Origin: Isoptericola cucumis
GTDB lineage: Bacteria; Actinomycetota; Actinomycetes; Actinomycetales; Cellulomonadaceae
Length of the DNA: 64,000 bases
NCBI RefSeq assembly: GCF_014635665.1
Contig: NZ_BMDG01000005.1
Location: 1 to 64,000, forward strand
Direction: 5' to 3'
Positions 1-64,000 of the stretch are shown piece after piece. Made by a program: the position numbers and the translations under genes. Each line of letters opens with the position of its first letter. Positions within the stretch are counted from its first letter, which is position 1. The notes below the pieces were generated by a model. It saw only the letters and a program-made list of their open reading frames with translations, was not told where the DNA came from and did no database searches.

Positions 1-48
1 GCCCGAGACCTCTACCACCTACTCGAACGGGGACCGATCGTCGCTTGA
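1..48 (+). CDS. Possible 3' end of a gene cut by the window edge
   Basis: Frame 1 reads 15 codons ending LLERGPIVA and a TGA stop at 46-48. The codons include CTA, GAA, CGA and GGA, which are rare in the neighbouring genes. This could be the tail of a transferred gene or insertion-sequence ORF, or chance. No family can be assigned from 15 residues. Confidence 0.2.
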   Translation, partial: ARDLYHLLERGPIVA

Positions 49-90
49 CATCCATAGGAGCGTCCGGTCGGGCCAGGCGGTCGACCGGTC

Positions 91-150
91 AGGCCAGCTC
101 AGGCCAGCTCAGGCCAGCTCAGGCCAGCTCAGGCCAGATCAGGCCAGGTC
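91..150. repeat. 10-bp tandem repeat, six copies, over the end of the binding-protein gene
   Basis: The unit aggccagctc occurs four times exactly (91-130), followed by two one-base variants (131-150). On the minus strand each unit contains TGA. The genuine stop codon of the binding-protein gene (139-141) lies inside the array. Because the period is 10, the extra TGA triplets fall in all three frames. Confidence 0.95.
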
Positions 151-1053
151 GTTGTCGGCCAGCCACTTCGCCGCGATGTCCTCGGGCGACTGCTGGTCGA
201 CCGTCGAGGCCACGTTGAGCTCCACGAGCCCCTCGGGGGTGAGGGCGGCGCTCACCGGGTCGAGGACGTCGGCGACCTGGTCGGCGACGTCGTCGCTCAC
301 GAGCGGCACGACGTTCGAGGCGAGGAACAGACCCTCGGGGTCCTCGAGGGTGACCAGGTCCTCGGTCTGGATGCGCGGGTCGGCGCTGAACACGTTGGCG
401 ACGTTCACGGTGCCGGCCACGAGGTCCTGGACGGTGGTGTCGCCGGTCGCCTCGAACGACACGTCCACGCCGTAGACCTCCTTCAGGCCCTTCGGGCCGT
501 AGGGCCGCTGCTCGAGCTCCGCCGGGCCGCCGAGGACCAGGTCCTCGGAGGCGTCCGCCAGGTCCGCGATGGTCGTCAGCCCCTGGTCCTGCGCGAACTG
601 TGCCGTGACCGTGTACGAGTCCTGGTCGGTGGCCGGCGACTGCTCGAGCACCGTGAGCCCGTCCGGCAGCGCCTCCGTCAGGGCCGCGTACACGTCGTCG
701 GGCGACGTGGCCGTCGTCTCCGGGTCGAAGAACTGCAGCAGGTTGCCGGTGTACTCCGGGAAGACCTGGACCTCGCCCTCCTCGAGGGCGGGCATGTAGG
801 CGTCGCGCTGGCCGATGCTGAAGTTGCGCTCGACGGTGAGGCCCTCGGCCTCGAGCGCCTGGGCGTAGATCTCGGCGATGATCTCGTTGGAGTAATAGGC
901 CTGCGAGCCGACGACGATCGCGTCGGAGGCGGCCGTGGTGTCGCCGCCGGTGTCCTCCTCGAGCGGGTCGGAGCCGCCGCCGCACGCGGTGAGGGCGAGG
1001 ACCGCGGTCGCGGCGCCCGCCACGAGGGTGAGGGTGCGTCGGTTGGTGCGCAT
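139..1053 (-). CDS. Osmoprotectant (glycine betaine/choline-type) ABC transporter substrate-binding lipoprotein
   Basis: The 304-residue protein is the extracytoplasmic solute-binding subunit of an OpuC/ProX-type importer. A short basic N-terminus and hydrophobic helix lead into the lipobox LTAC, giving lipidated Cys24, then a Gly/Ser/acidic linker. The rest matches the OpuAC family fold, with the segments VGSQAYYSNEIIAEIYAQ and GGPAELEQRPYGPKGLKEVY. It is the last gene of a leftward operon, 71 bp after the second permease. The exact substrate (betaine, choline, carnitine or another quaternary amine) cannot be read from the sequence. The 3' end lies in a 10-bp tandem repeat. Confidence 0.9.
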   Translation of the reverse strand: MRTNRRTLTLVAGAATAVLALTACGGGSDPLEEDTGGDTTAASDAIVVGSQAYYSNEIIAEIYAQALEAEGLTVERNFSIGQRDAYMPALEEGEVQVFPEYTGNLLQFFDPETTATSPDDVYAALTEALPDGLTVLEQSPATDQDSYTVTAQFAQDQGLTTIADLADASEDLVLGGPAELEQRPYGPKGLKEVYGVDVSFEATGDTTVQDLVAGTVNVANVFSADPRIQTEDLVTLEDPEGLFLASNVVPLVSDDVADQVADVLDPVSAALTPEGLVELNVASTVDQQSPEDIAAKWLADNDLA

Positions 1054-1124
1054 CTTTTCTGCCTTTCTGCAGAGGGCGGCCGCCGGGGGGAGCGGGCGCC
1101 GGGGCGAGAACCGGTCCGGGTGGG

Positions 1125-1859
1125 TCAGGTGGCGGACGTGGCGACCTCGCGCCGCCGTCGCCGCCGGGCGGGGTCGCTCTGCTCCGCGCGCCGTGCGGAG
1201 ACGCCGCGCGGCACGACCGCTCGCTCCAGCAGGGCGAAGAGCAGGTCGAGCACCACCGCGAGGACGACGATCACGAGGGCGGCGCCGAGGATCTGGGAGA
1301 AGTCGCGCAGCTGGATGCCCTGGACGATGTAGAAGCCCAGGCCCCAGCTGCCCACGTAGCCCGCCAGGGTGACGGTGGCGACGACCTGCAGCGTCGCCGA
1401 CCGCAGCCCGCCGATGAGCAGCGGCAGGCCCAGCGGGACCTCGACCTTGCGGAGCACCTGCCCGGGCGTCATGCCGACGGACCGCGCGCCGTCGACGACG
1501 CGACGGTCGACGGCCTCGACGCCGGTGTAGGCGCCGGCGAGGATCGGCGGGACCGCCAGGAGCACGAACGCCGTCGTGGAGGCCGCGACCTTGTGCGTGA
1601 CGCCGAGGAGGAGGACGAGCAGCAGCACGAGGCCGAACGACGGCACCGCGCGCGCGGCGCCCGACAGGGCGACGGCGAACTCCCGCCCGCGGCCCGTGTG
1701 CCCGATGACCCAGCCGGCCGGGACGGCGAGCAGCGCCGCGAGCAGCACGGCGACGGCGGTGAAGGCGAGGTGCGTCCCGATCGCCTCCGACAGCGGGAGC
1801 GCGCCCGTGGCCCGGTCGGGGGAGAAGATCCAGGCGATCGCGTCGGCGAAGAGGTTCAT
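1125..1859 (-). CDS. Osmoprotectant ABC transporter permease (second)
   Basis: This 244-residue inner-membrane subunit is a ProW/OpuCB-type BPD permease with about six membrane segments. It carries the EAA-like loop around VDGARSVGMTPGQVLRKVEVP that docks on the ATPase. The ATG at 1857-1859 overlaps the TGA of the upstream permease as ATGA, which decides the start and implies translational coupling. The N-terminus MNLFADAIAWIFSP is typical. A longer in-frame extension exists but would overlap the upstream gene heavily. The C-terminal 20 residues are very basic. Confidence 0.9.
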   Translation of the reverse strand: MNLFADAIAWIFSPDRATGALPLSEAIGTHLAFTAVAVLLAALLAVPAGWVIGHTGRGREFAVALSGAARAVPSFGLVLLLVLLLGVTHKVAASTTAFVLLAVPPILAGAYTGVEAVDRRVVDGARSVGMTPGQVLRKVEVPLGLPLLIGGLRSATLQVVATVTLAGYVGSWGLGFYIVQGIQLRDFSQILGAALVIVVLAVVLDLLFALLERAVVPRGVSARRAEQSDPARRRRRREVATSAT

Positions 1860-2500
1860 GTGGCGGCCCTCCGCCGGGTCCAGGGCATGAGCAGGCGCCC
1901 GACGAGCACCAGCAGCAGGTCGACCAGCAGGGCGACGGCGACGACGGCGACGACGCCCGCGAGGACCTCGGCGACGATCTGGCGCTGGTAGCCGTTGGTG
2001 AAGAGGTAGCCGAGGTTGTCGATCCCGATGAGGATGCCGACGGTGGCCAGGGAGATCGTCGAGACCGCGGTCACGCGCAGCCCGGCGAGGACGACGGGGC
2101 CTGCCAGGGGCAGGTCGACCTGCCAGAACCGGCGCCACGGGCCGTAGCCGACGGCGACCGCGGACTGCCGCACCGACGGCTCCACGGACCCGAGCGCGTC
2201 CGCGACGAAGCGCGTCATGATCGCGACGGCGTAGACGGTCAGCGCGATGATGAGGTTGACCTCGGACAGGAAGCTGATCCCGAGCAGCGGGGGCAGCAGG
2301 GCGAAGAGCGCGAGCGACGGGATCGTGTACAGCAGGCCGACGGCCGTCAGGAGGAGGCCGCGCGTGAGCCGGAACCGGAAGGCGAGCCAGCCGGCCGGCA
2401 CGGACACGAGCAGGCCCAGCAGGATCGGCAGCGCGCTCTGGCGCAGGTGCTCGACCGTGAGCCTGCCGATGAGGTCCAGGTTGTCCAGGACCCAGGTCAT
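1856..2500 (-). CDS. Osmoprotectant ABC transporter permease (first)
   Basis: This 214-residue BPD permease starts MTWVLDNLDLIGRLTVEHL, the usual opening of the OpuCB/OpuCD/YehY type. It has about five or six hydrophobic helices and a conserved EAA-like stretch (LGSVEPSVRQSAVAVGYGPW). It is 34 bp downstream of the ATPase gene and overlaps the next permease by 4 bp. Two different permease genes with one ATPase and one binding protein is the OpuC arrangement, so the pair probably forms a heterodimeric channel. Confidence 0.9.
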   Translation of the reverse strand: MTWVLDNLDLIGRLTVEHLRQSALPILLGLLVSVPAGWLAFRFRLTRGLLLTAVGLLYTIPSLALFALLPPLLGISFLSEVNLIIALTVYAVAIMTRFVADALGSVEPSVRQSAVAVGYGPWRRFWQVDLPLAGPVVLAGLRVTAVSTISLATVGILIGIDNLGYLFTNGYQRQIVAEVLAGVVAVVAVALLVDLLLVLVGRLLMPWTRRRAAT

Positions 2501-2534
2501 GCGGTGCTCCGCCTCCGTGCTGCCCGTGTCGCGC

Positions 2535-3356
2535 TCACGCCGTGCCCTCGACGAGCACGCCCTGCGTACGGCCCGCCGTGTCCACCAGGACGGTGCCACG
2601 GTCGGTCCGTTTCGTGTGCAGGGCACGGGTGCCGCGCTCGACCCCGATGAAGCTGGCGACGAACTCGCTCGCCGGGTTCTCGATGATCTCGCTCGGGGAG
2701 CCGATCTGCGCCACGTGCGCGCCCTCTTGCAGGATGACGACCTGGTCGCCGAGGAGGAACGCCTCGTCGACGTCGTGGGTGACGAAGACGACGGTCTTGT
2801 TCAGCTCCTGCTGCAGGCGCAGCGTCTCGGTCTGCAGCTCGGCGCGGACGATGGGGTCCACCGCGCCGAACGGCTCGTCCATGAGCAGGATGTTCGGGTC
2901 GGCGGCCAGGGCGCGTGCGACGCCGACACGCTGCTGCTGCCCGCCGGACAGCTGGCTGGGGTAGCGCTCGGCGAGCGAGCGGTCCAGCCCGACGACGTCC
3001 AGCACCTCGAGCGCCCGCTCGCGGGCCGCTCGCTTCGGCGTCCCGGTGAGCCGCAGCACCGTCGTGACGTTGTCGATCACCCGCTGGTGGGGGAGCAGGC
3101 CGCCGTTCTGCAGGACGTAGCCGATGCTGCGCCGCAGCTGCACCGGGTCACGGTCGAGCACGGACGTGCCGTCGATCTCGATCGTGCCCGAGGTCGGCTC
3201 GACCATCCGGTTGATCATGCGCAGCAGCGTGGTCTTGCCGCTGCCGGACGAACCCACGAGCACCGTCGTGCGGTGCGGCGGGACGACCAGGTCGAAGTCC
3301 GCGACCGCGACGGTGCCGTCGGGGTAGGTCTTGGTGACCGACCGGAACTCGATCAT
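2535..3356 (-). CDS. Osmoprotectant ABC transporter ATP-binding protein
   Basis: This 273-residue ABC ATPase is the first gene of the leftward operon. Walker A is GSSGSGKTT at residues 35-43, the Q-loop is at YVLQNGG, the signature is LSGGQQQRVGVARAL, Walker B is ILLMDEPFGAVD, and the switch His lies in FVTHDVDEA. It resembles OpuCA/ProV but ends soon after the nucleotide-binding domain, so the tandem CBS domains that sense ionic strength in longer homologues appear absent. A GGAGG motif lies 5 nt before the ATG. Osmotic regulation must therefore act elsewhere, perhaps at transcription. Confidence 0.92.
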   Translation of the reverse strand: MIEFRSVTKTYPDGTVAVADFDLVVPPHRTTVLVGSSGSGKTTLLRMINRMVEPTSGTIEIDGTSVLDRDPVQLRRSIGYVLQNGGLLPHQRVIDNVTTVLRLTGTPKRAARERALEVLDVVGLDRSLAERYPSQLSGGQQQRVGVARALAADPNILLMDEPFGAVDPIVRAELQTETLRLQQELNKTVVFVTHDVDEAFLLGDQVVILQEGAHVAQIGSPSEIIENPASEFVASFIGVERGTRALHTKRTDRGTVLVDTAGRTQGVLVEGTA

Positions 3357-3500
3357 GCGGGCCTCCGTGCTGGCGGGGGAGCGGGAGCACTCCGACGCCC
3401 TACCCGATCACATTCGCGGGCTGTGCGCGAGGGAATCCGCCGGTGGCGTCGCAGATCGGTCGTCGCGGGACGTCTCGGGCAAGGCCAGCCCGGAGACGGG

Positions 3501-3533
3501 ACGAGGCCCGACCTCGGGGAGGTCGGGCCTCGT
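3501..3533. terminator. Hairpin terminator downstream of tRNA-His
   Basis: A perfect 15-bp inverted repeat (3501-3515 with 3519-3533) has a 3-nt loop. It lies just 3' of tRNA-His on the minus strand. No T-run follows, as is common in high-GC actinobacteria. Confidence 0.75.
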
Positions 3534-3538
3534 TCGTG

Positions 3539-3615
3539 TGGGGTGGCTAACCGGGCTTGAACCGGCGACCTCCTGGACCACAACCAGGCGCTCTACCGAC
3601 TGAGCTATAGCCACC
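3539..3615 (-). tRNA. tRNA-His (anticodon GTG), CCA encoded
   Basis: The minus strand folds as a full cloverleaf. The acceptor arms are GTGGCTA/TAGCCAC, and the extra 5' G at 3615 (G-1) pairs with discriminator C at 3542, the hallmark of tRNA-His. The anticodon loop is TTGTGGT, read as GTG. CCA is encoded at 3539-3541. A strong hairpin follows. Confidence 0.96.
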
Positions 3616-3696
3616 ACGGCCCGGTCGTCGCGGCAGCTGCCACGGCGGATGCCGAAGCACCGGGCCGTCGAAAAGTGTACATGGTCCGCGACGAGG

Positions 3697-4335
3697 TCAG
3701 GACACCGGGGTGCGGTGGGTGACGGACGTCTCGGCCACCCGAGCCGCCACGGCCCGTGCCGACTTGGAGTCCGGGCCGGGCTGCGGCACGAAGAGCGCCT
3801 CGCGGTAGTACCGCAGCTCGTCGATGCTCTCGAGGATGTCCGCGAGGGCGCGGTGCCCGCCGTCCTTCTTGGGGGAGGCGAAGTACACGCGCGGGTACCA
3901 GCGCCGCGCGAGCTCCTTGATGGAGGACACGTCGACGATGCGGTAGTGGAGATGCCCGACGAGGGCGGCCATGTCCCGGTCGAGGAACATCTTGTCCGTG
4001 CCCACGGAGTTGCCGGCGAGCGGCGCCTTGCCGGGCTCGGGCACCCACTCGCGGATGTAGTCGAGCACCGTCTCCTCCGCCTGGGCGAGGGTGACGCCCC
4101 CGGCGAGCTCGGTGAGCAGCCCGGAGGTGGTGTGCATCTGGCGGACGAAGTCGTTCATCTGCTCCAGCGCCTCGGCGGGCGGGGCGATGACGACGTCGAC
4201 GCCGTCCCCCAGCACGTTCAGCTCGGAGTCGGTGACGACGGCCGCCACCTCCACGAGCGCGTCGGCGCGCAGGTCGAGGCCGGTCATCTCGCAGTCGATC
4301 CACACGATGCGTTCGTCGGTCTTCGCAGGGCTCAC
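3697..4335 (-). CDS. orn: Oligoribonuclease
   Basis: Orn is the 3'-5' exonuclease that clears 2-5 nt RNA fragments and pGpG. The 212-residue protein has the DEDD signature WIDCEMTGL near the N-terminus (Asp14, Glu16), a middle aspartate in FLDRDMAALVGHLHYRIVDVSS, and the C-terminal KKDGGHRALADILESI with the His/Asp pair. Its length fits the family, with a slightly extended C-terminus. The start is GTG at 4335. TAGGCT lies 7 nt upstream (4343-4348 on the plus strand) with no Shine-Dalgarno sequence, so the transcript is probably leaderless. Confidence 0.96.
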   Translation of the reverse strand: MSPAKTDERIVWIDCEMTGLDLRADALVEVAAVVTDSELNVLGDGVDVVIAPPAEALEQMNDFVRQMHTTSGLLTELAGGVTLAQAEETVLDYIREWVPEPGKAPLAGNSVGTDKMFLDRDMAALVGHLHYRIVDVSSIKELARRWYPRVYFASPKKDGGHRALADILESIDELRYYREALFVPQPGPDSKSARAVAARVAETSVTHRTPVS

Positions 4336-4372
4336 GGACCTCAGCCTACGGTCATCACGCCGTCTGCCGGGG

Positions 4373-4440
4373 CACGACGAAGGCCCCGGCGCTCGGGGCG
4401 GCTCCTGGGAGCCGGTCCGAGCATCGGGGCCTTCGTCGTG
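4373..4440. terminator. Long compound hairpin between orn and a small gene
   Basis: A perfect 16-bp outer stem (4373-4388 with 4425-4440) encloses a second stem (4391-4396 with 4417-4422) and a third (4400-4405 with 4408-4413). It follows the small gene ending at 4480 and precedes orn, both leftward, so it probably stops transcription from the small gene. Confidence 0.7.
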
Positions 4441-4479
4441 TGTCCCGGGGGTGTGGCGTGCCGGGACACCCGGTCGGTG

Positions 4480-4659
4480 TCATGCGGTGAGCCGGTCGTG
4501 CAGCCACCGGGTGACGCTGGTGTGCTGACGACGGGCGTTCGGCTGGGAGCGCTGCTTCTGCTGGCGCTTCAGTCGGAGGAGGGTGCGATGGCGCTCGGCC
4601 TCCTCGAGGCGTTCGCGCTGGATGACCTGCACGATGAGCAGGTCGTAGGGGTGCGACAT
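4480..4659 (-). CDS. Small hypothetical protein, 59 aa
   Basis: The reading frame starts MSHPYDLLIVQVIQRERLEE and is rich in Arg, Gln and Glu, suggesting one amphipathic helix. AAGGA lies 6 nt before the ATG at 4657-4659. An upstream in-frame extension to 4707 lacks this support. I do not recognise the family. A strong terminator follows it and no operon partner is evident. Confidence 0.6.
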   Translation of the reverse strand: MSHPYDLLIVQVIQRERLEEAERHRTLLRLKRQQKQRSQPNARRQHTSVTRWLHDRLTA

Positions 4660-4894
4660 GGTGCTGTCCTTCGTGACGTGGGGTCGTCGGTCCGGGCCAG
4701 GGACCACCCGTGCGACCGGCGTCGGACCGGCCGCGCGTCACCGCGGTGCATGGACGAGTCTGCCGGGCGCCGTCCCGGCAGCGCACGGCTTTTTCCCAGG
4801 TCGCACCGGCGAACCCAGCCGCCGTGGACCGTGATCGGAGCACCTGACGCCCGATACGATGGCGCTGCGCCCTGGTCGCTCGACTGGGCGTAGC

Positions 4895-4967
4895 GCCTCC
4901 GTAGCTCAATGGATAGAGCAACGGCCTTCTAATCCGTGGGTTGCAGGTTCGAGTCCTGTCGGAGGCA
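4895..4967 (+). tRNA. tRNA-Arg (anticodon TCT)
   Basis: Acceptor arms GCCTCCG/CGGAGGC with discriminator A; the anticodon loop CTTCTAA reads AGA codons. CCA is not encoded. The anticodon stem (ACGGC/TCCGT) has a C.U mismatch at the pair next to the loop. A TACGAT motif at 4855-4860 is a plausible -10 box. Confidence 0.94.
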
Positions 4968-4977
4968 CCGAGGGGCG

Positions 4978-5358
4978 TCAGGGCCGGGGCATCGCCGCGG
5001 CGTCGGCATGGTCGACGAGCTCGGGCTGCTCGCGCCGGATCCGCTCCATGCCCCAGCGCCCGAGCGGGTCGAGCGCTGCGTTGAGCGCCCTCCCGTGCCC
5101 GGTCAGCGTGTACTCGACGCGGGGCGGCACCTCCGCGTAGACGGTGCGGACCACGAGCTGGTCGGCCTCCATCTCCCGCAGGTGCTGGGTGAGCATCTTC
5201 TCGCTCACCCCCGGGAGGCCGCGGCGCAGCTCGGCGAACCGCCGGACGCCGTGGGCCTCGAGCTCCCAGAGGATCAGGCCCTTCCACTTGCCGCTCACCA
5301 CGTCGAGCGCGGCGTCGATGCCGCACACGTAAGGGCCGCGCCGCGCGCTCGTGACCAT
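4978..5358 (-). CDS. HxlR-family winged-helix transcriptional regulator
   Basis: This 126-residue protein is a compact MarR/HxlR-type DNA-binding regulator. Typical HxlR segments are the N-terminal Cys (YVCGIDAALDVVSGKWKGLI), the recognition helix region RFAELRRGLPGVSEKMLTQHLREME and the wing VYAEVPPRVEYTLTGHGRAL. It is divergent from two imine-reductase-like genes, which it probably controls. The 130-bp gap contains palindromic candidate operators. The sensed signal is unknown; HxlR proteins often respond to aldehydes, quinones or redox stress. Confidence 0.92.
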   Translation of the reverse strand: MVTSARRGPYVCGIDAALDVVSGKWKGLILWELEAHGVRRFAELRRGLPGVSEKMLTQHLREMEADQLVVRTVYAEVPPRVEYTLTGHGRALNAALDPLGRWGMERIRREQPELVDHADAAAMPRP

Positions 5359-5382
5359 CGTTCTCCTCCAGGGTGCGAGGGC

Positions 5383-5403
5383 ACTTACCGCAAGGTACGT
5401 ACC
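5383..5403. promoter_or_regulatory. Candidate HxlR operator
   Basis: An 18-bp imperfect palindrome (5383-5400, arms ACxTACC and GGTAxGT) overlaps the perfect 10-bp palindrome GGTACGTACC at 5394-5403. A related half-site, GTGCGTACTT, follows at 5414-5423. It lies midway between the divergent HxlR and oxidoreductase genes. Binding is inferred. Confidence 0.45.
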
Positions 5404-5490
5404 CCAGAAAATAGTGCGTACTTCTCAGTCCTTCCCTACCCGCTGAGCATGGAGGTACACCGACCACCGCACAAGAGGAGCACCGTCGTG

Positions 5491-6396
5491 ATGCACGAAC
5501 CTGCTCGACCCGCCGTCATCGGCCTCGGCCCGATGGGCCAGGCGATGACCCGCGCGCTGCTCGCCGCCGGGCACCCGGTCACCGTCTGGAACCGCACGCC
5601 GAGCCGGGCCGACGGCGTGGTCGCCGCCGGCGCCGTCCTCGCCCCGAGCCCGGCGGAGGCGGTCGCGGCCGGCGGGCCCGTCGTCCTGAGCCTCACCGAC
5701 TACCGGGCCATGGACGACGTGCTCGGAGGGGCCACCGAGGCCCTCGCCGGCCGGACGGTCGTCAACCTCAGCTCGGACACCCCGGACCGGACGCGCGACG
5801 CCGCCCGGTGGGTGCAGTCCCACGGCGGGACGTTCCTCGCCGGGGGTGTGATGGCGCCGCCGCCGATGGTCGGCACCGACGGCTCGAGCGTGTACTACAG
5901 CGGGCCGGAGGAGGTCTTCGCCGAGCACGCCGCGACGCTCGCCGCGATCGGCGAGGCGCGGTACCTGGGCGAGGACCCGGGTCTCGCCCAGGTGATGTAC
6001 CAGGCGCACCTCGACGTGTTCCTGACCTCGCTGTCGGGGCTGATGCACGCGACCGCGCTGGCGGGCAGCGCCGGCATCCCGGCGAGCGAGTTCCTGCCGG
6101 AGGTGCTGCCCACGCTGACGGGCATCCCCGCGATGCTGGGGGAGGGCGACGGGCAGGGCGACCGTGCGGGCGTGCGCACGGGCGCGCAGATCGACGCGGG
6201 CCGGCATCCCGGGGACCTCAGCACCGCGACGATGATGGGCGCCACCGCCGACCATGTCGTCGGCGCGAGCGAGGCGGCGGGGATCGACCTCGCCCTGCCA
6301 CGCGCCGTCCAGGCGCACTACCGGCACGTCCTGGACGCGGGGCACGGCCGCGACGGCTGGACCCGCATCCTCGACGCCATCCGGGACCCGCGATGA
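5491..6396 (+). CDS. NAD(P)-dependent oxidoreductase, imine-reductase-like (Tyr type)
   Basis: This 301-residue member of the 6-phosphogluconate/beta-hydroxyacid dehydrogenase superfamily has an N-terminal Rossmann fold (AVIGLGPMGQAM, residues 8-19) and the NADPH-preferring loop NRTPSR at 34-39. The C-terminal helical domain resembles imine reductases. Aligned with its downstream paralogue, the position equivalent to the imine-reductase proton-donor site is Tyr170. AGAGGAG at 5474-5480 supports ATG 5491; GTG 5488 is an alternative. It overlaps the next gene by 4 bp (ATGA). The natural substrate is unknown. Confidence 0.88.
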   Translation: MHEPARPAVIGLGPMGQAMTRALLAAGHPVTVWNRTPSRADGVVAAGAVLAPSPAEAVAAGGPVVLSLTDYRAMDDVLGGATEALAGRTVVNLSSDTPDRTRDAARWVQSHGGTFLAGGVMAPPPMVGTDGSSVYYSGPEEVFAEHAATLAAIGEARYLGEDPGLAQVMYQAHLDVFLTSLSGLMHATALAGSAGIPASEFLPEVLPTLTGIPAMLGEGDGQGDRAGVRTGAQIDAGRHPGDLSTATMMGATADHVVGASEAAGIDLALPRAVQAHYRHVLDAGHGRDGWTRILDAIRDPR

Positions 6397-7286
6397 ACGC
6401 GGTCGGCGCGACCACCGGGACGCATGCCGGGGAGAGCCCCGTGGCCATGCTCGGCCTGGGTGCGATGGGTGGCGTGCTCGCCGGGGTGCTGCTCGACGCG
6501 GGCCGCGACGTCACGGTCTGGAACCGGAGCGCCGGGAGGGACGAGGCGCTGGTGGCGCGGGGCGCGCGGCGCGCGGCCGGCGTGCGCGAGGCGGTCCTGG
6601 CGGCGCCGACGGTCGTCGCCTGCCTGTACGACCACGCGTCCGTGCACGAGACGCTGGACCCGGTCGCGGGCGACCTGCGCGGCCGCACGCTGGTGAACCT
6701 CACCACGACCACCCCGAACGAGTCGCGCCAGGTGGCGGCCTGGGCGTCGCAGCACGGTGCCGAGTTCCTCGACGGCGCGATCATGGCGACGCCGGACATG
6801 ATCGGGACACCCGGCGGGTCGATCCTCTACAGCGGGAGCCGCGACGCCTTCGACCACGGCCGGGGGATCCTCGACGTGTGGGCCACGAGCACGTTCGAGG
6901 GCACCGACCCCGGGCGCGCGTCGCTGCTCGACCTGGCGATGCTCTCGGGGATGTACACGATGTTCGCCGGCTTCCTGCACGGCGCGGCGATGGTGGGTGC
7001 CGACGGCGTCAGCGCCCGCGACTTCGCCGCCCGGGCGACGCCGTTCCTCGCGGCGATGACGCAGGCCTTCGCCGCGGACGCCGAGACCGTGGACGGCGGG
7101 GACTACACCACCGTCAGCCAGAGCCTGGAGTGGTCCGACCTGGGCCATCTCGTGCGCGCGAGCGAGGAGCAGGGCGTGGACCCGGGACCGATCGCGGCGG
7201 TCGAGGCGCTGCGCCGCCGGCAGGTCGACGCCGGGCACGGGCAGGACGACTTCGCGAGGATCTACGAGAGCCTCCGGCGACGCTGA
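6393..7286 (+). CDS. NAD(P)-dependent oxidoreductase, imine-reductase-like (Asp type)
   Basis: This 297-residue paralogue of the preceding gene has the Rossmann motif MLGLGAMGGVLAG at 19-31 and the cofactor loop NRSAGR. The C-terminal helical domain contains LLDLAMLSGMYTMFAGF, placing Asp180 where the upstream paralogue has Tyr170. It is translationally coupled to that gene through an ATGA overlap. Imine reductases act as dimers with domain-swapped C-terminal domains, so hetero-association is possible. The family match is from motif recognition; the substrate is unassigned. Confidence 0.88.
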   Translation: MNAVGATTGTHAGESPVAMLGLGAMGGVLAGVLLDAGRDVTVWNRSAGRDEALVARGARRAAGVREAVLAAPTVVACLYDHASVHETLDPVAGDLRGRTLVNLTTTTPNESRQVAAWASQHGAEFLDGAIMATPDMIGTPGGSILYSGSRDAFDHGRGILDVWATSTFEGTDPGRASLLDLAMLSGMYTMFAGFLHGAAMVGADGVSARDFAARATPFLAAMTQAFAADAETVDGGDYTTVSQSLEWSDLGHLVRASEEQGVDPGPIAAVEALRRRQVDAGHGQDDFARIYESLRRR

Positions 7287-7378
7287 CCCGAGGTGCGGTG
7301 CGCGGCCGGGCGGCGGGATCGCCCGGCCGCGCGGCGCGCGCGTTTGGCAGCGGACCTTCCAACCGGAAGGATGTGCCC

Positions 7379-9142
7379 GTGACTCCTTCCCTCGAAACGC
7401 GCGCCTCGCGCCGCGCCGCGCGCCACGCCGAGGCCGAGGCAGCCGAGGAGATCGGTCTCACCGTCCACGACGTGGCCCGTGACCTGCGTCGCGACGTCGC
7501 GGCCGTGCGCCTCCCGCTGCCGATCGAGGGGTCGGCCGCCGCGGAGGCGTCCCGGGACCGGCTCCTCGCCCAGCTCGACGAGCACCTGCTGCCGCGCCTC
7601 AAGGAGCTCTCGTCGCCGGCGGTCGTCGTCGTCGCGGGCTCCACCGGCGCCGGCAAGTCCACCCTCTACAACTCCCTGCTCGGCGAGGAGGTGTCGGAGG
7701 CGGGCGTGCTGCGCCCGACGACCCGCGAGCCGGTGCTCGCCCACCACCCCGCCGACGCCGAGCTCGTCACGACGGGGCCGGTCACCGAGCTGTCCCGCGT
7801 CGTGCAGCACGAGGGGGTGCCGCGCGGTACGGCCCTGCTGGACGCCCCCGACCTCGACTCGTTCGTGCAGGAGAACCGCTCGACCGCGCACCAGCTGCTC
7901 GAGGGTGCCGACCTGTGGCTCTTCGTCACGACCGCGGCCCGCTACGGCGACGCGCTGCCCTGGCAGGCGCTCGGCCGGGCGACGGAGCGGGGGGCCTCCG
8001 TGGCGATGGTGCTCAACCGGGTGCCGAAGGAGACCCTCACGACCGTGCGCGGCGACCTGCTGCAGCGGCTGCGTGACCACGGGATGACCGACGTCCCGCT
8101 CTTCGTCATCCCGGACGTGGGCCCCCACGAGGGCCTGCTCGAGCCGTCGGTCGTGGCGCCGGTGCGGCGGTGGCTGACGATGCTCGCGGGGCCGGACCGC
8201 TCGCGGGCCGTCATCGTGCGCACGCTCAAGGGCGCGCTCGGCGCGCTGCCCGGCTGGGTGAACTCGCTGGCCGAGGCCGTCGAGGCCCAGCGGGAGGCGT
8301 CGCACGTGCTGCGGCGCACCGCCGAGGGCGAGCTGCCCGCGGCCGAGCAGCTCGCACGGGACGCGGTGGCCGCCGGCGTCGTGGCGGGCGCCTCCGTGGA
8401 GGCGCGCTGGCGGGACCTGTCCGGGGCGGTCGGCGTCGACCGCGTGAAGGTGCGCGGCGACCGCGCGCGCAGCACGCGGCGCGCCGGCCGGGCCCGGGAG
8501 GTCGCGCTCGACGAGCTGCGGTCCGACGTCGTCGCGGCGGCTGCGCGCACGCTCGTCGCGGCCGGTGCCCGCGTCGAGGAACGGCTGCGCGCGGTGCTCG
8601 CAGGTCCCGGGGCCCCCGCGGGTGGCGAGGCCGTCGTGCCGGACGGCGCCGCGCGGGCGGCGGCGCGGGAGGCCGCCACCGGGCCGGTGGTCGAGGAGTG
8701 GGCCACGCAGGCCGACGCGCTGGTCGCGGAGGGGATGCGTACCGGCTTCCGCACGACCGGCGGCGACACGACCGGCGGCGACACGACCGGCGGCGACACG
8801 ACCGGCGGCGACGACGCCCCGGCTGAGGCCCCCGCGCCCGACGACGCCTCGGTCGCCCGCGTCCAGGCGGCCGCGAAGGCCTTCGGGCCGCGCGGCACGG
8901 CCACCCTGCTGCTCGCCTCCGCCGCCGGCAGCGACGACGCGGCCCGCGTGCTGACCCGCGTGCTCGGCGACCTCGCCGACGGCCCGGTCGACGAGCTGCG
9001 CGCCGACCTCGCCGACCGGGCGGCCGCCGTCGTCGACGGCGAGGTCGAGGCGGTGCTCGACATCCTGGGGGCCCCGGACCTCGCCGACGACGCGGCCGCC
9101 GGACTGCACGTGCGCCTGGCCGAGCTGAGGAGACTGACATGA
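7379..9142 (+). CDS. Dynamin-like/YfjP-type GTPase A1
   Basis: This 587-residue P-loop GTPase has G1 GSTGAGKST at about 87-95, a G2 Thr pair in PTTREP, and G3 DAPDLDS at about 154-160. The G4 region is the atypical NRVP near 212. Alternating helical regions follow, with no clear membrane segment. TTGGD repeats at about 459-478 form a flexible linker before a C-terminal helical domain. GGAAGG lies 8 nt before the GTG start. It overlaps the partner GTPase gene by 4 bp. It probably works with that partner at the membrane, as paired bacterial dynamins do; this is inference. Confidence 0.82.
   Translation: MTPSLETRASRRAARHAEAEAAEEIGLTVHDVARDLRRDVAAVRLPLPIEGSAAAEASRDRLLAQLDEHLLPRLKELSSPAVVVVAGSTGAGKSTLYNSLLGEEVSEAGVLRPTTREPVLAHHPADAELVTTGPVTELSRVVQHEGVPRGTALLDAPDLDSFVQENRSTAHQLLEGADLWLFVTTAARYGDALPWQALGRATERGASVAMVLNRVPKETLTTVRGDLLQRLRDHGMTDVPLFVIPDVGPHEGLLEPSVVAPVRRWLTMLAGPDRSRAVIVRTLKGALGALPGWVNSLAEAVEAQREASHVLRRTAEGELPAAEQLARDAVAAGVVAGASVEARWRDLSGAVGVDRVKVRGDRARSTRRAGRAREVALDELRSDVVAAAARTLVAAGARVEERLRAVLAGPGAPAGGEAVVPDGAARAAAREAATGPVVEEWATQADALVAEGMRTGFRTTGGDTTGGDTTGGDTTGGDDAPAEAPAPDDASVARVQAAAKAFGPRGTATLLLASAAGSDDAARVLTRVLGDLADGPVDELRADLADRAAAVVDGEVEAVLDILGAPDLADDAAAGLHVRLAELRRLT
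8753..8812 (+). repeat. 15-bp tandem repeat, four copies, encoding TTGGD
   Basis: Four exact copies of acgaccggcggcgac lie in frame inside GTPase A1. They encode a polar, probably disordered linker. Copy number could vary by slippage without shifting the frame. Confidence 0.97.
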
Positions 9143-10734
9143 CGGCCGACCGCCACACCTCGCACGACGCCACCCTGCGGGCGCGGACCGAGGACGTCGC
9201 CGAGGCGCTCGCGATCGCGGGCTCGCGCCTGGACGACGCCACGTCCGAGCGCGTCACGACCGCGGTCGAGGGCGTCCGGGCACGCCTCTCCCTCGGCGTC
9301 GACCACACGATCGTCGCCTTCGCCGGCGGCACCGGATCGGGCAAGTCGAGCCTGTTCAACAAGGTCTCCCGCCTGAGCTTCGCGGACGTGGGCGTCAAGC
9401 GCCCCACGACCGCCCGCGTCACCGCGTGCGCCTGGTCGCAGGACGCCGAGGCGCTGCTGGACTGGGTCGGGGTCGACCGCGAGCGCAGGATCACCCAGAG
9501 CGGCGAGCTGGACGGCGTCGACGAGCGTCACCTCGACGGGCTGGTGCTGCTCGACCTGCCCGACCACGACTCCGTGGAGCCGGCGCACCGCGAGGTCGTC
9601 GACCGGGTGCTGCCGATGGTGGACCTCCTCGTGTGGGTCGTGGACCCGCAGAAGTACGCGGACGACGCGCTGCACTCGGGCTACCTGCGCGACTCGGTCG
9701 GGTCCGAGGCGTCGATGGTGGTGCTGCTCAACCAGGTCGACACCGTGCCGGACGCGCAGCGCGAGAACCTGCTCGGCGACCTGCGCCGGCTCCTGGCCGA
9801 CGACGGTCTGACGGGCGTGTACGTGCAGGCGGTGTCGGCGCGCAGCGGCGAGGGCGTGGACGAGGTGCGCACCCTGCTCGAGGAGGCGTGCGCCCGCCGC
9901 TCGGTCGCGGCCGGCCGGGCCGCCGCGGAGCTCGACGCCGCGGCCCGCCTGCTGCTGGCCCAGACGCCCGCCGAGGTGCCCTGGCAGATGGGCCCCGCGG
10001 TCGAGCGCGAGCTGGACGCCCTGGTGGTCGCGACCGGGCTCGACTCCGTTGCGAGCCAGGTCGGCAACACCGTCCGCAACGGGTACGGCCACCCCGAGGT
10101 CCCGCCGCCGGACCGGGACGCCGTCGCGCTGTCGCGGGCCCGCTGGCTCACGCGCGCCGGTGCGTCGCTGCGGCCGGGCTGGCAGCGGTCGCTCGCCGAG
10201 TCGGTCTCGGGGGCCGACCAGCTCCGCACCGCGGTGGCCGGCGCCCTGCGGGGCATCCCGCTCGACGCGCGCGGCCCGTCGGCGGCGCGGACGATGCGGC
10301 GGGTGGCGTGGGGGCTGGCCGGCCTGGCCGTGGTCGCGGCGGTGCTCGGGCTCCTCGCTGTCACGGGCGTGCTGGACCTGCCCGACCCGTGGGGGACGGT
10401 CGTGCTGGTGGTGGCCGGGCTGCTGGCCGTGGCCGCCGGGGCGACGGCGCTCGCGGGTGTGGCTGCCCGCCGCCGGCTCGCTGCCCGCCGGGAGCATGCG
10501 GTCGCGACGGCGGGGCGCGCAGCCCTCGAACGGGTGCTCACCGAGAGCCTCGGCGAGCCCACCCGGAAGCTGCTGGTCGAGCACCGCCGGGTGCGCGAGC
10601 TCGCGCAGGCCGCGACGGAGCTGCCTGCCGCGCGCCCGCTGACCGGCACGCTGAGGCTGCCCACAGAGCACGAGCTCGCGTCGTCGTCCACGAACACCGG
10701 GTCCGGGGCCCGGGAGGCAGGCGCGCGCGGCTGA
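9139..10734 (+). CDS. Dynamin-like/YfjP-type membrane GTPase B1
   Basis: This 531-residue GTPase has G1 GGTGSGKSS at about 63-71, G2 PTTARV, G3 DLPDHDS at about 139-145, G4 NQVD at about 198-201, and a G5-like SARSG. Two membrane helices near residues 388-408 and 420-445 form a hairpin, followed by a basic loop and C-terminal helix. The family segment VVDPQKYADDALH is shared almost exactly with the B2 paralogue at 17126. Translation is coupled to A1 through ATGA. It is probably the membrane-anchored partner. Function is unproven. Confidence 0.85.
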   Translation: MTADRHTSHDATLRARTEDVAEALAIAGSRLDDATSERVTTAVEGVRARLSLGVDHTIVAFAGGTGSGKSSLFNKVSRLSFADVGVKRPTTARVTACAWSQDAEALLDWVGVDRERRITQSGELDGVDERHLDGLVLLDLPDHDSVEPAHREVVDRVLPMVDLLVWVVDPQKYADDALHSGYLRDSVGSEASMVVLLNQVDTVPDAQRENLLGDLRRLLADDGLTGVYVQAVSARSGEGVDEVRTLLEEACARRSVAAGRAAAELDAAARLLLAQTPAEVPWQMGPAVERELDALVVATGLDSVASQVGNTVRNGYGHPEVPPPDRDAVALSRARWLTRAGASLRPGWQRSLAESVSGADQLRTAVAGALRGIPLDARGPSAARTMRRVAWGLAGLAVVAAVLGLLAVTGVLDLPDPWGTVVLVVAGLLAVAAGATALAGVAARRRLAARREHAVATAGRAALERVLTESLGEPTRKLLVEHRRVRELAQAATELPAARPLTGTLRLPTEHELASSSTNTGSGAREAGARG

Positions 10735-10784
10735 TCCTGGGCGTCCCGGCCGGCACGGTGCCGGCCCCGAGCACAGGAGCACGC

Positions 10785-11339
10785 ATGAGCGACGTCAACG
10801 TCACGGTCGTCGGGCACGTCGGTACCGAGCCCACCCTGGCGACGTCCCCGCAGGGCACCGACTGGACCTCGTTCCGCCTGGCGAGCACGCGCCGGGTCCG
10901 CGACCCGAGGACCGGCGAGTGGGCCGACGGGGAGACCCTCTGGTTCACCGTGAAGCTCTTCCGGGACCGGGCACGCCACGTGTGCATGTCCGTGCGCAAG
11001 GGCGACCCGGTGGTCGTCCGGGGTCGCCTGACCCTGGAGGAGTGGGACGCCCCGCGGGAGCACCCGCTGCCGGACGGCGGCACCGCCGTCGTCACGGAGC
11101 GCCGCTCGCGGCAGGTGATCGAGGCTCAGCACGTGGGCGTGGACGCCACGCGCGGCATGGTGCGCTTCGCCCGCGTCAGCGACCGGGCGGACCAGCCCGG
11201 CGGCGAGGCGGTCGCCGTCGCGCCGGCCACGGACACCGACCCGTGGGACCTGTCGCCGGACGCCGTGCCCGGCGACGCCTCCGGCGCTGTGGTGGAGGAG
11301 GGCGAGAAGGGACCGGTGCCCGAGACGGTCGGGGCCTGA
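10785..11339 (+). CDS. ssb: Single-stranded DNA-binding protein paralogue
   Basis: This 184-residue protein has an N-terminal OB fold: VTVVGHVGTEPTL, WTSFRLASTRR, LWFTVKLFRDRARHVCMSVRKGDPVVVRGRL (split here by short linkers). The tail is acidic and low-complexity but ends PVPETVGA, lacking the DDDIPF-type tip that recruits repair proteins. It is therefore more likely a secondary SSB than the replicative one, which usually sits beside rpsF/rplI. CAGGAG lies 6 nt before the ATG. It is 50 bp after the GTPase pair, possibly in the same transcript. Confidence 0.88.
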   Translation: MSDVNVTVVGHVGTEPTLATSPQGTDWTSFRLASTRRVRDPRTGEWADGETLWFTVKLFRDRARHVCMSVRKGDPVVVRGRLTLEEWDAPREHPLPDGGTAVVTERRSRQVIEAQHVGVDATRGMVRFARVSDRADQPGGEAVAVAPATDTDPWDLSPDAVPGDASGAVVEEGEKGPVPETVGA

Positions 11340-11411
11340 GGACGGGGCCCCCGGGAACCGGCCCGGGCCGTCCGGTGACCTCTGGGCCCGCCCGTTCGGG
11401 TCGCGGTCGCG

Positions 11412-11417
11412 TAGGCT
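11412..11417 (+). promoter_or_regulatory. Candidate -10 box for ettA
   Basis: TAGGCT matches the actinobacterial TANNNT -10 motif and lies about 130 bp before the ettA start. No clear -35 is seen. Confidence 0.35.
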
Positions 11418-11544
11418 GGGGGATCGGCTGCGATGCCGGTCCTCCAGCATGCGGTGGGGACCACCTCTTCCGGGCGTTCCCGCCCGCGAGGCCCGCATCG
11501 TGCCGCTCCAGACTCCGCGCGATCGAACGGTGGAAGCAGAGCCA

Positions 11545-13227
11545 GTGGCTGAGTTCATCTACTCCATGTACAAGGCGCGCAAGGCGCACGGCGACAAGGT
11601 CATCCTCGACGACGTGTCGCTGAACTTCCTGCCCGGCGCCAAGATCGGCGTCGTCGGCCCCAACGGCGCCGGGAAGTCGACGATCCTCAAGATCATGGCC
11701 GGCCTCGAGCAGCCGTCCAACGGCGAGGCCCGCCTCTCCCCGGGCTACACGGTCGGCATCCTCCAGCAGGAGCCGCCGCTCAACGAGGACAAGACGGTGC
11801 TCGGCAACGTCGAGGAGGCGGTCGGCCCGATCAAGGCCAAGATCGACCGCTTCAACGAGATCTCGGCCCTCATGGCCGAGCCCGACGCAGACTTCGACAC
11901 GCTGCTCGCCGAGATGGGCACGCTGCAGGAGGAGATCGACGCCGCCGACGCGTGGGACCTCGACTCCCAGCTCGAGCAGGCGATGGACGCGCTGCGCTGC
12001 CCGCCGCCGGACGCCGACGTCAAGGTCCTGTCCGGGGGTGAGCGGCGCCGCGTCGCGCTGTGCAAGCTGCTGCTGGAGAAGCCGGACCTCCTGCTGCTCG
12101 ACGAGCCCACCAACCACCTGGACGCCGAGTCCGTGCTGTGGCTCGAGCAGCACCTGGCCACGTACCCGGGCGCCGTCCTCGCCGTCACGCACGACCGGTA
12201 CTTCCTCGACCACGTCGCGGAGTGGATCTGCGAGGTCGACCGCGGCCGCCTGTACCCGTACGAGGGCAACTACTCCACCTACCTGGAGAAGAAGGGCGAG
12301 CGCCTCAAGGTCCAGGGCAAGAAGGACGCCAAGCTCGCCAAGCGCCTCAAGGACGAGCTGGACTGGGTGCGCTCGAACGCCAAGGGCCGCCAGACGAAGT
12401 CCAAGGCGCGCCTGGCCCGCTACGAGGAGATGGCGGCCGAGGCGGAGCGCACCAGGAAGCTCGACTTCGAGGAGATCCAGATCCCCGCGGGCCCGCGCCT
12501 GGGCAACGTGGTCCTCGAGGCCGAGAACCTGCAGAAGGGCTTCGACGGCCGCCAGCTCATCGACGGCCTCAGCTTCACGCTGCCGAAGAACGGCATCGTG
12601 GGCGTCATCGGCCCCAACGGCGTCGGCAAGACCACCCTGTTCAAGACGATCGTGGGCCTGGAGCCGCTCGACGGCGGCGAGCTCAAGGTCGGCGACACGG
12701 TGAAGATCTCCTACGTCGACCAGTCCCGCGGTGGCATCGACCCGAAGAAGACGCTGTGGGAGGTCGTCTCCGACGGGCTGGACTTCATCAAGGTCGGCAA
12801 CGTCGAGATCCCGTCGCGCGCCTACGTGGCGTCGTTCGGCTTCAAGGGCCCGGACCAGCAGAAGCCCGCGGGCGTGCTGTCGGGCGGTGAGCGCAACCGC
12901 CTCAACCTCGCGCTCACCCTCAAGCAGGGCGGCAACCTGCTGCTCCTCGACGAGCCCACCAACGACCTGGACGTCGAGACCCTCGGCTCGCTCGAGAACG
13001 CGCTGCTCGAGTTCCCGGGCTGCGCGGTCGTGGTGTCCCACGACCGGTGGTTCCTGGACCGCGTCGCGACGCACATCCTCGCCTACGAGGGCACGGAGGA
13101 GAACCCGGCGAGCTGGTACTGGTTCGAGGGCAACTTCGCGTCCTACGAGGAGAACAAGGTCGAGCGCCTCGGGGCCGACGCGGCCCGCCCGCACCGCGTG
13201 ACGTACCGCAAGCTCACGCGCGACTGA
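11545..13227 (+). CDS. ettA: Energy-dependent translational throttle protein EttA (ABC-F ATPase)
   Basis: EttA binds the ribosomal E site and gates entry to elongation according to ATP/ADP. The 560-residue protein has two ABC domains. The first has Walker A GPNGAGKST, signature LSGGERRRVALCKLL and Walker B LLLLDEPTNHLD. The second has GPNGVGKTT, LSGGERNRLNLALTL and LLLLDEPTNDLD. Between them lie the charged arm and P-site interaction linker. The start is GTG 11545 (VAEFIYSMYKARKAHGDK), which matches the family N-terminus; GGAAGCAG lies upstream. The longer upstream reading is not supported. No membrane domain is present. Confidence 0.95.
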   Translation: MAEFIYSMYKARKAHGDKVILDDVSLNFLPGAKIGVVGPNGAGKSTILKIMAGLEQPSNGEARLSPGYTVGILQQEPPLNEDKTVLGNVEEAVGPIKAKIDRFNEISALMAEPDADFDTLLAEMGTLQEEIDAADAWDLDSQLEQAMDALRCPPPDADVKVLSGGERRRVALCKLLLEKPDLLLLDEPTNHLDAESVLWLEQHLATYPGAVLAVTHDRYFLDHVAEWICEVDRGRLYPYEGNYSTYLEKKGERLKVQGKKDAKLAKRLKDELDWVRSNAKGRQTKSKARLARYEEMAAEAERTRKLDFEEIQIPAGPRLGNVVLEAENLQKGFDGRQLIDGLSFTLPKNGIVGVIGPNGVGKTTLFKTIVGLEPLDGGELKVGDTVKISYVDQSRGGIDPKKTLWEVVSDGLDFIKVGNVEIPSRAYVASFGFKGPDQQKPAGVLSGGERNRLNLALTLKQGGNLLLLDEPTNDLDVETLGSLENALLEFPGCAVVVSHDRWFLDRVATHILAYEGTEENPASWYWFEGNFASYEENKVERLGADAARPHRVTYRKLTRD

Positions 13228-13240
13228 GCGGTCCGCCGAC

Positions 13241-13275
13241 CAGGCCCTCCTCCCCGCACCGGGGAGGAGGGCCTG
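13241..13275 (+). terminator. Hairpin terminator after ettA
   Basis: A perfect 15-bp stem (13241-13255 with 13261-13275) with a 5-nt loop lies 14 bp after the ettA stop codon. Confidence 0.8.
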
Positions 13276-13337
13276 CCGCTGTCCGGCGGACGGTAAAGAG
13301 GTGGGACGCGTCGGCCGGGCTCGGGCAGGATGCGCGG

Positions 13338-14321
13338 ATGACGACCGGCACGCCGCCCTCCCGCAGGCGCCCCACCTGGCCCGAGCTGCCCGCACCGGTG
13401 CGGGCGGCGATCGAGACGCGGCTCGGCGCGCCGGTGACCGGGTGGACCAGCCACGACGGCGGCTACTCGCCGGGCCTCGCCTCCACCCTGCGCACCGACG
13501 GCGGGACGGTGTTCGTCAAGGCGGTCGGCGTCTCCCACGAGTTCGCGGCCACGCTGTACCGGCAGGAGGCGCGGCGCAGCGCCCTGCTCCCGCGCGGTGT
13601 GCCCGCCCCGCGTGCACGCTGGCTGCTGGACGTGCCCACCGATGACGGCGCGTGGGTCGCGGTCGCCTCGGACGCCGTCGCCGGCCGGGCGCCGACCTCG
13701 CCGCTGCGCGGCCGGGACCTGGACGCGGTCGCCCAGCTCGCCCTGCGTGTCGGCGAGCACGAGGTCGCGCCGGGCGTCCTGCCCGAGGTGGCCGACGAGC
13801 TGCCCACGAGCTGCACCGCCGCCCTCGCGGCCGATCGCCCCGAGGGCCTCGCCACCCTCGACCCGTGGTTCACGACCCACCTCGACCGCCTGGCGGACCT
13901 CGAGCGGCACGCGCCCGAGGCGGTCGCCGGGACCCGGCTCGTGCACGGCGACCTGCGCGCCGACAACACGCTGCTCGTCGAGCCGGCCCCGGACGGTGGA
14001 CGGGCTGCCGGCGCCCGGCCGGCCGCGCTCGCCGTCGACTGGGCCTACCCCGCGCGGGGCGCCGCATTCTGCGACCTGGTCGGCATGCTGCCGGCGACGC
14101 AGGCCGGGGGCGGGCCGGCCCCGGAGGACGTGCTGGCCCGGCACCCGTTGCCGCACGGCACCGACGAGGATGCGGTGACGGCGTACCTCGTGGCTCTGAC
14201 GGGCTACTTCGTGCACTCGTCGCTGCAGCCGCCTCCGCCCGGCATCCCGCACGTGCGGGCGTTCCAGCGGGTGCAGGGCGAGGCCGGCGTCGCCTGGTTG
14301 CGTCGCCGCCTCGGCGGCTGA
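13338..14321 (+). CDS. Aminoglycoside-phosphotransferase-family (APH/choline kinase-like) kinase
   Basis: This 327-residue small-molecule kinase-like protein has an N-lobe with VFVKAVG (ATP lysine), a Brenner catalytic loop LVHGDLRADNTLL at about 202-214 and a DFG-equivalent AVDWAYPARG. The family includes antibiotic, fructosamine and homoserine kinases; the substrate cannot be assigned and resistance should not be assumed. CAGGAT lies 6 nt upstream of the ATG with no Shine-Dalgarno sequence, so the message is probably leaderless. A hairpin terminator isolates it from ettA. Confidence 0.85.
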   Translation: MTTGTPPSRRRPTWPELPAPVRAAIETRLGAPVTGWTSHDGGYSPGLASTLRTDGGTVFVKAVGVSHEFAATLYRQEARRSALLPRGVPAPRARWLLDVPTDDGAWVAVASDAVAGRAPTSPLRGRDLDAVAQLALRVGEHEVAPGVLPEVADELPTSCTAALAADRPEGLATLDPWFTTHLDRLADLERHAPEAVAGTRLVHGDLRADNTLLVEPAPDGGRAAGARPAALAVDWAYPARGAAFCDLVGMLPATQAGGGPAPEDVLARHPLPHGTDEDAVTAYLVALTGYFVHSSLQPPPPGIPHVRAFQRVQGEAGVAWLRRRLGG

Positions 14322-14328
14322 CGGGCGC

Positions 14329-14898
14329 TCAGGACGTGGCGAGCGGGATCTCGCACGCGTCGGAGTACCCCTGGCTCTGCACCCCGGCCGCGAAGTACGA
14401 CCGCGACCGCAGGTTCTCGACCGCGACCATCTGGGTCAGCTCCACCATGGCCGGACTGCCGAGCCGGCCGACGAGGGAGGCGACCATCTCGTCGGTGACC
14501 GTCGGCGGCGTGGCGGTCATGGCCTCGGCATAGGCCATGACGTCGCGCTCGAGGTCGGTGTAGACGCCGTCGGCGTCGCGCCACCGCGGCACCTGGCTGA
14601 CCTTGCGAGGATCGAGGCCCTCCTCGCGCGAGAGGAAGTACCCGAAGTCCAGGCACCAGCTGCAGCCGACGGCCGCGGCCGTCGCCATCTCCGCGAGCGT
14701 CTTCAGCGTGGGGTCGAGCGACCTCCACCGGCCGACCTTCATCTCGAGGCCGAACATCGCCCGCATCGCGCGCGGGTGGTGGGCGAGCACGTAGGCGCTG
14801 TCCGGCACCTGCCCGAAGGTCCGCCGCGCGTACCAGCCGATCGCACGGCCGTAGAGGCCGGTGAGCTCCTTGCGAGGGATACGGAACGTGCTCGGCAT
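14329..14898 (-). CDS. Carboxymuconolactone decarboxylase / AhpD-like family protein
   Basis: This 189-residue, mostly helical protein has the conserved CxxC pair in AAVGCSWCLDFGYFLSREEG, the redox centre of AhpD-like proteins. The usual His four residues after the second Cys is Gly here, so peroxidase relay activity may be altered. The upstream sequence has GAGGAG 8 nt before the ATG at 14896-14898; a longer in-frame reading to 15033 is unlikely. It is divergent from GTPase A2. A role in peroxide or thiol chemistry is inferred only from the family. Confidence 0.82.
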   Translation of the reverse strand: MPSTFRIPRKELTGLYGRAIGWYARRTFGQVPDSAYVLAHHPRAMRAMFGLEMKVGRWRSLDPTLKTLAEMATAAAVGCSWCLDFGYFLSREEGLDPRKVSQVPRWRDADGVYTDLERDVMAYAEAMTATPPTVTDEMVASLVGRLGSPAMVELTQMVAVENLRSRSYFAAGVQSQGYSDACEIPLATS

Positions 14899-15062
14899 CG
14901 GCTGACTCCTCGGTGGGTGGCGCGGGCGGGGCCTGACGCGCGGTGTGCGGGCGCACACCGACGTGCTGGGTCCATTCGACCACCTCGACGACGGCAGGCG
15001 GGGAAACGTGACGTCGCGGCGGCGGCCCTGCACCGATCGTCCGTCATGGGCACACTGGGCAC

Positions 15063-17129
15063 ATGACGGACCCGGACGCGACGCCTTCCCCCACCCCGCG
15101 GGACGGCGACGACGCCCGGGCGGCCGCCGAGGATCCTCGACCGGCGGAACCCGTGGCCGGCACCGCGGCCCTCGTCGACGCCCTCGAGGTGCTCCGCGGC
15201 CGCCTGGGCGCGCTGCGCCTGCCGCTGCACACCCCGGGCGCGGACGCCGCCCGCGGCGACCTGCACCGCGCCGTCGACCAGCTCGACGACTACCTGCTCC
15301 CGCGGCTGCGCGCCGAGCGGGCGCCGCTGCTCGTCGTCGTCGGCGGGTCCACCGGTGCGGGCAAGTCCACCCTGGTCAACTCCCTCCTCGGCGAGCCGGT
15401 GTCCGCGCCGGGCGTGCTGCGGCCGACCACGCGTGCGCCGGTCCTGGTGCACCATCCGCTGGACGCACGGTGGTTCAGCACGGACCGGGTGCTCCCGGGG
15501 CTCGCGCGGGTGTCCTCGGGGACCGCGGCGGCGGCCCCCGGTGCCGCACCGGCGCCGGACGTGGACGACGACCGGCGCCCGCCGGACCCGACCCCCGGGA
15601 CGGCCGCCCTCCGCCTGGTCGCGAGCGAGTCGCTGCCGCAGGGGCTCGCCCTCCTGGACGCGCCGGACGTCGACTCCGTCGAGACGGCCAACCGCGAGCT
15701 GGCGGCGCAGCTGCTCGGGGCCGCCGACCTGTGGCTCTTCGTCACCACCGCGGCGCGGTACGCCGACGCGGTCCCGTGGGACCTGCTGGCCCAGGCCGCG
15801 CACCGGCGCGCGCAGGTGGCGATCGTGCTCGACCGGGTCGACCCGGGGGCGGAGGTCGTCGCGGAGGACCTGCGGCGCATGGTCGCCGAGCACGGGCTGG
15901 GTGACGCCCGGGTGTTCGTCGTCGCGGAGGCCGAGGAGTCCGGCCCGGACGCGCTGTCCGACGGGCTGCTGCCGGAGCACGCCGTGGCCGAGGTCGCGAC
16001 GTGGCTGTCCGGTCTCGGCGGCGACCCGGACGCACGGGCGCAGGTCATCGCGGCGACGCGCGACGGGGCCGTCGGCGACCTGGTGCGCCGTGCCGTCGAG
16101 CTGGCGGACGCCGCGGACGTGCAGGAGTCGGCCGACGCCCGGCTGCGCGACGTCGTGCGCCGCCACCACGCGGACGCGCTGGCGCAGGTGGAGGCGGCGA
16201 CGTCCGACGGCGTGCTGCTGCGCGGCGAGGTCCTCGCCCGGTGGCAGGACTTCGTCGGCACGGGGGAGTTCTTCCGCGGGATCGAGGCGGGGGTCGGGAA
16301 GGTGCGGGACGCGGTCGCCGGGTTCTTCCGGGGGCGGCCCAAGCAGGCGCCGCAGGTGGAGCAGGCCATCGCCCGCGGGCTGGAGTCGGTCATCCTCGAC
16401 GCCGCCGAGCAGGCCGCCGAGCGCACCTACGCCGCGTGGCACGGGGACGCCGCCGGGGCCGGGCTGCTGACCGGGCTCGACCTGTCGCGCGCACCCGCCA
16501 CGCTGCGCGAGGAGGTCGGCGCGCAGATCCGCGGCTGGCAGGACGACGTCCTCGCGCTGGTGCGCGAGCAGGGCGCGTCCCGCCGCGGCACCGCGCGCGC
16601 GCTGTCCTTCGGCGTCAACGCGCTCGGGGTGAGCCTCATGGTCGTCGTCTTCGCCTCGACCGCGGGCCTGACCGGGGCCGAGGTCGGCATCGCCGGCGGC
16701 ACCGCGGTCGTGGGCCAGAAGCTGCTCGAGGCGGTGTTCGGCGACGAGGCCGTGCGCCGGCTGTCCGCCCAGGCCAAGGAACGGCTCTCGGGGCGTGTGG
16801 ACGCCGTGCTGCGCGGGCAGTCCGCCCGTTACACCGCCCAGCTCGACGCGCTCGGCACGGCCGACGCGGGCGGGCCCGGCGTGCGGGACGCCGCGCACCG
16901 CGTGGCCGCCGAGGCCCGCGCCGAGCAGGCGTCGCGCCCCGACCCGGAGGGCGCGACGCGACCGTGGAGCGGCGGGCTGCTGCGGGGCGCGGGGACGGTG
17001 CGTCCCCCCACCACCGACGGCGTGGCCCGGGTACCGGACACCCGCGGCGGCGCGGCCGAGGGCGCGCCCGCCAAGGACCGGGCCTCCCGCTGGCGCAAGC
17101 TCTTCGGCAGGAAGGACCCGTCCACGTGA
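15063..17129 (+). CDS. Dynamin-like/YfjP-type GTPase A2
   Basis: This 688-residue paralogue of the 7379 gene has G1 GSTGAGKST at about 95-103, G2 PTTRAP, G3 DAPDVDS at about 199-205 and a G4-like DRVD near 256. It is about 100 residues longer than A1. It has an acidic N-terminal tail, a Pro/Ala-rich insert between G2 and G3, and a hydrophobic stretch near 512-560 (SFGVNALGVSLMVVVFAST) that could insert in membranes. CACACT lies 6 nt before the ATG with no Shine-Dalgarno sequence. The stop overlaps the next start as GTGA. Confidence 0.83.
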   Translation: MTDPDATPSPTPRDGDDARAAAEDPRPAEPVAGTAALVDALEVLRGRLGALRLPLHTPGADAARGDLHRAVDQLDDYLLPRLRAERAPLLVVVGGSTGAGKSTLVNSLLGEPVSAPGVLRPTTRAPVLVHHPLDARWFSTDRVLPGLARVSSGTAAAAPGAAPAPDVDDDRRPPDPTPGTAALRLVASESLPQGLALLDAPDVDSVETANRELAAQLLGAADLWLFVTTAARYADAVPWDLLAQAAHRRAQVAIVLDRVDPGAEVVAEDLRRMVAEHGLGDARVFVVAEAEESGPDALSDGLLPEHAVAEVATWLSGLGGDPDARAQVIAATRDGAVGDLVRRAVELADAADVQESADARLRDVVRRHHADALAQVEAATSDGVLLRGEVLARWQDFVGTGEFFRGIEAGVGKVRDAVAGFFRGRPKQAPQVEQAIARGLESVILDAAEQAAERTYAAWHGDAAGAGLLTGLDLSRAPATLREEVGAQIRGWQDDVLALVREQGASRRGTARALSFGVNALGVSLMVVVFASTAGLTGAEVGIAGGTAVVGQKLLEAVFGDEAVRRLSAQAKERLSGRVDAVLRGQSARYTAQLDALGTADAGGPGVRDAAHRVAAEARAEQASRPDPEGATRPWSGGLLRGAGTVRPPTTDGVARVPDTRGGAAEGAPAKDRASRWRKLFGRKDPST

Positions 17130-18877
17130 GCCGTGCCGACGCCCGCATCGACCTGACCGACCGGACCGCCGCCCTCGACACCGCCGTCCGGGCGGCCACG
17201 GGGCGGCTGGACACCGCGATGCTCGACGACGCCCGCGCGGTCGTCAGCCGTGCGCGCGAGCGGGGCGGGCTGTCCGCGGAGCACACCGTCGTGGCGCTCG
17301 CCGGGGCCACCGGCTCGGGCAAGTCGAGCGTCCTCAACGCCGTCTCCGGCACCGACGTCGCGACGGTCGGCGTGCGGCGGCCGACGACGTCCCACCCGGT
17401 CGCGGTGGTCTGGGGGGACGGCGCCGGCCCGCTGCTCGACTGGCTGGAGGTACGGCGCCGGCACGAGATGCCGGCCGGACCGGCCGACGACGAGCCCGAC
17501 CCGCCCGACCCCGGCCGCTCGTCGCGCCGGGGCCTCGCGCGCCTGCGGCGACCCCGAACCCCGGCCGGCATCACTACCGGGCTCGTGCTGATCGACCTGC
17601 CCGACCACGACTCCGTGGTCACGGAGCACCGGGTGCGGGCGGAGCGGCTCGTCGAGCGCGCGGACCTCCTGGTGTGGGTCGTCGACCCGCAGAAGTACGC
17701 CGACGCCGCGCTGCACGAGGGGTTCCTGCGGCCGCTGGCGGGCCACGCGGAGGTGGTGGTCGTGGTGCTCAACCAGGCCGACCGGCTGTCGGCGGCCGAG
17801 ACGGACGCGATGCTCGCCGACCTGCGGCGGCTCGTGGTCGCCGACGGGCTCGACGGGGCGCGCGTGCTCGCGCTGTCGGCGCGCACCGGGCAGGGCGTGG
17901 ACCAGCTGCGGGGGCTGCTCGCCGAGGCGGCGGCCCGCCGGGAGGCCGCGACCGCCCGGCTCACCGCCGACGCCCGCGCCGCGGCGCGGGTCATCGCGGA
18001 CGCGACCGGGAGCACCCCGCCGCACCGGGCCGGCGAGCGTGCGGCCGCCGGGCTGGTGGACGCGCTCGAGGATGCCGCGGGCGTGCCGACGGTCGTGGAC
18101 GCCGTCGCCCGCACGCACCGGCGCGACGCGCACCTGGCGACCGGCTGGCCGGTCACGCGGTGGGTGTCCCGGTTGCGTCGTGACCCGCTGCGCCGGCTCG
18201 GGCTGCGCCGCGACGCCGTCGGGGCCGCGGGCAGCGGCCGGGGGAAGGACGCCGACGACCGCCGTGACCTGCTGCGCAGCTCGCTGCCCACCGCGACGCC
18301 CGCCGTGCGGGCCACGGCCGCGTCCGCGGTCCGCCGCTACGTCGACGAGGTCACCGAGGGCGCCCCCGAGTCGTGGGTGCTCGTGGTGCGCGGGCGGGCG
18401 CAGGACGCGGTCGACCGCCTGCCGGCCGAGCTCGACCAGGCGGTCGTGGGCACCCGGCTGGAGGCGGCGCGCCGGCCCGGCTGGTGGACGTTCGCCGGCG
18501 CGCTCCAGTGGCTCCTGCTGGCGGTGGCGGTCGTCGGGCTCGGCTGGCTGGCCCTCGGGGCGGTGCTCGAGTACTTCCGGCTGCCGCCGCTGGTCGTGCC
18601 CGTGCTCACGGTGGACCTCACCGGCTCCGGCGGGGGAGTGCTGGAGCTGCCGTGGCCGACGCTGCTCGCCCTCGGCGGGCTCCTGCTGGGCCTCGTGCTC
18701 GCGCTCCTCGCGAGGGCGGCCTCGGCCTGGGGGTCCCGGCGCCGGGCGTCACGGGTGCGGCGCCGGCTGCGAGAGGCCGTGAGCGGCGTCGCCGACCGGC
18801 TCGTGCGCGGCCCGGTGGGCGACGAGGTGGGGGCGCTGGCGCGGTGCCGTGCCGCCGCGAGCATCGCGGCGGGCTGA
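17126..18877 (+). CDS. Dynamin-like/YfjP-type membrane GTPase B2
   Basis: This 583-residue paralogue of the 9139 gene has G1 GATGSGKSS at about 61-69, G2 RPTTSHP, G3 DLPDHDS at about 157-163 and G4 NQAD near 215. It shares VWVVDPQKYADAALHEGFL with B1. Two membrane helices at about 454-478 and 506-530 form a hairpin. Compared with B1 it has a roughly 20-residue basic/proline insert before G3. The GTG start overlaps the A2 stop, so the two products are probably made in fixed ratio. Confidence 0.85.
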   Translation: MSRADARIDLTDRTAALDTAVRAATGRLDTAMLDDARAVVSRARERGGLSAEHTVVALAGATGSGKSSVLNAVSGTDVATVGVRRPTTSHPVAVVWGDGAGPLLDWLEVRRRHEMPAGPADDEPDPPDPGRSSRRGLARLRRPRTPAGITTGLVLIDLPDHDSVVTEHRVRAERLVERADLLVWVVDPQKYADAALHEGFLRPLAGHAEVVVVVLNQADRLSAAETDAMLADLRRLVVADGLDGARVLALSARTGQGVDQLRGLLAEAAARREAATARLTADARAAARVIADATGSTPPHRAGERAAAGLVDALEDAAGVPTVVDAVARTHRRDAHLATGWPVTRWVSRLRRDPLRRLGLRRDAVGAAGSGRGKDADDRRDLLRSSLPTATPAVRATAASAVRRYVDEVTEGAPESWVLVVRGRAQDAVDRLPAELDQAVVGTRLEAARRPGWWTFAGALQWLLLAVAVVGLGWLALGAVLEYFRLPPLVVPVLTVDLTGSGGGVLELPWPTLLALGGLLLGLVLALLARAASAWGSRRRASRVRRRLREAVSGVADRLVRGPVGDEVGALARCRAAASIAAG

Positions 18878-18932
18878 GGGCGTCCGTCGGAAGGGGACGG
18901 GGCACCGTCGCGGGCATGAAACGATGCCGGTC

Positions 18933-19436
18933 ATGACCCGTCTGCACGTCCCCGTCTCCCTGCGCTGGTCCGATCTCGACGCGTACCAGCACGTCAACAA
19001 CGTCGCGATGCTGCGTCTGCTGGAGGACGCGCGCATCACGGCGTTCTGGCGGCACCCGGAGGCCCTCGACGGCGAGGAGTGGCCCACCGCCGTCCTCGAC
19101 ACGGGTCCGCACGCGACGTCGCACACCCTGGTGGCCGGGCAGCAGATCGAGTACCTGCGCCCGCTGGGCTTCTCCCGCACCCCGGTGCGCGTGGAGATGT
19201 GGATCGGCTCGATCGGCGGCGCCTCCCTCGAGGTCTGCTACGAGGTGCACGACGGCGAGCCGGGCGGATTCCCGCGCACCGGCCCGGCGTCGGGCGCCGC
19301 GGCGTACGTCAAGGCGGTCACGACGATCGTCGTCGTCGACGCCGACGGGGGCAGGCCGCGCCGTGTCTCGGACGACGAGCGGGCCGTCTGGGGGCCGTAC
19401 GTCGAGGAGCCCGTGACCTTCCGCCGCCGGCACTGA
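18933..19436 (+). CDS. Acyl-CoA thioesterase, 4HBT hotdog family
   Basis: This 167-residue single-hotdog thioesterase has the active-site segment WSDLDAYQHVNNVAMLRLLEDAR near the N-terminus, with the Asp and His-Val-Asn-Asn of the 4HBT/YbgC-FcbC group. FRRRH closes the C-terminus. It probably hydrolyses acyl-CoA. An ATG at 18924 is an alternative start; AACGAT 7 nt before 18933 favours a leaderless start there. It converges with tesB. Confidence 0.85.
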   Translation: MTRLHVPVSLRWSDLDAYQHVNNVAMLRLLEDARITAFWRHPEALDGEEWPTAVLDTGPHATSHTLVAGQQIEYLRPLGFSRTPVRVEMWIGSIGGASLEVCYEVHDGEPGGFPRTGPASGAAAYVKAVTTIVVVDADGGRPRRVSDDERAVWGPYVEEPVTFRRRH

Positions 19437-19462
19437 CCGCCCGGCACCGGCGGCCCCGCACG

Positions 19463-20428
19463 TCACGCGGGCAGGCGGATCATGCCCTCCTGGGCGATCG
19501 TGGCGACCAGGGCGCCGCCGCGGTCGTACACGCGGGACATGCCGAGCCCGCGCCCGCCCTGGGCGCCGGGTGACTCCTGCACGTAGAGCAGCCAGTCGTC
19601 GGCGCGCGCGTCCCGGTGGAACCACATGGCGTGGTCGAGGCTCGCCATCGGCACGGAGCTGCCGACGTCGAGCCAGGAGCGCCCGGCCTGGCGCAGCACC
19701 GGCTCGAGCATCATCTGGTCGCAGGCGAAGGCCAGCAGCGCGCGGTGCAGCAGCAGGTCGTCGGAGGCGATCTCGTGCCGTGCCCGCACCCAGACCTGCT
19801 GGGTGGGGCTCGGGTCGGGGTCCGGGCCGAGGTAGACGGACCCGCCGACGTGCCGCAGGTCGAAGGCCGACTCGTGCGACCAGAACCGCGCGGCCGGGTG
19901 GTCGAGGTCGCGCAGCGTCTCGATCGCGGACGGCACGTCCTCGGGGGCGGGCACGCCCTCCGGCGCCGGCACGGCGTGCTCGTACCCGGGCTGGTCGACC
20001 TGGAACGACGCCGTGAGGGACAGGATCGGCCGCCCGCCCTGGATCGCGTGGGTGCGACGGGCGCTGAACGAGCGCCCGTCGCGCAGCCGCTCGACCGCGA
20101 AGTCGATCGGCGACTCGAGGGCCCCCTCCCGCAGGAAGTACGCGTGCAGGGAGTGCGGCAGGCGGTCGTCCGTCACCGTGCGCCCGCACGCCAGCAGCGC
20201 CTGGGCCAGCACCTGCCCACCGTAGACGCGCCGCCCCGGGCCGGGCACGCTGTCGCCGCGCCACAGGTCGTCCTCGCCCCGTGGTCCCCAGCCGTCGACC
20301 TCGCGCAGCTCGAGGGCCGCCAGGAGCCGGTCCAGGGCGTCCGGGATGCCGGTCGGCGCGGTGTCGGACGGGAGGTCGGACGGGAGGTGGGACGGGGTGC
20401 CGGACGTGGCGGTCGGTTCGGTCGTCAT
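19463..20428 (-). CDS. tesB: Acyl-CoA thioesterase II (TesB-like)
   Basis: This 321-residue double-hotdog thioesterase has VYGGQVLAQALLACGRTV near 70, LHAYFLREG, and the second-domain segments WVRARHEI and MASLDHAMWFHRDARADDWLLYVQESPGA (broken here by family core residues). TesB hydrolyses medium- and long-chain acyl-CoA. The N-terminal 30 residues are a Ser/Thr/Pro-rich extension from a small DNA repeat (SDLPSD). The ATG at 20426-20428 shares a base with the globin stop (TGATG), so it is co-translated with that gene. Confidence 0.92.
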   Translation of the reverse strand: MTTEPTATSGTPSHLPSDLPSDTAPTGIPDALDRLLAALELREVDGWGPRGEDDLWRGDSVPGPGRRVYGGQVLAQALLACGRTVTDDRLPHSLHAYFLREGALESPIDFAVERLRDGRSFSARRTHAIQGGRPILSLTASFQVDQPGYEHAVPAPEGVPAPEDVPSAIETLRDLDHPAARFWSHESAFDLRHVGGSVYLGPDPDPSPTQQVWVRARHEIASDDLLLHRALLAFACDQMMLEPVLRQAGRSWLDVGSSVPMASLDHAMWFHRDARADDWLLYVQESPGAQGGRGLGMSRVYDRGGALVATIAQEGMIRLPA

Positions 20429-20853
20429 CAGTCCTCGAACGTGTTGATCATGGAGAAGGCCGCGCGCTCGAGGTAGTCCCACAGCTGCGACTCGTGGATC
20501 GGGGCCAGATCGAGCGAGTCGAGGGCGTCGCGCATGTGCCGCAGCCAGCGGTCGCGTGCGTCGGGGTTGACCTTGAACGGGGCGTGCCGCATGCGCAGCC
20601 GCGGGTGGCCGCGGCGCTCGCTGTACGTCGTCGGCCCGCCCCAGTACTGCTCCAGGAACATCGTGAGGCGCTCGGCCGCGGGGCCCAGGTCCTCCTCGGG
20701 GTACATGGGGCGCAGCACCTCGTCGGCCGCGACACCCTCGTAGAACCGGTCGACCAGGCGCTGGAACGTCGCGTGCCCGCCGACCTGCTCGTAGAAGGAC
20801 TCCGACCGGCCGGCCCGACCGGCGGCCCGGGGAGCGGGGATCTGGTTGGTCAC
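20428..20853 (-). CDS. glbO: Group II truncated haemoglobin (trHbO)
   Basis: This 141-residue 2/2 haemoglobin has the family core [39 protein letters not shown] with the CD1-region Tyr, RMRHAPFKV with the proximal His, and the G8 Trp in RDRWLRHM. Such proteins bind O2 and may act in peroxide or NO chemistry. The GTG start at 20853 has GGGAGGA 8 nt upstream. It is translationally coupled to tesB downstream, which is frequently seen beside glbO in actinobacteria. Confidence 0.94.
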
Positions 20854-20958
20854 CGGGTCATCCTCCCAGAAAAGCCACCCGTGCCCCACGCCCCGTCCGG
20901 CGCGCGAACGGCTAGGGTGGAGGTGGACCTGCAACGACGCACTCCACGGGAGATCTCT

Positions 20959-21210
20959 ATGACCAGCCTCGGCCACAAGGCGGACAACATCCTCGCGGCG
21001 CTCGGCGGCACCGGCAACGTCGTCGAGCTCGAGCCCTGCATCACCCGGCTGCGGGTCGAGGTCTCGGACCCGGCGCTGATCGACGAGCCGGGCCTCAAGG
21101 AGTCGGGCGCGTTCGGCGTCGTCCGGTCGGGCCGCATCGTCCAGGTCATCGTGGGCCCGGAGGCCGACGACCTGGCAGCAACCATGGACGGCCTGCTGAC
21201 GCCGTCCTGA
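20959..21210 (+). CDS. PTS EIIB domain protein, glucose/N-acetylglucosamine type
   Basis: This 83-residue stand-alone EIIB carries the phospho-cysteine motif [13 protein letters not shown], with Cys near residue 30. In the phosphotransferase system EIIB passes phosphate from EIIA to the sugar via EIIC. No EIIA or EIIC is adjacent. TAGGGT at 20913-20918 is a plausible -10, and GGGAG precedes the ATG. Confidence 0.88.
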
Positions 21211-21250
21211 CGGACGGCAGCCGGCCGGGAAGGTCGGCCGGGCCAGCCGG

Positions 21251-22264
21251 TCACTCGCCCCGCGCGGCCTCGGCGACGTCCTCGCGCAGCAGCACGCCCG
21301 CCTCGCGCAGCTCCGCCTGCGACGCCTGGCGCAGCCGGCGCGAGACCTCCCACTGCTCGCCGGGTCGGACCTGCGCGAGCAGCGTGAAGGAGGCCGAGAA
21401 GTCGGTGACGGCGTCCACCCCGCGCACCCACGGGGCCTCGAGCAGCAGGTGGGAGACCTCCGGGTCCTCGCGCACCGAGTCGGCCGCCCGCCCGAGCGCG
21501 GCGCGCACCACGCCGAGGTCGGCGTCCACGGGCACCCGCACCTCGGCGATCGCGCGCGACCACTGCTGCGTGAAGTTGCCGGCGCTGAGGATCTCCCCGT
21601 TGCGGACGTACCAGAGCGTCCCGTCGAGGCCGCGCACCTGGGTGATCCGCAGCTGCACCTCCTCGACCGTGCCCTCGGCCCCCATGCCGAGGTTGACGTA
21701 GTCACCGACGCCGAACTGGTCCTCGACCAGCAGCAGGATGCCGGAGATGAAGTCCTTCACCAGGCTCTGCGCGCCGAAGCCGAGCGCGACGCCGACGACC
21801 CCGGCGGACGCCACCAGGGGGGCGATGTTGACCCCGATCTCCTGCAGGACCATCAGGATCATGATCGTGCCGACCACGACGTTCGCCGTCGAGCGCAGCA
21901 CCGACCCGACCGTGCGGGAGCGCTGCGCGCGCCGCTGGTTGGCGAGGGGGTTCGCCATCGCGATCGCGTCCTCGACCAGCGGTGCCCGGCGGAAGTAGGC
22001 GCGCCACGGCGAGCTCGGGGTCTCGGACCTCGGGCGGTCGGTGGTGGTGGTGCCCTTGCCGGTGGCGATGCGCTCGGTGACGTGGCCGATCACCCGGCGC
22101 AGCAGCACGAGCACGACGATCCCCACGACCAGGATGAGGAGGATGTGCAGCGGCCATCCGGAGAACCACTCCCAGAAGCTGGCACCGGCCGCTTCGACGG
22201 TCTCGGGCACGGTGCTGGGGGAGTGCGAGGGCTCGGGGCTGGGGGCGGACGTCGGGGCGTTCAC
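21251..22264 (-). CDS. MscS-family mechanosensitive ion channel
   Basis: This 337-residue protein opens on membrane tension to release solutes on hypo-osmotic shock. It has a Ser/Pro-rich extracellular N-terminus, about three membrane helices, the pore helix [20 protein letters not shown], then the beta domain [12 protein letters not shown] and the C-terminal alpha/beta vestibule. The GTG start at 22264 has TACCGT 6 nt upstream and no Shine-Dalgarno sequence, indicating a leaderless message. The longer in-frame extension to 22879 runs over malQ and is rejected. Confidence 0.92.
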
Positions 22265-22424
22265 CGTGCCACGGTAGCCGCCGGGGTGGCGGCCGCCGCA
22301 AACCGCCTGCTGTGCGGCACGCGGACGGCCTCCCCACGACCGAGCCGTGCGCCCGGGCACCGATCCGGTGCCCCGACCGCGTGGGGATCGGCCCGGGGCC
22401 TCGGGTGATGGCAGGATCGTCCCC

Positions 22425-24644
22425 GTGAGCAAGGACCTGCCGAACCCGGACGAGACGCCCGCCGTGCCCGACACCCCGCCCGACGGCGCCCCCGGCGAGC
22501 CGCAGGCGCCGTCGCAGGAGCTGCGCGACCTCGCGTCGGCCCACGGCGTGGTCGTCGAGCGCCCGGCCGACGGCGGCGCGGTCCCGGTGCCGGCGGCGAC
22601 CCTGGTCGCCGTCCTGGAGGCGCTCGGCGTCCCGGCCGCCACCCCGCAGCAGGTCGCGCACAGCCTGCAGCGTGCCAAGGACGACGAGTGGCGTGCCGTC
22701 CTGCCGCCCACCGTCGTGGTGCGCCAGGGCGACGAGAAGACGGTCCCGGTGCACGTGACCCACGGCACGTCCGTGCACGTGTGGCTCGAGGTCGACGGCG
22801 CCGAGCCGGGCGCCCGCACCCACTCCACCCGGCCGCGCCGCGACCTCGACCAGCGTGACGACGACACCGGTCCGCGCACGGTCGACGGGCGCGAGGTGGG
22901 GCGCGCGACGTTCGTCGTCCCGGCCGACCTGCCGCTCGGCTGGCACTCGCTGCACGCCCTGGCCGAGGGTCACGAGACCCGGGCGACGCTGGTCGTGACG
23001 CCGCAGCGGCTGGAGCTCCCCGACGGCCTCGACGGGGACCAGTGGTGGGGCGTCGACGCGCAGCTGTACGCCGTCCGGTCCAGCGCGTCGTGGGGGATCG
23101 GCGACCTCGCGGACCTGGCGGACCTCGCGTGGCTCACCGCGCGCCGGTCGGGCGCCGACTTCGTGGCGGTGAACCCCCTGTCCGCGACGGAACCGGTCAC
23201 CCCGCTCACGCCGTCGCCGTACCTGCCGACGAGCCGCCGCTTCCTCAGCCCGCTGTACGTGCGGGTCGAGGACATCGCGGAGACCGCCTACCTCACGGCC
23301 GCCGACCGGTCGCTCGTCGAGTGGGCCGCCGAGCCGGTCCGGGACCTCGTGACCGAACCGGGCCCGATCGACCGCGACGCGGTGTGGGAGGCGAAGAAGG
23401 CGGCCCTCGAGGTGGTCTTCACCGCGCCCCGGCGCGCCGCGCGCCAGGCGGCCTACGAGGAGTTCGTCGCCGAGCAGGGCCACGGCCTGCGGGACCTCGC
23501 GACGTGGTCGGCGATCGTCGAGCACCTGGGCCGCTCCCCGCGCCCGGACGAGCTCGGCGACCCGGCGTCGCCGGCCGTCGCCGCGCTGCGCGAGCAGCTC
23601 GCCGAGCGGGTCGAGTTCTACACCTGGCTGCAGTGGGTGGCGGACGAGCAGAAGCACACCGCGCAGCGGGTCGCGCGCGAGGCCGGGATGCGCCTCGGCA
23701 TCGTGCACGAGGTCGCGGGCGGCGCACACCCGCACGGCGCCGACGCCTGGCTGCACCGCGACGTCCTCGCGGGGCGGGTCGGGGCCGGCGCGGCGGCCGG
23801 GACGGACGCCCCGGAGGGCAGCGGCTGGTCCTCGCCGCCGTTCGTCCCGCGGGCCCTGGAGCGTGCCGGGTACGCGCCGTTCCGGGACATGCTGCGCACG
23901 GCGCTGCGGCACGCGGGCGCGCTGCACGTCGACGACGTGCTGGGGCTGTTCCGGCTCTGGTGGGTGCCGTCCGGGCTGTCGCCCGACGAGGGGGCGTACG
24001 TCCGTTACGACCATGAGGCGCTCGTCGGCATCCTGTGCCTCGAGGCGCACCGTGCCGGCGCGATGGTCGTCGGTGACGACGACGGCGACGCCGAGCCGTG
24101 GGTGCGCGACTACCTGGCGGAGCGCGGTGTCCTCGGCACGTCGGTGTTGTGGCGTTCCAAGGACGACGGCGGCCGGCCCCTGCCGGTCGAGGACTACCGG
24201 CGCCTGGCGCTCGCGGCCGTCGGCACCCATGAGCTGCCGCCGACGGCGAACCTGCTCGCGGGCGAGCACGTCGACCTGCGCGAGCGCCTCGGCCTGCTCA
24301 CCGAGGACGACGCGACCCAGGTGCGACGGCTGGCGCGGGCGGACCGTGACGCCGCGGTGCTGGCGCTCGCGGAGCACGGCCTCGTGTCGGAGCACCCGTC
24401 CGAGCGGGAGATCGTCGAGGGGCTGTACCGGTCCCTGCGCCGCAGCCCGTCGCTGCTGGTCGGCGTGCAGCTGGTGGACGCCGTGGGGGAGCGGCGGCCC
24501 CAGCACCAGCCGGGCGCCACCACCGAGTACCCCAGCTGGAAGGTGCCGCTGGGCGACGGCGCCGGCAACGTCGTCCTCGTCGACGACCTGTACGACAACG
24601 CGCGCCTGCGCTCCCTGCTGCAGGCCGTCCGCACGGCGCGGTAG
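22425..24644 (+). CDS. malQ: 4-alpha-glucanotransferase (amylomaltase)
   Basis: MalQ transfers maltodextrin segments between chains. The 739-residue GH77 protein has an N-terminal beta domain typical of actinobacterial/E. coli-type MalQ and then the barrel: WGVDAQLYAVRSSASWGIGD, SPYLPTSRRFLSPLY, nucleophile region HVDDVLGLFRLWWVP, and GTHELPPTANLL and ATTEYPSWKVPLGD toward the C-terminus. GTG 22425 has CAGGAT 7 nt upstream with no Shine-Dalgarno sequence. A 48-bp perfect palindrome follows. Confidence 0.93.
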   Translation: MSKDLPNPDETPAVPDTPPDGAPGEPQAPSQELRDLASAHGVVVERPADGGAVPVPAATLVAVLEALGVPAATPQQVAHSLQRAKDDEWRAVLPPTVVVRQGDEKTVPVHVTHGTSVHVWLEVDGAEPGARTHSTRPRRDLDQRDDDTGPRTVDGREVGRATFVVPADLPLGWHSLHALAEGHETRATLVVTPQRLELPDGLDGDQWWGVDAQLYAVRSSASWGIGDLADLADLAWLTARRSGADFVAVNPLSATEPVTPLTPSPYLPTSRRFLSPLYVRVEDIAETAYLTAADRSLVEWAAEPVRDLVTEPGPIDRDAVWEAKKAALEVVFTAPRRAARQAAYEEFVAEQGHGLRDLATWSAIVEHLGRSPRPDELGDPASPAVAALREQLAERVEFYTWLQWVADEQKHTAQRVAREAGMRLGIVHEVAGGAHPHGADAWLHRDVLAGRVGAGAAAGTDAPEGSGWSSPPFVPRALERAGYAPFRDMLRTALRHAGALHVDDVLGLFRLWWVPSGLSPDEGAYVRYDHEALVGILCLEAHRAGAMVVGDDDGDAEPWVRDYLAERGVLGTSVLWRSKDDGGRPLPVEDYRRLALAAVGTHELPPTANLLAGEHVDLRERLGLLTEDDATQVRRLARADRDAAVLALAEHGLVSEHPSEREIVEGLYRSLRRSPSLLVGVQLVDAVGERRPQHQPGATTEYPSWKVPLGDGAGNVVLVDDLYDNARLRSLLQAVRTAR

Positions 24645-24672
24645 CCCGCCGCCCCCGCGGCGACAGCGACAG

Positions 24673-24720
24673 ACGACGGCGCCCCCTGCCGGTCCGCGGA
24701 CCGGCAGGGGGCGCCGTCGT
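24673..24720. terminator. 48-bp perfect palindrome, bidirectional terminator between malQ and pepN
   Basis: Two 24-nt arms (24673-24696 and 24697-24720) match perfectly with no spacer. It lies between convergent malQ and pepN, 28 bp and 17 bp away. As RNA it can form a long GC-rich hairpin on either strand. Confidence 0.8.
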
Positions 24721-24737
24721 CGTGGTGCGACCGCCGG

Positions 24738-27317
24738 TCAGACGTCCGCGGCCTGGGCGACGAGGGCACGCTCGGTGCCGGCGAGCTGCTCGGCGACCAT
24801 GCGCCGCAGGGCCGCGGGGGCGTCGGCGTGGGCGTCCAGCCACGCCTGCACGGCGTCCCGCAGGCCCGCGGAGGCGAGCGGCGCGGGGTACAGGCCCTCG
24901 ATGAGCTCCTCGGCGATGTGGTAGCTGCGCGAGGTCCAGATGCCCGTCAGTGCGTCCACGTACCGGGTCACGAACGGCTCGAGGACGGCCGGGTCCCCGA
25001 CGTTGACGAACCCGGCGGCGGTCGCGCGGATGATCGCGTTCGGCACGTCGGCCTGATCGACGACGGACGCGAACGCGGCCTCCTTCGCCGCGACGGTCGG
25101 CGCGGCGGCGCGGGCCCGGGCGGCGGACTGGCGCCCGGTCGCGGTGTCGTCCTGCGCGAGCGCGGCGTCGACCTCGGCGTCGTCGGCCGCGCCGAGGCGG
25201 ACCAGGCCCTGGAGCACCTCCCAGCGCAGGTCGGTGTCCACGACGAGCCCGTCGAGGGCGACCGAGCCGTCCAGCAGGCCGCGCAGCGGCGCCACGTGGT
25301 CGGGCGTCGAGGCGAGCGCCGCCGTGAACTTCACGAGCTGCAGCTGCAGGTCGGAGCCGGCAGCGGCCTCCTGCGCCAGCGCCCAGAGCCGGTCGCCGAT
25401 GCGGGCGAGCGTGGCGGCCCGGCGCTCGGGCGCGACGTACGTGCGGGCGGCGAGGCCCAGCTGGTTCAGCGTGGTGCGCACCGTCGTCGACTCCGTCTCG
25501 GCGGCGATGTTGCCGAGCACGAGGTCCACGTACGCCGACGCCGGCGTCTCGCCGTCGCGCACCGCGTCCCAGGCCGAGCCCCACACCAGGGAGCGGGCCA
25601 GCGGGTCGGTGAGGCGCGACAGGTGCTCGGTCGCGGCCGCGAGGGACTCGTCGTCGAGGCGGACCTTCGCGTACGCGAGGTCCTCGTCGTTCAGCAGCAG
25701 GAGAGCGGGGCGCTCGTGCCCGACCAGCTCGGGCACCTCGGTCCGCTCGCCGTCGACGTCGATGACCACCTGGTGCGTGCGCTCCAGCGTCACCGCGCCG
25801 TCGGGCTGCTCGACCAGGTCGTAGCAGCCGATGCCGAGACGGTGCGGGCGGATGGTCGGGTGGTCGGCCGGCGCGGACTGCAGGACGGCGAGGCCGGTGA
25901 TCGTGCCCTCGGCGTCGACCTCCACGTCCGGGCGGAGCGTGTTGACGCCCGCGGTCTCGAGCCAGGCGGCGGACCAGGCGCCGAGGTCGCGGCCGCTGGT
26001 GGCCTCGAGCTCGACGAGGAGGTCGCGCAGCACCGTGTTGGACCACGCGTGCTTCTTGAAGTACGCGGACACGCCGGCCAGGAACTCGTCCCGGCCGACC
26101 CACGCGGCGAGCTGCTTGAGCACCGACGCGCCCTTGGCGTAGGTGATGCCGTCGAAGTTGACCTGCACGTCCTCCAGGTCGCGGATCTCCGCGACGATGG
26201 GGTGCGTCGTCGGCAGCTGGTCCTGCCGGTAGGCCCACGTCTTCTCCATGGCGGAGAACGTGGTCCACGCGGCCTCCCACTCGGTGGCCTCGGCGGTGGC
26301 GAGCGTGGAGGCGTACTCGGCGAACGACTCGTTGAGCCACAGGTCGTTCCACCACTTCATGGTGACCAGGTCGCCGAACCACATGTGCGCCAGCTCGTGC
26401 AGGATCGTCACGACGCGCCGCTCGCGCACGGCGTCCGTCACCTGGGAGCGGAAGACGTACGCCTCGGTGAACGTCACGCAGCCCGGGTTCTCCATCGCGC
26501 CCATGTTGTACTCCGGCACGAACAGCTGGTCGTACTTGTCGAACGGGTACGGCACGTCGAAGGTCTTCTCGTAGAACTCGAAGCCCTTGCGGGTCGTGGC
26601 CATGATGTAGTCCGCGTCGAGGTGCTCCGACAGCGACGCCCGGCAGAAGACGCCGAGCGGGATCGTGCGGCCGTCCGACGACGTGAGCTCGCCGCGCTCG
26701 ACGGCGTAGGGGCCGGCCACCAGCGCGACGAGGTAGGTGGAGATGCGCGGCGTGGGCTCGAAGGTCCACGTCGCGGCGAGGACGTCGGCGTCCGTCGCGT
26801 GCGTGGCGGCGGTGGGCTCCGGCGTGGGCTGGTTCGACACGACCTGCCACGCGGCGGGCGCGGTGACGGTCACCTGGAACGGGGCCTTGAGGTCGGGCTG
26901 CTCGAACGTGGCGAAGACGCGGCGGGCGTCCGGCACCTCGAACTGCGTGTACAGGTACACCTCGCCGTCGACGGGGTCGACGAAGCGGTGCAGGCCCTCG
27001 CCGGTGTTCATGTAGGCGCAGTCCGCGACGACGCGCAGCTCGTTCTCGGCCGCGAGGTCGGTCAGCGCGATGCGGGAGTCGGCGTACACCGCGGCCGGGT
27101 CCAGCGGGCGCCCGTTGAGCACGATCTCGCGGACCGCGGGCGCGACGAGGTCGACGAACGTGCTGCCGCCGGGCTTCGCGGAGAACCGGATGACGGTGGT
27201 GGACGCGAAGGTCGTCGGTCCGGTCGTGACGTCGAGCTCGACGGTGTACGACTCCACCCCCGTCACGACGTCGGCACGCTCGATCGCCTCGGCGCGGGTC
27301 AGGTTCTCAGCGGGCAC
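24738..27317 (-). CDS. pepN: Aminopeptidase N (M1 family zinc peptidase)
   Basis: This 859-residue cytosolic aminopeptidase removes N-terminal residues from peptides. The exopeptidase motif GAMENPG precedes the zinc site HELAHMWFGD (His307, Glu308, His311) and WLNESFAEY with the third ligand Glu. An ERAP-like C-terminal helical domain follows. The GTG start at 27317 (MPAENLTRAEAIER) has GGGAGAA 6 nt upstream. The roughly 170-residue in-frame extension upstream is repetitive and unlikely to be translated. Confidence 0.95.
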   Translation of the reverse strand: MPAENLTRAEAIERADVVTGVESYTVELDVTTGPTTFASTTVIRFSAKPGGSTFVDLVAPAVREIVLNGRPLDPAAVYADSRIALTDLAAENELRVVADCAYMNTGEGLHRFVDPVDGEVYLYTQFEVPDARRVFATFEQPDLKAPFQVTVTAPAAWQVVSNQPTPEPTAATHATDADVLAATWTFEPTPRISTYLVALVAGPYAVERGELTSSDGRTIPLGVFCRASLSEHLDADYIMATTRKGFEFYEKTFDVPYPFDKYDQLFVPEYNMGAMENPGCVTFTEAYVFRSQVTDAVRERRVVTILHELAHMWFGDLVTMKWWNDLWLNESFAEYASTLATAEATEWEAAWTTFSAMEKTWAYRQDQLPTTHPIVAEIRDLEDVQVNFDGITYAKGASVLKQLAAWVGRDEFLAGVSAYFKKHAWSNTVLRDLLVELEATSGRDLGAWSAAWLETAGVNTLRPDVEVDAEGTITGLAVLQSAPADHPTIRPHRLGIGCYDLVEQPDGAVTLERTHQVVIDVDGERTEVPELVGHERPALLLLNDEDLAYAKVRLDDESLAAATEHLSRLTDPLARSLVWGSAWDAVRDGETPASAYVDLVLGNIAAETESTTVRTTLNQLGLAARTYVAPERRAATLARIGDRLWALAQEAAAGSDLQLQLVKFTAALASTPDHVAPLRGLLDGSVALDGLVVDTDLRWEVLQGLVRLGAADDAEVDAALAQDDTATGRQSAARARAAAPTVAAKEAAFASVVDQADVPNAIIRATAAGFVNVGDPAVLEPFVTRYVDALTGIWTSRSYHIAEELIEGLYPAPLASAGLRDAVQAWLDAHADAPAALRRMVAEQLAGTERALVAQAADV

Positions 27318-27642
27318 GGGTTCTCCCTGTCGTCGGCTGTCCCGCACGCCGTCGGCGAGCAGGCTTCGCGGACGATGATGCCACCTCCGCGGGGCGGGGC
27401 CCACGGCCGGGCGGCTGCCCGGCGACGGGGGACGACGGGCCCGCGACCCGCAGGTCGTGCCGCGGGCCGTGCCGCGGGTCGGGACGCAGGTCACGGCGCG
27501 GGACGCCCCACGGGTCGTCGCACGGGTTCGACCGCTGACGCCGGATCGTGACATTCTGCCCCGTGCGCCTTCGCGGGTGTGGGTGCCTGGCACGTGTCGA
27601 GCACCCCGCCCGGGCGTCAGACCGTGACTGGAGGGAGTCCAG
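27318..27642. other. 325-bp intergenic region with degenerate GC repeats
   Basis: This is the divergent gap between pepN and the proline-rich membrane protein. From about 27420 to 27540 it holds imperfect 11-12-bp repeats built on gcgggtcg/acgggtcg. Open frames across it are repetitive Arg/Gly/Pro readings without start signals. I see no RNA gene. Promoters for both neighbours presumably lie here but cannot be placed with confidence. Confidence 0.6.
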
Positions 27643-28761
27643 ATGTCCGGCACCGTGCCGCCTCCGCCGCCCCCGCCCGGCCCCGACGACCGGCCCACCG
27701 CCGCGTCCGACGGCTCCGGGGTGCGACGAGTGACGTCCGCGTACCACCGCCCGCCGTCGATCGACCCGGCGGCCGACGGCGGGCAGGACCCGCAGCCGAC
27801 CGCGGCGATCGGCGCCGGAGACGCCACGGCGTCCTACGCCCCGGTCCCGCCGGCGCCGCCCCAGCCGACGACGCACGCCCCGGTCCCGCCGGCGCCCCAG
27901 CCGACGGCGCACGCCCCGGTCCCGCCGGCACCGCAGCAGCCCGCGGCCGCGCCGGCACCCCCGGTGTACCAGCCGACGCAGCAGCTCCCGCCGACCCCGG
28001 CCGCGCCGGGGTACACCGCCCCGCAGGGATACGCCGAGCAGCAGGGCTACCCCGCACCGCAGGGGTATGCCGCCCAGCCCGGGTACGCGCAGCCCGGGTA
28101 CGCCCAGCAGGGCTATGCGCAGCAGCCGGCCCCGCAGCAGGGCTACCCCCCGCAGGGCCAGTACGCCCCCGCGGCGGGCTACCCCGCGGCCGCCGTCCCG
28201 CCGCCCCCGGAGCCGCCGCGCAAGCGGCGGCTGAGCGCGGGCTGGATCGCGTTCATCGCGGTCGACGTCGTGCTGCTGGTGATGGCCGTGGCGTTCGCCG
28301 TCCAGATCTTCACCTCGTCCTCGCCACAGGCGCCCGCCGAAAGCGCCCCGCCCGAGGCGGCGGCGTCCCCGACCGAGGAGGCCACCGAGGAGCCGCCGCC
28401 CGAGCGCGAGGAGCTGGCCCGGTTCGCGTCGCCGTCGGCCAACATCACCTGCACCATGTACGCCGACGGCGTCTCGTGCGGGATCGCGGAGCTCGACCAG
28501 CAGCCGGCGCCCGTCGAGGGCTGCGCGGGCACCACGGGCTACGTGGTCACCGTGGACGGCGAGGGGCAGGTGGCGCTGCCGTGCGTCCCCGCGGACGAGC
28601 AGCCCACGGCCGCCGGCGGGGACCTCGACGTGGTCGAGTACGGCGAGACCGTCACCGAGGGCGACTTCACCTGCACCAGCGAGCAGACCGGGATGAGCTG
28701 CACCCACGACCCGACGGGCAAGGGGTTCTCCCTCGCGCGCGCGGGAATCGGCACGCGCTGA
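27643..28761 (+). CDS. Proline-rich single-pass membrane protein with DUF6636-like extracellular domain
   Basis: The 372-residue protein has a cytoplasmic Pro/Ala region (residues 1-185) containing two low-complexity blocks: PVPPAP/QPT repeats near 65-110, then GYxxQ repeats near 120-180. A membrane helix at about 200-222 (WIAFIAVDVVLLVMAVAFAV) leads to an acidic linker and a C-terminal secreted domain with six cysteines. Pattern FASPSANITCTMYADGVSC, then EGC, LPC, FTC and GMSCTHDPTGKGFSLAR, resembles DUF6636. GGAGGGA lies 6 nt before the ATG. The function is unknown; such proteins often localise to the cell pole or septum. Confidence 0.72.
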   Translation: MSGTVPPPPPPPGPDDRPTAASDGSGVRRVTSAYHRPPSIDPAADGGQDPQPTAAIGAGDATASYAPVPPAPPQPTTHAPVPPAPQPTAHAPVPPAPQQPAAAPAPPVYQPTQQLPPTPAAPGYTAPQGYAEQQGYPAPQGYAAQPGYAQPGYAQQGYAQQPAPQQGYPPQGQYAPAAGYPAAAVPPPPEPPRKRRLSAGWIAFIAVDVVLLVMAVAFAVQIFTSSSPQAPAESAPPEAAASPTEEATEEPPPEREELARFASPSANITCTMYADGVSCGIAELDQQPAPVEGCAGTTGYVVTVDGEGQVALPCVPADEQPTAAGGDLDVVEYGETVTEGDFTCTSEQTGMSCTHDPTGKGFSLARAGIGTR

Positions 28762-28816
28762 GCCATCGCTCGGGGCCGTGCCGGGCCAGGTTCGCCCGGC
28801 ACGGCCCCGAACGGGA

Positions 28817-30829
28817 CTACCAGATGCGCACGCGCTCCGACGGGTCGAGCCACAGCGCGTCGTCCGGCCCGACGCCGTAGGTGGCGTGGAACTCGTCGAG
28901 GTTGCGCACGACCCCGTTGCAGCGGAACTCGTTGGGGGAGTGCGGGTCGGTGGCGAGGCGGCGGGCGATCTCCTCGTCGCGGCCCTTCGACTGCCAGACC
29001 TGGGCCCAGCCGAGGAAGATGCGCTCCAGCCCGGTGAGGCCGTCCACGACGGGCGCCTCGTCCAGGGGTTTGCCGAGAGCGATCCGGTACGCCTTGATGG
29101 CGATGGACAGCCCGCCGAGGTCGCCGATGTTCTCGCCGATGGTCAGGGCGCCGTTGACGTGCGGGCCGTCGTCGGCGAGCTGGGCCGGCCGGAACGTGTC
29201 GTACTGGGCGATGAGGGCCGTCGTCCGCTTCTCGAACTCGGAGCGGTCGTCGGCGGTCCACCAGTCCTCGAGGCGCCCGTCGCCGTCGTACTTCGAGCCC
29301 TGGTCGTCGAAGCCGTGCCCGATCTCGTGCCCGATGACGCCGCCGATGCCGCCGTAGTTCACGGCGTCGTCGGCGTCCGGGTCGAAGAACGGGGGCTGCA
29401 GGATCGCGGCGGGGAACACGATCTCGTTCATGCCGGGGTTGTAGTACGCGTTGACCGTCTGCGGCGTCATGAACCACTCGTCGCGGTCGATGGGCCGGCC
29501 GATCTTGGCGAGCTCGAAGTCCTGCTCGAACGCGTGGGCCCGCCGCACGTTGCCGACCAGGTCGGTCGCGTCCACCTCGAGGGCGCCGTAGTCGCGCCAC
29601 TTCACCGGGTAGCCGACCTTCGGCGTGAAGCGCTCGAGCTTGGCGAGCGCCTTGACCTTGGTCTCGGGGGTCATCCAGTCGAGCTGCTCGATCGACTCGC
29701 GGTAGGCGGCCACGAGGTTGGCGACCAGCGCGTCCATCCGCTCCTTGTGCTCCGGCGGGAAGTGGCGGGCCACGTACTGCTCGCCCACGGCCTCGCCGAG
29801 CGCCCGCTCCACGAGGGCGACGCCGCGCTTCCACCGGTCGCGCACCTCCTGGGCTCCCGAGAGGGTGCGGCCGTAGAAGTCGAAGTTCGCCTCGACGGTC
29901 GCGGTGTCGAGGTAGGCGGCGCGGGCGGTGATCAGGTGGTATGCCGCCCAGAGCTTCCAGTCCGCCAGGTCCGCCGACTCCCACAGCGCCGCGAACCCGG
30001 TCGCGAACGACGGCTCGCGCACCACGAGGGCGTCCAGGGAGCCCGCGGGGGCGCCGAGCGCGGCGGCCCACGCGCGCCAGTCGAAGCCGGGCGCCTGCTC
30101 CACGAGGTCGGCGAGCGTCATCGGGTTGTAGGTGAGGTCGGCGTCGCGGTCGCGCACCACGTCCCAGTGGTGGGCGGCGAGCGCCGTCTCGAGGGCCACG
30201 ACCCGCGCGGCGGCGTCCTGCGCCGAGGTGCCCCACGCCGAGGAGGCGGCGACGCCGGCGAGACCGAGCATCCGCGCGACGTGCGGCTCGTACTTCTCGC
30301 GCAGCGGCGCGTACTGGTCCTCGCGGTAGTAGGCCTCGTCGGGCAGGCCGATGCCGCCCTGCACGAGGTGCGTCACGTACGTCTCGGGGTCCTTGGCGTC
30401 GTTGTCGACGTAGAACGCGACCGCCCCGCCGCCGCCCGTGCGCTGCAGGCGGCCGAGCACCCCGGTGAGCTCCGCCCGCGTGGCGGCGCCGACGACCTGC
30501 GCCAGCTCGTCGGCGAGCGGCGCGGTGCCGAGGGACTCGACCCGCTCGGTGTCCATGAAGCTCGCGTAGAGCGCACCGATCTTGGCCGGGGTCGACGCGG
30601 GGTCGAGGGCGTCGGTGGCGGCCAGGTCGGTGATGATGGCGCGCACCCGCTCCTCGGAGAGGTCGTGCAGGGCGCGGAACGCGCCGTCCATGGCGCGGTC
30701 GGCGGGGATCTCGTGCTGGTCGAGCCAGCGGCCGTTCACGTGGCGGTACAGGTCGTCCTGCGGGCGGACGGCCTGGTCGAGGGCGGGGAGGTCGATTCCG
30801 GACCGCAGCCCGGTCGCGTCGGCTGTCAT
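28817..30829 (-). CDS. M13-family zinc metallopeptidase (PepO/neprilysin-like)
   Basis: This 670-residue endopeptidase has the zinc motif VIGHEIGHGFDDQG (HEIGH at 501-505), the third ligand in GENIGDLGG, and the substrate-binding VNAYYNP. It lacks a signal peptide, so it is probably cytosolic. C-terminal RVRIW matches the CxxW-type family ending. The start at 30829 (MTADATGL) has TAGTGT 7 nt upstream and no Shine-Dalgarno sequence, suggesting a leaderless message; a longer frame to 30919 is not supported. Confidence 0.92.
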   Translation of the reverse strand: MTADATGLRSGIDLPALDQAVRPQDDLYRHVNGRWLDQHEIPADRAMDGAFRALHDLSEERVRAIITDLAATDALDPASTPAKIGALYASFMDTERVESLGTAPLADELAQVVGAATRAELTGVLGRLQRTGGGGAVAFYVDNDAKDPETYVTHLVQGGIGLPDEAYYREDQYAPLREKYEPHVARMLGLAGVAASSAWGTSAQDAAARVVALETALAAHHWDVVRDRDADLTYNPMTLADLVEQAPGFDWRAWAAALGAPAGSLDALVVREPSFATGFAALWESADLADWKLWAAYHLITARAAYLDTATVEANFDFYGRTLSGAQEVRDRWKRGVALVERALGEAVGEQYVARHFPPEHKERMDALVANLVAAYRESIEQLDWMTPETKVKALAKLERFTPKVGYPVKWRDYGALEVDATDLVGNVRRAHAFEQDFELAKIGRPIDRDEWFMTPQTVNAYYNPGMNEIVFPAAILQPPFFDPDADDAVNYGGIGGVIGHEIGHGFDDQGSKYDGDGRLEDWWTADDRSEFEKRTTALIAQYDTFRPAQLADDGPHVNGALTIGENIGDLGGLSIAIKAYRIALGKPLDEAPVVDGLTGLERIFLGWAQVWQSKGRDEEIARRLATDPHSPNEFRCNGVVRNLDEFHATYGVGPDDALWLDPSERVRIW

Positions 30830-30905
30830 GGCGCCCACACTACGGCGCGCCGGGACGGGCGAGGACGCACCGGCCCGCCGCCGGGATGTGGTGGAGAATG
30901 TGCCC

Positions 30906-31373
30906 ATGCGTCTGCACATCGCCGCCGATCACGCCGGATACGAGCTCAAGACCCACCTCGTCGCGCACCTGCGCGCCGCGGGCCACGACGTCGTCGACCA
31001 CGGGGCCCACGACTACGACCCGCAGGACGACTACCCGGCGGTCTGCATCGCGGCCGGGGAGGCCGTCGTCGCGGAGCCGGGCTCGCTCGGCATCGTCATC
31101 GGGGGGTCCGGCAACGGCGAGCAGATCGCGGCGAACAAGGTGGCCGGCGTGCGCGCCGTGCTCGCCTGGTCGCTCGAGACCGCGCGGCTCGGGCGCCAGC
31201 ACAACGACGCCAACGTGATCGCCGTCGGCGGCCGCATGCACTCCCTGGACGAGGCGACGGGCTTCGTCGAGGCGTTCGTCGCGGAGCCGTTCAGCGGCGA
31301 CGCCCGGCACCAGCGCCGCATCGACAAGGTCGTCGCGTACGAGGCGTCGCACGACGTCTCGGCCATCGCCTGA
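30906..31373 (+). CDS. rpiB: Ribose-5-phosphate isomerase B
   Basis: RpiB interconverts ribose-5-phosphate and ribulose-5-phosphate. The 155-residue protein has MRLHIAADHAGYELK, then GIVIGGSGNGEQIAANKVAGVRA. The catalytic Cys of the E. coli type is absent; the Glu in GNGEQ indicates the mycobacterial/actinobacterial type. HNDANVIAVGGR follows. A weak -10-like GAGAAT lies 6 nt upstream of the ATG. The stop lies in a 13-bp tandem duplication shared with the next start. Confidence 0.94.
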   Translation: MRLHIAADHAGYELKTHLVAHLRAAGHDVVDHGAHDYDPQDDYPAVCIAAGEAVVAEPGSLGIVIGGSGNGEQIAANKVAGVRAVLAWSLETARLGRQHNDANVIAVGGRMHSLDEATGFVEAFVAEPFSGDARHQRRIDKVVAYEASHDVSAIA

Positions 31374-31390
31374 CGTGATCGCCTGACGTG
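31365..31390 (+). repeat. 13-bp tandem duplication joining rpiB stop and glycosylase start
   Basis: Two exact copies of atcgcctgacgtg abut at 31365-31377 and 31378-31390. The first holds the rpiB TGA (31371-31373); the last three bases of the second are the GTG start of the glycosylase gene. Confidence 0.97.
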
Positions 31391-32404
31391 CCAGAAGGTC
31401 ACACCGTCCACCGCCTCGCGCGGGCCCTGGACGCGTTGTTCGGCGGGCAGCCGCTGCGGGTGAGCAGCCCGCAGGGGCGGTTCGCCGACGGCGCTGCACT
31501 GCTCGACGGCCACTTCCTGGTCGCGAGCGAGGCGTGGGGTAAGCAGCTGTTCTGCGGCTTCGGCCCGACGCGGACGAGCGCCGCGGCGCCGGCACCGGAG
31601 GAGCTGCGCTGGCTGCGCGTGCACCTGGGGCTGTACGGGGCGTGGACGTTCGCCGGCGACGGCAGCGCCGACGTCGTGCACGCGATCGGCGCGCCCCGCA
31701 AGCGGGTCGGCGAGCGGGAGACGGTCCCCGCCGCGCCGGCCGGGAGCGGGGGCGGGGCCGCGGACCCGGCGGGCGAGGACGGCTGGGCGCCGCCGGCCCC
31801 GCGCGGCGCGGTGCGGGTGCGCCTGCGGGGCGCGCACGCCGTCGCCGACCTCACCGGCCCCACCGCCTGCGAGGTGCTCACCGGCGCGGAGAAGGCAGCC
31901 GTCGAGGCGCGGCTCGGCCCCGACCCGATCCGGCCGGACGGCGGGCGGGGATCCCTGGGCGCGGCGCGCGAGGCGTTCGTCGCGCGCGTGCGGCGCTCCC
32001 GGGTGACGGTCGGGCAGCAGCTCATGGACCAGGCGGTCGTCGCCGGGGTGGGCAACATCTACCGCGCCGAGGCGCTGTTCCGCGCGGGCCTTGACCCGCT
32101 GCGCCCCGGCCGGGAGGTCCCGGCCACGACCCTCGCCGCGATCTGGGACGACCTCGTCGTGCTCATGCGCGACGGCGCCGACCGGGGTGCGATCGTCACG
32201 ACGAGGCCGGAAGACCGGGTGCCCGGCGGGGGCGGCCGCGTCACGCGGCAGAACACCGACGGCGCGCCCGGCGCGGTCCCGGCCGACGACGCGTTCTACG
32301 TTTACCACCGCGACGGGCTGCCGTGCCGGGCGTGCGGCGCGCCCGTGCTCACCAAGGAGCTCGCGGGCCGCAACCTCTTCTGGTGCGGGGTCTGCCAGGC
32401 CTGA
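31388..32404 (+). CDS. Fpg/Nei-family DNA glycosylase/AP lyase
   Basis: This 338-residue base-excision repair enzyme starts with the catalytic N-terminus PEGHTVHR after Met removal, where the proline is the Schiff-base nucleophile and Glu3 assists. The helix-two-turn-helix is VTVGQQLMDQAVVAGVGNIYRAEALF. It ends with a C4 zinc finger: CRACGAPV and FWCGVCQA. The PEGHT start fits actinobacterial Nei2-type proteins. A Gly/Ala/Pro-rich insert near 105-135 is unusual. GTG start, 14 bp after rpiB. Confidence 0.92.
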   Translation: MPEGHTVHRLARALDALFGGQPLRVSSPQGRFADGAALLDGHFLVASEAWGKQLFCGFGPTRTSAAAPAPEELRWLRVHLGLYGAWTFAGDGSADVVHAIGAPRKRVGERETVPAAPAGSGGGAADPAGEDGWAPPAPRGAVRVRLRGAHAVADLTGPTACEVLTGAEKAAVEARLGPDPIRPDGGRGSLGAAREAFVARVRRSRVTVGQQLMDQAVVAGVGNIYRAEALFRAGLDPLRPGREVPATTLAAIWDDLVVLMRDGADRGAIVTTRPEDRVPGGGGRVTRQNTDGAPGAVPADDAFYVYHRDGLPCRACGAPVLTKELAGRNLFWCGVCQA

Positions 32405-32435
32405 CGGCCAGCCGCTCCGCCGTCCGGCGAGCACC

Positions 32436-33743
32436 TCAGAACACCCAGCCGCAGGCCGGCGCGACGGGCCAGCCGAACGCGGCGGCCGCCGCGGCGAGCG
32501 CGCCCGGTGTGCGCTCGACGACGAGCCCGGCGCCCGCGAGGGCGGCGAGCGACGTGCCGCCCAGGTAGGCGGCGCCGACCTCGCGCACGTCGAGCTCGAG
32601 GTCGGGTGCGGCGTCGGTGCGCTCGCAGGCCGCCGGGCCGAACGCGTCGGCGCGCAGGCGCCAGGTGCCGGCGTTGTCGGGCAGCCGGGCGTCCGTGACG
32701 CCGAGCACGACGTCGACGTCGGCCTGGTAGCGCCGTCCCGCGAGCGCGGCGGGCACGTCCACCAGGCGCACCCACACGTTGTCGGCCACGCGGGCGCCGG
32801 CCGCCCGCGGGTCGACGAGCAGGCCGGTGACGGGGTCGTCGGTCGGCACCAGGAACGGCTCGGTGGCGCTCATGAGGTCGAGGTCGACCAGCACGCCCCA
32901 CAGGGCGCGGGCGGCCGCGGCGTCCAGCGCCACGACGTCGCCGGTGTGCACCGTGCCGCGCGGGCCGGTCACCTCCCAGCCGAGCGTGCGCCGGAAGGTC
33001 GCGTACCCGCGGGGCTCGCCGTCGCGCTCGACGACGGCGATCCGCAGCGACTCCCGCCCGGCCGAGCGGAAGGACTTGGGGTCGGACCAGTAGCTCGCCC
33101 ACAGCTCCTCGGTCTCCCGGGTGGCCCAGCCGGGGCGGTTGACGCCCGAGGCGGGTGCGTCGGCGCGCTCGCGCACCTGCCCGGGTGCCCGGTGCAGCCG
33201 CGCGACGAGCTCGCCGTGGCGCTCGCGGTCGGCGTGCTCGAGGCGCACGGTGTGCGCGTCGGCGCCGGGCACGTCGCGCAGCGCGGCGCCCCGCGGGATG
33301 CTCAGTCGCAGGTCGTCGGCGGCCTTGCCGTACCCGAACCGGCCGTAGATGGCGGCCTCCGCGGCGAACAGGGCGGACACCGGCTCGCCGCGCTCGCGGC
33401 AGTGCGCCAGGTGGTCGTCGATCATGGCGGTGAGCAGGCCGCGCCGGCGGTGCTGGGGGTGCACGCCCACCCAGGTCAGCCCGGCGACCGGCAGCTCGGC
33501 GCCCGGGACGGGGAAGCGCGAGAACGGGTACGACGCGCGGAGCGCGGCGAGGGGGCCGCCGGGAGCGGTCTCGACGCCGACGGTGCGCTCCCAGCTGACG
33601 GGCAGGGCCAGGTCGTCGAACTCGTCGACGCCGTGCGGGTCCGGGAACGCCCAGGTGTCGAGGTCGAGCAGGGCGCGGCGGTCGTCGGCGGTGAGCTGCC
33701 GGAAGCGGTAGCCGGCGGGCAGGGCGGCAGGGTGGGAGGTCAC
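32436..33743 (-). CDS. Eis-like GNAT N-acetyltransferase
   Basis: This 435-residue protein has the three-part Eis layout: an N-terminal GNAT domain with the acetyl-CoA loop VHPQHRRRGLLTAMIDDHL near 85-103, a second GNAT-like fold, and a C-terminal sterol-carrier-like domain ending in a carboxylate (GWPVAPACGWVF). Eis proteins acetylate amines, including some aminoglycosides, but the substrate here is unknown. CACGAT lies 6 nt before GTG 33743, suggesting a leaderless transcript. Confidence 0.88.
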   Translation of the reverse strand: MTSHPAALPAGYRFRQLTADDRRALLDLDTWAFPDPHGVDEFDDLALPVSWERTVGVETAPGGPLAALRASYPFSRFPVPGAELPVAGLTWVGVHPQHRRRGLLTAMIDDHLAHCRERGEPVSALFAAEAAIYGRFGYGKAADDLRLSIPRGAALRDVPGADAHTVRLEHADRERHGELVARLHRAPGQVRERADAPASGVNRPGWATRETEELWASYWSDPKSFRSAGRESLRIAVVERDGEPRGYATFRRTLGWEVTGPRGTVHTGDVVALDAAAARALWGVLVDLDLMSATEPFLVPTDDPVTGLLVDPRAAGARVADNVWVRLVDVPAALAGRRYQADVDVVLGVTDARLPDNAGTWRLRADAFGPAACERTDAAPDLELDVREVGAAYLGGTSLAALAGAGLVVERTPGALAAAAAAFGWPVAPACGWVF

Positions 33744-33805
33744 GGCCCGATCGTGGCGCGGCCGGCCACGACGTGCCAGCCCATTTCGGCCAGTAGGGTC
33801 GCCGG

Positions 33806-34186
33806 GTGGACGCCGTCGAGGAGTATGCCGCCGCGGTGCTCGACCTCGCCCGTCGCATCCCGTCCGGGCGGGCCATGACCTACGGGCTGATCGCGGAGAT
33901 CGTCGCCGAGCGGCTCGGCCGGGGCGGCCCGCGGCAGGTCGGGAACGTGATGGCGGGGTCCGGGGACCGGTACGCCCACCTCGTGCCCGAGGGGGCCGCC
34001 GTGGTGGGGCCGGCACAGGACAACCACCCCGTGCCCTGGTGGCGCGTGGTGAACGCCGCCGGGTCGCCGCCGGCGCGCCATCTCACCGTCGCCCTCGACG
34101 CCTTGCGGGCCGAGGGCTGCCCCCTCACCCGAGACGGACGTCGCGTGGACCTGCGCCGCGCCGTCTGGTTCCCCGAGGACGACTAG
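33806..34186 (+). CDS. Alkyltransferase-like protein (MGMT family, no catalytic Cys)
   Basis: This 126-residue ATL protein has the MGMT DNA-binding fold (IPSGRAMTYGLIAEIVAERLG) but reads HPVPWWRVVNAAG where methyltransferases have PCHR, so the alkyl-acceptor Cys is replaced by Trp. ATLs bind O6-alkylguanine and hand it to nucleotide excision repair. TAGGGT lies 6 nt before the GTG start. Confidence 0.9.
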   Translation: MDAVEEYAAAVLDLARRIPSGRAMTYGLIAEIVAERLGRGGPRQVGNVMAGSGDRYAHLVPEGAAVVGPAQDNHPVPWWRVVNAAGSPPARHLTVALDALRAEGCPLTRDGRRVDLRRAVWFPEDD

Positions 34187-34202
34187 CGACCGGTGGTGGC
34201 CC

Positions 34203-35348
34203 TCAGATCTTCTTCGGCGCCACCCGGGCTGCCAGCGACCCGGCGCCCGCCCGCACGCGCGCGCCGACCGGGGTGCCGCCACCGGCGTCACGGCGCGCTG
34301 CCTGCGCCGCCGCGAGGACGGTGAGCATGGACGACGGGTCGCCCTGCAGCAGCATCGTCGTCAGGGCGGTGCCGTCCCACCGGGCGAGGTCGCGCGCGAC
34401 CTTCTCGGCGGGCCCGACCAGCGCGATCTCCTCCACCAGCTCGGTGGGCACGGCCCGCGCGGCGTCCTCCTTGCGCCCGGCGAGGAAGAGCTCCTGGACC
34501 TCGTCCAGCGCCGCCGCGTACCCCAGTCGGTCCAGGGAGGCCTTGTGGAAGTTCGCCTCCTTCGACCCCATCCCGCCCGCGTACAGCGCGATGTGGGGAC
34601 GGATGACGTCGGCGGCAGCCTCGAGGTCGTCGCGCACCACGACCGGCACGGTCGCGAGCACCTCGAACGCCGAGGCGGGTGCGCGCTCGTCCGCACGCTG
34701 CGCGAACCCGGAGGCGAGCAGCTCGCGGTGCTCGGCGTCGGCGCGGGGGGCGTAGAAGCCGGCCATCCAGCCGTCGGCGATCTCGGCGGCGAGCGCGACG
34801 TTCTTCGGCCCCTGCGCCGCCAGGACGATCGGGATGTCGGCGCGACGCGGGTGCACGGTGGGCTTGAGCGCCTTGCCGAGGCCCGTGGCGCCGGGGGCGT
34901 CGGCGGGCAGGGGGAGCCGGAAGAAGTCGCCGTCCGCGGTGACCGGGCGCTCGCGGGCGAAGACCTGGCGCACGACGTCGACGTACTCGCGCGTGCGGGC
35001 CAGCGGCCGCCGGTACGGCTGGCCGTACCAGCCCTCGACGACCTGCGGCCCGGACGCGCCGAGGCCGAGCACGAAGCGGCCGCCGGAGAGGTGGTCGAGC
35101 GTGATCGCCTGCATCGCCGTCGCGGTGGGGGTGCGGGCCGCCATCTGTGCGATGCCGGTGCCGAGGCGCAGCCGGCGGGTGCGCGAGCCCCACCAGGCGA
35201 GCGGCGTGAAGGCGTCGGAGCCGTACGCCTCCGCCGTCCAGACGGAGTCCAGGCCGAGCGCCTCGGCGGCGACCAGGGCGGGCACGATGCCCTTCGGTGG
35301 CTTGCGGGACCAGTAGCCGGTCTGGATGCCGATGCGCAGGGTGCTCAT
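34203..35348 (-). CDS. LLM-class F420-dependent oxidoreductase
   Basis: This 381-residue luciferase-like TIM-barrel protein starts LRIGIQTGYWSRKPPKG. It has LDHLSGGRFVLGLGASGPQVVEGWYG and VALAAEIADGWMAGFYAP, typical of actinobacterial F420-dependent enzymes of the LLM class. GAGGAG precedes the ATG. The substrate cannot be told. It converges on the alkyltransferase-like gene with a 16-bp gap. Confidence 0.87.
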   Translation of the reverse strand: MSTLRIGIQTGYWSRKPPKGIVPALVAAEALGLDSVWTAEAYGSDAFTPLAWWGSRTRRLRLGTGIAQMAARTPTATAMQAITLDHLSGGRFVLGLGASGPQVVEGWYGQPYRRPLARTREYVDVVRQVFARERPVTADGDFFRLPLPADAPGATGLGKALKPTVHPRRADIPIVLAAQGPKNVALAAEIADGWMAGFYAPRADAEHRELLASGFAQRADERAPASAFEVLATVPVVVRDDLEAAADVIRPHIALYAGGMGSKEANFHKASLDRLGYAAALDEVQELFLAGRKEDAARAVPTELVEEIALVGPAEKVARDLARWDGTALTTMLLQGDPSSMLTVLAAAQAARRDAGGGTPVGARVRAGAGSLAARVAPKKI

Positions 35349-35460
35349 GGGGGCGGTGCTCCTCGTCGAGGCGGATGTTCCGGGGTACCCGGGACTCGGC
35401 GTCTCGGGTAACGCGAGTCACACCCTAGCCGAGAGACGAGCCCGGGCTTAGCGTCGGACC

Positions 35461-35865
35461 ATGGCGACCTACGACGACGTGGCGTCCGTCGCGCTCGGGC
35501 TGCCGGACGTGACGGAGGGCACCCGCTACCGGGGCTGGCGCTCCTGGCAGGTGGGCAGGGCCGTGTTCGCCTGGGAACGGCCGTTCAGCAAGGCCGACGT
35601 CCGGCGGTTCGACGACGCGCCGGTTCCGGGCGGTCCGATCCTCGCGGTGGCGACCGAGGACCTCGAGGAGAAGGAGGCGCTGCTCGCCGCGCACGGCTCG
35701 GCGTGCCTCACGATCCCGCACCTCGACGGCTATCCCGCCGTGCTCGTGCGCCTCGACCGGCTGGGCGGTGCGGACGACGCCGAGCTGCGCGAGCTGGTCG
35801 TGGACGCCTGGTTCGCCAAGGCGCCGCCGGCGCTCGCCGAGCGGCACCGCGACCTGCTCGGGTGA
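35461..35865 (+). CDS. MmcQ/YjbR-family protein
   Basis: This 134-residue CyaY-like fold protein has the sequence LPDVTEGTRYRGWRSWQVG, then FAWERPF and the C-terminal DAWFAKAPPALAERH. The family is thought to bind DNA, but its role is unclear. TAGCGT lies 6 nt before the ATG, pointing to a leaderless transcript. Confidence 0.85.
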   Translation: MATYDDVASVALGLPDVTEGTRYRGWRSWQVGRAVFAWERPFSKADVRRFDDAPVPGGPILAVATEDLEEKEALLAAHGSACLTIPHLDGYPAVLVRLDRLGGADDAELRELVVDAWFAKAPPALAERHRDLLG

Positions 35866-35890
35866 GGCCCGCTTCGGGGTCGCGTCGCTG

Positions 35891-36918
35891 TCAGCCGGTC
35901 GCGCGGGCCCGGTCCGCGAGGGTGTTGAGCAGCCCCGCCGCGGACGCGGCGTCGTCCACGGTGACCACGAGCGAGCGGCCGCCGGTCCGCTCGACCAGGA
36001 GCGACTCGCCCCGCCGGAGCACGACGCCGACCCGGCCGCCCGGGCCCACCCGCCAGCCCCAGCCGCCGAACTCCGCGAGCGGGCTCACGTCGGTCACCGA
36101 CGCGACGACGACCTCGTCGGCGGGCACGTGCGTGCCGGGCCAGCCGAGGACTGAGCGCACCGTCAGGCCCGTCGCGTCGACGCGCACCGTGAAGGCGAAC
36201 ATCGCCGCGAAGAGCCCGGCCAGCAGCGCGGGCACGACGAGCATCGCCCACGTCTCCAGCACGACGGCGAGCACCGTGGTGATCAGGATCGCGACGGCCG
36301 CGACGGCCAGGCCCGGACCGCCGGCCGCCCGCCGGAACCATGCCGCTCGCTCGCCGTCGTGCAGCACCGCCCGCGCGGCGCCCGCGGCGACCGGCGCGTC
36401 GGAGGGGAGCCTCCGGTCGCCGGGGACCAGCGCCGCGGCGAGGCAGGCGGGGACGAGGGGGAGCAGCAACGACAGCGCCAGGGCCCAGCCGGCGTCGGTG
36501 GCCTCGGAGGCGTCGGCGAGCCCGCGCTGCGGGGCCAGGGAGGTGAGCAGGACCGCCGCGGCGAACGCGCCGGACCACATGCAGCCGCCGGCGGCCAGGC
36601 GCCGGGTCGAGGCCGCGGCGCCCCACGCCCACCCGATGGCGGCGAAGACGGCGCACAGCCCCACGGCGAGGAGGATGCCGACGAGCAGGAAGGAACCCAC
36701 CGACGAGAAGCCGTCGGGCGCGCCGGCGCCGCTCCAGTGCGAGGCGATCTCGCCGGGCAGCTCGTCGAGCCACGACCAGCGACGAGCGCCCCGGCCAGCG
36801 CGAGCAGGAGCCCCGCGGCCGACGACCAGAGCATCGCCCGGCGCGCTCCGGGCCGCCAGGCGGCCGGGCCCGCGCCCGAGCCGCCCGAGGTTCGGCCGGT
36901 CGGGGGAGTCGTGGTCAT
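35891..36918 (-). pseudogene. DUF1648-type multispanning membrane protein, frameshifted
   Basis: The N-terminal frame starts at ATG 36918 (SD GGAGG) and gives MTTTPPTGRTSGG followed by a membrane helix (LLLALAGALV). Near 36775-36790 the frame must shift to continue as SWLDELPGEIASHW and GAPDGFSSVGSFLLVGILL, the DUF1648 pattern LPxxIxxHWxxxGxxDGF. The second frame then runs without interruption to 35891, with about six helices and a C-terminal PH-like domain. One missing base explains the break. Either a real pseudogene, a programmed shift, or a sequencing error. Confidence 0.7.
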
Positions 36919-37005
36919 CGGGTCATCGCCTCCTTGACGAGGGTGGTGGTCTCCGGGGACACCTGTGCCGCCCGCGCGGCGGCGGCCGGCGCGTCGAGGG
37001 GCCCC

Positions 37006-37047
37006 GTGACGGCGGACCGGCGTGACGACGGACCGGCGTGACGACGG
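37006..37047. repeat. 16-bp tandem repeat, about 2.6 copies
   Basis: gtgacggcggaccggc (37006-37021) is followed by gtgacgacggaccggc (37022-37037) and a third partial copy (gtgacgacgg). It lies downstream of cysE and upstream of the DUF1648 gene. On the plus strand each unit has TGA. Confidence 0.9.
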
Positions 37048-37073
37048 CCCGCGACCCCGAGGGGTCGCGGGCC
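37046..37073 (-). terminator. Hairpin terminator after cysE
   Basis: A perfect 13-bp stem (37046-37058 with 37061-37073) with a 2-nt loop lies 28 bp after the cysE stop on the minus strand. Confidence 0.75.
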
Positions 37074-37100
37074 GCGAGCGGGCCGTCGGTCGTGGAACGG

Positions 37101-37772
37101 TCAGATCATGTACTCGGGGAGACCGGCGTCCTCGACGCGCTGGCCGTGGTCGGGCCGGTGCCCCGGCGCGCGGGCCTGGGCCGGCACGCCGACCGCGACC
37201 ATGCCCGCGGGCACCTCCCGCACGACCACGGCGTTGGCCCCGATCTGCGCGTCGTCACCGATCTGCAGCGGTCCCAGCACCTTGGCGCCCGCCCCCACCA
37301 TGACGCGGTCGCCGAGCGTCGGGTGCCGCTTGCCGCGGGTCATCGAGCGCCCGCCGAGCGTGGAGCCGTGGAACAGCACGCAGTCGTCGCCGACCACGGC
37401 CGTCTGCCCGATGACCACGCCCATGCCGTGGTCGATGAACAGCCGGCGCCCGATGCGCGCGCCCGGGTGGATCTCGATCCCGGTGAGCCAGCGGGCGACC
37501 TGCGACACGAGCCTCGCAGGCAGTCGCAGACCCGGCCGGTGCCACATCCGGTGCGTGATCCGGTGCACCCACACCGCGTGCACGCCCGGGTAGCCGAGCG
37601 CGACCTCGAACCGGGACCGTGCCGCCGGGTCGTGGGCGTGGGCCGCCTCGAGGTCCTCCAGGAGGATCTCGACGAGGTGCCCCAATCCTGGCCGGTGGCC
37701 CGCGGGCATGGGGTGGTCGGCGTCGTCGGGCACGGTGCGTCGCGACGCGGTCGCGGCGAGGGGGGCGGTCAC
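37101..37772 (-). CDS. cysE: Serine O-acetyltransferase
   Basis: CysE makes O-acetylserine for cysteine synthesis. This 223-residue protein is the shorter EpsC-type: N-terminal helical part, then a left-handed beta-helix of hexapeptide repeats (LFIDHGMGVVIGQTAVVGDD, FHGSTLGGRSMTRGKRHPTLGD) with the catalytic His in IDHGMG. It ends in Ile, as SATs that dock into CysK do (PEYMI). GTG 37772 is 2 nt after the cysK stop, so coupling is likely; an internal ATG near 37708 is an alternative start. Confidence 0.93.
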   Translation of the reverse strand: MTAPLAATASRRTVPDDADHPMPAGHRPGLGHLVEILLEDLEAAHAHDPAARSRFEVALGYPGVHAVWVHRITHRMWHRPGLRLPARLVSQVARWLTGIEIHPGARIGRRLFIDHGMGVVIGQTAVVGDDCVLFHGSTLGGRSMTRGKRHPTLGDRVMVGAGAKVLGPLQIGDDAQIGANAVVVREVPAGMVAVGVPAQARAPGHRPDHGQRVEDAGLPEYMI

Positions 37773-37773
37773 G

Positions 37774-38709
<936 letters not shown>

Positions 38710-38927
38710 GTTGATCGTGTCCTTCTCGTCTGGCGTGGACCGGCCGTCGGCCGGGGTGGACGTGCGCCTACGCACGTCACGATGACCTGGGGAGGGCGAC
38801 GTCGCCAGCCGGGGTCCGGCCGCTCGGGTGCGGGAGACGGTCCGGGCTGGTGCGCGTCGAGGGTGCTGAGCGTCGCGCGGTCGCCGCGGCCCGTCGTGGT
38901 CGACGGGTCAGGCGTGACGCGGACGCT
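38710..38927 (-). promoter_or_regulatory. Candidate attenuator region between the cysteine leader and cysK
   Basis: Reading leftward from the leader stop: a 7-bp hairpin with a 4-nt loop (38890-38896 with 38901-38907); a longer alternative pairing of GAGCGTC at the leader stop (38922-38928) with 38868-38874 that encloses it; a 12-bp palindrome (38795-38806); an 8-bp stem with a 4-nt loop (38759-38766 with 38771-38778); and a 6-bp stem (38740-38754) shortly before the cysK ribosome site. The leader-stop strand would be covered by a ribosome at or near the Cys codons, so alternative folding is plausible. The mechanism is inferred. Confidence 0.5.
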
Positions 38928-38993
38928 CTACAGACAGGTGCAGCAGCAGGGGACGCAGGGACGGGCGGTGACGGTGGCGATCGCGTGGCGCAT
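38928..38993 (-). CDS. Polycysteine leader peptide of the cysK-cysE operon, 21 aa
   Basis: The minus strand has ATG at 38993, 21 sense codons and TAG at 38930-38928. The last nine residues are CVPCCCTCL, so five Cys codons (all TGC or TGT) fall in eight positions, including three in a row. GGAAGGG lies about 9 nt before the ATG. Upstream position, size and composition match the cysteine-responsive short ORFs described for mycobacterial sulfur genes, where ribosome stalling at Cys codons controls the operon downstream. Here that role is inferred, but chance occurrence directly upstream of cysK is unlikely. Confidence 0.75.
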   Translation of the reverse strand: MRHAIATVTARPCVPCCCTCL

Positions 38994-39129
38994 CGGCTGT
39001 GTCCCTTCCGTCCGGGCGGCCGTGGCCGCGAGCGTCGTCACCGGGCCCGCGACGGCGCGGGCGTGACGTGGCGCCGAGCGTATCGCCCGCCGCGGTCGGC
39101 GACAACGGCCGGCCTGGATCGTCTCAGCG

Positions 39130-39200
39130 AGCGGGCGACGGGAATCGAACCCGCGTAGCCAGTTTGGAAGACTGGGGCTCTACCATTGAGCTACGCCCGC
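39130..39200 (-). tRNA. tRNA-Gly (anticodon TCC)
   Basis: Acceptor arms GCGGGCG/CGCCCGC; anticodon stem CCAGT/ACTGG with loop CTTCCAA, anticodon TCC; T-loop GGTTCGATTCC. Discriminator U at 39130; CCA is not encoded. The length is 71 nt. Confidence 0.96.
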
Positions 39201-39380
39201 ACGTTGCTCGAAGCACGACGCGGCAGCTGCCCGCCGTCCTTCCGAACGCGGGCCTCACCCTAGCAAAGGCGCAGGTGTCGTCCGGCCGGGCGCGGTCCCG
39301 GCCACCGTTGACGGCGGCGTCCGCGGCGACGTGGTGGCGCACTACACTGACCTGGGCCTGCACCGGTAGGGGCGGGTCCT

Positions 39381-39457
39381 CGGGGTGTGGCGCAGCTTGG
39401 TAGCGCATCTGCTTTGGGAGCAGAGGGTCGCAGGTTCGAATCCTGTCACCCCGACCA
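39381..39457 (+). tRNA. tRNA-Pro (anticodon TGG), attachment site of the integrated element
   Basis: Acceptor arms CGGGGTG/CACCCCG with discriminator A at 39454 and CCA at 39455-39457. The anticodon loop TTTGGGA gives TGG. TACACT at 39343-39348 is a plausible -10. From 39412 on, the gene's 3' part is an att core repeated at 49206-49249. The encoded CCA comes from the element side: the chromosomal flank at attR reads GAG in place of the CA that completes CCA. Confidence 0.97.
39412..39455 (+). repeat. attL core of the integrative element
   Basis: A 44-bp sequence from the anticodon loop to just past the tRNA-Pro 3' end, identical to 49206-49249. The integrase gene lies beside it, reading toward it. 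Confidence 0.95.
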
Positions 39458-39458
39458 C

Positions 39459-39496
39459 CGCCCACCTGCACGAACACGTTTCGGTGCAGGTGGGCG
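39459..39496. terminator. Hairpin between tRNA-Pro and the integrase gene
   Basis: A 16-bp stem with one bulged G (39459-39474 with 39480-39496) and a short loop lies just inside attL. It could end tRNA-Pro transcripts and leftward int transcripts. It belongs to the element, since it is absent at attR. Confidence 0.65.
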
Positions 39497-39521
39497 AACC
39501 CGTCGGAACGGCCGCTGTGGT

Positions 39522-39538
39522 TCCAACTGAGGTTCTAC
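39522..39538 (+). repeat. Candidate integrase arm-type site, left
   Basis: The 17-mer tccaactgaggttctac recurs with one mismatch at 49107-49123, in the same orientation. Each copy lies inside the element 60-100 bp from an att core. It overlaps the int stop codon. Confidence 0.5.
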
Positions 39539-40719
39539 GCGGCGTCGTCATCGTCTGCCCCATCGGCTTTGAGCACCGGGAAGACGAGGTCCATCACCGC
39601 CGCTCCGGCTTCGAGGACAGGCCGCAGCTCGTGGCGATAGACCAGCTCGGTGACGGCGGTCCCCGAGTGCCCCATGAGCCGCGAGATCTCCTCGATGGGC
39701 AGACCACGCTCCGACAGGATCGAGACGAACGAGTGACGCAGATCACGCGGCGTCCATTCCTCCGGGACGATCCCGGGCACCAGCCGCAGCGCTGACCGGA
39801 AGGATCGGCGGACGTTGTGCGAGTCCTGCTCGGTCCCCACCAGGGACGGGAACACCAGGTCGTTCTCCTTCCAGGCATCGCCGGCCCTCGCCCTGATCGC
39901 GGCCTGCTTCGCCCGGTGCTCGATGAGCACGGCCGCGACATAGCCCGAGATTGCCAGTGTGCGGCGCGACTTCTGCGTCTTGGTGTCGCCCCCCTCACGC
40001 ACCGAGCGCCAGACGTTGATGTGCGGCGGCACGCCCTTGGGCGGGTCGAGGTCGACGGCGTCCCATCGCAATGCGCGGACTTCCTCGGGCCGAGCCCCGG
40101 CGAGCAGCGAAACCACGATGTAGGCGTGCGCCGGATGGTCCCGCGTCTTGTCGAGCAGATCGGAAGCCTGTTGAAACGTCAGCGACCTCGACCTGCGACC
40201 CGGGCGTCCCTTGGGAGCCGGGCTGAGGTCGACGACGTTTCGCTCCGCCAGGCCCCGCTTCATCGCCCGGTCGATCGACCGTTTCAGTACCGACCGAACC
40301 TGCTTGAGCGTCGACGTCGACAGCTTGGGCGCGAGGCTCACGAGCCAACGATCGATCTCGTCCGGGCGAAGATCGCGGACCCGACGTCCGCCGAGATGTG
40401 GCTTGATGTGCAGCAGGTAGTGAATCTCGTTCCCCTGCTGAGTCCGAGCGGAGACGCTGGACCGAGCGAACGCCAACCAGTCCTCGACGACGGCCGACAC
40501 GGTGACGCGCCGAGCGTCCGGCAAGATGCCGGCCTCGTACTCGCGCACACGGGCACGAAGGGCCTTCAGCGCGGCCGACTCGGTCTTGCCAGATCCGGTC
40601 TTGCGGATCGGCTTCCCGCGACCGTCGTAGCCGACCGTCTGTCGAGCCATGTACCGCTGCCGCTGCTCGTCCCAGTAGACCGTGCCCTCTCCGCGGGAGC
40701 GTCGCTGCTTCTCGCTCAT
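39535..40719 (-). CDS. Tyrosine recombinase (element integrase)
   Basis: This 394-residue site-specific integrase catalyses att recombination. An Arm-type DNA-binding N-terminus (GTVYWDEQRQRYMARQTVGY) precedes a SAM-like core-binding domain (about 75-160) and the catalytic domain: Arg210 in GARPEEVRALRW, a Lys near 247-250, Arg328 in TPRDLRHSF, His351 in LMGHSG, and nucleophile Tyr361 in VYRHE. The first His of the HxLR box is Arg325, a common variant. The start overlaps the xis stop (ATGA), and the gene reads toward attL. Confidence 0.95.
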   Translation of the reverse strand: MSEKQRRSRGEGTVYWDEQRQRYMARQTVGYDGRGKPIRKTGSGKTESAALKALRARVREYEAGILPDARRVTVSAVVEDWLAFARSSVSARTQQGNEIHYLLHIKPHLGGRRVRDLRPDEIDRWLVSLAPKLSTSTLKQVRSVLKRSIDRAMKRGLAERNVVDLSPAPKGRPGRRSRSLTFQQASDLLDKTRDHPAHAYIVVSLLAGARPEEVRALRWDAVDLDPPKGVPPHINVWRSVREGGDTKTQKSRRTLAISGYVAAVLIEHRAKQAAIRARAGDAWKENDLVFPSLVGTEQDSHNVRRSFRSALRLVPGIVPEEWTPRDLRHSFVSILSERGLPIEEISRLMGHSGTAVTELVYRHELRPVLEAGAAVMDLVFPVLKADGADDDDAA

Positions 40720-40925
40720 GCTGCCCCCAGCCCTTCGACGTACTCACGCACGGCAGCAACGGGAACGAGCCTCCGTGCGCCGACCTTGACGGTGCGGAGC
40801 CGACCAGAACGGATCAGCTCGTAGACGGTCCTACGTGACAGCCGCAGTGCGACGGCCGCCTCTTCGACCCGGTACAGCTCCGGGACGATCTCGCCGACGA
40901 AGGCGAGCGTTGCCTTGCTGGTCAT
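40716..40925 (-). CDS. Excisionase-family helix-turn-helix protein (Xis)
   Basis: This 69-residue winged-helix DNA-binding protein is of the MerR/excisionase type: YRVEEAAVALRLSRRTVYELIRSGRLRTVKVGARRLVP. It probably bends DNA at att to favour excision over integration. It overlaps int by 4 bp, so the two are made together. A 30-bp gap separates it from the rep gene upstream. Confidence 0.9.
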   Translation of the reverse strand: MTSKATLAFVGEIVPELYRVEEAAVALRLSRRTVYELIRSGRLRTVKVGARRLVPVAAVREYVEGLGAA

Positions 40926-40955
40926 GCCTTCCCCCTCGGGTCGTGGTTTGGCCGG

Positions 40956-42491
40956 CTATCGCGCCGGGCGATGGGCTCGCTGGTCTGCTCGCCACTTGGC
41001 GTACTCGCGGGCGCGGGATGCGGCGGCATCGGCCAGCGCTTTGTCGCCCGCGTGGGGCCAGCCGGTGCCCTCGTAGGTCCAGGAGCCGACGACGAGGGTG
41101 GTCTCCGCGTCGTCGTCGGCCATGAGCCGCGCTTCGAGGTCGCGCGTGTCGAGCGGCTGCCCGTTGCGCCGGGCGTCGGCGGTGAGGCGTTGGAAGCGGC
41201 GGCGGGCGCGGCGCAGCGCGCCGAGCGTGACCGAGTAGCGGCGAGACTTGGTGGAGAAGTGCCCGCGGAAGCCGAGCATCGGGGCCCAGTGGCCGAGCAG
41301 CGCGTACGGGCTGGCCTGACAGTCCCCGCACAGCGCCGGATGCCGTTCCGCGGCCCGCTCGCCACAGCCGAAGTCGCAGCGGGCCAGCGCCCGGGAGGCC
41401 AGATCGCGGCAGGCCGAGGTGAGCGCGGTCAGGTGCCTACGCGGGCGGGCGGGGTCGAAGCCGGCGGCCTTGGTGGAGTACTTCGCCAGGTAGGCGGCGA
41501 CCTGCTCGGCCGTCACCGCGCCGTCCGTGACGCTGGTGTCGCGGACGACGCGCACGTCCGTCTGTGCCCCGAACCGCAGCACCCGGGCGACGTCGTCGGC
41601 ATCGACCGGCTCGGCCGTGTAGTGGACGGCGGCCGCAGCATCGCGGACGACGTCGGCCAGCACGGCGGCCGGGACCGGTGACGGTGTCCCGGGGCCGTCC
41701 GGGCCGTCGAGGCGGATCAGGGCGTGGAAGTGGACCAGGCCGCGGGCCTGGAACTCGGCAACCTTCGCGTACTCGAGGCGCAGGTGGTCCCGCAGCGCGG
41801 AGGCGGTGACGTCGAGCGCGGCGGCGAGGTGGCGGCGCAGGGTGATGGTGAAGCGCCGCCACAGCTCGGGCGCGAACCACTGCCACACCGCCGCCGAGTC
41901 GGGGTCGTAGCAGTCCGGGCACACCGGCGCACCGACCTCGACGTCGGAGGGGTCGTGGTGTGCCCAGCAGGTCAGGCGTCGCCCGTGCTCGCAGACGGTC
42001 GTCTTGGCGCGGGGACGGCAGGGCTGCTTGCCGTCGCGCACCGAGTGCACGGGCCCGAACGAGGGCGCGGTGAGCGTGACGAACAGCAGCGGATTCGTCG
42101 CGACGGTGTCGGGGACACCCTTGCCGCCGCGGGTTCCCGTGGCGATCAACTCGAACGTGTCGCGGGCGTAGATGCGTGAGCAGGCCGGGCAGACGTCCTG
42201 GCGCCGGTTGCCGCACGGCTTATAGAGCATCCCGAGGGGCTGGTCGGCGGAACGGAACGTCGCGACGATTTCCCCGGTGCGGGCGTCGACGGTGTCGGAG
42301 CGTCCGACGAGTCGCACGGGGTGGGCGCAGTTGCCGACCCGGGCCAGGGTCTCGGCCAGGGCGGGCATCGACCTGTCGGCCAGGCGTCCGAGGATGCCCG
42401 CGGCTTGGGTGCCGGTGAGGTCGACCAGGTCGAGGGGGACGTCGGGGGAGTGCCCCCAGAAGCCCTCAGTCGTCGCCGTGGCCGTGTCCAT
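40956..42491 (-). CDS. RepSA-type rolling-circle replication initiator
   Basis: This 511-residue protein starts autonomous replication of the excised element by nicking at its double-strand origin. It has FVTLTAPSF at about 137-145, the metal-binding HUH motif VHFHALIRLDG (HFH 254-256) and the likely nicking Tyr in YLAKYSTK at 334-341. An N-terminal Cys cluster (CGNRRQDVCPACSRIYARD) and CEHGRRLTCWAHH plus CPDC resemble zinc-binding sites of the RepSA family. The start overlaps the upstream tra stop (TGATG). Confidence 0.93.
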   Translation of the reverse strand: MDTATATTEGFWGHSPDVPLDLVDLTGTQAAGILGRLADRSMPALAETLARVGNCAHPVRLVGRSDTVDARTGEIVATFRSADQPLGMLYKPCGNRRQDVCPACSRIYARDTFELIATGTRGGKGVPDTVATNPLLFVTLTAPSFGPVHSVRDGKQPCRPRAKTTVCEHGRRLTCWAHHDPSDVEVGAPVCPDCYDPDSAAVWQWFAPELWRRFTITLRRHLAAALDVTASALRDHLRLEYAKVAEFQARGLVHFHALIRLDGPDGPGTPSPVPAAVLADVVRDAAAAVHYTAEPVDADDVARVLRFGAQTDVRVVRDTSVTDGAVTAEQVAAYLAKYSTKAAGFDPARPRRHLTALTSACRDLASRALARCDFGCGERAAERHPALCGDCQASPYALLGHWAPMLGFRGHFSTKSRRYSVTLGALRRARRRFQRLTADARRNGQPLDTRDLEARLMADDDAETTLVVGSWTYEGTGWPHAGDKALADAAASRAREYAKWRADQRAHRPAR

Positions 42492-43993
42492 CAGGCGACC
42501 TCGGCACCCGGCTCGGTGGACGCGGCGGTGGTCGTCTTACGAGGGCTGCGCTTTCGCGGCGTGCGCGGACGGGGACGCGGAGCCCGTCCGACGGTCTCGC
42601 CCGGAGCCTCAGCTTGGAGGGCGTCGCCCGCAGGCGAGCCGGTGTCGGATTCCGTGGGCACCGGCGGGGCGGGCGGGGCGGGGTAGGTGGCGGCGACCAT
42701 GCGGATGAAGTCGTCGGCCCAGTAGTCGGCGCGGACGCGTTCGATGTGGCCGTCGTCGCCGACGAGATAGCCGGCGCCGGGCATGGTGGGCGTGATGTGG
42801 TGGGCGGGCGCGAGGGCTGCCATCCCGTCGCCGAGGACCATGCGTGTCTCGGCGGCGGAGGCGAGGCGCAGGGCGATGGTCTGCGTGAACAGGTCCCGCA
42901 TGCCCACGGTCTCCTTGCGGGGGTCCTGCACGAAGGCGACGACCATGACCCCGAACGCGCGGCCTTGGGTCAGGATCAGTTTCAACAGGTTGGCGGCCTC
43001 GTTGACGACGTCCTTGGAGGCGTACGCGGTCAGGACGGCGAGCTCGTCGATCATCAGCACGTGCACCGGGTCGCCCGGCGTGGGGGTGAAAGTGCGCGAC
43101 AGGCCACGCATGACGCTCTGCCGGTCGACGATGACGCGGTGCAGGTCGCGCAGCAGTCTGACGGCGTCGGCTTCGTTCATGGCGACGTGGGAGAACATCG
43201 GCGACCCGACCGCGACCTCGACGCCGCCCTTGAGGTCGACGCCCCATAGGCGTGCCATGCCGGCGTGGGCGGCGGGGGCGAGGTTCCCGGCGATGCCCCA
43301 GAAGATTGATCCCTTACCGGAGCCGGAGCGGCCCACGACGAGGGTGTGTCGGGCCGCGAGGTTCAGTCGCCAGGGTGACCCGTCAGCGGTGCGCCCGAGG
43401 GTGACCGCGCGCGTCTCGATGGCGTCGGGGATGGTGGGGAGGGTCGGGACGTGCAGCAGTTCGCGCATGGTCAGCGACAGTTCGAGCCACCCGGCCCCGA
43501 GCCTGCGGGTTTCGACTGCTTCGGCGCCCATCGAGGTCGCGATGGCCTCGGCAGCGTTCGTGAGGTCGTCGACGGTGTGCCCGACCCGAGCCCGGACCTG
43601 GAACGTGAGCGTGTTCCCGTCCGCGCGGACCCGTCGCAGGCGAGGGATGACGCGGGCGTCGTCGGTCGTGAGGGTCAGGCCGCAGCGGTCCGCGATCTTC
43701 GGCCACTGCTTGCGCAGATGACGGCGCCACCCGCGACGCCGGATCGGCCCGCCCAGCACGGTCTCGTAGGTCATCGGGTGGACCGCGGACCAGAGCGCGC
43801 GCAGGAGCGAGAACGCGGGGACGCACCAGATCACCGCGTGGCCGGCCACCTCGAAGTCGAGGATGAGAAGGACGTTGCCCAGCACGGCGCAGGCCAGCAG
43901 CAGCCGCCAGGACCGCAGCGTCCACCAGACCAGCTGCCACACCGCCCCGGCAACCGTCCGGGTGACGGCCCACGCCGTGCTGAGCGTGTCCAT
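42491..43993 (-). CDS. FtsK/SpoIIIE-type DNA translocase (TraSA/TraB-like)
   Basis: This 500-residue protein carries double-stranded DNA between mycelial or cell compartments in AICE transfer. Two N-terminal membrane helices (about 14-45 and 50-72) precede the motor: Walker A VVGRSGSGKGS near 219-229, GVDLKGGVEVA, Walker B VLMIDELAVL at 312-321, and QGRAFGVMVVAFVQDPRKETVG. The C-terminus is basic (PRPRTPRKRSPRKTTTA), possibly for DNA contact. A 48-residue upstream extension is rejected because ATG 43993 overlaps the preceding stop as TGATG. Confidence 0.93.
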   Translation of the reverse strand: MDTLSTAWAVTRTVAGAVWQLVWWTLRSWRLLLACAVLGNVLLILDFEVAGHAVIWCVPAFSLLRALWSAVHPMTYETVLGGPIRRRGWRRHLRKQWPKIADRCGLTLTTDDARVIPRLRRVRADGNTLTFQVRARVGHTVDDLTNAAEAIATSMGAEAVETRRLGAGWLELSLTMRELLHVPTLPTIPDAIETRAVTLGRTADGSPWRLNLAARHTLVVGRSGSGKGSIFWGIAGNLAPAAHAGMARLWGVDLKGGVEVAVGSPMFSHVAMNEADAVRLLRDLHRVIVDRQSVMRGLSRTFTPTPGDPVHVLMIDELAVLTAYASKDVVNEAANLLKLILTQGRAFGVMVVAFVQDPRKETVGMRDLFTQTIALRLASAAETRMVLGDGMAALAPAHHITPTMPGAGYLVGDDGHIERVRADYWADDFIRMVAATYPAPPAPPVPTESDTGSPAGDALQAEAPGETVGRAPRPRPRTPRKRSPRKTTTAASTEPGAEVA

Positions 43994-44361
43994 CACGCCG
44001 CCTCCACCCCGTCGTCGTGCCAGTCGTCGAGGTCGTGCCACCACGGCTCGGCCGGCGGGAACGCCCGCACCGGGCGGACCAGCTCGCCCGCGTAGTGCAC
44101 CGCGAACCGCGGCTCGACCCCGGGCATCGAGGACCACACCGTGAACCCGCGGGCATGCTCCTCGGGCGGGTAGTCGGTGACCTCACCGAGGGACAGCAGC
44201 CGGGCCAGGTGCTCGGCGTCGGCCTGGCAGTCGACGTGCACGCTCACGCACGTGCGTCCCAGTGCGAGGTAGGCCACCCGGCCGTCGACCCACTCGATCA
44301 GGTCCCCGGCGATCTGTAGCAGTTCCGCAGGCGCGAGCCCGCCGCTGACGGGCGCGGACAT
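43993..44361 (-). CDS. Hypothetical AICE operon protein, 122 aa
   Basis: Small acidic protein starting MSAPVSGGLAPAELLQIAGD. Segments VSVHVDCQADAEHLARLLSLGEV and EPRFAVHYAGELVRP suggest an alpha/beta fold. No known domain. It overlaps its neighbours on both sides by one base (TGATG), so it is tightly coupled to the translocase and the preceding protein. Similar small genes precede tra in other AICEs; a role in transfer is inferred from context. Confidence 0.75.
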   Translation of the reverse strand: MSAPVSGGLAPAELLQIAGDLIEWVDGRVAYLALGRTCVSVHVDCQADAEHLARLLSLGEVTDYPPEEHARGFTVWSSMPGVEPRFAVHYAGELVRPVRAFPPAEPWWHDLDDWHDDGVEAA

Positions 44362-44807
44362 CAGGCCGCCGCCTTGGACTCGGGCTTGGACTCCGGCGGC
44401 TTCGCGTCCGTCCGGCCCTGCCCGGGAGCGACCAGGTCGCTGGCACGGAAGGACCAAGCGATGCGGGGACGGTTGCCGTTGTCGTCCACGTAGGGCAGTG
44501 CCGTCAGGCCGACGAACTCCACAGGCGTCCACGGAATCGGGGACTTGTTCTCCGGGGGCACCGGCTGGTACTTCGCCGCGATCTTCACCGTGACACCGAT
44601 GTCCCGCCGCCCGGCCTCCTCGTCACCGTCGATCACGACGCACTGCCACAACGGCAGGTCGGTGTCCTTGTCCCGCTGCTGCGGTCGCTGGCCCTCCGGC
44701 CCCGCGGGGGCGTTGAAATCCGCCACTGGTGTGACTTCACCGTGGAGGAAAGCGCCGTTGGGGAAGACCGTCGAGTGCTCGACGGGGAATCGCTTCTGCA
44801 TCGCCAT
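44361..44807 (-). CDS. Hypothetical AICE protein, 148 aa, first gene of the rep-tra operon
   Basis: The protein starts MAMQKRFPVEHSTVFPNG and contains LPLWQCVVIDGDEEAGRRDI, AKYQPVPPENKSPIPWTPVEF and a Lys/Ser/Ala-rich tail. The predicted beta-rich core might form an OB-like fold, but I cannot assign a function. AAGGAG lies 8 nt before the ATG. It is the first gene after the divergent regulatory region holding two 17-bp operator-like repeats. Confidence 0.75.
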   Translation of the reverse strand: MAMQKRFPVEHSTVFPNGAFLHGEVTPVADFNAPAGPEGQRPQQRDKDTDLPLWQCVVIDGDEEAGRRDIGVTVKIAAKYQPVPPENKSPIPWTPVEFVGLTALPYVDDNGNRPRIAWSFRASDLVAPGQGRTDAKPPESKPESKAAA

Positions 44808-44830
44808 CGTGCCCACTCCTTCGAGTTTCC

Positions 44831-44847
44831 TACAGACACACTCTGTA
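44831..44847. promoter_or_regulatory. Operator-like inverted repeat 1
   Basis: tacagacacactctgta: perfect 6-bp arms (TACAGA/TCTGTA) with a 5-bp spacer, 24 bp before the leftward operon start. Shares TACAGAC...TGTA and 17-bp length with the second site. Confidence 0.55.
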
Positions 44848-44865
44848 TCTGCCACTCTTGCAACG

Positions 44866-44882
44866 TACAGACTGTCTATGTA
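44866..44882. promoter_or_regulatory. Operator-like inverted repeat 2
   Basis: tacagactgtctatgta: outer TACA/TGTA arms around the inner AGACTGTCT palindrome. Its centre is 35 bp from the first site's centre, and it lies 48 bp before the regulator start. TTGCAA sits between the sites. Confidence 0.5.
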
Positions 44883-44929
44883 CGAGGCAAGTGCTGCCGA
44901 ACATCACGGCGTGATCCAGACTGGGCAAG

Positions 44930-46072
44930 GTGGAGCCGACCACGTCAGAGGACTCCGGGGGACTCGGAGGGGACTCGCTCGACATCGGGGCGATGTGCGC
45001 AGCGCGCGGCTGGAGCCGTTCGCGCCTCATCTCGGCCATGCGCCGGGCCGCAGCTACCGACGGCGCCAAGTTGCCCGGGGACGACAGCCTGAAACGGATG
45101 ATCCGCCTGTGGATCAACGGCGAGCGTCGGCCAAGCGACGAGTACGCCGCGTTGCTCGCGCGGACGTTCGGCGTCGTGCAGGTCCATACCGGGGGAGATT
45201 CCACAGACGGATTCCTGGACCTGCTCGCCCGGGCAGAATCGTCAGTGGACGCGGAGCTCGTCGACCGGTTCGAGGCGCAGACCCAGAGTCTCCGCGTCCT
45301 GGATCGTCGCCTGGGCGCCCGGAGGCTTCTCGGACAGGCGGAGGCGCACGCACAGAACGTGGCGGACCTCGTTCAGTGGGCAGAGTTCGGAGCCGTCCGA
45401 GAGGGGATGGCTGCAACCGGAGCCGAGGCCGCCGCACTTGCAGGGTGGCTGGCACTCGACCTCGGCAAAGCCTCCGATTCGTGGCGCCTGCACAACCTGG
45501 CCCGGGCACTGGCCGTTGAGGCCGGTGACACCGCCGTCGTCGCCCACGTCACTGCTCAGCAGGCATACGCGTTGCTCGATGCCGGCAGGACGTCGAGGGC
45601 GGTGAAGCAGTTCGAAGCGGCGCGCCAGATGGCCGGCACGAGGGTTCCGGGCGTGGTTCGATCCTGGCTGTTTGCGGCGGAGGCCGAGGCGCACGCGGCA
45701 GCCGGCGACACATCGACGACGCTCGACCTTCTCGACCGGGCCACAGCAGCCCTTGATGACGACGACGTCCCGTTCGTCGTTCTGGACTCCGCACATCTGG
45801 CCCGGTGGCGCGGGAGTTGCCTCGCCCGGCTCGGCCACCCGGAGGCGATACAGGTCCTCAACGACGCCCTGAACCGGTTGGACCCCGATTTCAACCGGGC
45901 CGCCGCCGGACTCCACGCCGACCTGGCAACGGCCTACACGGTGGCCAGGCAACCCGACGCAGCACGCCACCACGCGCAAGACGCGGCGAAGTTGTCTGCC
46001 GCGACCGGATCGAACCGCCAGCGCTCCCGCATCCTGGCGCTACTCGGCGCCGAACGCGAGCAGGTGCAGTAG
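44930..46072 (+). CDS. HTH-TPR transcriptional regulator of the element
   Basis: The 380-residue protein has an N-terminal XRE-like domain (SRLISAMRRAAATDGAKLPGDD, then RMIRLWINGERRPSDEYAALLARTFGV) and a long C-terminal array of TPR-like helices (about 150-375). This resembles actinobacterial XRE-TPR regulators and, loosely, RRNPP peptide sensors. It is divergent from the rep-tra operon, so it is the best candidate for its repressor or activator. The start is GTG 44930 with CAGACT 7 nt upstream (leaderless type); a later start is possible. Its 3' end overlaps the Nudix gene by 33 bp on the other strand. Confidence 0.8.
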   Translation: MEPTTSEDSGGLGGDSLDIGAMCAARGWSRSRLISAMRRAAATDGAKLPGDDSLKRMIRLWINGERRPSDEYAALLARTFGVVQVHTGGDSTDGFLDLLARAESSVDAELVDRFEAQTQSLRVLDRRLGARRLLGQAEAHAQNVADLVQWAEFGAVREGMAATGAEAAALAGWLALDLGKASDSWRLHNLARALAVEAGDTAVVAHVTAQQAYALLDAGRTSRAVKQFEAARQMAGTRVPGVVRSWLFAAEAEAHAAAGDTSTTLDLLDRATAALDDDDVPFVVLDSAHLARWRGSCLARLGHPEAIQVLNDALNRLDPDFNRAAAGLHADLATAYTVARQPDAARHHAQDAAKLSAATGSNRQRSRILALLGAEREQVQ

Positions 46073-46804
46073 CGCGACGAGCGTTCCCGAGTTTTGCACC
46101 TCACCGTCGTCGATACGCCGCCGGATTGAGTCGAGAGCGATCCACTGCAGCCCGCTCCCCTCATTGAGCTCGGTCGGAGTTGAAACCCCATCAAGGGCCG
46201 TCGCGGCGTACACGTGGTGCGGACTCCGGACCATCCCGATCACCGGCTCGAACGTGACCAGGTGACGAAGCCCCTCGACGCGCAATCCGACTTCCTCGAC
46301 CAGCTCGCGGCGAGCAGCATCCGCCGGATCTTCGTCGTCATCGACGAGACCCCCGGGAAGCTCCCAATTCCACACGTCGGGCGCGAACCGGTGGCGCCAG
46401 ATCAGCCCGACGCGCTGACCGCCTCGATCAAGCACAGCTGTCATCGCTGCCGGCCGCATCGTCACGACGTGGTGCTCGAAGCGCGCCCCGCTCGGCGGCT
46501 CGACATCGACCATGCTGAGCCGCACCCACTCCGACGAGTAGAGGTCACGCTCCCCGTGGACCAACCACTCGTGTGGATCCGTCCTACGGTGCGGGTCTCT
46601 GGTCTCAGCGTCCGCACCGTCTCGGCGCTCCGCGCGCCACGCTCGGATAGTCGCGGCATCCCACAGGTGAGTGCGTGCCCCAACAGTCCGCGTCGGCGCA
46701 GGCATCTGACCACGATGGCGGTATGCACTCACTGTCCCCGGCTTCACGCCGAGGAACTTGGCAACCTCCGTGGTGTTCCAGAGCTCAGTACCACCCGCGT
46801 CCAT
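46040..46804 (-). CDS. HTH-Nudix protein, Pif-like
   Basis: This 254-residue fusion has an N-terminal AlpA/MerR-like DNA-binding segment (NTTEVAKFLGVKPGTVSAYRHRGQMPAP, written in parts: NTTEVAKFLGV, KPGTVSAYRHRGQ) and a Nudix hydrolase domain with a perfect box, GLVDDDEDPADAARRELVEEVGL split as GLVDDDE and RRELVEEVGL at 152-174. pSAM2 Pif, which blocks redundant transfer between element-bearing cells, is a Nudix protein, so an immunity role is likely. Starts at 46813 and 46825 are possible; ATG 46804 has AAGG 9 nt upstream. Confidence 0.82.
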   Translation of the reverse strand: MDAGGTELWNTTEVAKFLGVKPGTVSAYRHRGQMPAPTRTVGARTHLWDAATIRAWRAERRDGADAETRDPHRRTDPHEWLVHGERDLYSSEWVRLSMVDVEPPSGARFEHHVVTMRPAAMTAVLDRGGQRVGLIWRHRFAPDVWNWELPGGLVDDDEDPADAARRELVEEVGLRVEGLRHLVTFEPVIGMVRSPHHVYAATALDGVSTPTELNEGSGLQWIALDSIRRRIDDGEVQNSGTLVALLHLLAFGAE

Positions 46805-46953
46805 AGCCCTCATCCTTGCACCCACGTCCGCGAGACGGACTGTCCGGCACGACCAACGAGGCGAGGGCGGGCGCGATCCTGACGGAGTTCAGCACGACGA
46901 GAACTTCACACGTTGACCGATAGTCGACCGAATCGTCCAGCACGGTTGCCGCT

Positions 46954-47415
46954 CTATGGCAAGCGCCCCGAGATGGCCGCGCCCATGACCTCTACAGCGA
47001 CGTCGCGAGCCATTCCGGCCACGCCCTCCAACACCTGGCGGATCTTTCCACGCTCTGCCTCCGGCGCGGTCTTCTCGGCGGCTTCCAGTGCAGCAACGAG
47101 ACGGTCAAGAGCCGCATCCGGTTCTGGGTGCAACCCAGTGAGCGGGTAGGCCGCGCCCGTGATGTTGGAGAACCACAAGATCGGTCGCCCTGACGCCCCC
47201 TGGACCGTGACGAGCCCTCGGTCCCGAAGGACCACGCCGGCGCGCATGACCTCACCTAGCGGCAGTCGTAGTGCCTCTCCGACCTCCTCCGGCGGAATCC
47301 GGTTGCTGCCCGCTTCCACGCGACGGGCGACCTCAATCAGAACCGGTAGGTCGCGTGAAAACCACACGTCACCGAGCTTCTCCACCACGTCCGCCTCCTG
47401 AGTACCCGTCTTCAT
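46954..47415 (-). CDS. Unknown AICE cargo protein, 153 aa
   Basis: The protein starts MKTGTQEADVVEKLGDVWFSRDL. The middle part (SNRIPPEEVGEALRLPLGEV, RAGVVLRDRGLVTVQG) looks like a winged helix, followed by an amphipathic region (LDRLVAALEAAEKTAPEAERGKIRQ in part) and a small-residue-rich C-terminal helix. A DNA-binding or partner-binding role is possible. No family is recognised. A longer in-frame reading to 47658 lacks support. No good Shine-Dalgarno motif is seen at the chosen start. Confidence 0.6.
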   Translation of the reverse strand: MKTGTQEADVVEKLGDVWFSRDLPVLIEVARRVEAGSNRIPPEEVGEALRLPLGEVMRAGVVLRDRGLVTVQGASGRPILWFSNITGAAYPLTGLHPEPDAALDRLVAALEAAEKTAPEAERGKIRQVLEGVAGMARDVAVEVMGAAISGRLP

Positions 47416-47702
47416 GCCATCGTGCCAGGTAGACCGCGGAGTCAGTTTGACATGGGGCGTCGGCCAGCCCGGTCGCCGCGAGGCGAACTTGGCCCGGAGT
47501 CCTCCACCGGTGCCCGATGGTCTGCCCCCGCGCGCAATCTTGGGTACACCGAACATGGATGCTGAGCAGCACTGCCCGGTCGAAGGGGGCGCGGTGACGT
47601 TCACGGTGTTGGCAAGGAGCGGGGTGGCCGACGAGGTTCGCGACTCGCGAGCAAGCACCTCGACCAGTCAAGGAGTGCCTAGTTAAGCACGCCTGAATCT
47701 GA

Positions 47703-48512
47703 CTACTCGCCGTCGAGCAGGCCCGCCCTGATCCGTTTCGGGAGTGCTCCAACCAGCGCGCGCTCGTCTTCTGAGAACTGGTAGTCGACAAGGCGGAGGT
47801 CGCCGAGACTGTTGTGCACCGAGAGTGTCTCTAGGCCTCGGAGGACCTTAGGGCCGGAAAGCCAGAGTCGTCGCAGTGGTGCTTGCTGCAAGTGCTCCAG
47901 GTTGATCAGCTCGTGGGGCGGCGCAGGTGGGCGCGATAGCAGCCGTACTTCCTCCAGTTGCGTGAGGCCGGCGAGCGGGGCGGAGTCCAGAACTGGGTAA
48001 CGGATCGTCTTCAGGATCTGCAGCAGCGGGCAGGCCTCGAGCCCTTCAAGTGCGCCCGGCCTTCCCCGCCCTTCAAACTCTAAGTAGCGCAAGGCCTCGG
48101 CGCGGCCCAGCCAACGGCAGTCTTCCGCGCACTGGAGCATCCGAAGGCGTTCCAACCCGGGCCAGTGGGTCCCCACCTCGACGCCTGGCCGCCAACCCAT
48201 GCAAAGATTCCGCAACCCTGGCTGGGTGGTCTCGCGCGGGACGCTTTGCCGTGAACCGGTTACCAGGGTCAGTTCAACTAGCGCATCTACTCGAAAGGCA
48301 CCCGTGTCTCGCGGAACCTGGGCGTGCACATACAACGATTTCAGTCCGGGCAGTTCAGCAACGAAGTCAAGGTCGGGAGGAGGATCCTGCCGCCCGTACA
48401 GCTTCAGACCGGAGTAGCCACCATCGCGGAACCTCGTTGCGGCGGCAGCAGACCATGGGCCGTCGAAGTCGAGGCACCAATCGAGTACGTCGATGGAAGC
48501 CTCGGTGACCAT
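47703..48512 (-). CDS. Leucine-rich-repeat-like cargo protein, 269 aa
   Basis: The protein has irregular 22-24-residue leucine repeats, e.g. LPGLKSLYVHAQVP, PGLERLRMLQCAEDC, EALRYLEFEGRG, LTQLEEVRLLSRP, APLRRLWLSGPKVLRGLETL, which would form a solenoid. There is no signal peptide, so it is cytoplasmic. Codon use is less GC-biased than the chromosome. It lies next to the right end of the element and is not part of the transfer core. The ATG at 48512 or a GTG at 48518 starts it. Role unknown; binding of a protein partner is likely. Confidence 0.65.
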   Translation of the reverse strand: MVTEASIDVLDWCLDFDGPWSAAAATRFRDGGYSGLKLYGRQDPPPDLDFVAELPGLKSLYVHAQVPRDTGAFRVDALVELTLVTGSRQSVPRETTQPGLRNLCMGWRPGVEVGTHWPGLERLRMLQCAEDCRWLGRAEALRYLEFEGRGRPGALEGLEACPLLQILKTIRYPVLDSAPLAGLTQLEEVRLLSRPPAPPHELINLEHLQQAPLRRLWLSGPKVLRGLETLSVHNSLGDLRLVDYQFSEDERALVGALPKRIRAGLLDGE

Positions 48513-48518
48513 GAACAC

Positions 48519-49205
48519 ATGCTATGACCTCAGACTCAGCGCCATCAACTCGCCAGAATCGGGGAGGGCCCAACTGTTGGCATGAAGACGTGATCAGCCG
48601 CACGGCGCCTATCGGGTTTGGCGCGCCGAGGTCGCCACACCATGCGATACAGGGCACGGCTCTGCCCTGGCCCTGCCCTGGCTCATCTCGTGAGGACCTT
48701 CTCTACTGACTCAAGCGCGCGGCTCCGCCGCGCGTGGGCGGCCTCCCGGGCGGGGCCCCGCGCTCCGCTCGCAAGCTCGCTCCGCGCACCCCACCCGTCC
48801 AGCCGCCCTGCACGACGAAGGCAGCCCCGAGCCTTCCTGGGACCGCCCTCACCACGTCCGCCCGACGACGCTACGACGTAGTCGACAAGCCCTACCGTCA
48901 CCGCCGCCGAGCTGCTGCACCGCTTCCGTCCGGCGTCGCACCGATCGCCGAGCATCCGGCCGTCTCCGCCCCGCGTCAAGGGCGCCTGCGGCGTCGCTCC
49001 GCGATGGCCTGCGGCCACCCCTGACCCGGGACTCCGCCAGCCTCTTGTGCTCCGCTATCGGTCCGGCGCCTCGCTGTGTCCACGCCCTGCCCAAGTGGGC
49101 TGATGCTCCAGCTGAGGTTCTACAGCCGTTCCCGACGGCGACCAGCGCTGCACAGCCATGCACGGATCCCCGCCAATGTGCGCACCGCTCACCTTCTGGC
49201 ACAGC
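48519..49205. other. Non-coding right end of the element, 687 bp
   Basis: I see no convincing gene. Short frames here have no start signals or recognisable sequence. From 48715 the composition changes to dense inverted GC repeats, including an 8-bp stem with a 3-nt loop (48716-48723 with 48727-48734) and alternating CGCTCCGCTCG/CGAGC-type blocks to about 48790. Such regions in AICEs may hold the origin or the translocase-recognised locus, but this is not shown. The arm-type repeat lies at 49107-49123. Confidence 0.5.
49107..49123 (+). repeat. Candidate integrase arm-type site, right
   Basis: tccagctgaggttctac; differs by one base from 39522-39538 and lies 83 bp inside attR. Confidence 0.5.
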
Positions 49206-49249
49206 CTTTGGGAGCAGAGGGTCGCAGGTTCGAATCCTGTCACCCCGAC
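49206..49249 (+). repeat. attR core of the integrative element
   Basis: Identical 44-bp copy of the tRNA-Pro 3' part. The 5' half of a tRNA is absent, so this is not a second tRNA gene. The base after the core changes from element (CCA at attL) to chromosome (GAG here). Confidence 0.95.
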
Positions 49250-49260
49250 GAGCGGCACCG

Positions 49261-49300
49261 GGTTGTCGGCGGTTGTCGGCTGCCGTCGGCGGCTGTCGGC
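49261..49300 (+). repeat. 10-bp tandem repeat, four copies, upstream of tig
   Basis: ggttgtcggc twice, then tgccgtcggc and ggctgtcggc. It is on the chromosomal side of attR, 144 bp before the tig start and just before a -10-like TAGGAT at 49319-49324. Confidence 0.85.
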
Positions 49301-49318
49301 CGGGGCGGCGCGGTGTCG

Positions 49319-49324
49319 TAGGAT
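49319..49324 (+). promoter_or_regulatory. Candidate -10 box for tig
   Basis: TAGGAT fits the TANNNT motif, about 120 bp before the tig start. No clear -35. Confidence 0.35.
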
Positions 49325-49443
49325 GGACGGGTTGCCCGTGCGCCCGTCGCACGGCCCCGCATCCCGCGCCGCAGCAACCGGGCCGGCTCGCGCCGGTGAG
49401 AGAGACGCGCGCGCACGCACCCGAAACGTTGGAGACCATCGAA

Positions 49444-50820
49444 GTGAAGAGCGCCGTCGAGACCCTGGATCCCACCAAGGTCAAGCTGACCGTCGAGGTG
49501 GAGTACGACGAGCTCAAGCCGAGCATCGACCACGCCTACAAGCACATCGCGGAGCAGGTGAACATCCCCGGCTTCCGCAAGGGCAAGGTCCCCCCGCGCA
49601 TCATCGACCAGCGGGTCGGCTGGGGCGCGGTCGTCGAGCACGCGGTGAACGACGCTCTCTCGGGCTTCTACCGCGACGCGGTGAACGCCGAGTCGCTGCG
49701 TCCGCTGGGCCAGCCCGAGGTCGAGGTCACGGAGATCCCGGCCAAGGCCGGCGAGGGCCAGCTCGCGTTCGTCGCCGAGGTCGAGGTCCGCCCCGAGATC
49801 ACGCTTCCCGACCTGTCGGACATCGAGATCACGGTGGACTCCACCGAGGTCACCGACGCCGACGTCGACGAGCGGCTCGACTCGCTGCGCGAGCGCTTCG
49901 GCACCCTGGTGGGCGTGGACCGCCCGGCCGCCGAGGGCGACTACGTCGTCATCGACCTCAAGGCCGTCATCGGCGACGAGGAGATCGACTCCGTCTCCGG
50001 CGTCTCCTACCAGATCGGCGCCGGCAACATGCTGGACGGTCTGGACGAGGCGCTGACCGGCCTGTCCACGGACGAGACCACGACCTTCGCCACGAAGCTC
50101 GCCGGCGGCGAGCACGAGGGCGAGGAGGCGCAGGTCACCGTGACGGCCACCGCCGTCAAGGAGCGCGACCTGCCGACGCCGGACGACGACTTCGCCCAGC
50201 TCGCGTCGGAGTTCGACACGCTCGAGGAGCTGAAGGCCGACCTGCGTGAGCAGGTCGCGTCGATCAAGACGTCGAACCAGGCCGTCGCCGCGCGCGACCT
50301 CCTCCTGGAGAAGCTGATCGAGGCCGTCGAGGTCCCGGTGCCCTCCGGTGCCGTCGAGGCCGAGGTGCACCGCCACCTCGAGTCGGAGGACCGGCTCGAG
50401 GACGACGAGCACCGCGCCGAGGTCACCGAGGACGCCACCAAGGCGCTGAAGAACCAGATCCTCCTCGACACCCTCGCCGAGAAGCTCGAGGTGCAGGTCG
50501 GCCAGGGCGAGCTCGTGGAGTACCTCGTGCAGGCCTCGCAGCAGTACGGGATGGACCCGAACCAGTTCATCCAGTCCCTCGACCAGGGCGGCCAGATCCC
50601 GTCGATGGTCGGCGAGGTCGCCCGCTCCAAGGCGCTCGCCGTGGCCCTGCGCGACATCGAGGTCAAGGACTCCGACGGCAACGCCGTCGACCTGACCGAG
50701 TTCATCGGTGACGAGGAGGGCGACGCCGCCGAGGTGGACGCCACCGACGCCGTCGCGACCGAGGGCGCCGACGTGTCCGACGACGCCACCGACGTCCCGG
50801 ACGAGGCCGCCAAGGCCTGA
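49444..50820 (+). CDS. tig: Trigger factor (ribosome-associated chaperone/PPIase)
   Basis: Tig binds nascent chains at the ribosomal exit tunnel. The 458-residue protein has the N-terminal ribosome-binding signature GFRKGKVPPRIID near 40-52, a FKBP-type PPIase middle domain (AAEGDYVVIDLKAVIGDEE, YQIGAGNMLDGLDEALTGL), and the C-terminal helical arms. An acidic tail follows. GTG 49444 (VKSAVETLDPTKVKLTVEV) matches family starts; upstream in-frame codons cross attR and are not part of the gene. The element separates tig from tRNA-Pro. Confidence 0.96.
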   Translation: MKSAVETLDPTKVKLTVEVEYDELKPSIDHAYKHIAEQVNIPGFRKGKVPPRIIDQRVGWGAVVEHAVNDALSGFYRDAVNAESLRPLGQPEVEVTEIPAKAGEGQLAFVAEVEVRPEITLPDLSDIEITVDSTEVTDADVDERLDSLRERFGTLVGVDRPAAEGDYVVIDLKAVIGDEEIDSVSGVSYQIGAGNMLDGLDEALTGLSTDETTTFATKLAGGEHEGEEAQVTVTATAVKERDLPTPDDDFAQLASEFDTLEELKADLREQVASIKTSNQAVAARDLLLEKLIEAVEVPVPSGAVEAEVHRHLESEDRLEDDEHRAEVTEDATKALKNQILLDTLAEKLEVQVGQGELVEYLVQASQQYGMDPNQFIQSLDQGGQIPSMVGEVARSKALAVALRDIEVKDSDGNAVDLTEFIGDEEGDAAEVDATDAVATEGADVSDDATDVPDEAAKA

Positions 50821-50850
50821 CGCCCCGCCTGACGCCCGCACGCGTCGTAC

Positions 50851-50888
50851 GACGGCCCGTCGCCACCTCCGGGTGGCGGCGGGCCGTC
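50851..50888. terminator. Terminator between tig and the EamA gene
   Basis: A 17-bp stem with one G.U pair (50851-50867 with 50872-50888) and a 4-nt loop lies between the convergent genes. Confidence 0.8.
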
Positions 50889-50917
50889 GTCGTGCGGTGA
50901 GGCCTCCGGCGGTCTGC

Positions 50918-51895
50918 TCACGCGGGCGCCGCGTGCCGCCGCTCGCCGCGCACGACCGCGGCGACCCCCAGGCCGCTGAGCGCGACCCCTGCCGCGGTGA
51001 GCCCGGTCGCCGGCTCGCCGAACAGCACGGCCCCCGCCACGGTCGTCGTCGGGACGACGAGGAAGAGGAGGGCGTTGAGCACCGTGACGTCCACGCGGCG
51101 CAGCAGCCACCAGTAGAGGGCGTACGCGGCGAGCGACGGGACGAGCGCGGTGAGCGCGATCGCGGACCAGAAGCTTGGCGCGGACGGCGGGGCGAGGTCC
51201 CCGGTCGCCGCCGCCAGGACGCCGAGCGCCGCCGCGGAGACCGTCGCGTGCAGCGCGAGCATGGTCGTGGCAGGCAGGGTGGTGGGGCGCCGCCGCTCCA
51301 GGAACGTGCCCGCGAGGAGCGAGGCGACCGCCGCGACGGGGAGCGCGTAGGCCCAGCCGGGTGCGGCGGTGACCCGCAGGTCGGAGACGACGAGCAGCAC
51401 GACGCCGGCGGCCGCGACGGCGAGCCCCACCCACTGCAGGGCCCGCACGCGCAGCCCCAGCAGCGGCCCGACGAGCGTCGCGGCCAGCACCGGCTGCAGG
51501 GCGTCGACCAGGGAGGTCGTGCCGGCGCTGACGCCCAACCCGATCGCGCCGTACACCGGCAGGACGTAGCCGACCTGCGAGAGCAGGCCGACGAGGACGT
51601 GGTGCGCCACGGCCCGGGGATGCGGCCTGCGACGCCGGAGCCCCCGCGGCACGGCGCCCGTGCCGCGCACCCCGCGGGGCGCGGCGGGGCGGCGCCGCCG
51701 GACGAGTCGTCCGGCGGTCAGCCCGAGCCCGAGGACCGCCGTGACGACCAGGAACCGCCACAGCAGCAGCGTCACGGGGGACGCGTCCGCGGTGCCGAGC
51801 CGTGCGCCGAGGAAGCCGGAGCTCCAGGCCAGGACGAAGGCGGCCGACGCCCCGGCGAGAACCAGCCGCGGATGTATACCGATCGGTGTACCCAT
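50918..51895 (-). CDS. EamA-family (DMT) transporter
   Basis: This 325-residue drug/metabolite exporter-type protein has ten predicted helices in two EamA repeats: LVLAGASAAFVLAWSSGFLGARL at the start, and YALYWWLLRRVDVTVLNALLFLVVPTTTVAGAVLFGE near the end (each quoted in parts by its motif). A charged loop (RLVRRRRPAAPRGVRGTG) separates helices 2 and 3. ATG 51895 has TATAGT 6 nt upstream (leaderless). It is divergent from a TetR regulator that shares its -10 region. The cargo is unknown. Confidence 0.88.
   Translation of the reverse strand: MGTPIGIHPRLVLAGASAAFVLAWSSGFLGARLGTADASPVTLLLWRFLVVTAVLGLGLTAGRLVRRRRPAAPRGVRGTGAVPRGLRRRRPHPRAVAHHVLVGLLSQVGYVLPVYGAIGLGVSAGTTSLVDALQPVLAATLVGPLLGLRVRALQWVGLAVAAAGVVLLVVSDLRVTAAPGWAYALPVAAVASLLAGTFLERRRPTTLPATTMLALHATVSAAALGVLAAATGDLAPPSAPSFWSAIALTALVPSLAAYALYWWLLRRVDVTVLNALLFLVVPTTTVAGAVLFGEPATGLTAAGVALSGLGVAAVVRGERRHAAPA
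51874..51891. promoter_or_regulatory. TetR operator-like palindrome within the EamA N-terminus
   Basis: GTATACCGATCGGTGTAC is an 18-bp palindrome with one mismatched pair. It lies over codons 2-8 of the EamA gene, 29 bp centre-to-centre from the second site. TetR binding is inferred. Confidence 0.6.
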
Positions 51896-51901
51896 CCCTC
51901 G

Positions 51902-51921
51902 ACTATACAGAGCGGTATAGT
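51902..51921. promoter_or_regulatory. Inverted repeat containing both divergent -10 boxes
   Basis: ACTATAC and GTATAGT arms with a 6-bp spacer. TATAGT on the plus strand (51916-51921) is 6 nt before the TetR ATG; TATAGT on the minus strand (51902-51907) is 6 nt before the EamA ATG. A repressor bound here would block both leaderless promoters. Confidence 0.6.
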
Positions 51922-51927
51922 CGTCGC

Positions 51928-52521
51928 ATGACGGCACAGCCCAGCACCGAGCGAGGAGACCTCACCCCGGCCGCCCGACGGGTCCTGGAGGCCGCGTCCC
52001 GCCTGTTCTACGCGCGGGGCATGCACGCGGTCGGCGTCGACGCCGTCGCGGCGGAGGCGGGGGTCACCAAGAAGACGCTGTACGACCGGTTCGGCTCCAA
52101 GGAGGCGCTCGAGGTCGCCTACCTGCGCGACCGGGACGCGCGGTGGGAGGCGCTGTGGCGGGACCGCCTGGCGGCCCGCCCCGAACCCGGCGTCGAGCGC
52201 GTGCTCGTCGTCTTCGACGCCGTGGCGGACTGGATGGACGCCCACGGCGGGCGCGGCTGCGCCGCGATCAACGCCCGTGCCGAGTTCGACGACCCGCGGC
52301 ACCCGGTCGCCGTCGAGGTCGCACGGCAGAAGGCCTGGGTCCGGGACCTGCTGCGGGACGAGTGCGCCGCCGCGGGGCTGGCGCGCCCCGGCGACCTGGC
52401 CGACGCGCTGGCGCTGCTGTACGACGGCGCGCTCGCGGCGTCGGGGGTCGGCGCGGGCGCCGACCCGTTCGGCACCGCCCGGCGGGCCGCCCGGGACCTC
52501 TGCGTGGCGCACGGGGCGTGA
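51928..52521 (+). CDS. TetR-family transcriptional regulator
   Basis: This 197-residue repressor has an N-terminal [23 protein letters not shown], then [21 protein letters not shown]. The C-terminal ligand domain is of the family with [20 protein letters not shown]. The start ATG 51928 sits 6 nt after TATAGT with no Shine-Dalgarno sequence. It probably represses itself and the divergent EamA transporter. Confidence 0.9.
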
Positions 52522-52602
52522 GCCACGGGCGGGCGTGCCCGCCCTGTGCGCCTGCAGCGAAAAGCGCCGTCGCCGGGACGTTCCGGGCCACCGCTGCACG
52601 TT

Positions 52603-52608
52603 AGGGTC
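52603..52608 (+). promoter_or_regulatory. Candidate -10 box for clpP1
   Basis: TAGGGT, 28 bp before the clpP1 GTG and 16 bp before its AAGGAG. Confidence 0.45.
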
Positions 52609-52636
52609 GATCGACAGCGACGACAAGGAGACGGAC

Positions 52637-53275
52637 GTGAACGACCTGCTGCAGATGGACGGTACGACCCCGGTGGCGCGTGCCGACGGCGCGAACCTCG
52701 GGCTGACCGACTCCATCTACAACCGGCTCCTCAAGGAGCGCATCATCTGGCTCGGCTCGGAGGTGCGCGACGACAACGCCAATGCGATCTGCGCGCAGAT
52801 GATGCTGCTGGCCGCGGAGGACCCGGACAAGGACATCTGGCTGTACATCAACAGCCCCGGCGGCTCCATCACGGCCGGCATGGCCATCTACGACACCATG
52901 CAGTACATCAAGCCCGACGTGCGGACCATCGCCATGGGCATGGCCGCCTCCATGGGGCAGTTCCTGCTCTCCTCGGGCGCCCGGGGCAAGCGCTACATCA
53001 CCCCGCACGCCCGCGTGCTGATGCACCAGCCCTCCGGCGGCGTCGGTGGCACCGCGACGGACGTGCGGATCGGCGCGGAGCTGATCATGCACATGAAGAA
53101 GGTGCTCTCCGAGCTCACGGCCGAGCAGACCGGCCAGACGCTCGAGCAGATCCTCAAGGACAACGACCGCGACAAGTGGTTCACGGCCGACGAGGCGCTC
53201 GAGTACGGGTTCGTCGACCACGTCGTCTCGACCGCCGCCGCGGTCGCGGGTGGCGGCGACACCTCGGCGTCCTGA
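52637..53275 (+). CDS. clpP1: ATP-dependent Clp protease proteolytic subunit 1
   Basis: This 212-residue serine protease has catalytic Ser105 in GMAASMGQF, His130 in VLMHQPSGG, and Asp in the [12 protein letters not shown] region context. In actinobacteria ClpP1 and ClpP2 form a mixed tetradecamer. AAGGAG lies 6 nt before the GTG start. It is first in the clpP1-clpP2-clpX run. Confidence 0.95.
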
Positions 53276-53332
53276 CACCACACCACCGTTCCCGCGAGGA
53301 CACCACAGACTTCTGACCGAGGAGAGAACACC

Positions 53333-54049
53333 GTGAGCTACTCCGACGAGTACCAGTTCGCCATGCGGGCGCAGAACCTGGCCGGCGGCGCGGGCCGTCC
53401 CGGCGGCATCGCCCTGCCGCACGGCGCACCGTCGTCGCGCTACGTCCTGCCCCAGTTCGAGGAGCGCACCGCCTACGGCTTCAAGCGCCAGGACCCCTAC
53501 ACCAAGCTGTTCGAGGACCGCATCATCTTCCTGGGCGTCCAGGTCGACGACGCGTCGGCGGACGACGTGATGGCGCAGCTGCTCGTCCTGGAGTCCCAGG
53601 ACCCGGACCGCGACATCATCCTGTACATCAACAGCCCCGGCGGATCGTTCACCGCGATGACGGCGCTGTACGACACGATGCAGTACATCAAGCCGCAGAT
53701 CCAGACCGTCTGCCTCGGGCAGGCGGCCTCGGCGGCGGCCGTGCTGCTCGCGGCGGGGCAGCCGGGCAAGCGCCTGGCGCTGCCGAACGCGCGGGTGCTC
53801 ATCCACCAGCCCGCGATGGAGGGTGGCGGCTACGCCCAGGCGTCCGACATCGAGATCCACGCGAACGAGCTGATCCGCATGCGGGAGTGGCTCGAGGAGA
53901 CGCTGGCCCGCCACTCGGGCCGTTCGGCGGACCAGGTCCGCGACGACATCGAGCGCGACAAGATCCTCACGGCCGCCCAGGCCAAGGACTACGGGCTCGT
54001 GGACCAGGTGCTCGAGAGCCGCAAGCCGGCCGCGATCGCAGCGCGCTGA
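53333..54049 (+). CDS. clpP2: ATP-dependent Clp protease proteolytic subunit 2
   Basis: This 238-residue partner of ClpP1 has Ser133 in [12 protein letters not shown] and His158 in [11 protein letters not shown]. The longer N-terminus (about 35 residues before [11 protein letters not shown]) matches actinobacterial ClpP2, which receives the ClpX/ClpC ATPases. GTG start with GAGGAGAG upstream. Confidence 0.95.
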
Positions 54050-54214
54050 CCTGGGACGATGCGGGGCCCAGGCGTCGGGGGACCGGCGCCGCGGGCCCCG
54101 CGTCGCGACGCACCGGGGAACGCGGCTGACAACGAGGCCCCGGTGGTGTGGAATGGTCGAAGGACCTGACCCGCAAGCAGTGCAGGACCAGCTCTGAGGA
54201 CATGGAGGCTCCTG

Positions 54215-55498
54215 GTGGCTCGTATCGGCGACGGCGCAGACCTGCTGAAGTGCTCGTTCTGCGGCAAGTCCCAGAAGCAGGTCAAGAAGCTCATCGCGGG
54301 GCCTGGCGTGTACATCTGCGACGAGTGCATCGACCTGTGCAACGAGATCATCGAGGAGGAGCTCGGCGAGGCCGCCGAGCTGGGGCTCACGGAGCTGCCC
54401 AAGCCGCGCGAGATCTTCGACTTCCTCGAGCAGTACGTCATCGGGCAGGACGCGGCCAAGCGCGCGCTCGCCGTGGCGGTCTACAACCACTACAAGCGGG
54501 TGCAGGCGGGGGAGACCTCGCGCGAGGGCAAGGACGGCGACGACCCCGTCGAGATCGCGAAGTCGAACATCCTCCTCATCGGCCCCACGGGCACCGGCAA
54601 GACCTACCTGGCGCAGACTCTCGCCAAGATGCTCAACGTCCCGTTCGCCATCGCGGACGCCACGGCCCTCACCGAGGCGGGCTACGTGGGCGAGGACGTG
54701 GAGAACATCCTCCTCAAGCTCATCCAGGCGGCCGACTACGACGTCAAGAAGGCCGAGACGGGCATCATCTACATCGACGAGGTCGACAAGGTGGCCCGCA
54801 AGGCGGAGAACCCGTCGATCACGCGCGACGTGTCCGGCGAGGGCGTGCAGCAGGCGCTGCTGAAGATCATCGAGGGCACGACGGCGTCGGTGCCCCCGCA
54901 GGGCGGGCGCAAGCACCCGCACCAGGAGTTCATCCAGATCGACACCACGAACGTGCTGTTCATCGTCGCGGGGGCGTTCGCCGGCCTGGAGGACATCGTG
55001 GCGTCGCGCGCGCGCAAGCGCGGCATCGGCTTCGCCGCCCCCATGGAGAGCGTGGCCGACGACGACCTCTTCGCCGAGACGCGGCCCGAGGACCTGCAGA
55101 AGTACGGGCTGATCCCCGAGTTCATCGGCCGGCTGCCGGTCCTGGCGGCGGTCTCGCCGCTCGACCGGGAGGCGCTCGTGCGCATCCTCACCGAGCCGCG
55201 CAACGCGCTGGTCAAGCAGTTCCAGCGGATGTTCGAGATCGACGGGGTCGAGCTGGAGTTCGAGCCCGACGCGGTCGACGCGATCGCGGAGCAGGCGCTG
55301 CTGCGGGGCACGGGGGCGCGCGGGCTGCGCGCCATCATGGAAGAGGTCCTCCAGCAGGTGATGTTCGACGTGCCCAGCCGCGACGACGTGGAGCGGGTGG
55401 TCGTCACCCGGGAGGTCGTGCTGGAGAACGTCAACCCGACGATCGTGCCGCGCACGTCCCCGGTGCGCCGCCGCGCCCCGCGCGAGAAGAGCGCCTGA
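54215..55498 (+). CDS. clpX: ATP-dependent Clp protease ATP-binding subunit ClpX
   Basis: This 427-residue AAA+ unfoldase feeds ClpP. The zinc finger has C13/C16 (KCSFCGKSQ) and C35/C38 (ICDECIDLC). Walker [16 protein letters not shown] is near 126-140, Walker B is IIYIDEVDK, the pore loop is in the GYVGEDVEN region, and the IGF-type ClpP-binding loop reads [12 protein letters not shown] start with GGAGG upstream. C-terminal [16 protein letters not shown]. Confidence 0.96.
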
Positions 55499-55502
55499 CC
55501 GT

Positions 55503-55537
55503 CCGACGTCCGGCCCCGCGCGGGCCCCGGACGTCGG
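55503..55537. terminator. Terminator between clpX and the acyl-CoA synthetase gene
   Basis: An 11-bp outer stem (55503-55513 with 55527-55537) encloses CCCGCGCGGG. A second small stem (55537-55543 with 55548-55554) follows. The flanking genes converge. Confidence 0.7.
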
Positions 55538-55553
55538 CCGGTCTCCGGACCGG

Positions 55554-57347
55554 CTACCGCTCGTACAGGGCGTCGATGTCGTCCGCGAAGTCGGTCACGA
55601 CCGCGTCGCGCCGGACCTTGAGCGACGGCGTGAGGTAGCCGTTCGCCTCGGAGAAGTCGCCCTCGAGCACCCGGATCCTGCGGATCGACTCGGCCCGGGA
55701 CACCGAGCCGTTCGCCTCCTCGACGGCGGCGTCGAGCGCCGCGAGGACGCGCCCGTCGGTGCGGGCGGCGGCCGCCGACATCGGGGGCAGCCCCTGCGTC
55801 GCGAGCCAGCCGGGGAGCATCTCGGCGTCCAGCGTCACGAGGGCCCCGACGAACGGGCGGCCCTCGCCCACCACCACCACCTGCGACAGGATCGGGTGCG
55901 CCCGCAGCCGGTCCTCCAGCGGTGCCGGGGCGACGTTCTTGCCCCCGGCCGTCACGATGATCTCCTTGGTGCGGCCCGTGATCCGCAGGTGCCCGCCGGT
56001 CAGCACGCCGACGTCGCCCGTGCGGAACCAGCCGTCGGTCAGCGCCTCGGCGGTGAGGTCCGGCCGGCCGCGGTACCCACGGAACACGTGCGGCCCGGAG
56101 ACGAACACCTCGCCGTCGTCGTCCACCCTGACCTGCGTGCCGGGGAACGGCGGGCCGACGGTGCCGACCTGCAGGTCGGACGGCAGGTTGACCGCCGTGG
56201 GCGCGGTCGTCTCGGTGAGGCCGTACCCCTCCAGGACGACGAGCCCGGCGCCGCGGAAGAAGTGCCCGAGCCGCTCGCCGAGCGGCGCGCCGCCGGAGAT
56301 CGCGTACCGCAGGCGGCCGCCCATCGCGGCGCGGAGGGTGCGCAGCACGAGGCGGTCGGCGACGGCGCGCCGCGCCCGCAGCCCGGCCGGCACCCGGCCG
56401 TCGTCCAGGGCGCGGGAGTACGCGCCCGCCACCTGCGCCGCCCAGCCGAACACGCGCCGTCGCAGGCCGGTGCCCGCCCGCTGCTCGGCGGAGTTGTAGA
56501 CCTTCTCGAACACCCGCGGCACCGCGAGGAGGAACGTGGGCCGGAACGTGCCGAGGTCCGCCACGAGGGTCTTGACGTCGGGCAGGTGCCCGAGCACGGC
56601 GCTGCTGCCCACGACCGCCACCTGGATGAGCCGGGCGAAGACGTGCGCCAGCGGGAGGAAGAGCACCGTGCGGGGGCTGCCGTCCTCGAGCAGCTCGGGC
56701 AGCGCGAGCCGGGCGTTGAGGGCCAGGTGCGCGAAGTTGCCGTGGGTGAGCTCGGCGCCCTTGGGGCGGCCCGTCGAGCCGGAGGTGTAGACGATCGTCG
56801 CCAGGTCGTCGCGGCGCACGGCGTCGCGACGGGCGAGCACGTCGCGGGTCGCGACCGGTCCCGCGGCGGCCCGCAGGTCGGTGACGGCGCCGGCCGTGAT
56901 GACCAGCACCTCCTCGAGGTCGGGCAGCTCGTCGCGGACCTGGCGCACGGCGTCGGCGTGGGCGTGCGTCTCGACGATCGCGAGGCGCACCCCGCCGTCG
57001 GACAGGATCCAGCGCACCTGCTCGGGTGACGACGTCTCGTAGACGGGCACGGGCACGGCGCCGACCGCCCACAGGGCGAAGTCCAGCAGGGTCCACTCGT
57101 AGCGGGTGCGCGACATGATGGCGACCCGGTCGCCCACCGCCACGCCGCGCGCGACGAGTCCCCGCGCCACGGTGAGCACGTCGTGGTCGAACTCACCCGC
57201 CGTGACCGGCTCCCAGGGGCCGTCCGCCCGCACCCGCCGCTCGATCAGCGTCGCGTCGCCGGCGCGCGTGACGCGGTCCGCCAGGAGGGTGTTGATGCTC
57301 ACGTCCTCGGGGACGTCCACGAGGCTCGGCGTCGTGGCGAGGCTCAT
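55554..57347 (-). CDS. AMP-dependent long-chain acyl-CoA synthetase
   Basis: This 597-residue ANL-superfamily ligase activates fatty acids with ATP and CoA. The P-loop TIVYTSGSTGRPKG is at about 184-197, followed by AISGGAPLGERLG, YGLTETTAP, GWFRTGDVGVL and the hinge region ITGRTKEIIVTAGGKNVAP (Lys). The C-terminus has the conserved SLKVRRDAVV. It resembles FadD15-type enzymes. ATG 57347 has GGAGAAG about 8 nt upstream. Confidence 0.92.
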   Translation of the reverse strand: MSLATTPSLVDVPEDVSINTLLADRVTRAGDATLIERRVRADGPWEPVTAGEFDHDVLTVARGLVARGVAVGDRVAIMSRTRYEWTLLDFALWAVGAVPVPVYETSSPEQVRWILSDGGVRLAIVETHAHADAVRQVRDELPDLEEVLVITAGAVTDLRAAAGPVATRDVLARRDAVRRDDLATIVYTSGSTGRPKGAELTHGNFAHLALNARLALPELLEDGSPRTVLFLPLAHVFARLIQVAVVGSSAVLGHLPDVKTLVADLGTFRPTFLLAVPRVFEKVYNSAEQRAGTGLRRRVFGWAAQVAGAYSRALDDGRVPAGLRARRAVADRLVLRTLRAAMGGRLRYAISGGAPLGERLGHFFRGAGLVVLEGYGLTETTAPTAVNLPSDLQVGTVGPPFPGTQVRVDDDGEVFVSGPHVFRGYRGRPDLTAEALTDGWFRTGDVGVLTGGHLRITGRTKEIIVTAGGKNVAPAPLEDRLRAHPILSQVVVVGEGRPFVGALVTLDAEMLPGWLATQGLPPMSAAAARTDGRVLAALDAAVEEANGSVSRAESIRRIRVLEGDFSEANGYLTPSLKVRRDAVVTDFADDIDALYER

Positions 57348-57485
57348 CCGCTCTTCTCCGTGCTGCTTGCTCGTCCGGGGCGGTCACCCGACGGGGCGCC
57401 TCCGGGGCCTCCTGACGAGGCCGAAGAGGGACCTTACACGCACCTCGTGCGCGGACGGCACCTGCGGGCTCGTAGGATCGGAGGC

Positions 57486-57869
57486 ATGCCCGAGAACCCC
57501 GCCGACGCCGCGCGCCCTGCCGAGGCTGCCGCACGGCCGATGCCGTCCGAGATCCTCGGCCTGCGGGCCAGCATCGACAACATCGACTCCGCGCTCGTCC
57601 ACCTGCTCGCCGAGCGGTTCAAGATGACGCAGCGCGTCGGCGAGCTGAAGGCGGTCGGCGGCCTCCCGCCGGCCGACCCCACCCGCGACCGCCAGCAGAT
57701 CGACCGGCTGAAGGCCGTCGCGCAGGGCGCCGGGCTGGACCCTGAGTTCGCCGAGCAGTTCCGCAACTTCATCGTCTCCGAGGTCATCCGGCACCACGAG
57801 CGCATCGCCGCCGAGCACGCCGCCGGGCGGCGCAAGGGCGAGCTGCCGCCCCTGGACACCTACTCTTGA
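57486..57869 (+). CDS. Chorismate mutase, AroQ type
   Basis: This 127-residue helical enzyme converts chorismate to prephenate for Phe/Tyr. It has LRASIDNIDSALVHLLAERFKMTQRVGELKA with the conserved Arg and Lys (quoted in parts: LRASIDNIDSALVHLLAERF; VGELKA) and DPEFAEQFRNFIVSEVI with active-site residues. It is shorter than AroQ-fused bifunctional forms. TAGGAT lies 7 nt before the ATG, so it is probably leaderless. Confidence 0.92.
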   Translation: MPENPADAARPAEAAARPMPSEILGLRASIDNIDSALVHLLAERFKMTQRVGELKAVGGLPPADPTRDRQQIDRLKAVAQGAGLDPEFAEQFRNFIVSEVIRHHERIAAEHAAGRRKGELPPLDTYS

Positions 57870-57967
57870 AGGGGTGAGGTCTGAGGGGCCGCCCAGGGTG
57901 GCGCCCGCGGGGGATCCGTCGCAGGCTGGAGGGCACAGCCGACGCCGATCCCAAGGGGGACCACCGC

Positions 57968-59218
57968 ATGAAGATCGACTGGCTCAAGCCCCTCGTCGGA
58001 CGACCCGGCCCGTTCGCGACGGTGTACCTGGACGCGACGCCCTCGGCCACGGCCGGCGACAAGGACGTCGCGAACCGCTGGCGGGCCGCCCGGCGGACGC
58101 TCGATCGACAGGGGGCGCCGGGTCGCGTGCTCGACGACCTCGAGGAGGCCGTGCTCCGGCCCACCTGGGAGGCCGGCGTCCGGGGCAGGGTGCTCATCGC
58201 CGACGCCGACGGCGTCCTCGTCGACCGGGTGCTGCGCAACCCGCCCGCCGCCGCCACCGCCGTCTGGTTCCCGGTCCCGGCGCTGCTGCAGGCGGCGCTC
58301 GCGGCGGACGAGGCGGTCGACGCCCTCTGCGTGGCCGTGGACCGGGCCGGCGCCGACTACTGGTGCTGTGACGCCGGTGGCCGCGCCACCGGCGGTCGCG
58401 AGACCTACACCGCGCCGCACGACGAGGTCAGCAAGGCGTCGAGCCCCGGGACGAAGCGCGCGACCATCGAGTCGCGGGCCGAGGACACGTGGGAGCGCAA
58501 CGCGGCCGCCGTGGCCGCGGAGACCGACCGTCGCGTCGGCGAGGCGCGGCCGGAGGTCGTGCTGCTCACGGGCGACGTGCGGGCGGTGAAGGCCGTCCGT
58601 GCCGCGCTGGGTCAGGAGACCTCGCGCAGGACGGTCGAGGTGCCCGGCGGCGGCCGTGGCGCGGGGGTGCACGCCGCCGCGTTCGCCGCGGCCGTCGAGG
58701 ACACGCTCGACTCGTTCCGCGAGCGCCGCCGCGAGGTGACGCTCTCCGAGTACCGCCAGGACCAGGGGCGCGAGGAAGGGGCCGTGAGCTCCGTGGACGA
58801 CGTCGTCGCGGTCCTGTCCCGCGGGCAGGTCAAGGAGCTGGTGCTGGCCGAGCAGCTCGCGACGGACGCCGGGGCGGCGCTCGTGGCCGCGGGCGCGGGC
58901 AACGGCGACACCAGCCGTCTCGACGGTCTGCTCGGCGGGCGGCGGCTGTGGATCGGGCCCGACCCGATGCACGTCGCCAGCACCCGGACGGACCTGGAGT
59001 CGCTCGGGGTGACGGCCGGCCTCGAGGAGCTGCCCGCGTCGTCGGCGCTGCTGCGCGCGGCGATCGCGCAGGACGCCGGACTGACCTTCGCCCCGGAGGG
59101 GTCCGTCGACCTCGTCGACGGCGTGGGTGCGACGTTGCGCTGGCACGACGGCGCGACGCCGCGCGAGGTCGCCGCCACGATGAGCGGCGACAGCGAGCGC
59201 TTCACGACCCCGCGATAG
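57968..59218 (+). CDS. baeRF-like Vms1/Ankzf1-family protein
   Basis: This 416-residue protein starts MKIDWLKPLVGRPGPFATVY and resembles mycobacterial Rv2629, a bacterial-archaeal eRF1-like protein (baeRF family 2). The N-terminal domain (about 1-130) is followed by an eRF1-domain-2-like middle (about 130-260, VVLLTGDVRAVKAVRAALG, RRTVEVPGGGRG) and an eL8-like C-terminus with VDDVVAVLSRGQVKELVL. The eukaryotic Vms1 relatives release peptides from stalled 60S particles, so a ribosome-rescue role is possible. AAGGGGGA lies before the ATG. Confidence 0.8.
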   Translation: MKIDWLKPLVGRPGPFATVYLDATPSATAGDKDVANRWRAARRTLDRQGAPGRVLDDLEEAVLRPTWEAGVRGRVLIADADGVLVDRVLRNPPAAATAVWFPVPALLQAALAADEAVDALCVAVDRAGADYWCCDAGGRATGGRETYTAPHDEVSKASSPGTKRATIESRAEDTWERNAAAVAAETDRRVGEARPEVVLLTGDVRAVKAVRAALGQETSRRTVEVPGGGRGAGVHAAAFAAAVEDTLDSFRERRREVTLSEYRQDQGREEGAVSSVDDVVAVLSRGQVKELVLAEQLATDAGAALVAAGAGNGDTSRLDGLLGGRRLWIGPDPMHVASTRTDLESLGVTAGLEELPASSALLRAAIAQDAGLTFAPEGSVDLVDGVGATLRWHDGATPREVAATMSGDSERFTTPR

Positions 59219-59234
59219 CACGGCTCGCCGCCGA

Positions 59235-59278
59235 GACGCAGCGCCCTCCCACGGCCGGCCGTGGGAGGGCGCTGCGTC
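59235..59278. terminator. 44-bp perfect palindrome between convergent genes
   Basis: Two 22-nt arms (59235-59256 and 59257-59278) match without spacer; the centre is GGCCGGCC. It separates the baeRF-like gene and valS (leftward). Confidence 0.8.
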
Positions 59279-59314
59279 CTGGTCGTCAGGCTGGTCGTCA
59301 GGCTGGTCGTCAGG
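59279..59314. repeat. 12-bp tandem repeat, three copies, at the valS 3' end
   Basis: ctggtcgtcagg occurs three times exactly. The valS stop is the TGA in the third copy (59310-59312). Because 12 is a multiple of 3, the other two TGAs are in frame with valS, giving triple stop codons. Confidence 0.95.
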
Positions 59315-62093
59315 CCTTCGGCTTGCGGGCCGGGGGCTCGCCGAGCTCGGACGCGGTGACGACGATGCCGCCCTGCACGTCCGTGTTGCCCTGACCCTCC
59401 GTGGCCTCGACCAGCTCGAGCGGCCCGGTCACGCGCCCGGCGCCCTTGACGTCGTCGAGGGCGCCGCGCACGCCGGCCAGCAGCGTGGCGGGGACCGCCA
59501 TCGTGGCCTCGAGGACCGGGGTGCGCATGGACACCTTCGCCTCGGACTTGATCTTGCGCAGCGCGGCGAGCGCGTGCCCGGCCCCGGCGAGCTGGGCGGG
59601 GTCGGCGTCGCCTGCGGCGGAGCGCAGCGGCTCGGCCGACGGCCACGCGGCGCGGTGCACCGAGCCGGTGCGCCACCACGACCAGACCTCCTCGGTCGCG
59701 AACGGGAGGAACGGCGCCAGCAGCCGGAGCATCACGTCGAGGGCGAGCGCGAGCGCGGTGCGCGCGCTCACGGTCTCGTCCGCCAGCTCGGCGCCCGCCG
59801 CCCCGGCGTACGCCCGGTCCTTGACCAGCTCGAGGTAGTCGTCGCAGAACGTCCAGAAGTACGTCTCGGTGACCTCGAGGGCCCGGGTGTGGTCGTAGGC
59901 CTCGAACGCCTCGGTGGCCTGCTCGACGACCGTGGCGAGGCCGGCGAGCATCGCGCGGTCGAGGTCGACGGTCACCCGCGCCGGGTCGAGGACGATCTCG
60001 CCCGTGCCCGTCTCCGGGTCGACGCCGAAGGTCAGCGCGAACTTGGACGCGTTGAGGACCTTGATCGCCAGGCGCCGGCCGATCTTCATCTGGCCGACCT
60101 CGAAGGCCGCGTCCGTGCCGAGGCGGGCCGCCGCCGCCCAGTAGCGCACGGCGTCCGCCCCGTGCTCGACGAGCAGGTCCATCGGCGTGACGACGTTGCC
60201 CTTGGACTTCGACATCTTCTTGCGGTCGGGGTCGAGGATCCAGCCGCTGATGGCCGCGTGCTTCCACGGCAGGACGTCCTTCTCCAGGTGCGAGCGCACG
60301 ACGGTGGAGAACAGCCAGGTGCGGATGATGTCCTGGCCCTGCGGGCGGAGGTCCATCGGGTAGACGCGGTCGAAGAGGTCCGGGTCGCGCTCCCAGCCGG
60401 ACACGATGAGCGGCGACAGGGACGACGTCGCCCAGGTGTCCATGACGTCCGCGTCGCCGACGAAGCCGCCCGGCTGCCCGCGCTGCGCCTCGTCGTAGCC
60501 GGCGGGCGCCTGCGAGGTCGGGTCGATCGGCAGCTCGGCCTCCGACGGCACGATCGGGTGGTCGTGGTCGACCTCGCCCGCGTCGTCCAGGGGGTACCAC
60601 AGGGGCACGGCCACGCCGAAGAACCGCTGGCGCGAGATGAGCCAGTCGCCGTTGAGGCCGTTCACCCAGTTCTCGTAGCGCACCCGCATGAAGTCCGGGT
60701 GGAAGTCGAGCTCCTTGCCGCGGGCGAGCAGCTCGGCCTTGAGGTTGCGCTCCGACCAGTCCCGGCCGCCGTTGCGGATGTACCACTGGCGGGAGGTGAC
60801 GATCTCGAGGGGCTTGTCGCCCTTCTCGTAGAAGTTCGTCATGCGCTGGGTCTTGACGGGCTCGCCGTCCAGGTCGCCGGAGGCGCGCAGCGCGTCGACG
60901 ACGGCCGTGCGGGCGGAGAACGCCGTCTTGCCCGCCAGCTCCTGCGTGTACAGGTCCTCACCGGGGCCGTCCGCGATCCACGCGGGGGTCTCGCGGCTCA
61001 GGCGGCCGTCGCGCTGGATGACGGAGCGGGTGGCGAGCTGCAGCTCGCGCCACCACTGGACGTCGGTGAGGTCGCCGAACGTGCAGCACATCGCGATGCC
61101 GGCGCCCTTGTCCATCGCGGCGGCGGGGTGCGCGAGCACCGGGACCTCCACGCCGAACAGGGGGGAGGTGACCGTGGTGCCGAAGAGGTCCTGGTACCGC
61201 TCGTCGTCGGGGTGGGCGATGAGGGCGACCACCGCGGGGATGAGCTCCGGCCGCGTGGTCTCGATGTGCAGAGGGCTGCCGTCGGGCCGGTGGAACGCCA
61301 CCCGGTGGTAGAAGCCCGGGTACTCGCGGGCCTCGAGCTCGGCCTGGGCCACGGCGGTCTGGAACGTGACGTCCCACAGCCCGGGAGCCTCGGCCTGGTA
61401 GGCCTCGCCGCGGGCGAGGTTGCGCAGGAAGGCGCGCTGCGACGCGGCACGGGAGGTGGCGTCGATGGTCTGGTAGTTCTGCGCCCAGTCGACGGACAGC
61501 CCGAGCCGGCGCCACAGCGCCTCGAACTGGCGCTCGTCGTCCGTGGTGAGCCGCTCGCACAGCTCGATGAAGTTGCGCCGGCTCACCGGCACCTGGTCGG
61601 CGGGCTTCACGTTCTTGCCGTCGGTGCCCTGGTGCGGCGGCTCGAAGCCCTCGACGTAAGGGAGCGACGGGTCGCAGCGCACGCCGAAGTAGTTCTGCAC
61701 GCGGCGCTCGGTGGGCAGGCCGTTGTCGTCCCACCCCATGGGGTAGAAGACCTCCTTGCCGCGCATGCGCCAGAAGCGGGCGACCGTGTCCGTGTGGGTG
61801 TAGCTGAAGACGTGGCCCACGTGCAGGGAGCCGGAGACCGTCGGCGGCGGGGTGTCGATCGAGTACACCTGCTCGCGGGTGGCGGAGCGGTCGAAGGCGT
61901 ACGTGCCCTCGGCGGACCAGCGCTCGTCGAACCGCTCCTCGAGCCCGTCGGTGCTCACCTTGTCGGGGACCTCCCGGACCACCGCGCGTACGACGTCGCC
62001 GGCTACCTGAGCAACGCTGCTGCCGGTCGGAGGGGTCGCTGCGGCGGGCTGCGCGGGCGCGGTCGGCGCCTCGTGGGTCGGGAAGTCGCTCAT
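59310..62093 (-). CDS. valS: Valyl-tRNA synthetase
   Basis: This 927-residue class I synthetase has the HIGH-type motif SLHVGHVFSYTHTD (HVGH 91-94), the editing (CP1) domain with HIETTRPELIPAVVALIAHP, and KKMSKSKGN near 625-633. The N-terminus has about 40 Ala/Pro/Thr-rich residues before the core. The start ATG 62093 is preferred; the frame extends upstream through non-coding sequence. A plus-strand ATG (62092) of the decayed neighbour overlaps it, so the start may be slightly off. Confidence 0.95.
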   Translation of the reverse strand: MSDFPTHEAPTAPAQPAAATPPTGSSVAQVAGDVVRAVVREVPDKVSTDGLEERFDERWSAEGTYAFDRSATREQVYSIDTPPPTVSGSLHVGHVFSYTHTDTVARFWRMRGKEVFYPMGWDDNGLPTERRVQNYFGVRCDPSLPYVEGFEPPHQGTDGKNVKPADQVPVSRRNFIELCERLTTDDERQFEALWRRLGLSVDWAQNYQTIDATSRAASQRAFLRNLARGEAYQAEAPGLWDVTFQTAVAQAELEAREYPGFYHRVAFHRPDGSPLHIETTRPELIPAVVALIAHPDDERYQDLFGTTVTSPLFGVEVPVLAHPAAAMDKGAGIAMCCTFGDLTDVQWWRELQLATRSVIQRDGRLSRETPAWIADGPGEDLYTQELAGKTAFSARTAVVDALRASGDLDGEPVKTQRMTNFYEKGDKPLEIVTSRQWYIRNGGRDWSERNLKAELLARGKELDFHPDFMRVRYENWVNGLNGDWLISRQRFFGVAVPLWYPLDDAGEVDHDHPIVPSEAELPIDPTSQAPAGYDEAQRGQPGGFVGDADVMDTWATSSLSPLIVSGWERDPDLFDRVYPMDLRPQGQDIIRTWLFSTVVRSHLEKDVLPWKHAAISGWILDPDRKKMSKSKGNVVTPMDLLVEHGADAVRYWAAAARLGTDAAFEVGQMKIGRRLAIKVLNASKFALTFGVDPETGTGEIVLDPARVTVDLDRAMLAGLATVVEQATEAFEAYDHTRALEVTETYFWTFCDDYLELVKDRAYAGAAGAELADETVSARTALALALDVMLRLLAPFLPFATEEVWSWWRTGSVHRAAWPSAEPLRSAAGDADPAQLAGAGHALAALRKIKSEAKVSMRTPVLEATMAVPATLLAGVRGALDDVKGAGRVTGPLELVEATEGQGNTDVQGGIVVTASELGEPPARKPKA

Positions 62094-62202
62094 GGTCGGC
62101 CATTCTCCCAGATTCGCGCCGCCGGTCGAAGCGGTCGGTCCGCGCGCGACCTGGTGGGACCCGAGCGGGGACGAGCGGGCGGACGAAGGGCCGGGCGAGG
62201 GG

Positions 62203-62783
62203 CACGTCGCCGTCGTCCGGCGGTTCAACCGCAGCGACACGCAGCGCGTGGGCGCGCTCGACGACTCCTTCCTCGGCACCGGGATGCCGCTGGGCACGGC
62301 GCGGTCGCTGTTCGATATCGGCACGCGGCGGGCACCGCCCGCGACCTGCGGGAGCGCCTGGGGCTGGACTCCGGGTACCTCAGCAGGCTGCTGCGGCGGC
62401 TCGACGCCGGCGACCTCGCCGCGGGCGCCGACCGGCTGCGACCGCCGTCCGGGGCGTTCGTCGTCGCCACGTGCGACGGCGCACCCGTGGCGTGCGGGGG
62501 AGTGCAGGCGCTCGACGACGGCGCCGGCGAGATCAAGCGGATGTGGGTGCACCCCGCCTGGCGCGGCGCCGGCCTGGGGTCCCGGCTGCTGCGCCACATC
62601 GAGGGCGTCTGCCGCGACCTGGGACACGACGTCGTCCGGCTCGACACGAACGGCAGCCTCACCGAGGCGCTCGCGATGTACGAGCGGGCGGGGTACCGGC
62701 ACGTGGGGCGGTACAACGACAACCCCTACGCGGAGCACTTCTTCGCCAAGCGCCTCGCCGGCGCGAGCGATGTCGGCCGGTAG
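62203..62783 (+). pseudogene. Decayed MarR-GNAT fusion
   Basis: The first frame gives HVAVVRRFNRSDTQRVGALDDSFL and TARSLFDIG, the opening of MarR-GNAT regulators. Near 62320-62335 the match moves to another frame with TARDLRERLGLDSGYLSRLL, the recognition helix. It then jumps from RRLDAGDL directly to LRPPSGAFVVATCDG, the C-terminal half of the GNAT domain, so about 100 residues are missing. GEIKRMWVHPAWRGAGLGSRLL holds the acetyl-CoA loop and remains open to 62783. No normal start codon remains. Confidence 0.75.
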
Positions 62784-62820
62784 CAGGTATCACGCCGCAG
62801 GCCGGGGATAGGGTCGGAGC

Positions 62821-63825
62821 ATGCCTTCCGGTCTCACCATCGGCTATGCCGCGATGCTCGAGCAGTTCCACCCGTCCGAGGTCGTCGACCTCTCCGCGTA
62901 CGCCGAGGAGCACGGCTTCTCGGGCGTGATGGCGGCCGACCACTTCCAGCCCTGGGTACCGCAGCAGGGCGAGGCCGCGTTCGTCTGGAACGTCCTGTCC
63001 GCGCTCGGCGAGCGCACCCGGGGCGACCTCGGCCCGGGCGTCACCGCGCCCACCTTCCGGTGGCACCCGGCGATGGTGGCGCAGGCCTCGGCGACCCTGG
63101 CCGCGATGTACCCCGGGCGGCACTGGCTGGGCCTCGGCTCGGGCGAGGCGCTGAACGAGCACGTCGTCGCGGGCTACTGGCCCGAGGCGCCGGAGCGGAT
63201 CAACCGCATGTTCGAGGCCATCGACATCATCAAGAAGCTGTTCGCGTCGGGCATCGACGGCAAGGACGTCAAGCACTCCGGCCAGTACTACAAGATGGAG
63301 TCCACGCGGCTGTGGACGATGCCCCAGGTCGCGCCGGAGATCCTCGTCGCGACGGCCGGGCCGATCACCGCGAAGCGTGCCGGCAAGCACGCCGACGGTC
63401 TCATCACGGTCGGCGCGCCGCTCGAGAAGATCGAGATGCTCTTCGGCAAGTTCGACGACGGTGTGCGCGAGTCGGGTCGTGACCCGCAGGGCATGCCGAA
63501 GGTGCTGCAGGTGCACATGTCGTGGGCGCCCACCGACTCCGAGGCGCTCGCGAACGCGATGACCGAGTGGCCCAATGGCGGCATGAAGTTCCCCAAGGCC
63601 GACATCCGCTCGCCGCACGACTTCGCCCAGATGGCCAAGCTGGTGCGCCCCGAGGACTTCGAGGGGCGGATGGTGATCTCCGCCGACCCGGACGCGCACC
63701 GCGAGGCCATCCAGCGGTACGTCGACCTGGGCTTCGACCGTATCTACCTGCACAACGTGGGGCGCAACCAGAAGGAGTGGATCGAGGTCTTCGGTCGCGA
63801 GGTGCTGCCGAAGCTGGTCCGGTGA
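62821..63825 (+). CDS. F420-dependent LLM-class oxidoreductase (TIGR03557/Fgd-like)
   Basis: This 334-residue TIM barrel has TIGYAAMLEQFHPSEVVDL, GFSGVMAADHFQPWVPQQ, WLGLGSGEALNEHVVAGYW and QRYVDLGFDRIYLHNVG, close to the F420-dependent glucose-6-phosphate dehydrogenase group. Substrate assignment (glucose-6-phosphate or another) is not certain. TAGGGT lies 6 nt before the ATG. It overlaps the F420 biosynthesis gene by 4 bp (GTGA), linking use and synthesis of F420. Confidence 0.88.
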   Translation: MPSGLTIGYAAMLEQFHPSEVVDLSAYAEEHGFSGVMAADHFQPWVPQQGEAAFVWNVLSALGERTRGDLGPGVTAPTFRWHPAMVAQASATLAAMYPGRHWLGLGSGEALNEHVVAGYWPEAPERINRMFEAIDIIKKLFASGIDGKDVKHSGQYYKMESTRLWTMPQVAPEILVATAGPITAKRAGKHADGLITVGAPLEKIEMLFGKFDDGVRESGRDPQGMPKVLQVHMSWAPTDSEALANAMTEWPNGGMKFPKADIRSPHDFAQMAKLVRPEDFEGRMVISADPDAHREAIQRYVDLGFDRIYLHNVGRNQKEWIEVFGREVLPKLVR

Positions 63826-64000
63826 GCGGGAGCCTCGCGGACGCCGCCCCCGGTGACCGGCTCGCGGTGTGGGCGCCCGACGGGTTCCCGGAGGTGCGCC
63901 CCGGGGACGACCTCGCGGCCCTCGTCGGCGACCTGCTCGCGGCGGACGCCCGGGCGTCGGGCGACCCCCTGCGCGACGGCGACGTCGTCGTCGTCACGTC
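63822..64000 (+). CDS. fbiB: Coenzyme F420-0:L-glutamate ligase, N-terminal fragment (window edge)
   Basis: The first 59 codons give VSGSLADAAPGDRLAVWAPD, then GFPEVRPGDDLAALVGDLL and LRDGDVVVVT, the conserved start of CofE/FbiB, which adds glutamates to F420-0. It is cut at position 64000, so whether it carries the C-terminal nitroreductase domain (FbiB) or is CofE alone cannot be told. Confidence 0.8.
   Translation, partial: MSGSLADAAPGDRLAVWAPDGFPEVRPGDDLAALVGDLLAADARASGDPLRDGDVVVVT

Follow-up and report, generated by a model that had tools for sequence, protein, structure and literature searches.

A conserved cysteine-codon leader with a stop-anchored hairpin upstream of cysK-cysE: a candidate ribosome-mediated attenuator in Isoptericola and related actinomycetes

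Introduction

The place where a ribosome finishes a short leader ORF can decide what becomes of the transcript ahead of it: in the tnaC system of E. coli, the ribosome at the end of the leader ORF decides Rho termination downstream. In Mycobacterium smegmatis, cysteine-responsive attenuation is reportedly brought about by polycysteine, leaderless short ORFs (work of Canestrari et al., 2020). Cys leader peptides ahead of cysteine genes were predicted in the Actinobacteria by Seliverstov in 2005, and Rho was proposed there, weakly, for the mycobacterial cys leaders (PMC1262725); leaders of this kind at actinobacterial cysteine genes also figure in PMC4633059. In the Rhodobacterales, the uORFC-8-2 motif upstream of cysS combines a Cys uORF with a terminator (PMC8632094).

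The locus considered here lies in a 64,000-nt stretch of DNA from Isoptericola cucumis (hereafter the window), where a short ORF ending in Cys codons and a hairpin anchored on its stop codon, termed P1, precede cysK-cysE. It resembles the type predicted in 2005, having Cys codons near the stop of a short ORF before a cysteine operon and no conserved intrinsic terminator. It differs from the Mycobacterium leaders, in which no conserved terminator hairpin was found (PMC1262725), in its conserved stop-anchored hairpin, in the TGT at codon -2, in the TAG stop, and in belonging to other lineages. The uORFC-8-2 motif likewise joins a uORF with conserved Cys codons to RNA helices; its tandem Cys codons lie within the first stem (PMC8632094) and a U-run intrinsic terminator follows, whereas here there is no terminator and the gene is cysK.

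Other comparisons are looser. With the M. smegmatis short ORFs, as reported, the locus shares Cys codons in an upstream ORF, proposed ribosome stalling and the control of sulfur genes; unlike them, it has a predicted 5' UTR and a Shine-Dalgarno sequence, a Cys run that is dispensable, and only one motif-bearing locus in the genome. The sequestration of the ribosome site by the Cys region, on which the mycobacterial model reportedly turns, is not seen in the window's genus, and finds some support in another genus, g8 (Cellulosimicrobium). Like tnaC, the leader is proposed to let a ribosome at its end govern Rho termination downstream; unlike tnaC, its logic would be biosynthetic rather than catabolic, and it has a conserved hairpin. 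The initial annotation of this DNA knew of no description of the arrangement in this lineage. No description of a stop-anchored hairpin at cysK in this order was found among titles and abstracts of the openly licensed literature, and by that measure the hairpin appears new for the order; the kind of regulator is already known, Cys leaders having been predicted in Actinobacteria (PMC1262725).

The cysK-cysE locus and its leader

The features of the locus are collected in Table 1. The GTG start of cysE/epsC, which was picked by position, lies 1 nt past the cysK stop. The 21-codon leader ORF noticed in the initial annotation, ending CVPCCCTCL with five Cys in eight positions, is indeed present on the minus strand at 38993-38928, and its Shine-Dalgarno-like GGAAGGG (39009-39003) was found as described, as was a TAG whose end lies 218 nt before the cysK ATG (38709). 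The conserved Cys codon of the leader tail is the TGT at position -2 (38936-38934).

Table 1. Coordinates of features at the cysK-cysE locus (positions in the window)
Feature	Position	Strand	Details
cysK, cysteine synthase A	37774..38709	-	TIGR01139, 448.5 bits (cut-off 350.95)
cysE/epsC, serine O-acetyltransferase	37101..37772	-	NF041874, 231.5 bits (cut-off 150); TIGR01172, 231.0 bits (cut-off 210.65)
cysK Shine-Dalgarno region	38720..38727	-	GAGAAGGA
Candidate Rho-loading region	38728..38867	-	C-rich, G-poor spacer
P1 3' arm	38868..38879	-	CGCGCGACGCTC, one bulged base
Inner helices of the hairpin	38881..38915	-	
P1 5' arm	38918..38928	-	GAGCGTCCGCG, starts on the G of the stop codon
Conserved core	38924..38936	-	TGTC-NN-TAG-AGCG: last Cys codon, stop codon and start of P1
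Cys-rich leader tail	38931..38957	-	TGC GTC CCC TGC TGC TGC ACC TGT CTG
Leader peptide ORF	38928..38993	-	21 codons, MRHAIATVTARPCVPCCCTCL, stop TAG
Shine-Dalgarno-like sequence of the leader ORF	39003..39009	-	GGAAGGG
Predicted promoter	39077..39105	-	-35 TTGTCG (39105-39100), 17-nt spacer, -10 TACGCT (39082-39077)

The predicted leader promoter does not appear in a scan with an E. coli-type consensus; TTGTC...TA.GCTCG stands out as a consensus block in the genus alignment (at least 80% of 18 loci). Because this predicted promoter is placed about 77 nt upstream of the leader ORF, the leader mRNA most likely has a 5' UTR of about that length, counted from a start site given by prediction, and hence would not be leaderless. 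Upstream of the promoter is a tRNA-Gly gene (39129-39200), and this tRNA region occupies the place of an element found in other loci of the genus: in L014, L017 and L022, for example, a degenerate inverted repeat, TCATCGA...TCGAT..GTGAG, stands just upstream of the -35 and is possibly a regulator site. Farther upstream, positions 39381-42491 hold a tRNA-Pro(TGG) gene followed by genes for a tyrosine recombinase, a small protein of the HTH_17 type and a replication initiator of the RepSA (pSAM2) type. The group has the look of an integrative element of actinomycetes inserted at that tRNA gene, and it adjoins the tRNA-Gly gene and the cysK leader.

Loci compared

Regions upstream of cysK were collected from three sources: 18 genomes of the genus, additional genomes within its GTDB family (195 of 200 gave a match) and 80 named loci of GTDB 220. 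The 132 family loci, which include the genus set, were chosen from among the matches listed. Two of these (L193 and L194) were dropped when their cysK start was not found, leaving 130 analysed loci from 21 of 25 genera (all except g5, g13, g18 and g22). One more, L149, was set aside in the counts of codon -2, of Shine-Dalgarno and start frame, and of own versus swapped pairing, all of which refer to 129 loci. At each locus the leader ORF was defined by Cys content, the candidate richest in Cys over its last 12 codons being chosen; this selection biases the Cys counts and leaves codon choice, stop codon and downstream sequence unbiased. Codon and stop usage of the window come from 29 roughly called genes, and the shuffle controls described below leave the relatedness among loci in place.

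Conservation of the leader and its nucleotide core

The comparison across the family that the initial annotation had proposed recovers a short ORF ending Cys-X-stop, 89 to 293 nt before cysK, in 129 of the 130 analysed loci and in 21 genera (among the matches listed). Codon -2 of the chosen ORFs encodes Cys in every one of these 129, again among the matches listed, as TGT in 127 and TGC in 2, compared with a ratio of 8 TGT to 94 TGC in the window's genes, and the codon that follows always begins with C. The stop codon is TAG in 113 of the 130 family loci vs 6 of the 29 window genes. A Shine-Dalgarno sequence with an ATG or GTG start 10-48 codons before the stop was found in the Cys frame at 112 of 129 loci; the corresponding numbers for the two remaining frames are 0 and 5. 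Of the 17 loci lacking one in the Cys frame, nine belong to genus g7 and three to g15, whose leaders may use other starts.

Since all but one of the family loci carry the leader, codon -2 always encodes Cys, and the core is unique in the genome, a chance ORF was rejected: by these comparisons, the leader is not a product of chance. Nor is it a read-through fusion to cysK, as the distance from stop to ATG varies in frame as well as in length over the range given above. The sole exception, L149, has CGG in place of the TAG about 206 nt before cysK. Its leader would continue to a later TGA, and both P1 arm sequences are retained.

The initial annotation had treated polycysteine as the key feature, whereas the family points to the TGT at codon -2 together with TGTCNNTAGAGCG. 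The last 12 leader codons hold two Cys in 37 loci, three in 34, four in 40, five in 15 and six in 3, and in two loci of other families (L250 and L252) the tails as listed retain the last Cys only. Loss of the Cys run from close relatives, which had been named as a result that would speak against the idea, was found in part: two members of the window's own genus, L006 and L017, have two Cys in the last 12 codons, and the last Cys stays. Because the number of Cys codons varies while the TGT at -2 persists, the run is not the conserved feature; judged by nucleotide comparison, what is conserved is the TGTC-NN-TAG-AGCG core with one Cys codon. Neither the P1 loop nor the spacer offers TGTC a clear conserved partner; small excesses only were seen there (for example, GACAG within 30 nt after P1 in 8 of 105 loci vs 2.7 expected), and none of the tests made yielded an explanation for the near-invariance of TGTC.

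A hairpin anchored on the stop codon

By sequence comparison, P1 is a conserved hairpin anchored on the stop codon, with strong compensatory change. Its lowest seven pairs (38928-38922 with 38874-38868) had been noted in the initial annotation as an alternative pairing; all seven hold, but as the base of the principal hairpin rather than as an alternative to it, and a separate 7-bp hairpin reported alongside seems to be the tip of P1. At the 112 motif-bearing loci, which were not selected for P1, the stem reaches at least 7 bp in 102, compared with 9% of shuffles of the downstream sequence, and the mean anchored stem is 8.6 bp vs 4.6 bp in shuffles.

Covariation was assessed in an alignment (A1) of 67 of the 122 available loci from this and other families, with no more than four per genus from the 105 family loci where P1 had been detected, together with 17 others. 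In it 91.1% of P1 cells are paired, a figure that leans towards P1 because the alignment was built mostly from loci in which the hairpin had been detected. Cells changed on both sides number 102; shuffles average 42, with 0 of 500 reaching the observed count, and sliding the partner gives no more than 29. Almost no variation is seen in the first five pairs (GAGCG/CGCTC), and arm pairs such as GAGCGCTGGC/GCCAGCGCTC, GAGCGTTGAC/GTCAACGCTC and GAGCGGTGGCC/GGCCATCGCTC exemplify the covariation, which is seen with arms 11 to about 77 nt apart across loci.

The window belongs to a subtype (alignment A2, 36 loci) in which P1 extends past a one-base bulge, reaching 11 pairs in all, and carries two more conserved helices above it; paired cells amount to 97.7% for P1, 96.5% for helix 2 and 82.8% for helix 3. 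In the window the inner helices are CGCC/GGCG (38914-38911 with 38885-38882) and GACCC/GGGCC (38909-38905 with 38892-38888), the latter with an A-C mismatch at a position that is unpaired in 23 of the 36 loci. The 87-nt hairpin element has a predicted folding energy of -45 kcal/mol (z -3.7, 0 of 200 shuffles as good); over its full 304 nt, the leader folds unremarkably (z -1.6, equalled by 6 of 100 shuffles). Many other genera have just the P1 base of 9-11 bp, with loops mostly of 20-60 nt. The stem is shorter than 6 bp at 7 of the 112 motif-bearing loci, and the 16 loci of g8, together with L163, keep the leader and lack the P1 sequence, so the hairpin is not indispensable.

The spacer between P1 and cysK

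No terminator-like site was found in 38600-39300, and the interval from leader stop to cysK has no T-rich stretch, with at most four T per 8-mer in 128 of 130 loci. An intrinsic terminator was rejected on both counts, and classical attenuation of the trp/his type does not apply, there being neither a U-tract nor a mutually exclusive terminator and antiterminator. Since no terminator-like site follows, an output of the Rho type fits better than intrinsic termination.

The composition of the spacer is compatible with Rho loading, without amounting to proof. In the window (38867-38724) it contains 45% C and 31% G, a skew at the 97.5th percentile of same-length segments of the 64 kb and the second highest C-over-G skew among 35 roughly called upstream segments. 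Over the family, the spacer, measured from some 60 nt past the stop up to the ribosome site, has 50% C and 27% G (129 loci), compared with 37.5% C and 35% G upstream of the leader and 33% C and 26% G before cysK in 44 other named loci; its skew exceeds that of the upstream control in 127 of 128 loci. One low-GC exception, L167 of genus g16, has no C excess (24% C, 22% G).

An antiterminator partner for the 3' arm of P1 is unsupported, because GAGCG is depleted downstream, being found in 3 of 105 spacers vs 23.7 expected. The depletion of such 5'-arm words (AGCGC occurs 5 times downstream vs 24.6 expected) is not specific, since GCGAG (6 vs 16.7) and CGAGC (16 vs 30.7) are likewise scarce. CGCTC is in excess (51 vs 36.9 expected), partly through the P1 arms themselves, and could compete for the place of the 3' arm.

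Uniqueness and taxonomic range

The pattern TGTCNNTAGRGCG occurs once in the 4.46-Mb genome, at this leader, so a regulon of such leaders in this genome is unsupported; no Cys-rich short ORF was seen in the stretches inspected near either of the two PF01507 genes or near L002, the second CysK-like gene. In 21 relatives the same pattern is found once in 13, two or three times in seven and not at all in one (g8), and the nine extra matches, among those listed, look chance-like by eye. A longer pattern matches 78 of 396 genomes of the order. A covariance model matches 72 of the 396, with exactly one match each, including 31 of the 35 genomes of the window's own family (f1) and others in families f3, f9, f12 and f13. 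Two of the four misses within the family (G025 and G058) do have P1 (at L141 and L183), so the filters of the covariance search lose some true loci.

Loci from the order scan were inspected in two batches, with cysK downstream in 6 of 9 and 8 of 12; those 14 carry a P1 of 6 to 11 bp, and four loci of the second batch are not upstream of cysK. Some of the remaining matches of that scan are cysK loci already included in the family comparison. TG[TC]C-NN-TAG-N-GCG lies within 420 nt of cysK at 28 of the 80 named GTDB 220 loci, which include Isoptericola, Promicromonospora, Cellulomonas, Actinotalea, Demequina and Georgenia and none of the listed Arthrobacter or Agromyces loci. Across the class, a narrower pattern that misses the window's own subtype (0 in G000) gave one match in 394 genomes, 40 of them of the same order. 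The Rfam 15 covariance models gave no match within the leader or hairpin when run on positions 30000-46000 of the window, which led us to reject a known RNA family, and against the regions of 17 relatives they returned only tRNAs above the gathering score.

Proposed mechanism and alternatives

Taken together, these features are probably those of a cis-acting, ribosome-mediated attenuator of cysK-cysE that senses cysteine supply, with Rho as the most plausible output. RNA polymerase would start at the predicted site about 77 nt before the leader ORF, and a ribosome would translate the short leader to its Cys-X-stop end. When Cys-tRNA is ample the ribosome would finish and leave, allowing P1 to form from the stop codon onward, and the ribosome-free, C-rich RNA behind would make it likelier that the transcript is lost before cysK is reached, with Rho as the most plausible agent. 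When Cys-tRNA is scarce the ribosome would dwell on the leader Cys codons. A ribosome covers roughly 13 nt downstream of the codon in its A site; on the TGT at -2, its 3' edge would lie over GAGCG, the first five bases of P1, so that the hairpin would be blocked and cysK-cysE would stay on. P1 would thus report whether the last Cys codon had been decoded, which would account for the near-invariance of exactly the TGT at -2 and GAGCG.

Stalling attenuation by cysteine supply was already the logic of the initial annotation. What endures of it is a translated-looking, conserved Cys leader before cysteine genes, with a hairpin that could be blocked by a ribosome standing on the final codons; its mycobacterial component, sequestration of the ribosome site, is unsupported in this genus. 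The leader ORF and its frame, the TGT, P1 with its compensatory changes, the C-rich spacer, the lack of a U-tract and the cysK-cysE context are what sequence analysis supports, and from these we infer that the leader is translated in vivo and responds to cysteine, which way the switch works, and Rho as its output. Some points tell against this attenuator. Stalling at an earlier Cys codon would not prevent P1 from forming, a poor fit with the 73 of 129 leaders in which the first Cys is found 8-12 codons ahead of the stop. As to the Rho step, it is not obvious how a stalled ribosome would keep Rho away from the spacer, and L167 is without a C excess.

If it does work in this way, the leader would be a compact, single-copy cysteine sensor before the two final steps of the cysteine pathway in several families of Actinobacteria, absent from Rfam and outside the mycobacterial model. 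It would allow a stringent test of how one codon beside the stop, by fixing where a single ribosome stands, governs a hairpin and, for high-GC bacteria, of whether attenuators of this sort are completed by Rho. A wider and distinctly tentative proposal is that of a separate attenuator class of one order, in which a single UGU Cys codon at position -2 from a UAG stop, within the fixed UGUC-NN-UAG-AGCG, is read out by a stop-anchored hairpin, and in which the readout has changed in evolution: a hairpin in most genera examined, pairing of the Cys codons with the cysK ribosome site in the Cellulosimicrobium type. UGUC as such would then be recognised by the ribosome or by a trans factor, and the difference between lineages in using P1 or ribosome-site pairing would be a natural experiment in attenuator evolution.

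Translational attenuation of the mycobacterial type, in which the Cys region of the leader pairs with the cysK ribosome site and a stalled ribosome frees it, is an unlikely account of the family as a whole, and as a general mechanism such sequestration is unsupported. Pairing of a leader with its own ribosome site is no stronger than with swapped partners taken from other genera, 48% of the swaps being as strong over 129 loci and 62% in the window's genus. Masking the leader has little effect in that genus, predicted accessibility of the ribosome site moving from 0.54 to 0.58. With masking up to the last Cys codon, accessibility rises by more than 0.1 at 32 of 130 loci and falls by more than 0.1 at 6, which would favour such a mechanism at some loci; some rise is expected in any case because masking only removes partners. 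The best case for it is g8, whose 16 loci lack P1 and end their leaders with TGA instead of TAG. There, the 16-locus consensus fold pairs leader TCTCCTGTTG with CGACAGAAGAGG at the cysK ribosome site, 16% of swaps are as strong as the leader's own pairing, and predicted accessibility goes from 0.36 to 0.52 when the leader is masked. Weaker hints come from g24 and g6 (two loci each), where the own pairing also beats most swaps. In three short-spacer loci of g21 (L202, L212 and L215), GACAGG at the ribosome site faces CTGTC.

Two further stems of the initial annotation bear on the same region. The 12-bp palindrome and the 8-bp stem near the cysK ribosome site seem to be stems that are present in the window leader, perhaps with their order swapped, namely GACGTGCG/CGCACGTC, of 8 bp, and CCGGCC/GGCCGG, of 6 bp and hence 12 paired bases. 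Neither is conserved in the genus, and they were rejected as functional parts. Over the family, hairpins near the ribosome site show a weak excess (4.95 vs 4.17 pairs), clearer in g8 and g17.

It is also improbable that P1, when not covered by a stalled ribosome, acts by being cut, for example by RNase III, or by pausing RNA polymerase, so that transcript stability or pausing would be the output. The long hairpin of the window's subtype, with its three stacked helices and no terminator-like sequence, would suit such a role; the 9-11 bp base and loops of the many other genera would not.

There is little to recommend a TnaC-like arrest at Cys-X-stop, in which the ribosome would sense cysteine or a related thiol itself instead of uncharged tRNA. 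Only the Cys at -2 is invariant, as such an arrest would have it, and the listed tails of L250 and L252 have no other. However, residue -1 may be any that is encoded by CNN (mostly Arg or Leu, also Pro, Gln and His), the peptide upstream of Cys-X-stop is not conserved between genera, and the constraint falls on nucleotides (TGTC) that a peptide arrest would not need. It is scarcely credible that the conservation reflects an operator or promoter acting as DNA, with an ORF there only incidentally, for despite the strong nucleotide-level conservation of TGTCNNTAGAGCG, the P1 arms covary at widely differing separations, most leader starts have a Shine-Dalgarno sequence (112 of 129 loci), and in the window's genus a distinct promoter is conserved upstream.

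Other promoter-like elements

Promoter-like sequences were seen in two other genera. Seven loci of g21 (L195, L196, L199, L200, L206, L211 and L216) carry GGAACCTTTGCGC...GTT 147-198 nt before the leader stop, possibly the promoter of the leader transcript. In g9, 14 of 16 loci (L141-L148, L150-L153, L155 and L156, of which L143 is from Actinotalea) have GGAAT/GGAAC-N18-GTT between leader and cysK, 65-139 nt before cysK. This element resembles promoters of the SigR/SigH type, and transcription from it would, if the resemblance holds, bypass the attenuator under thiol stress.
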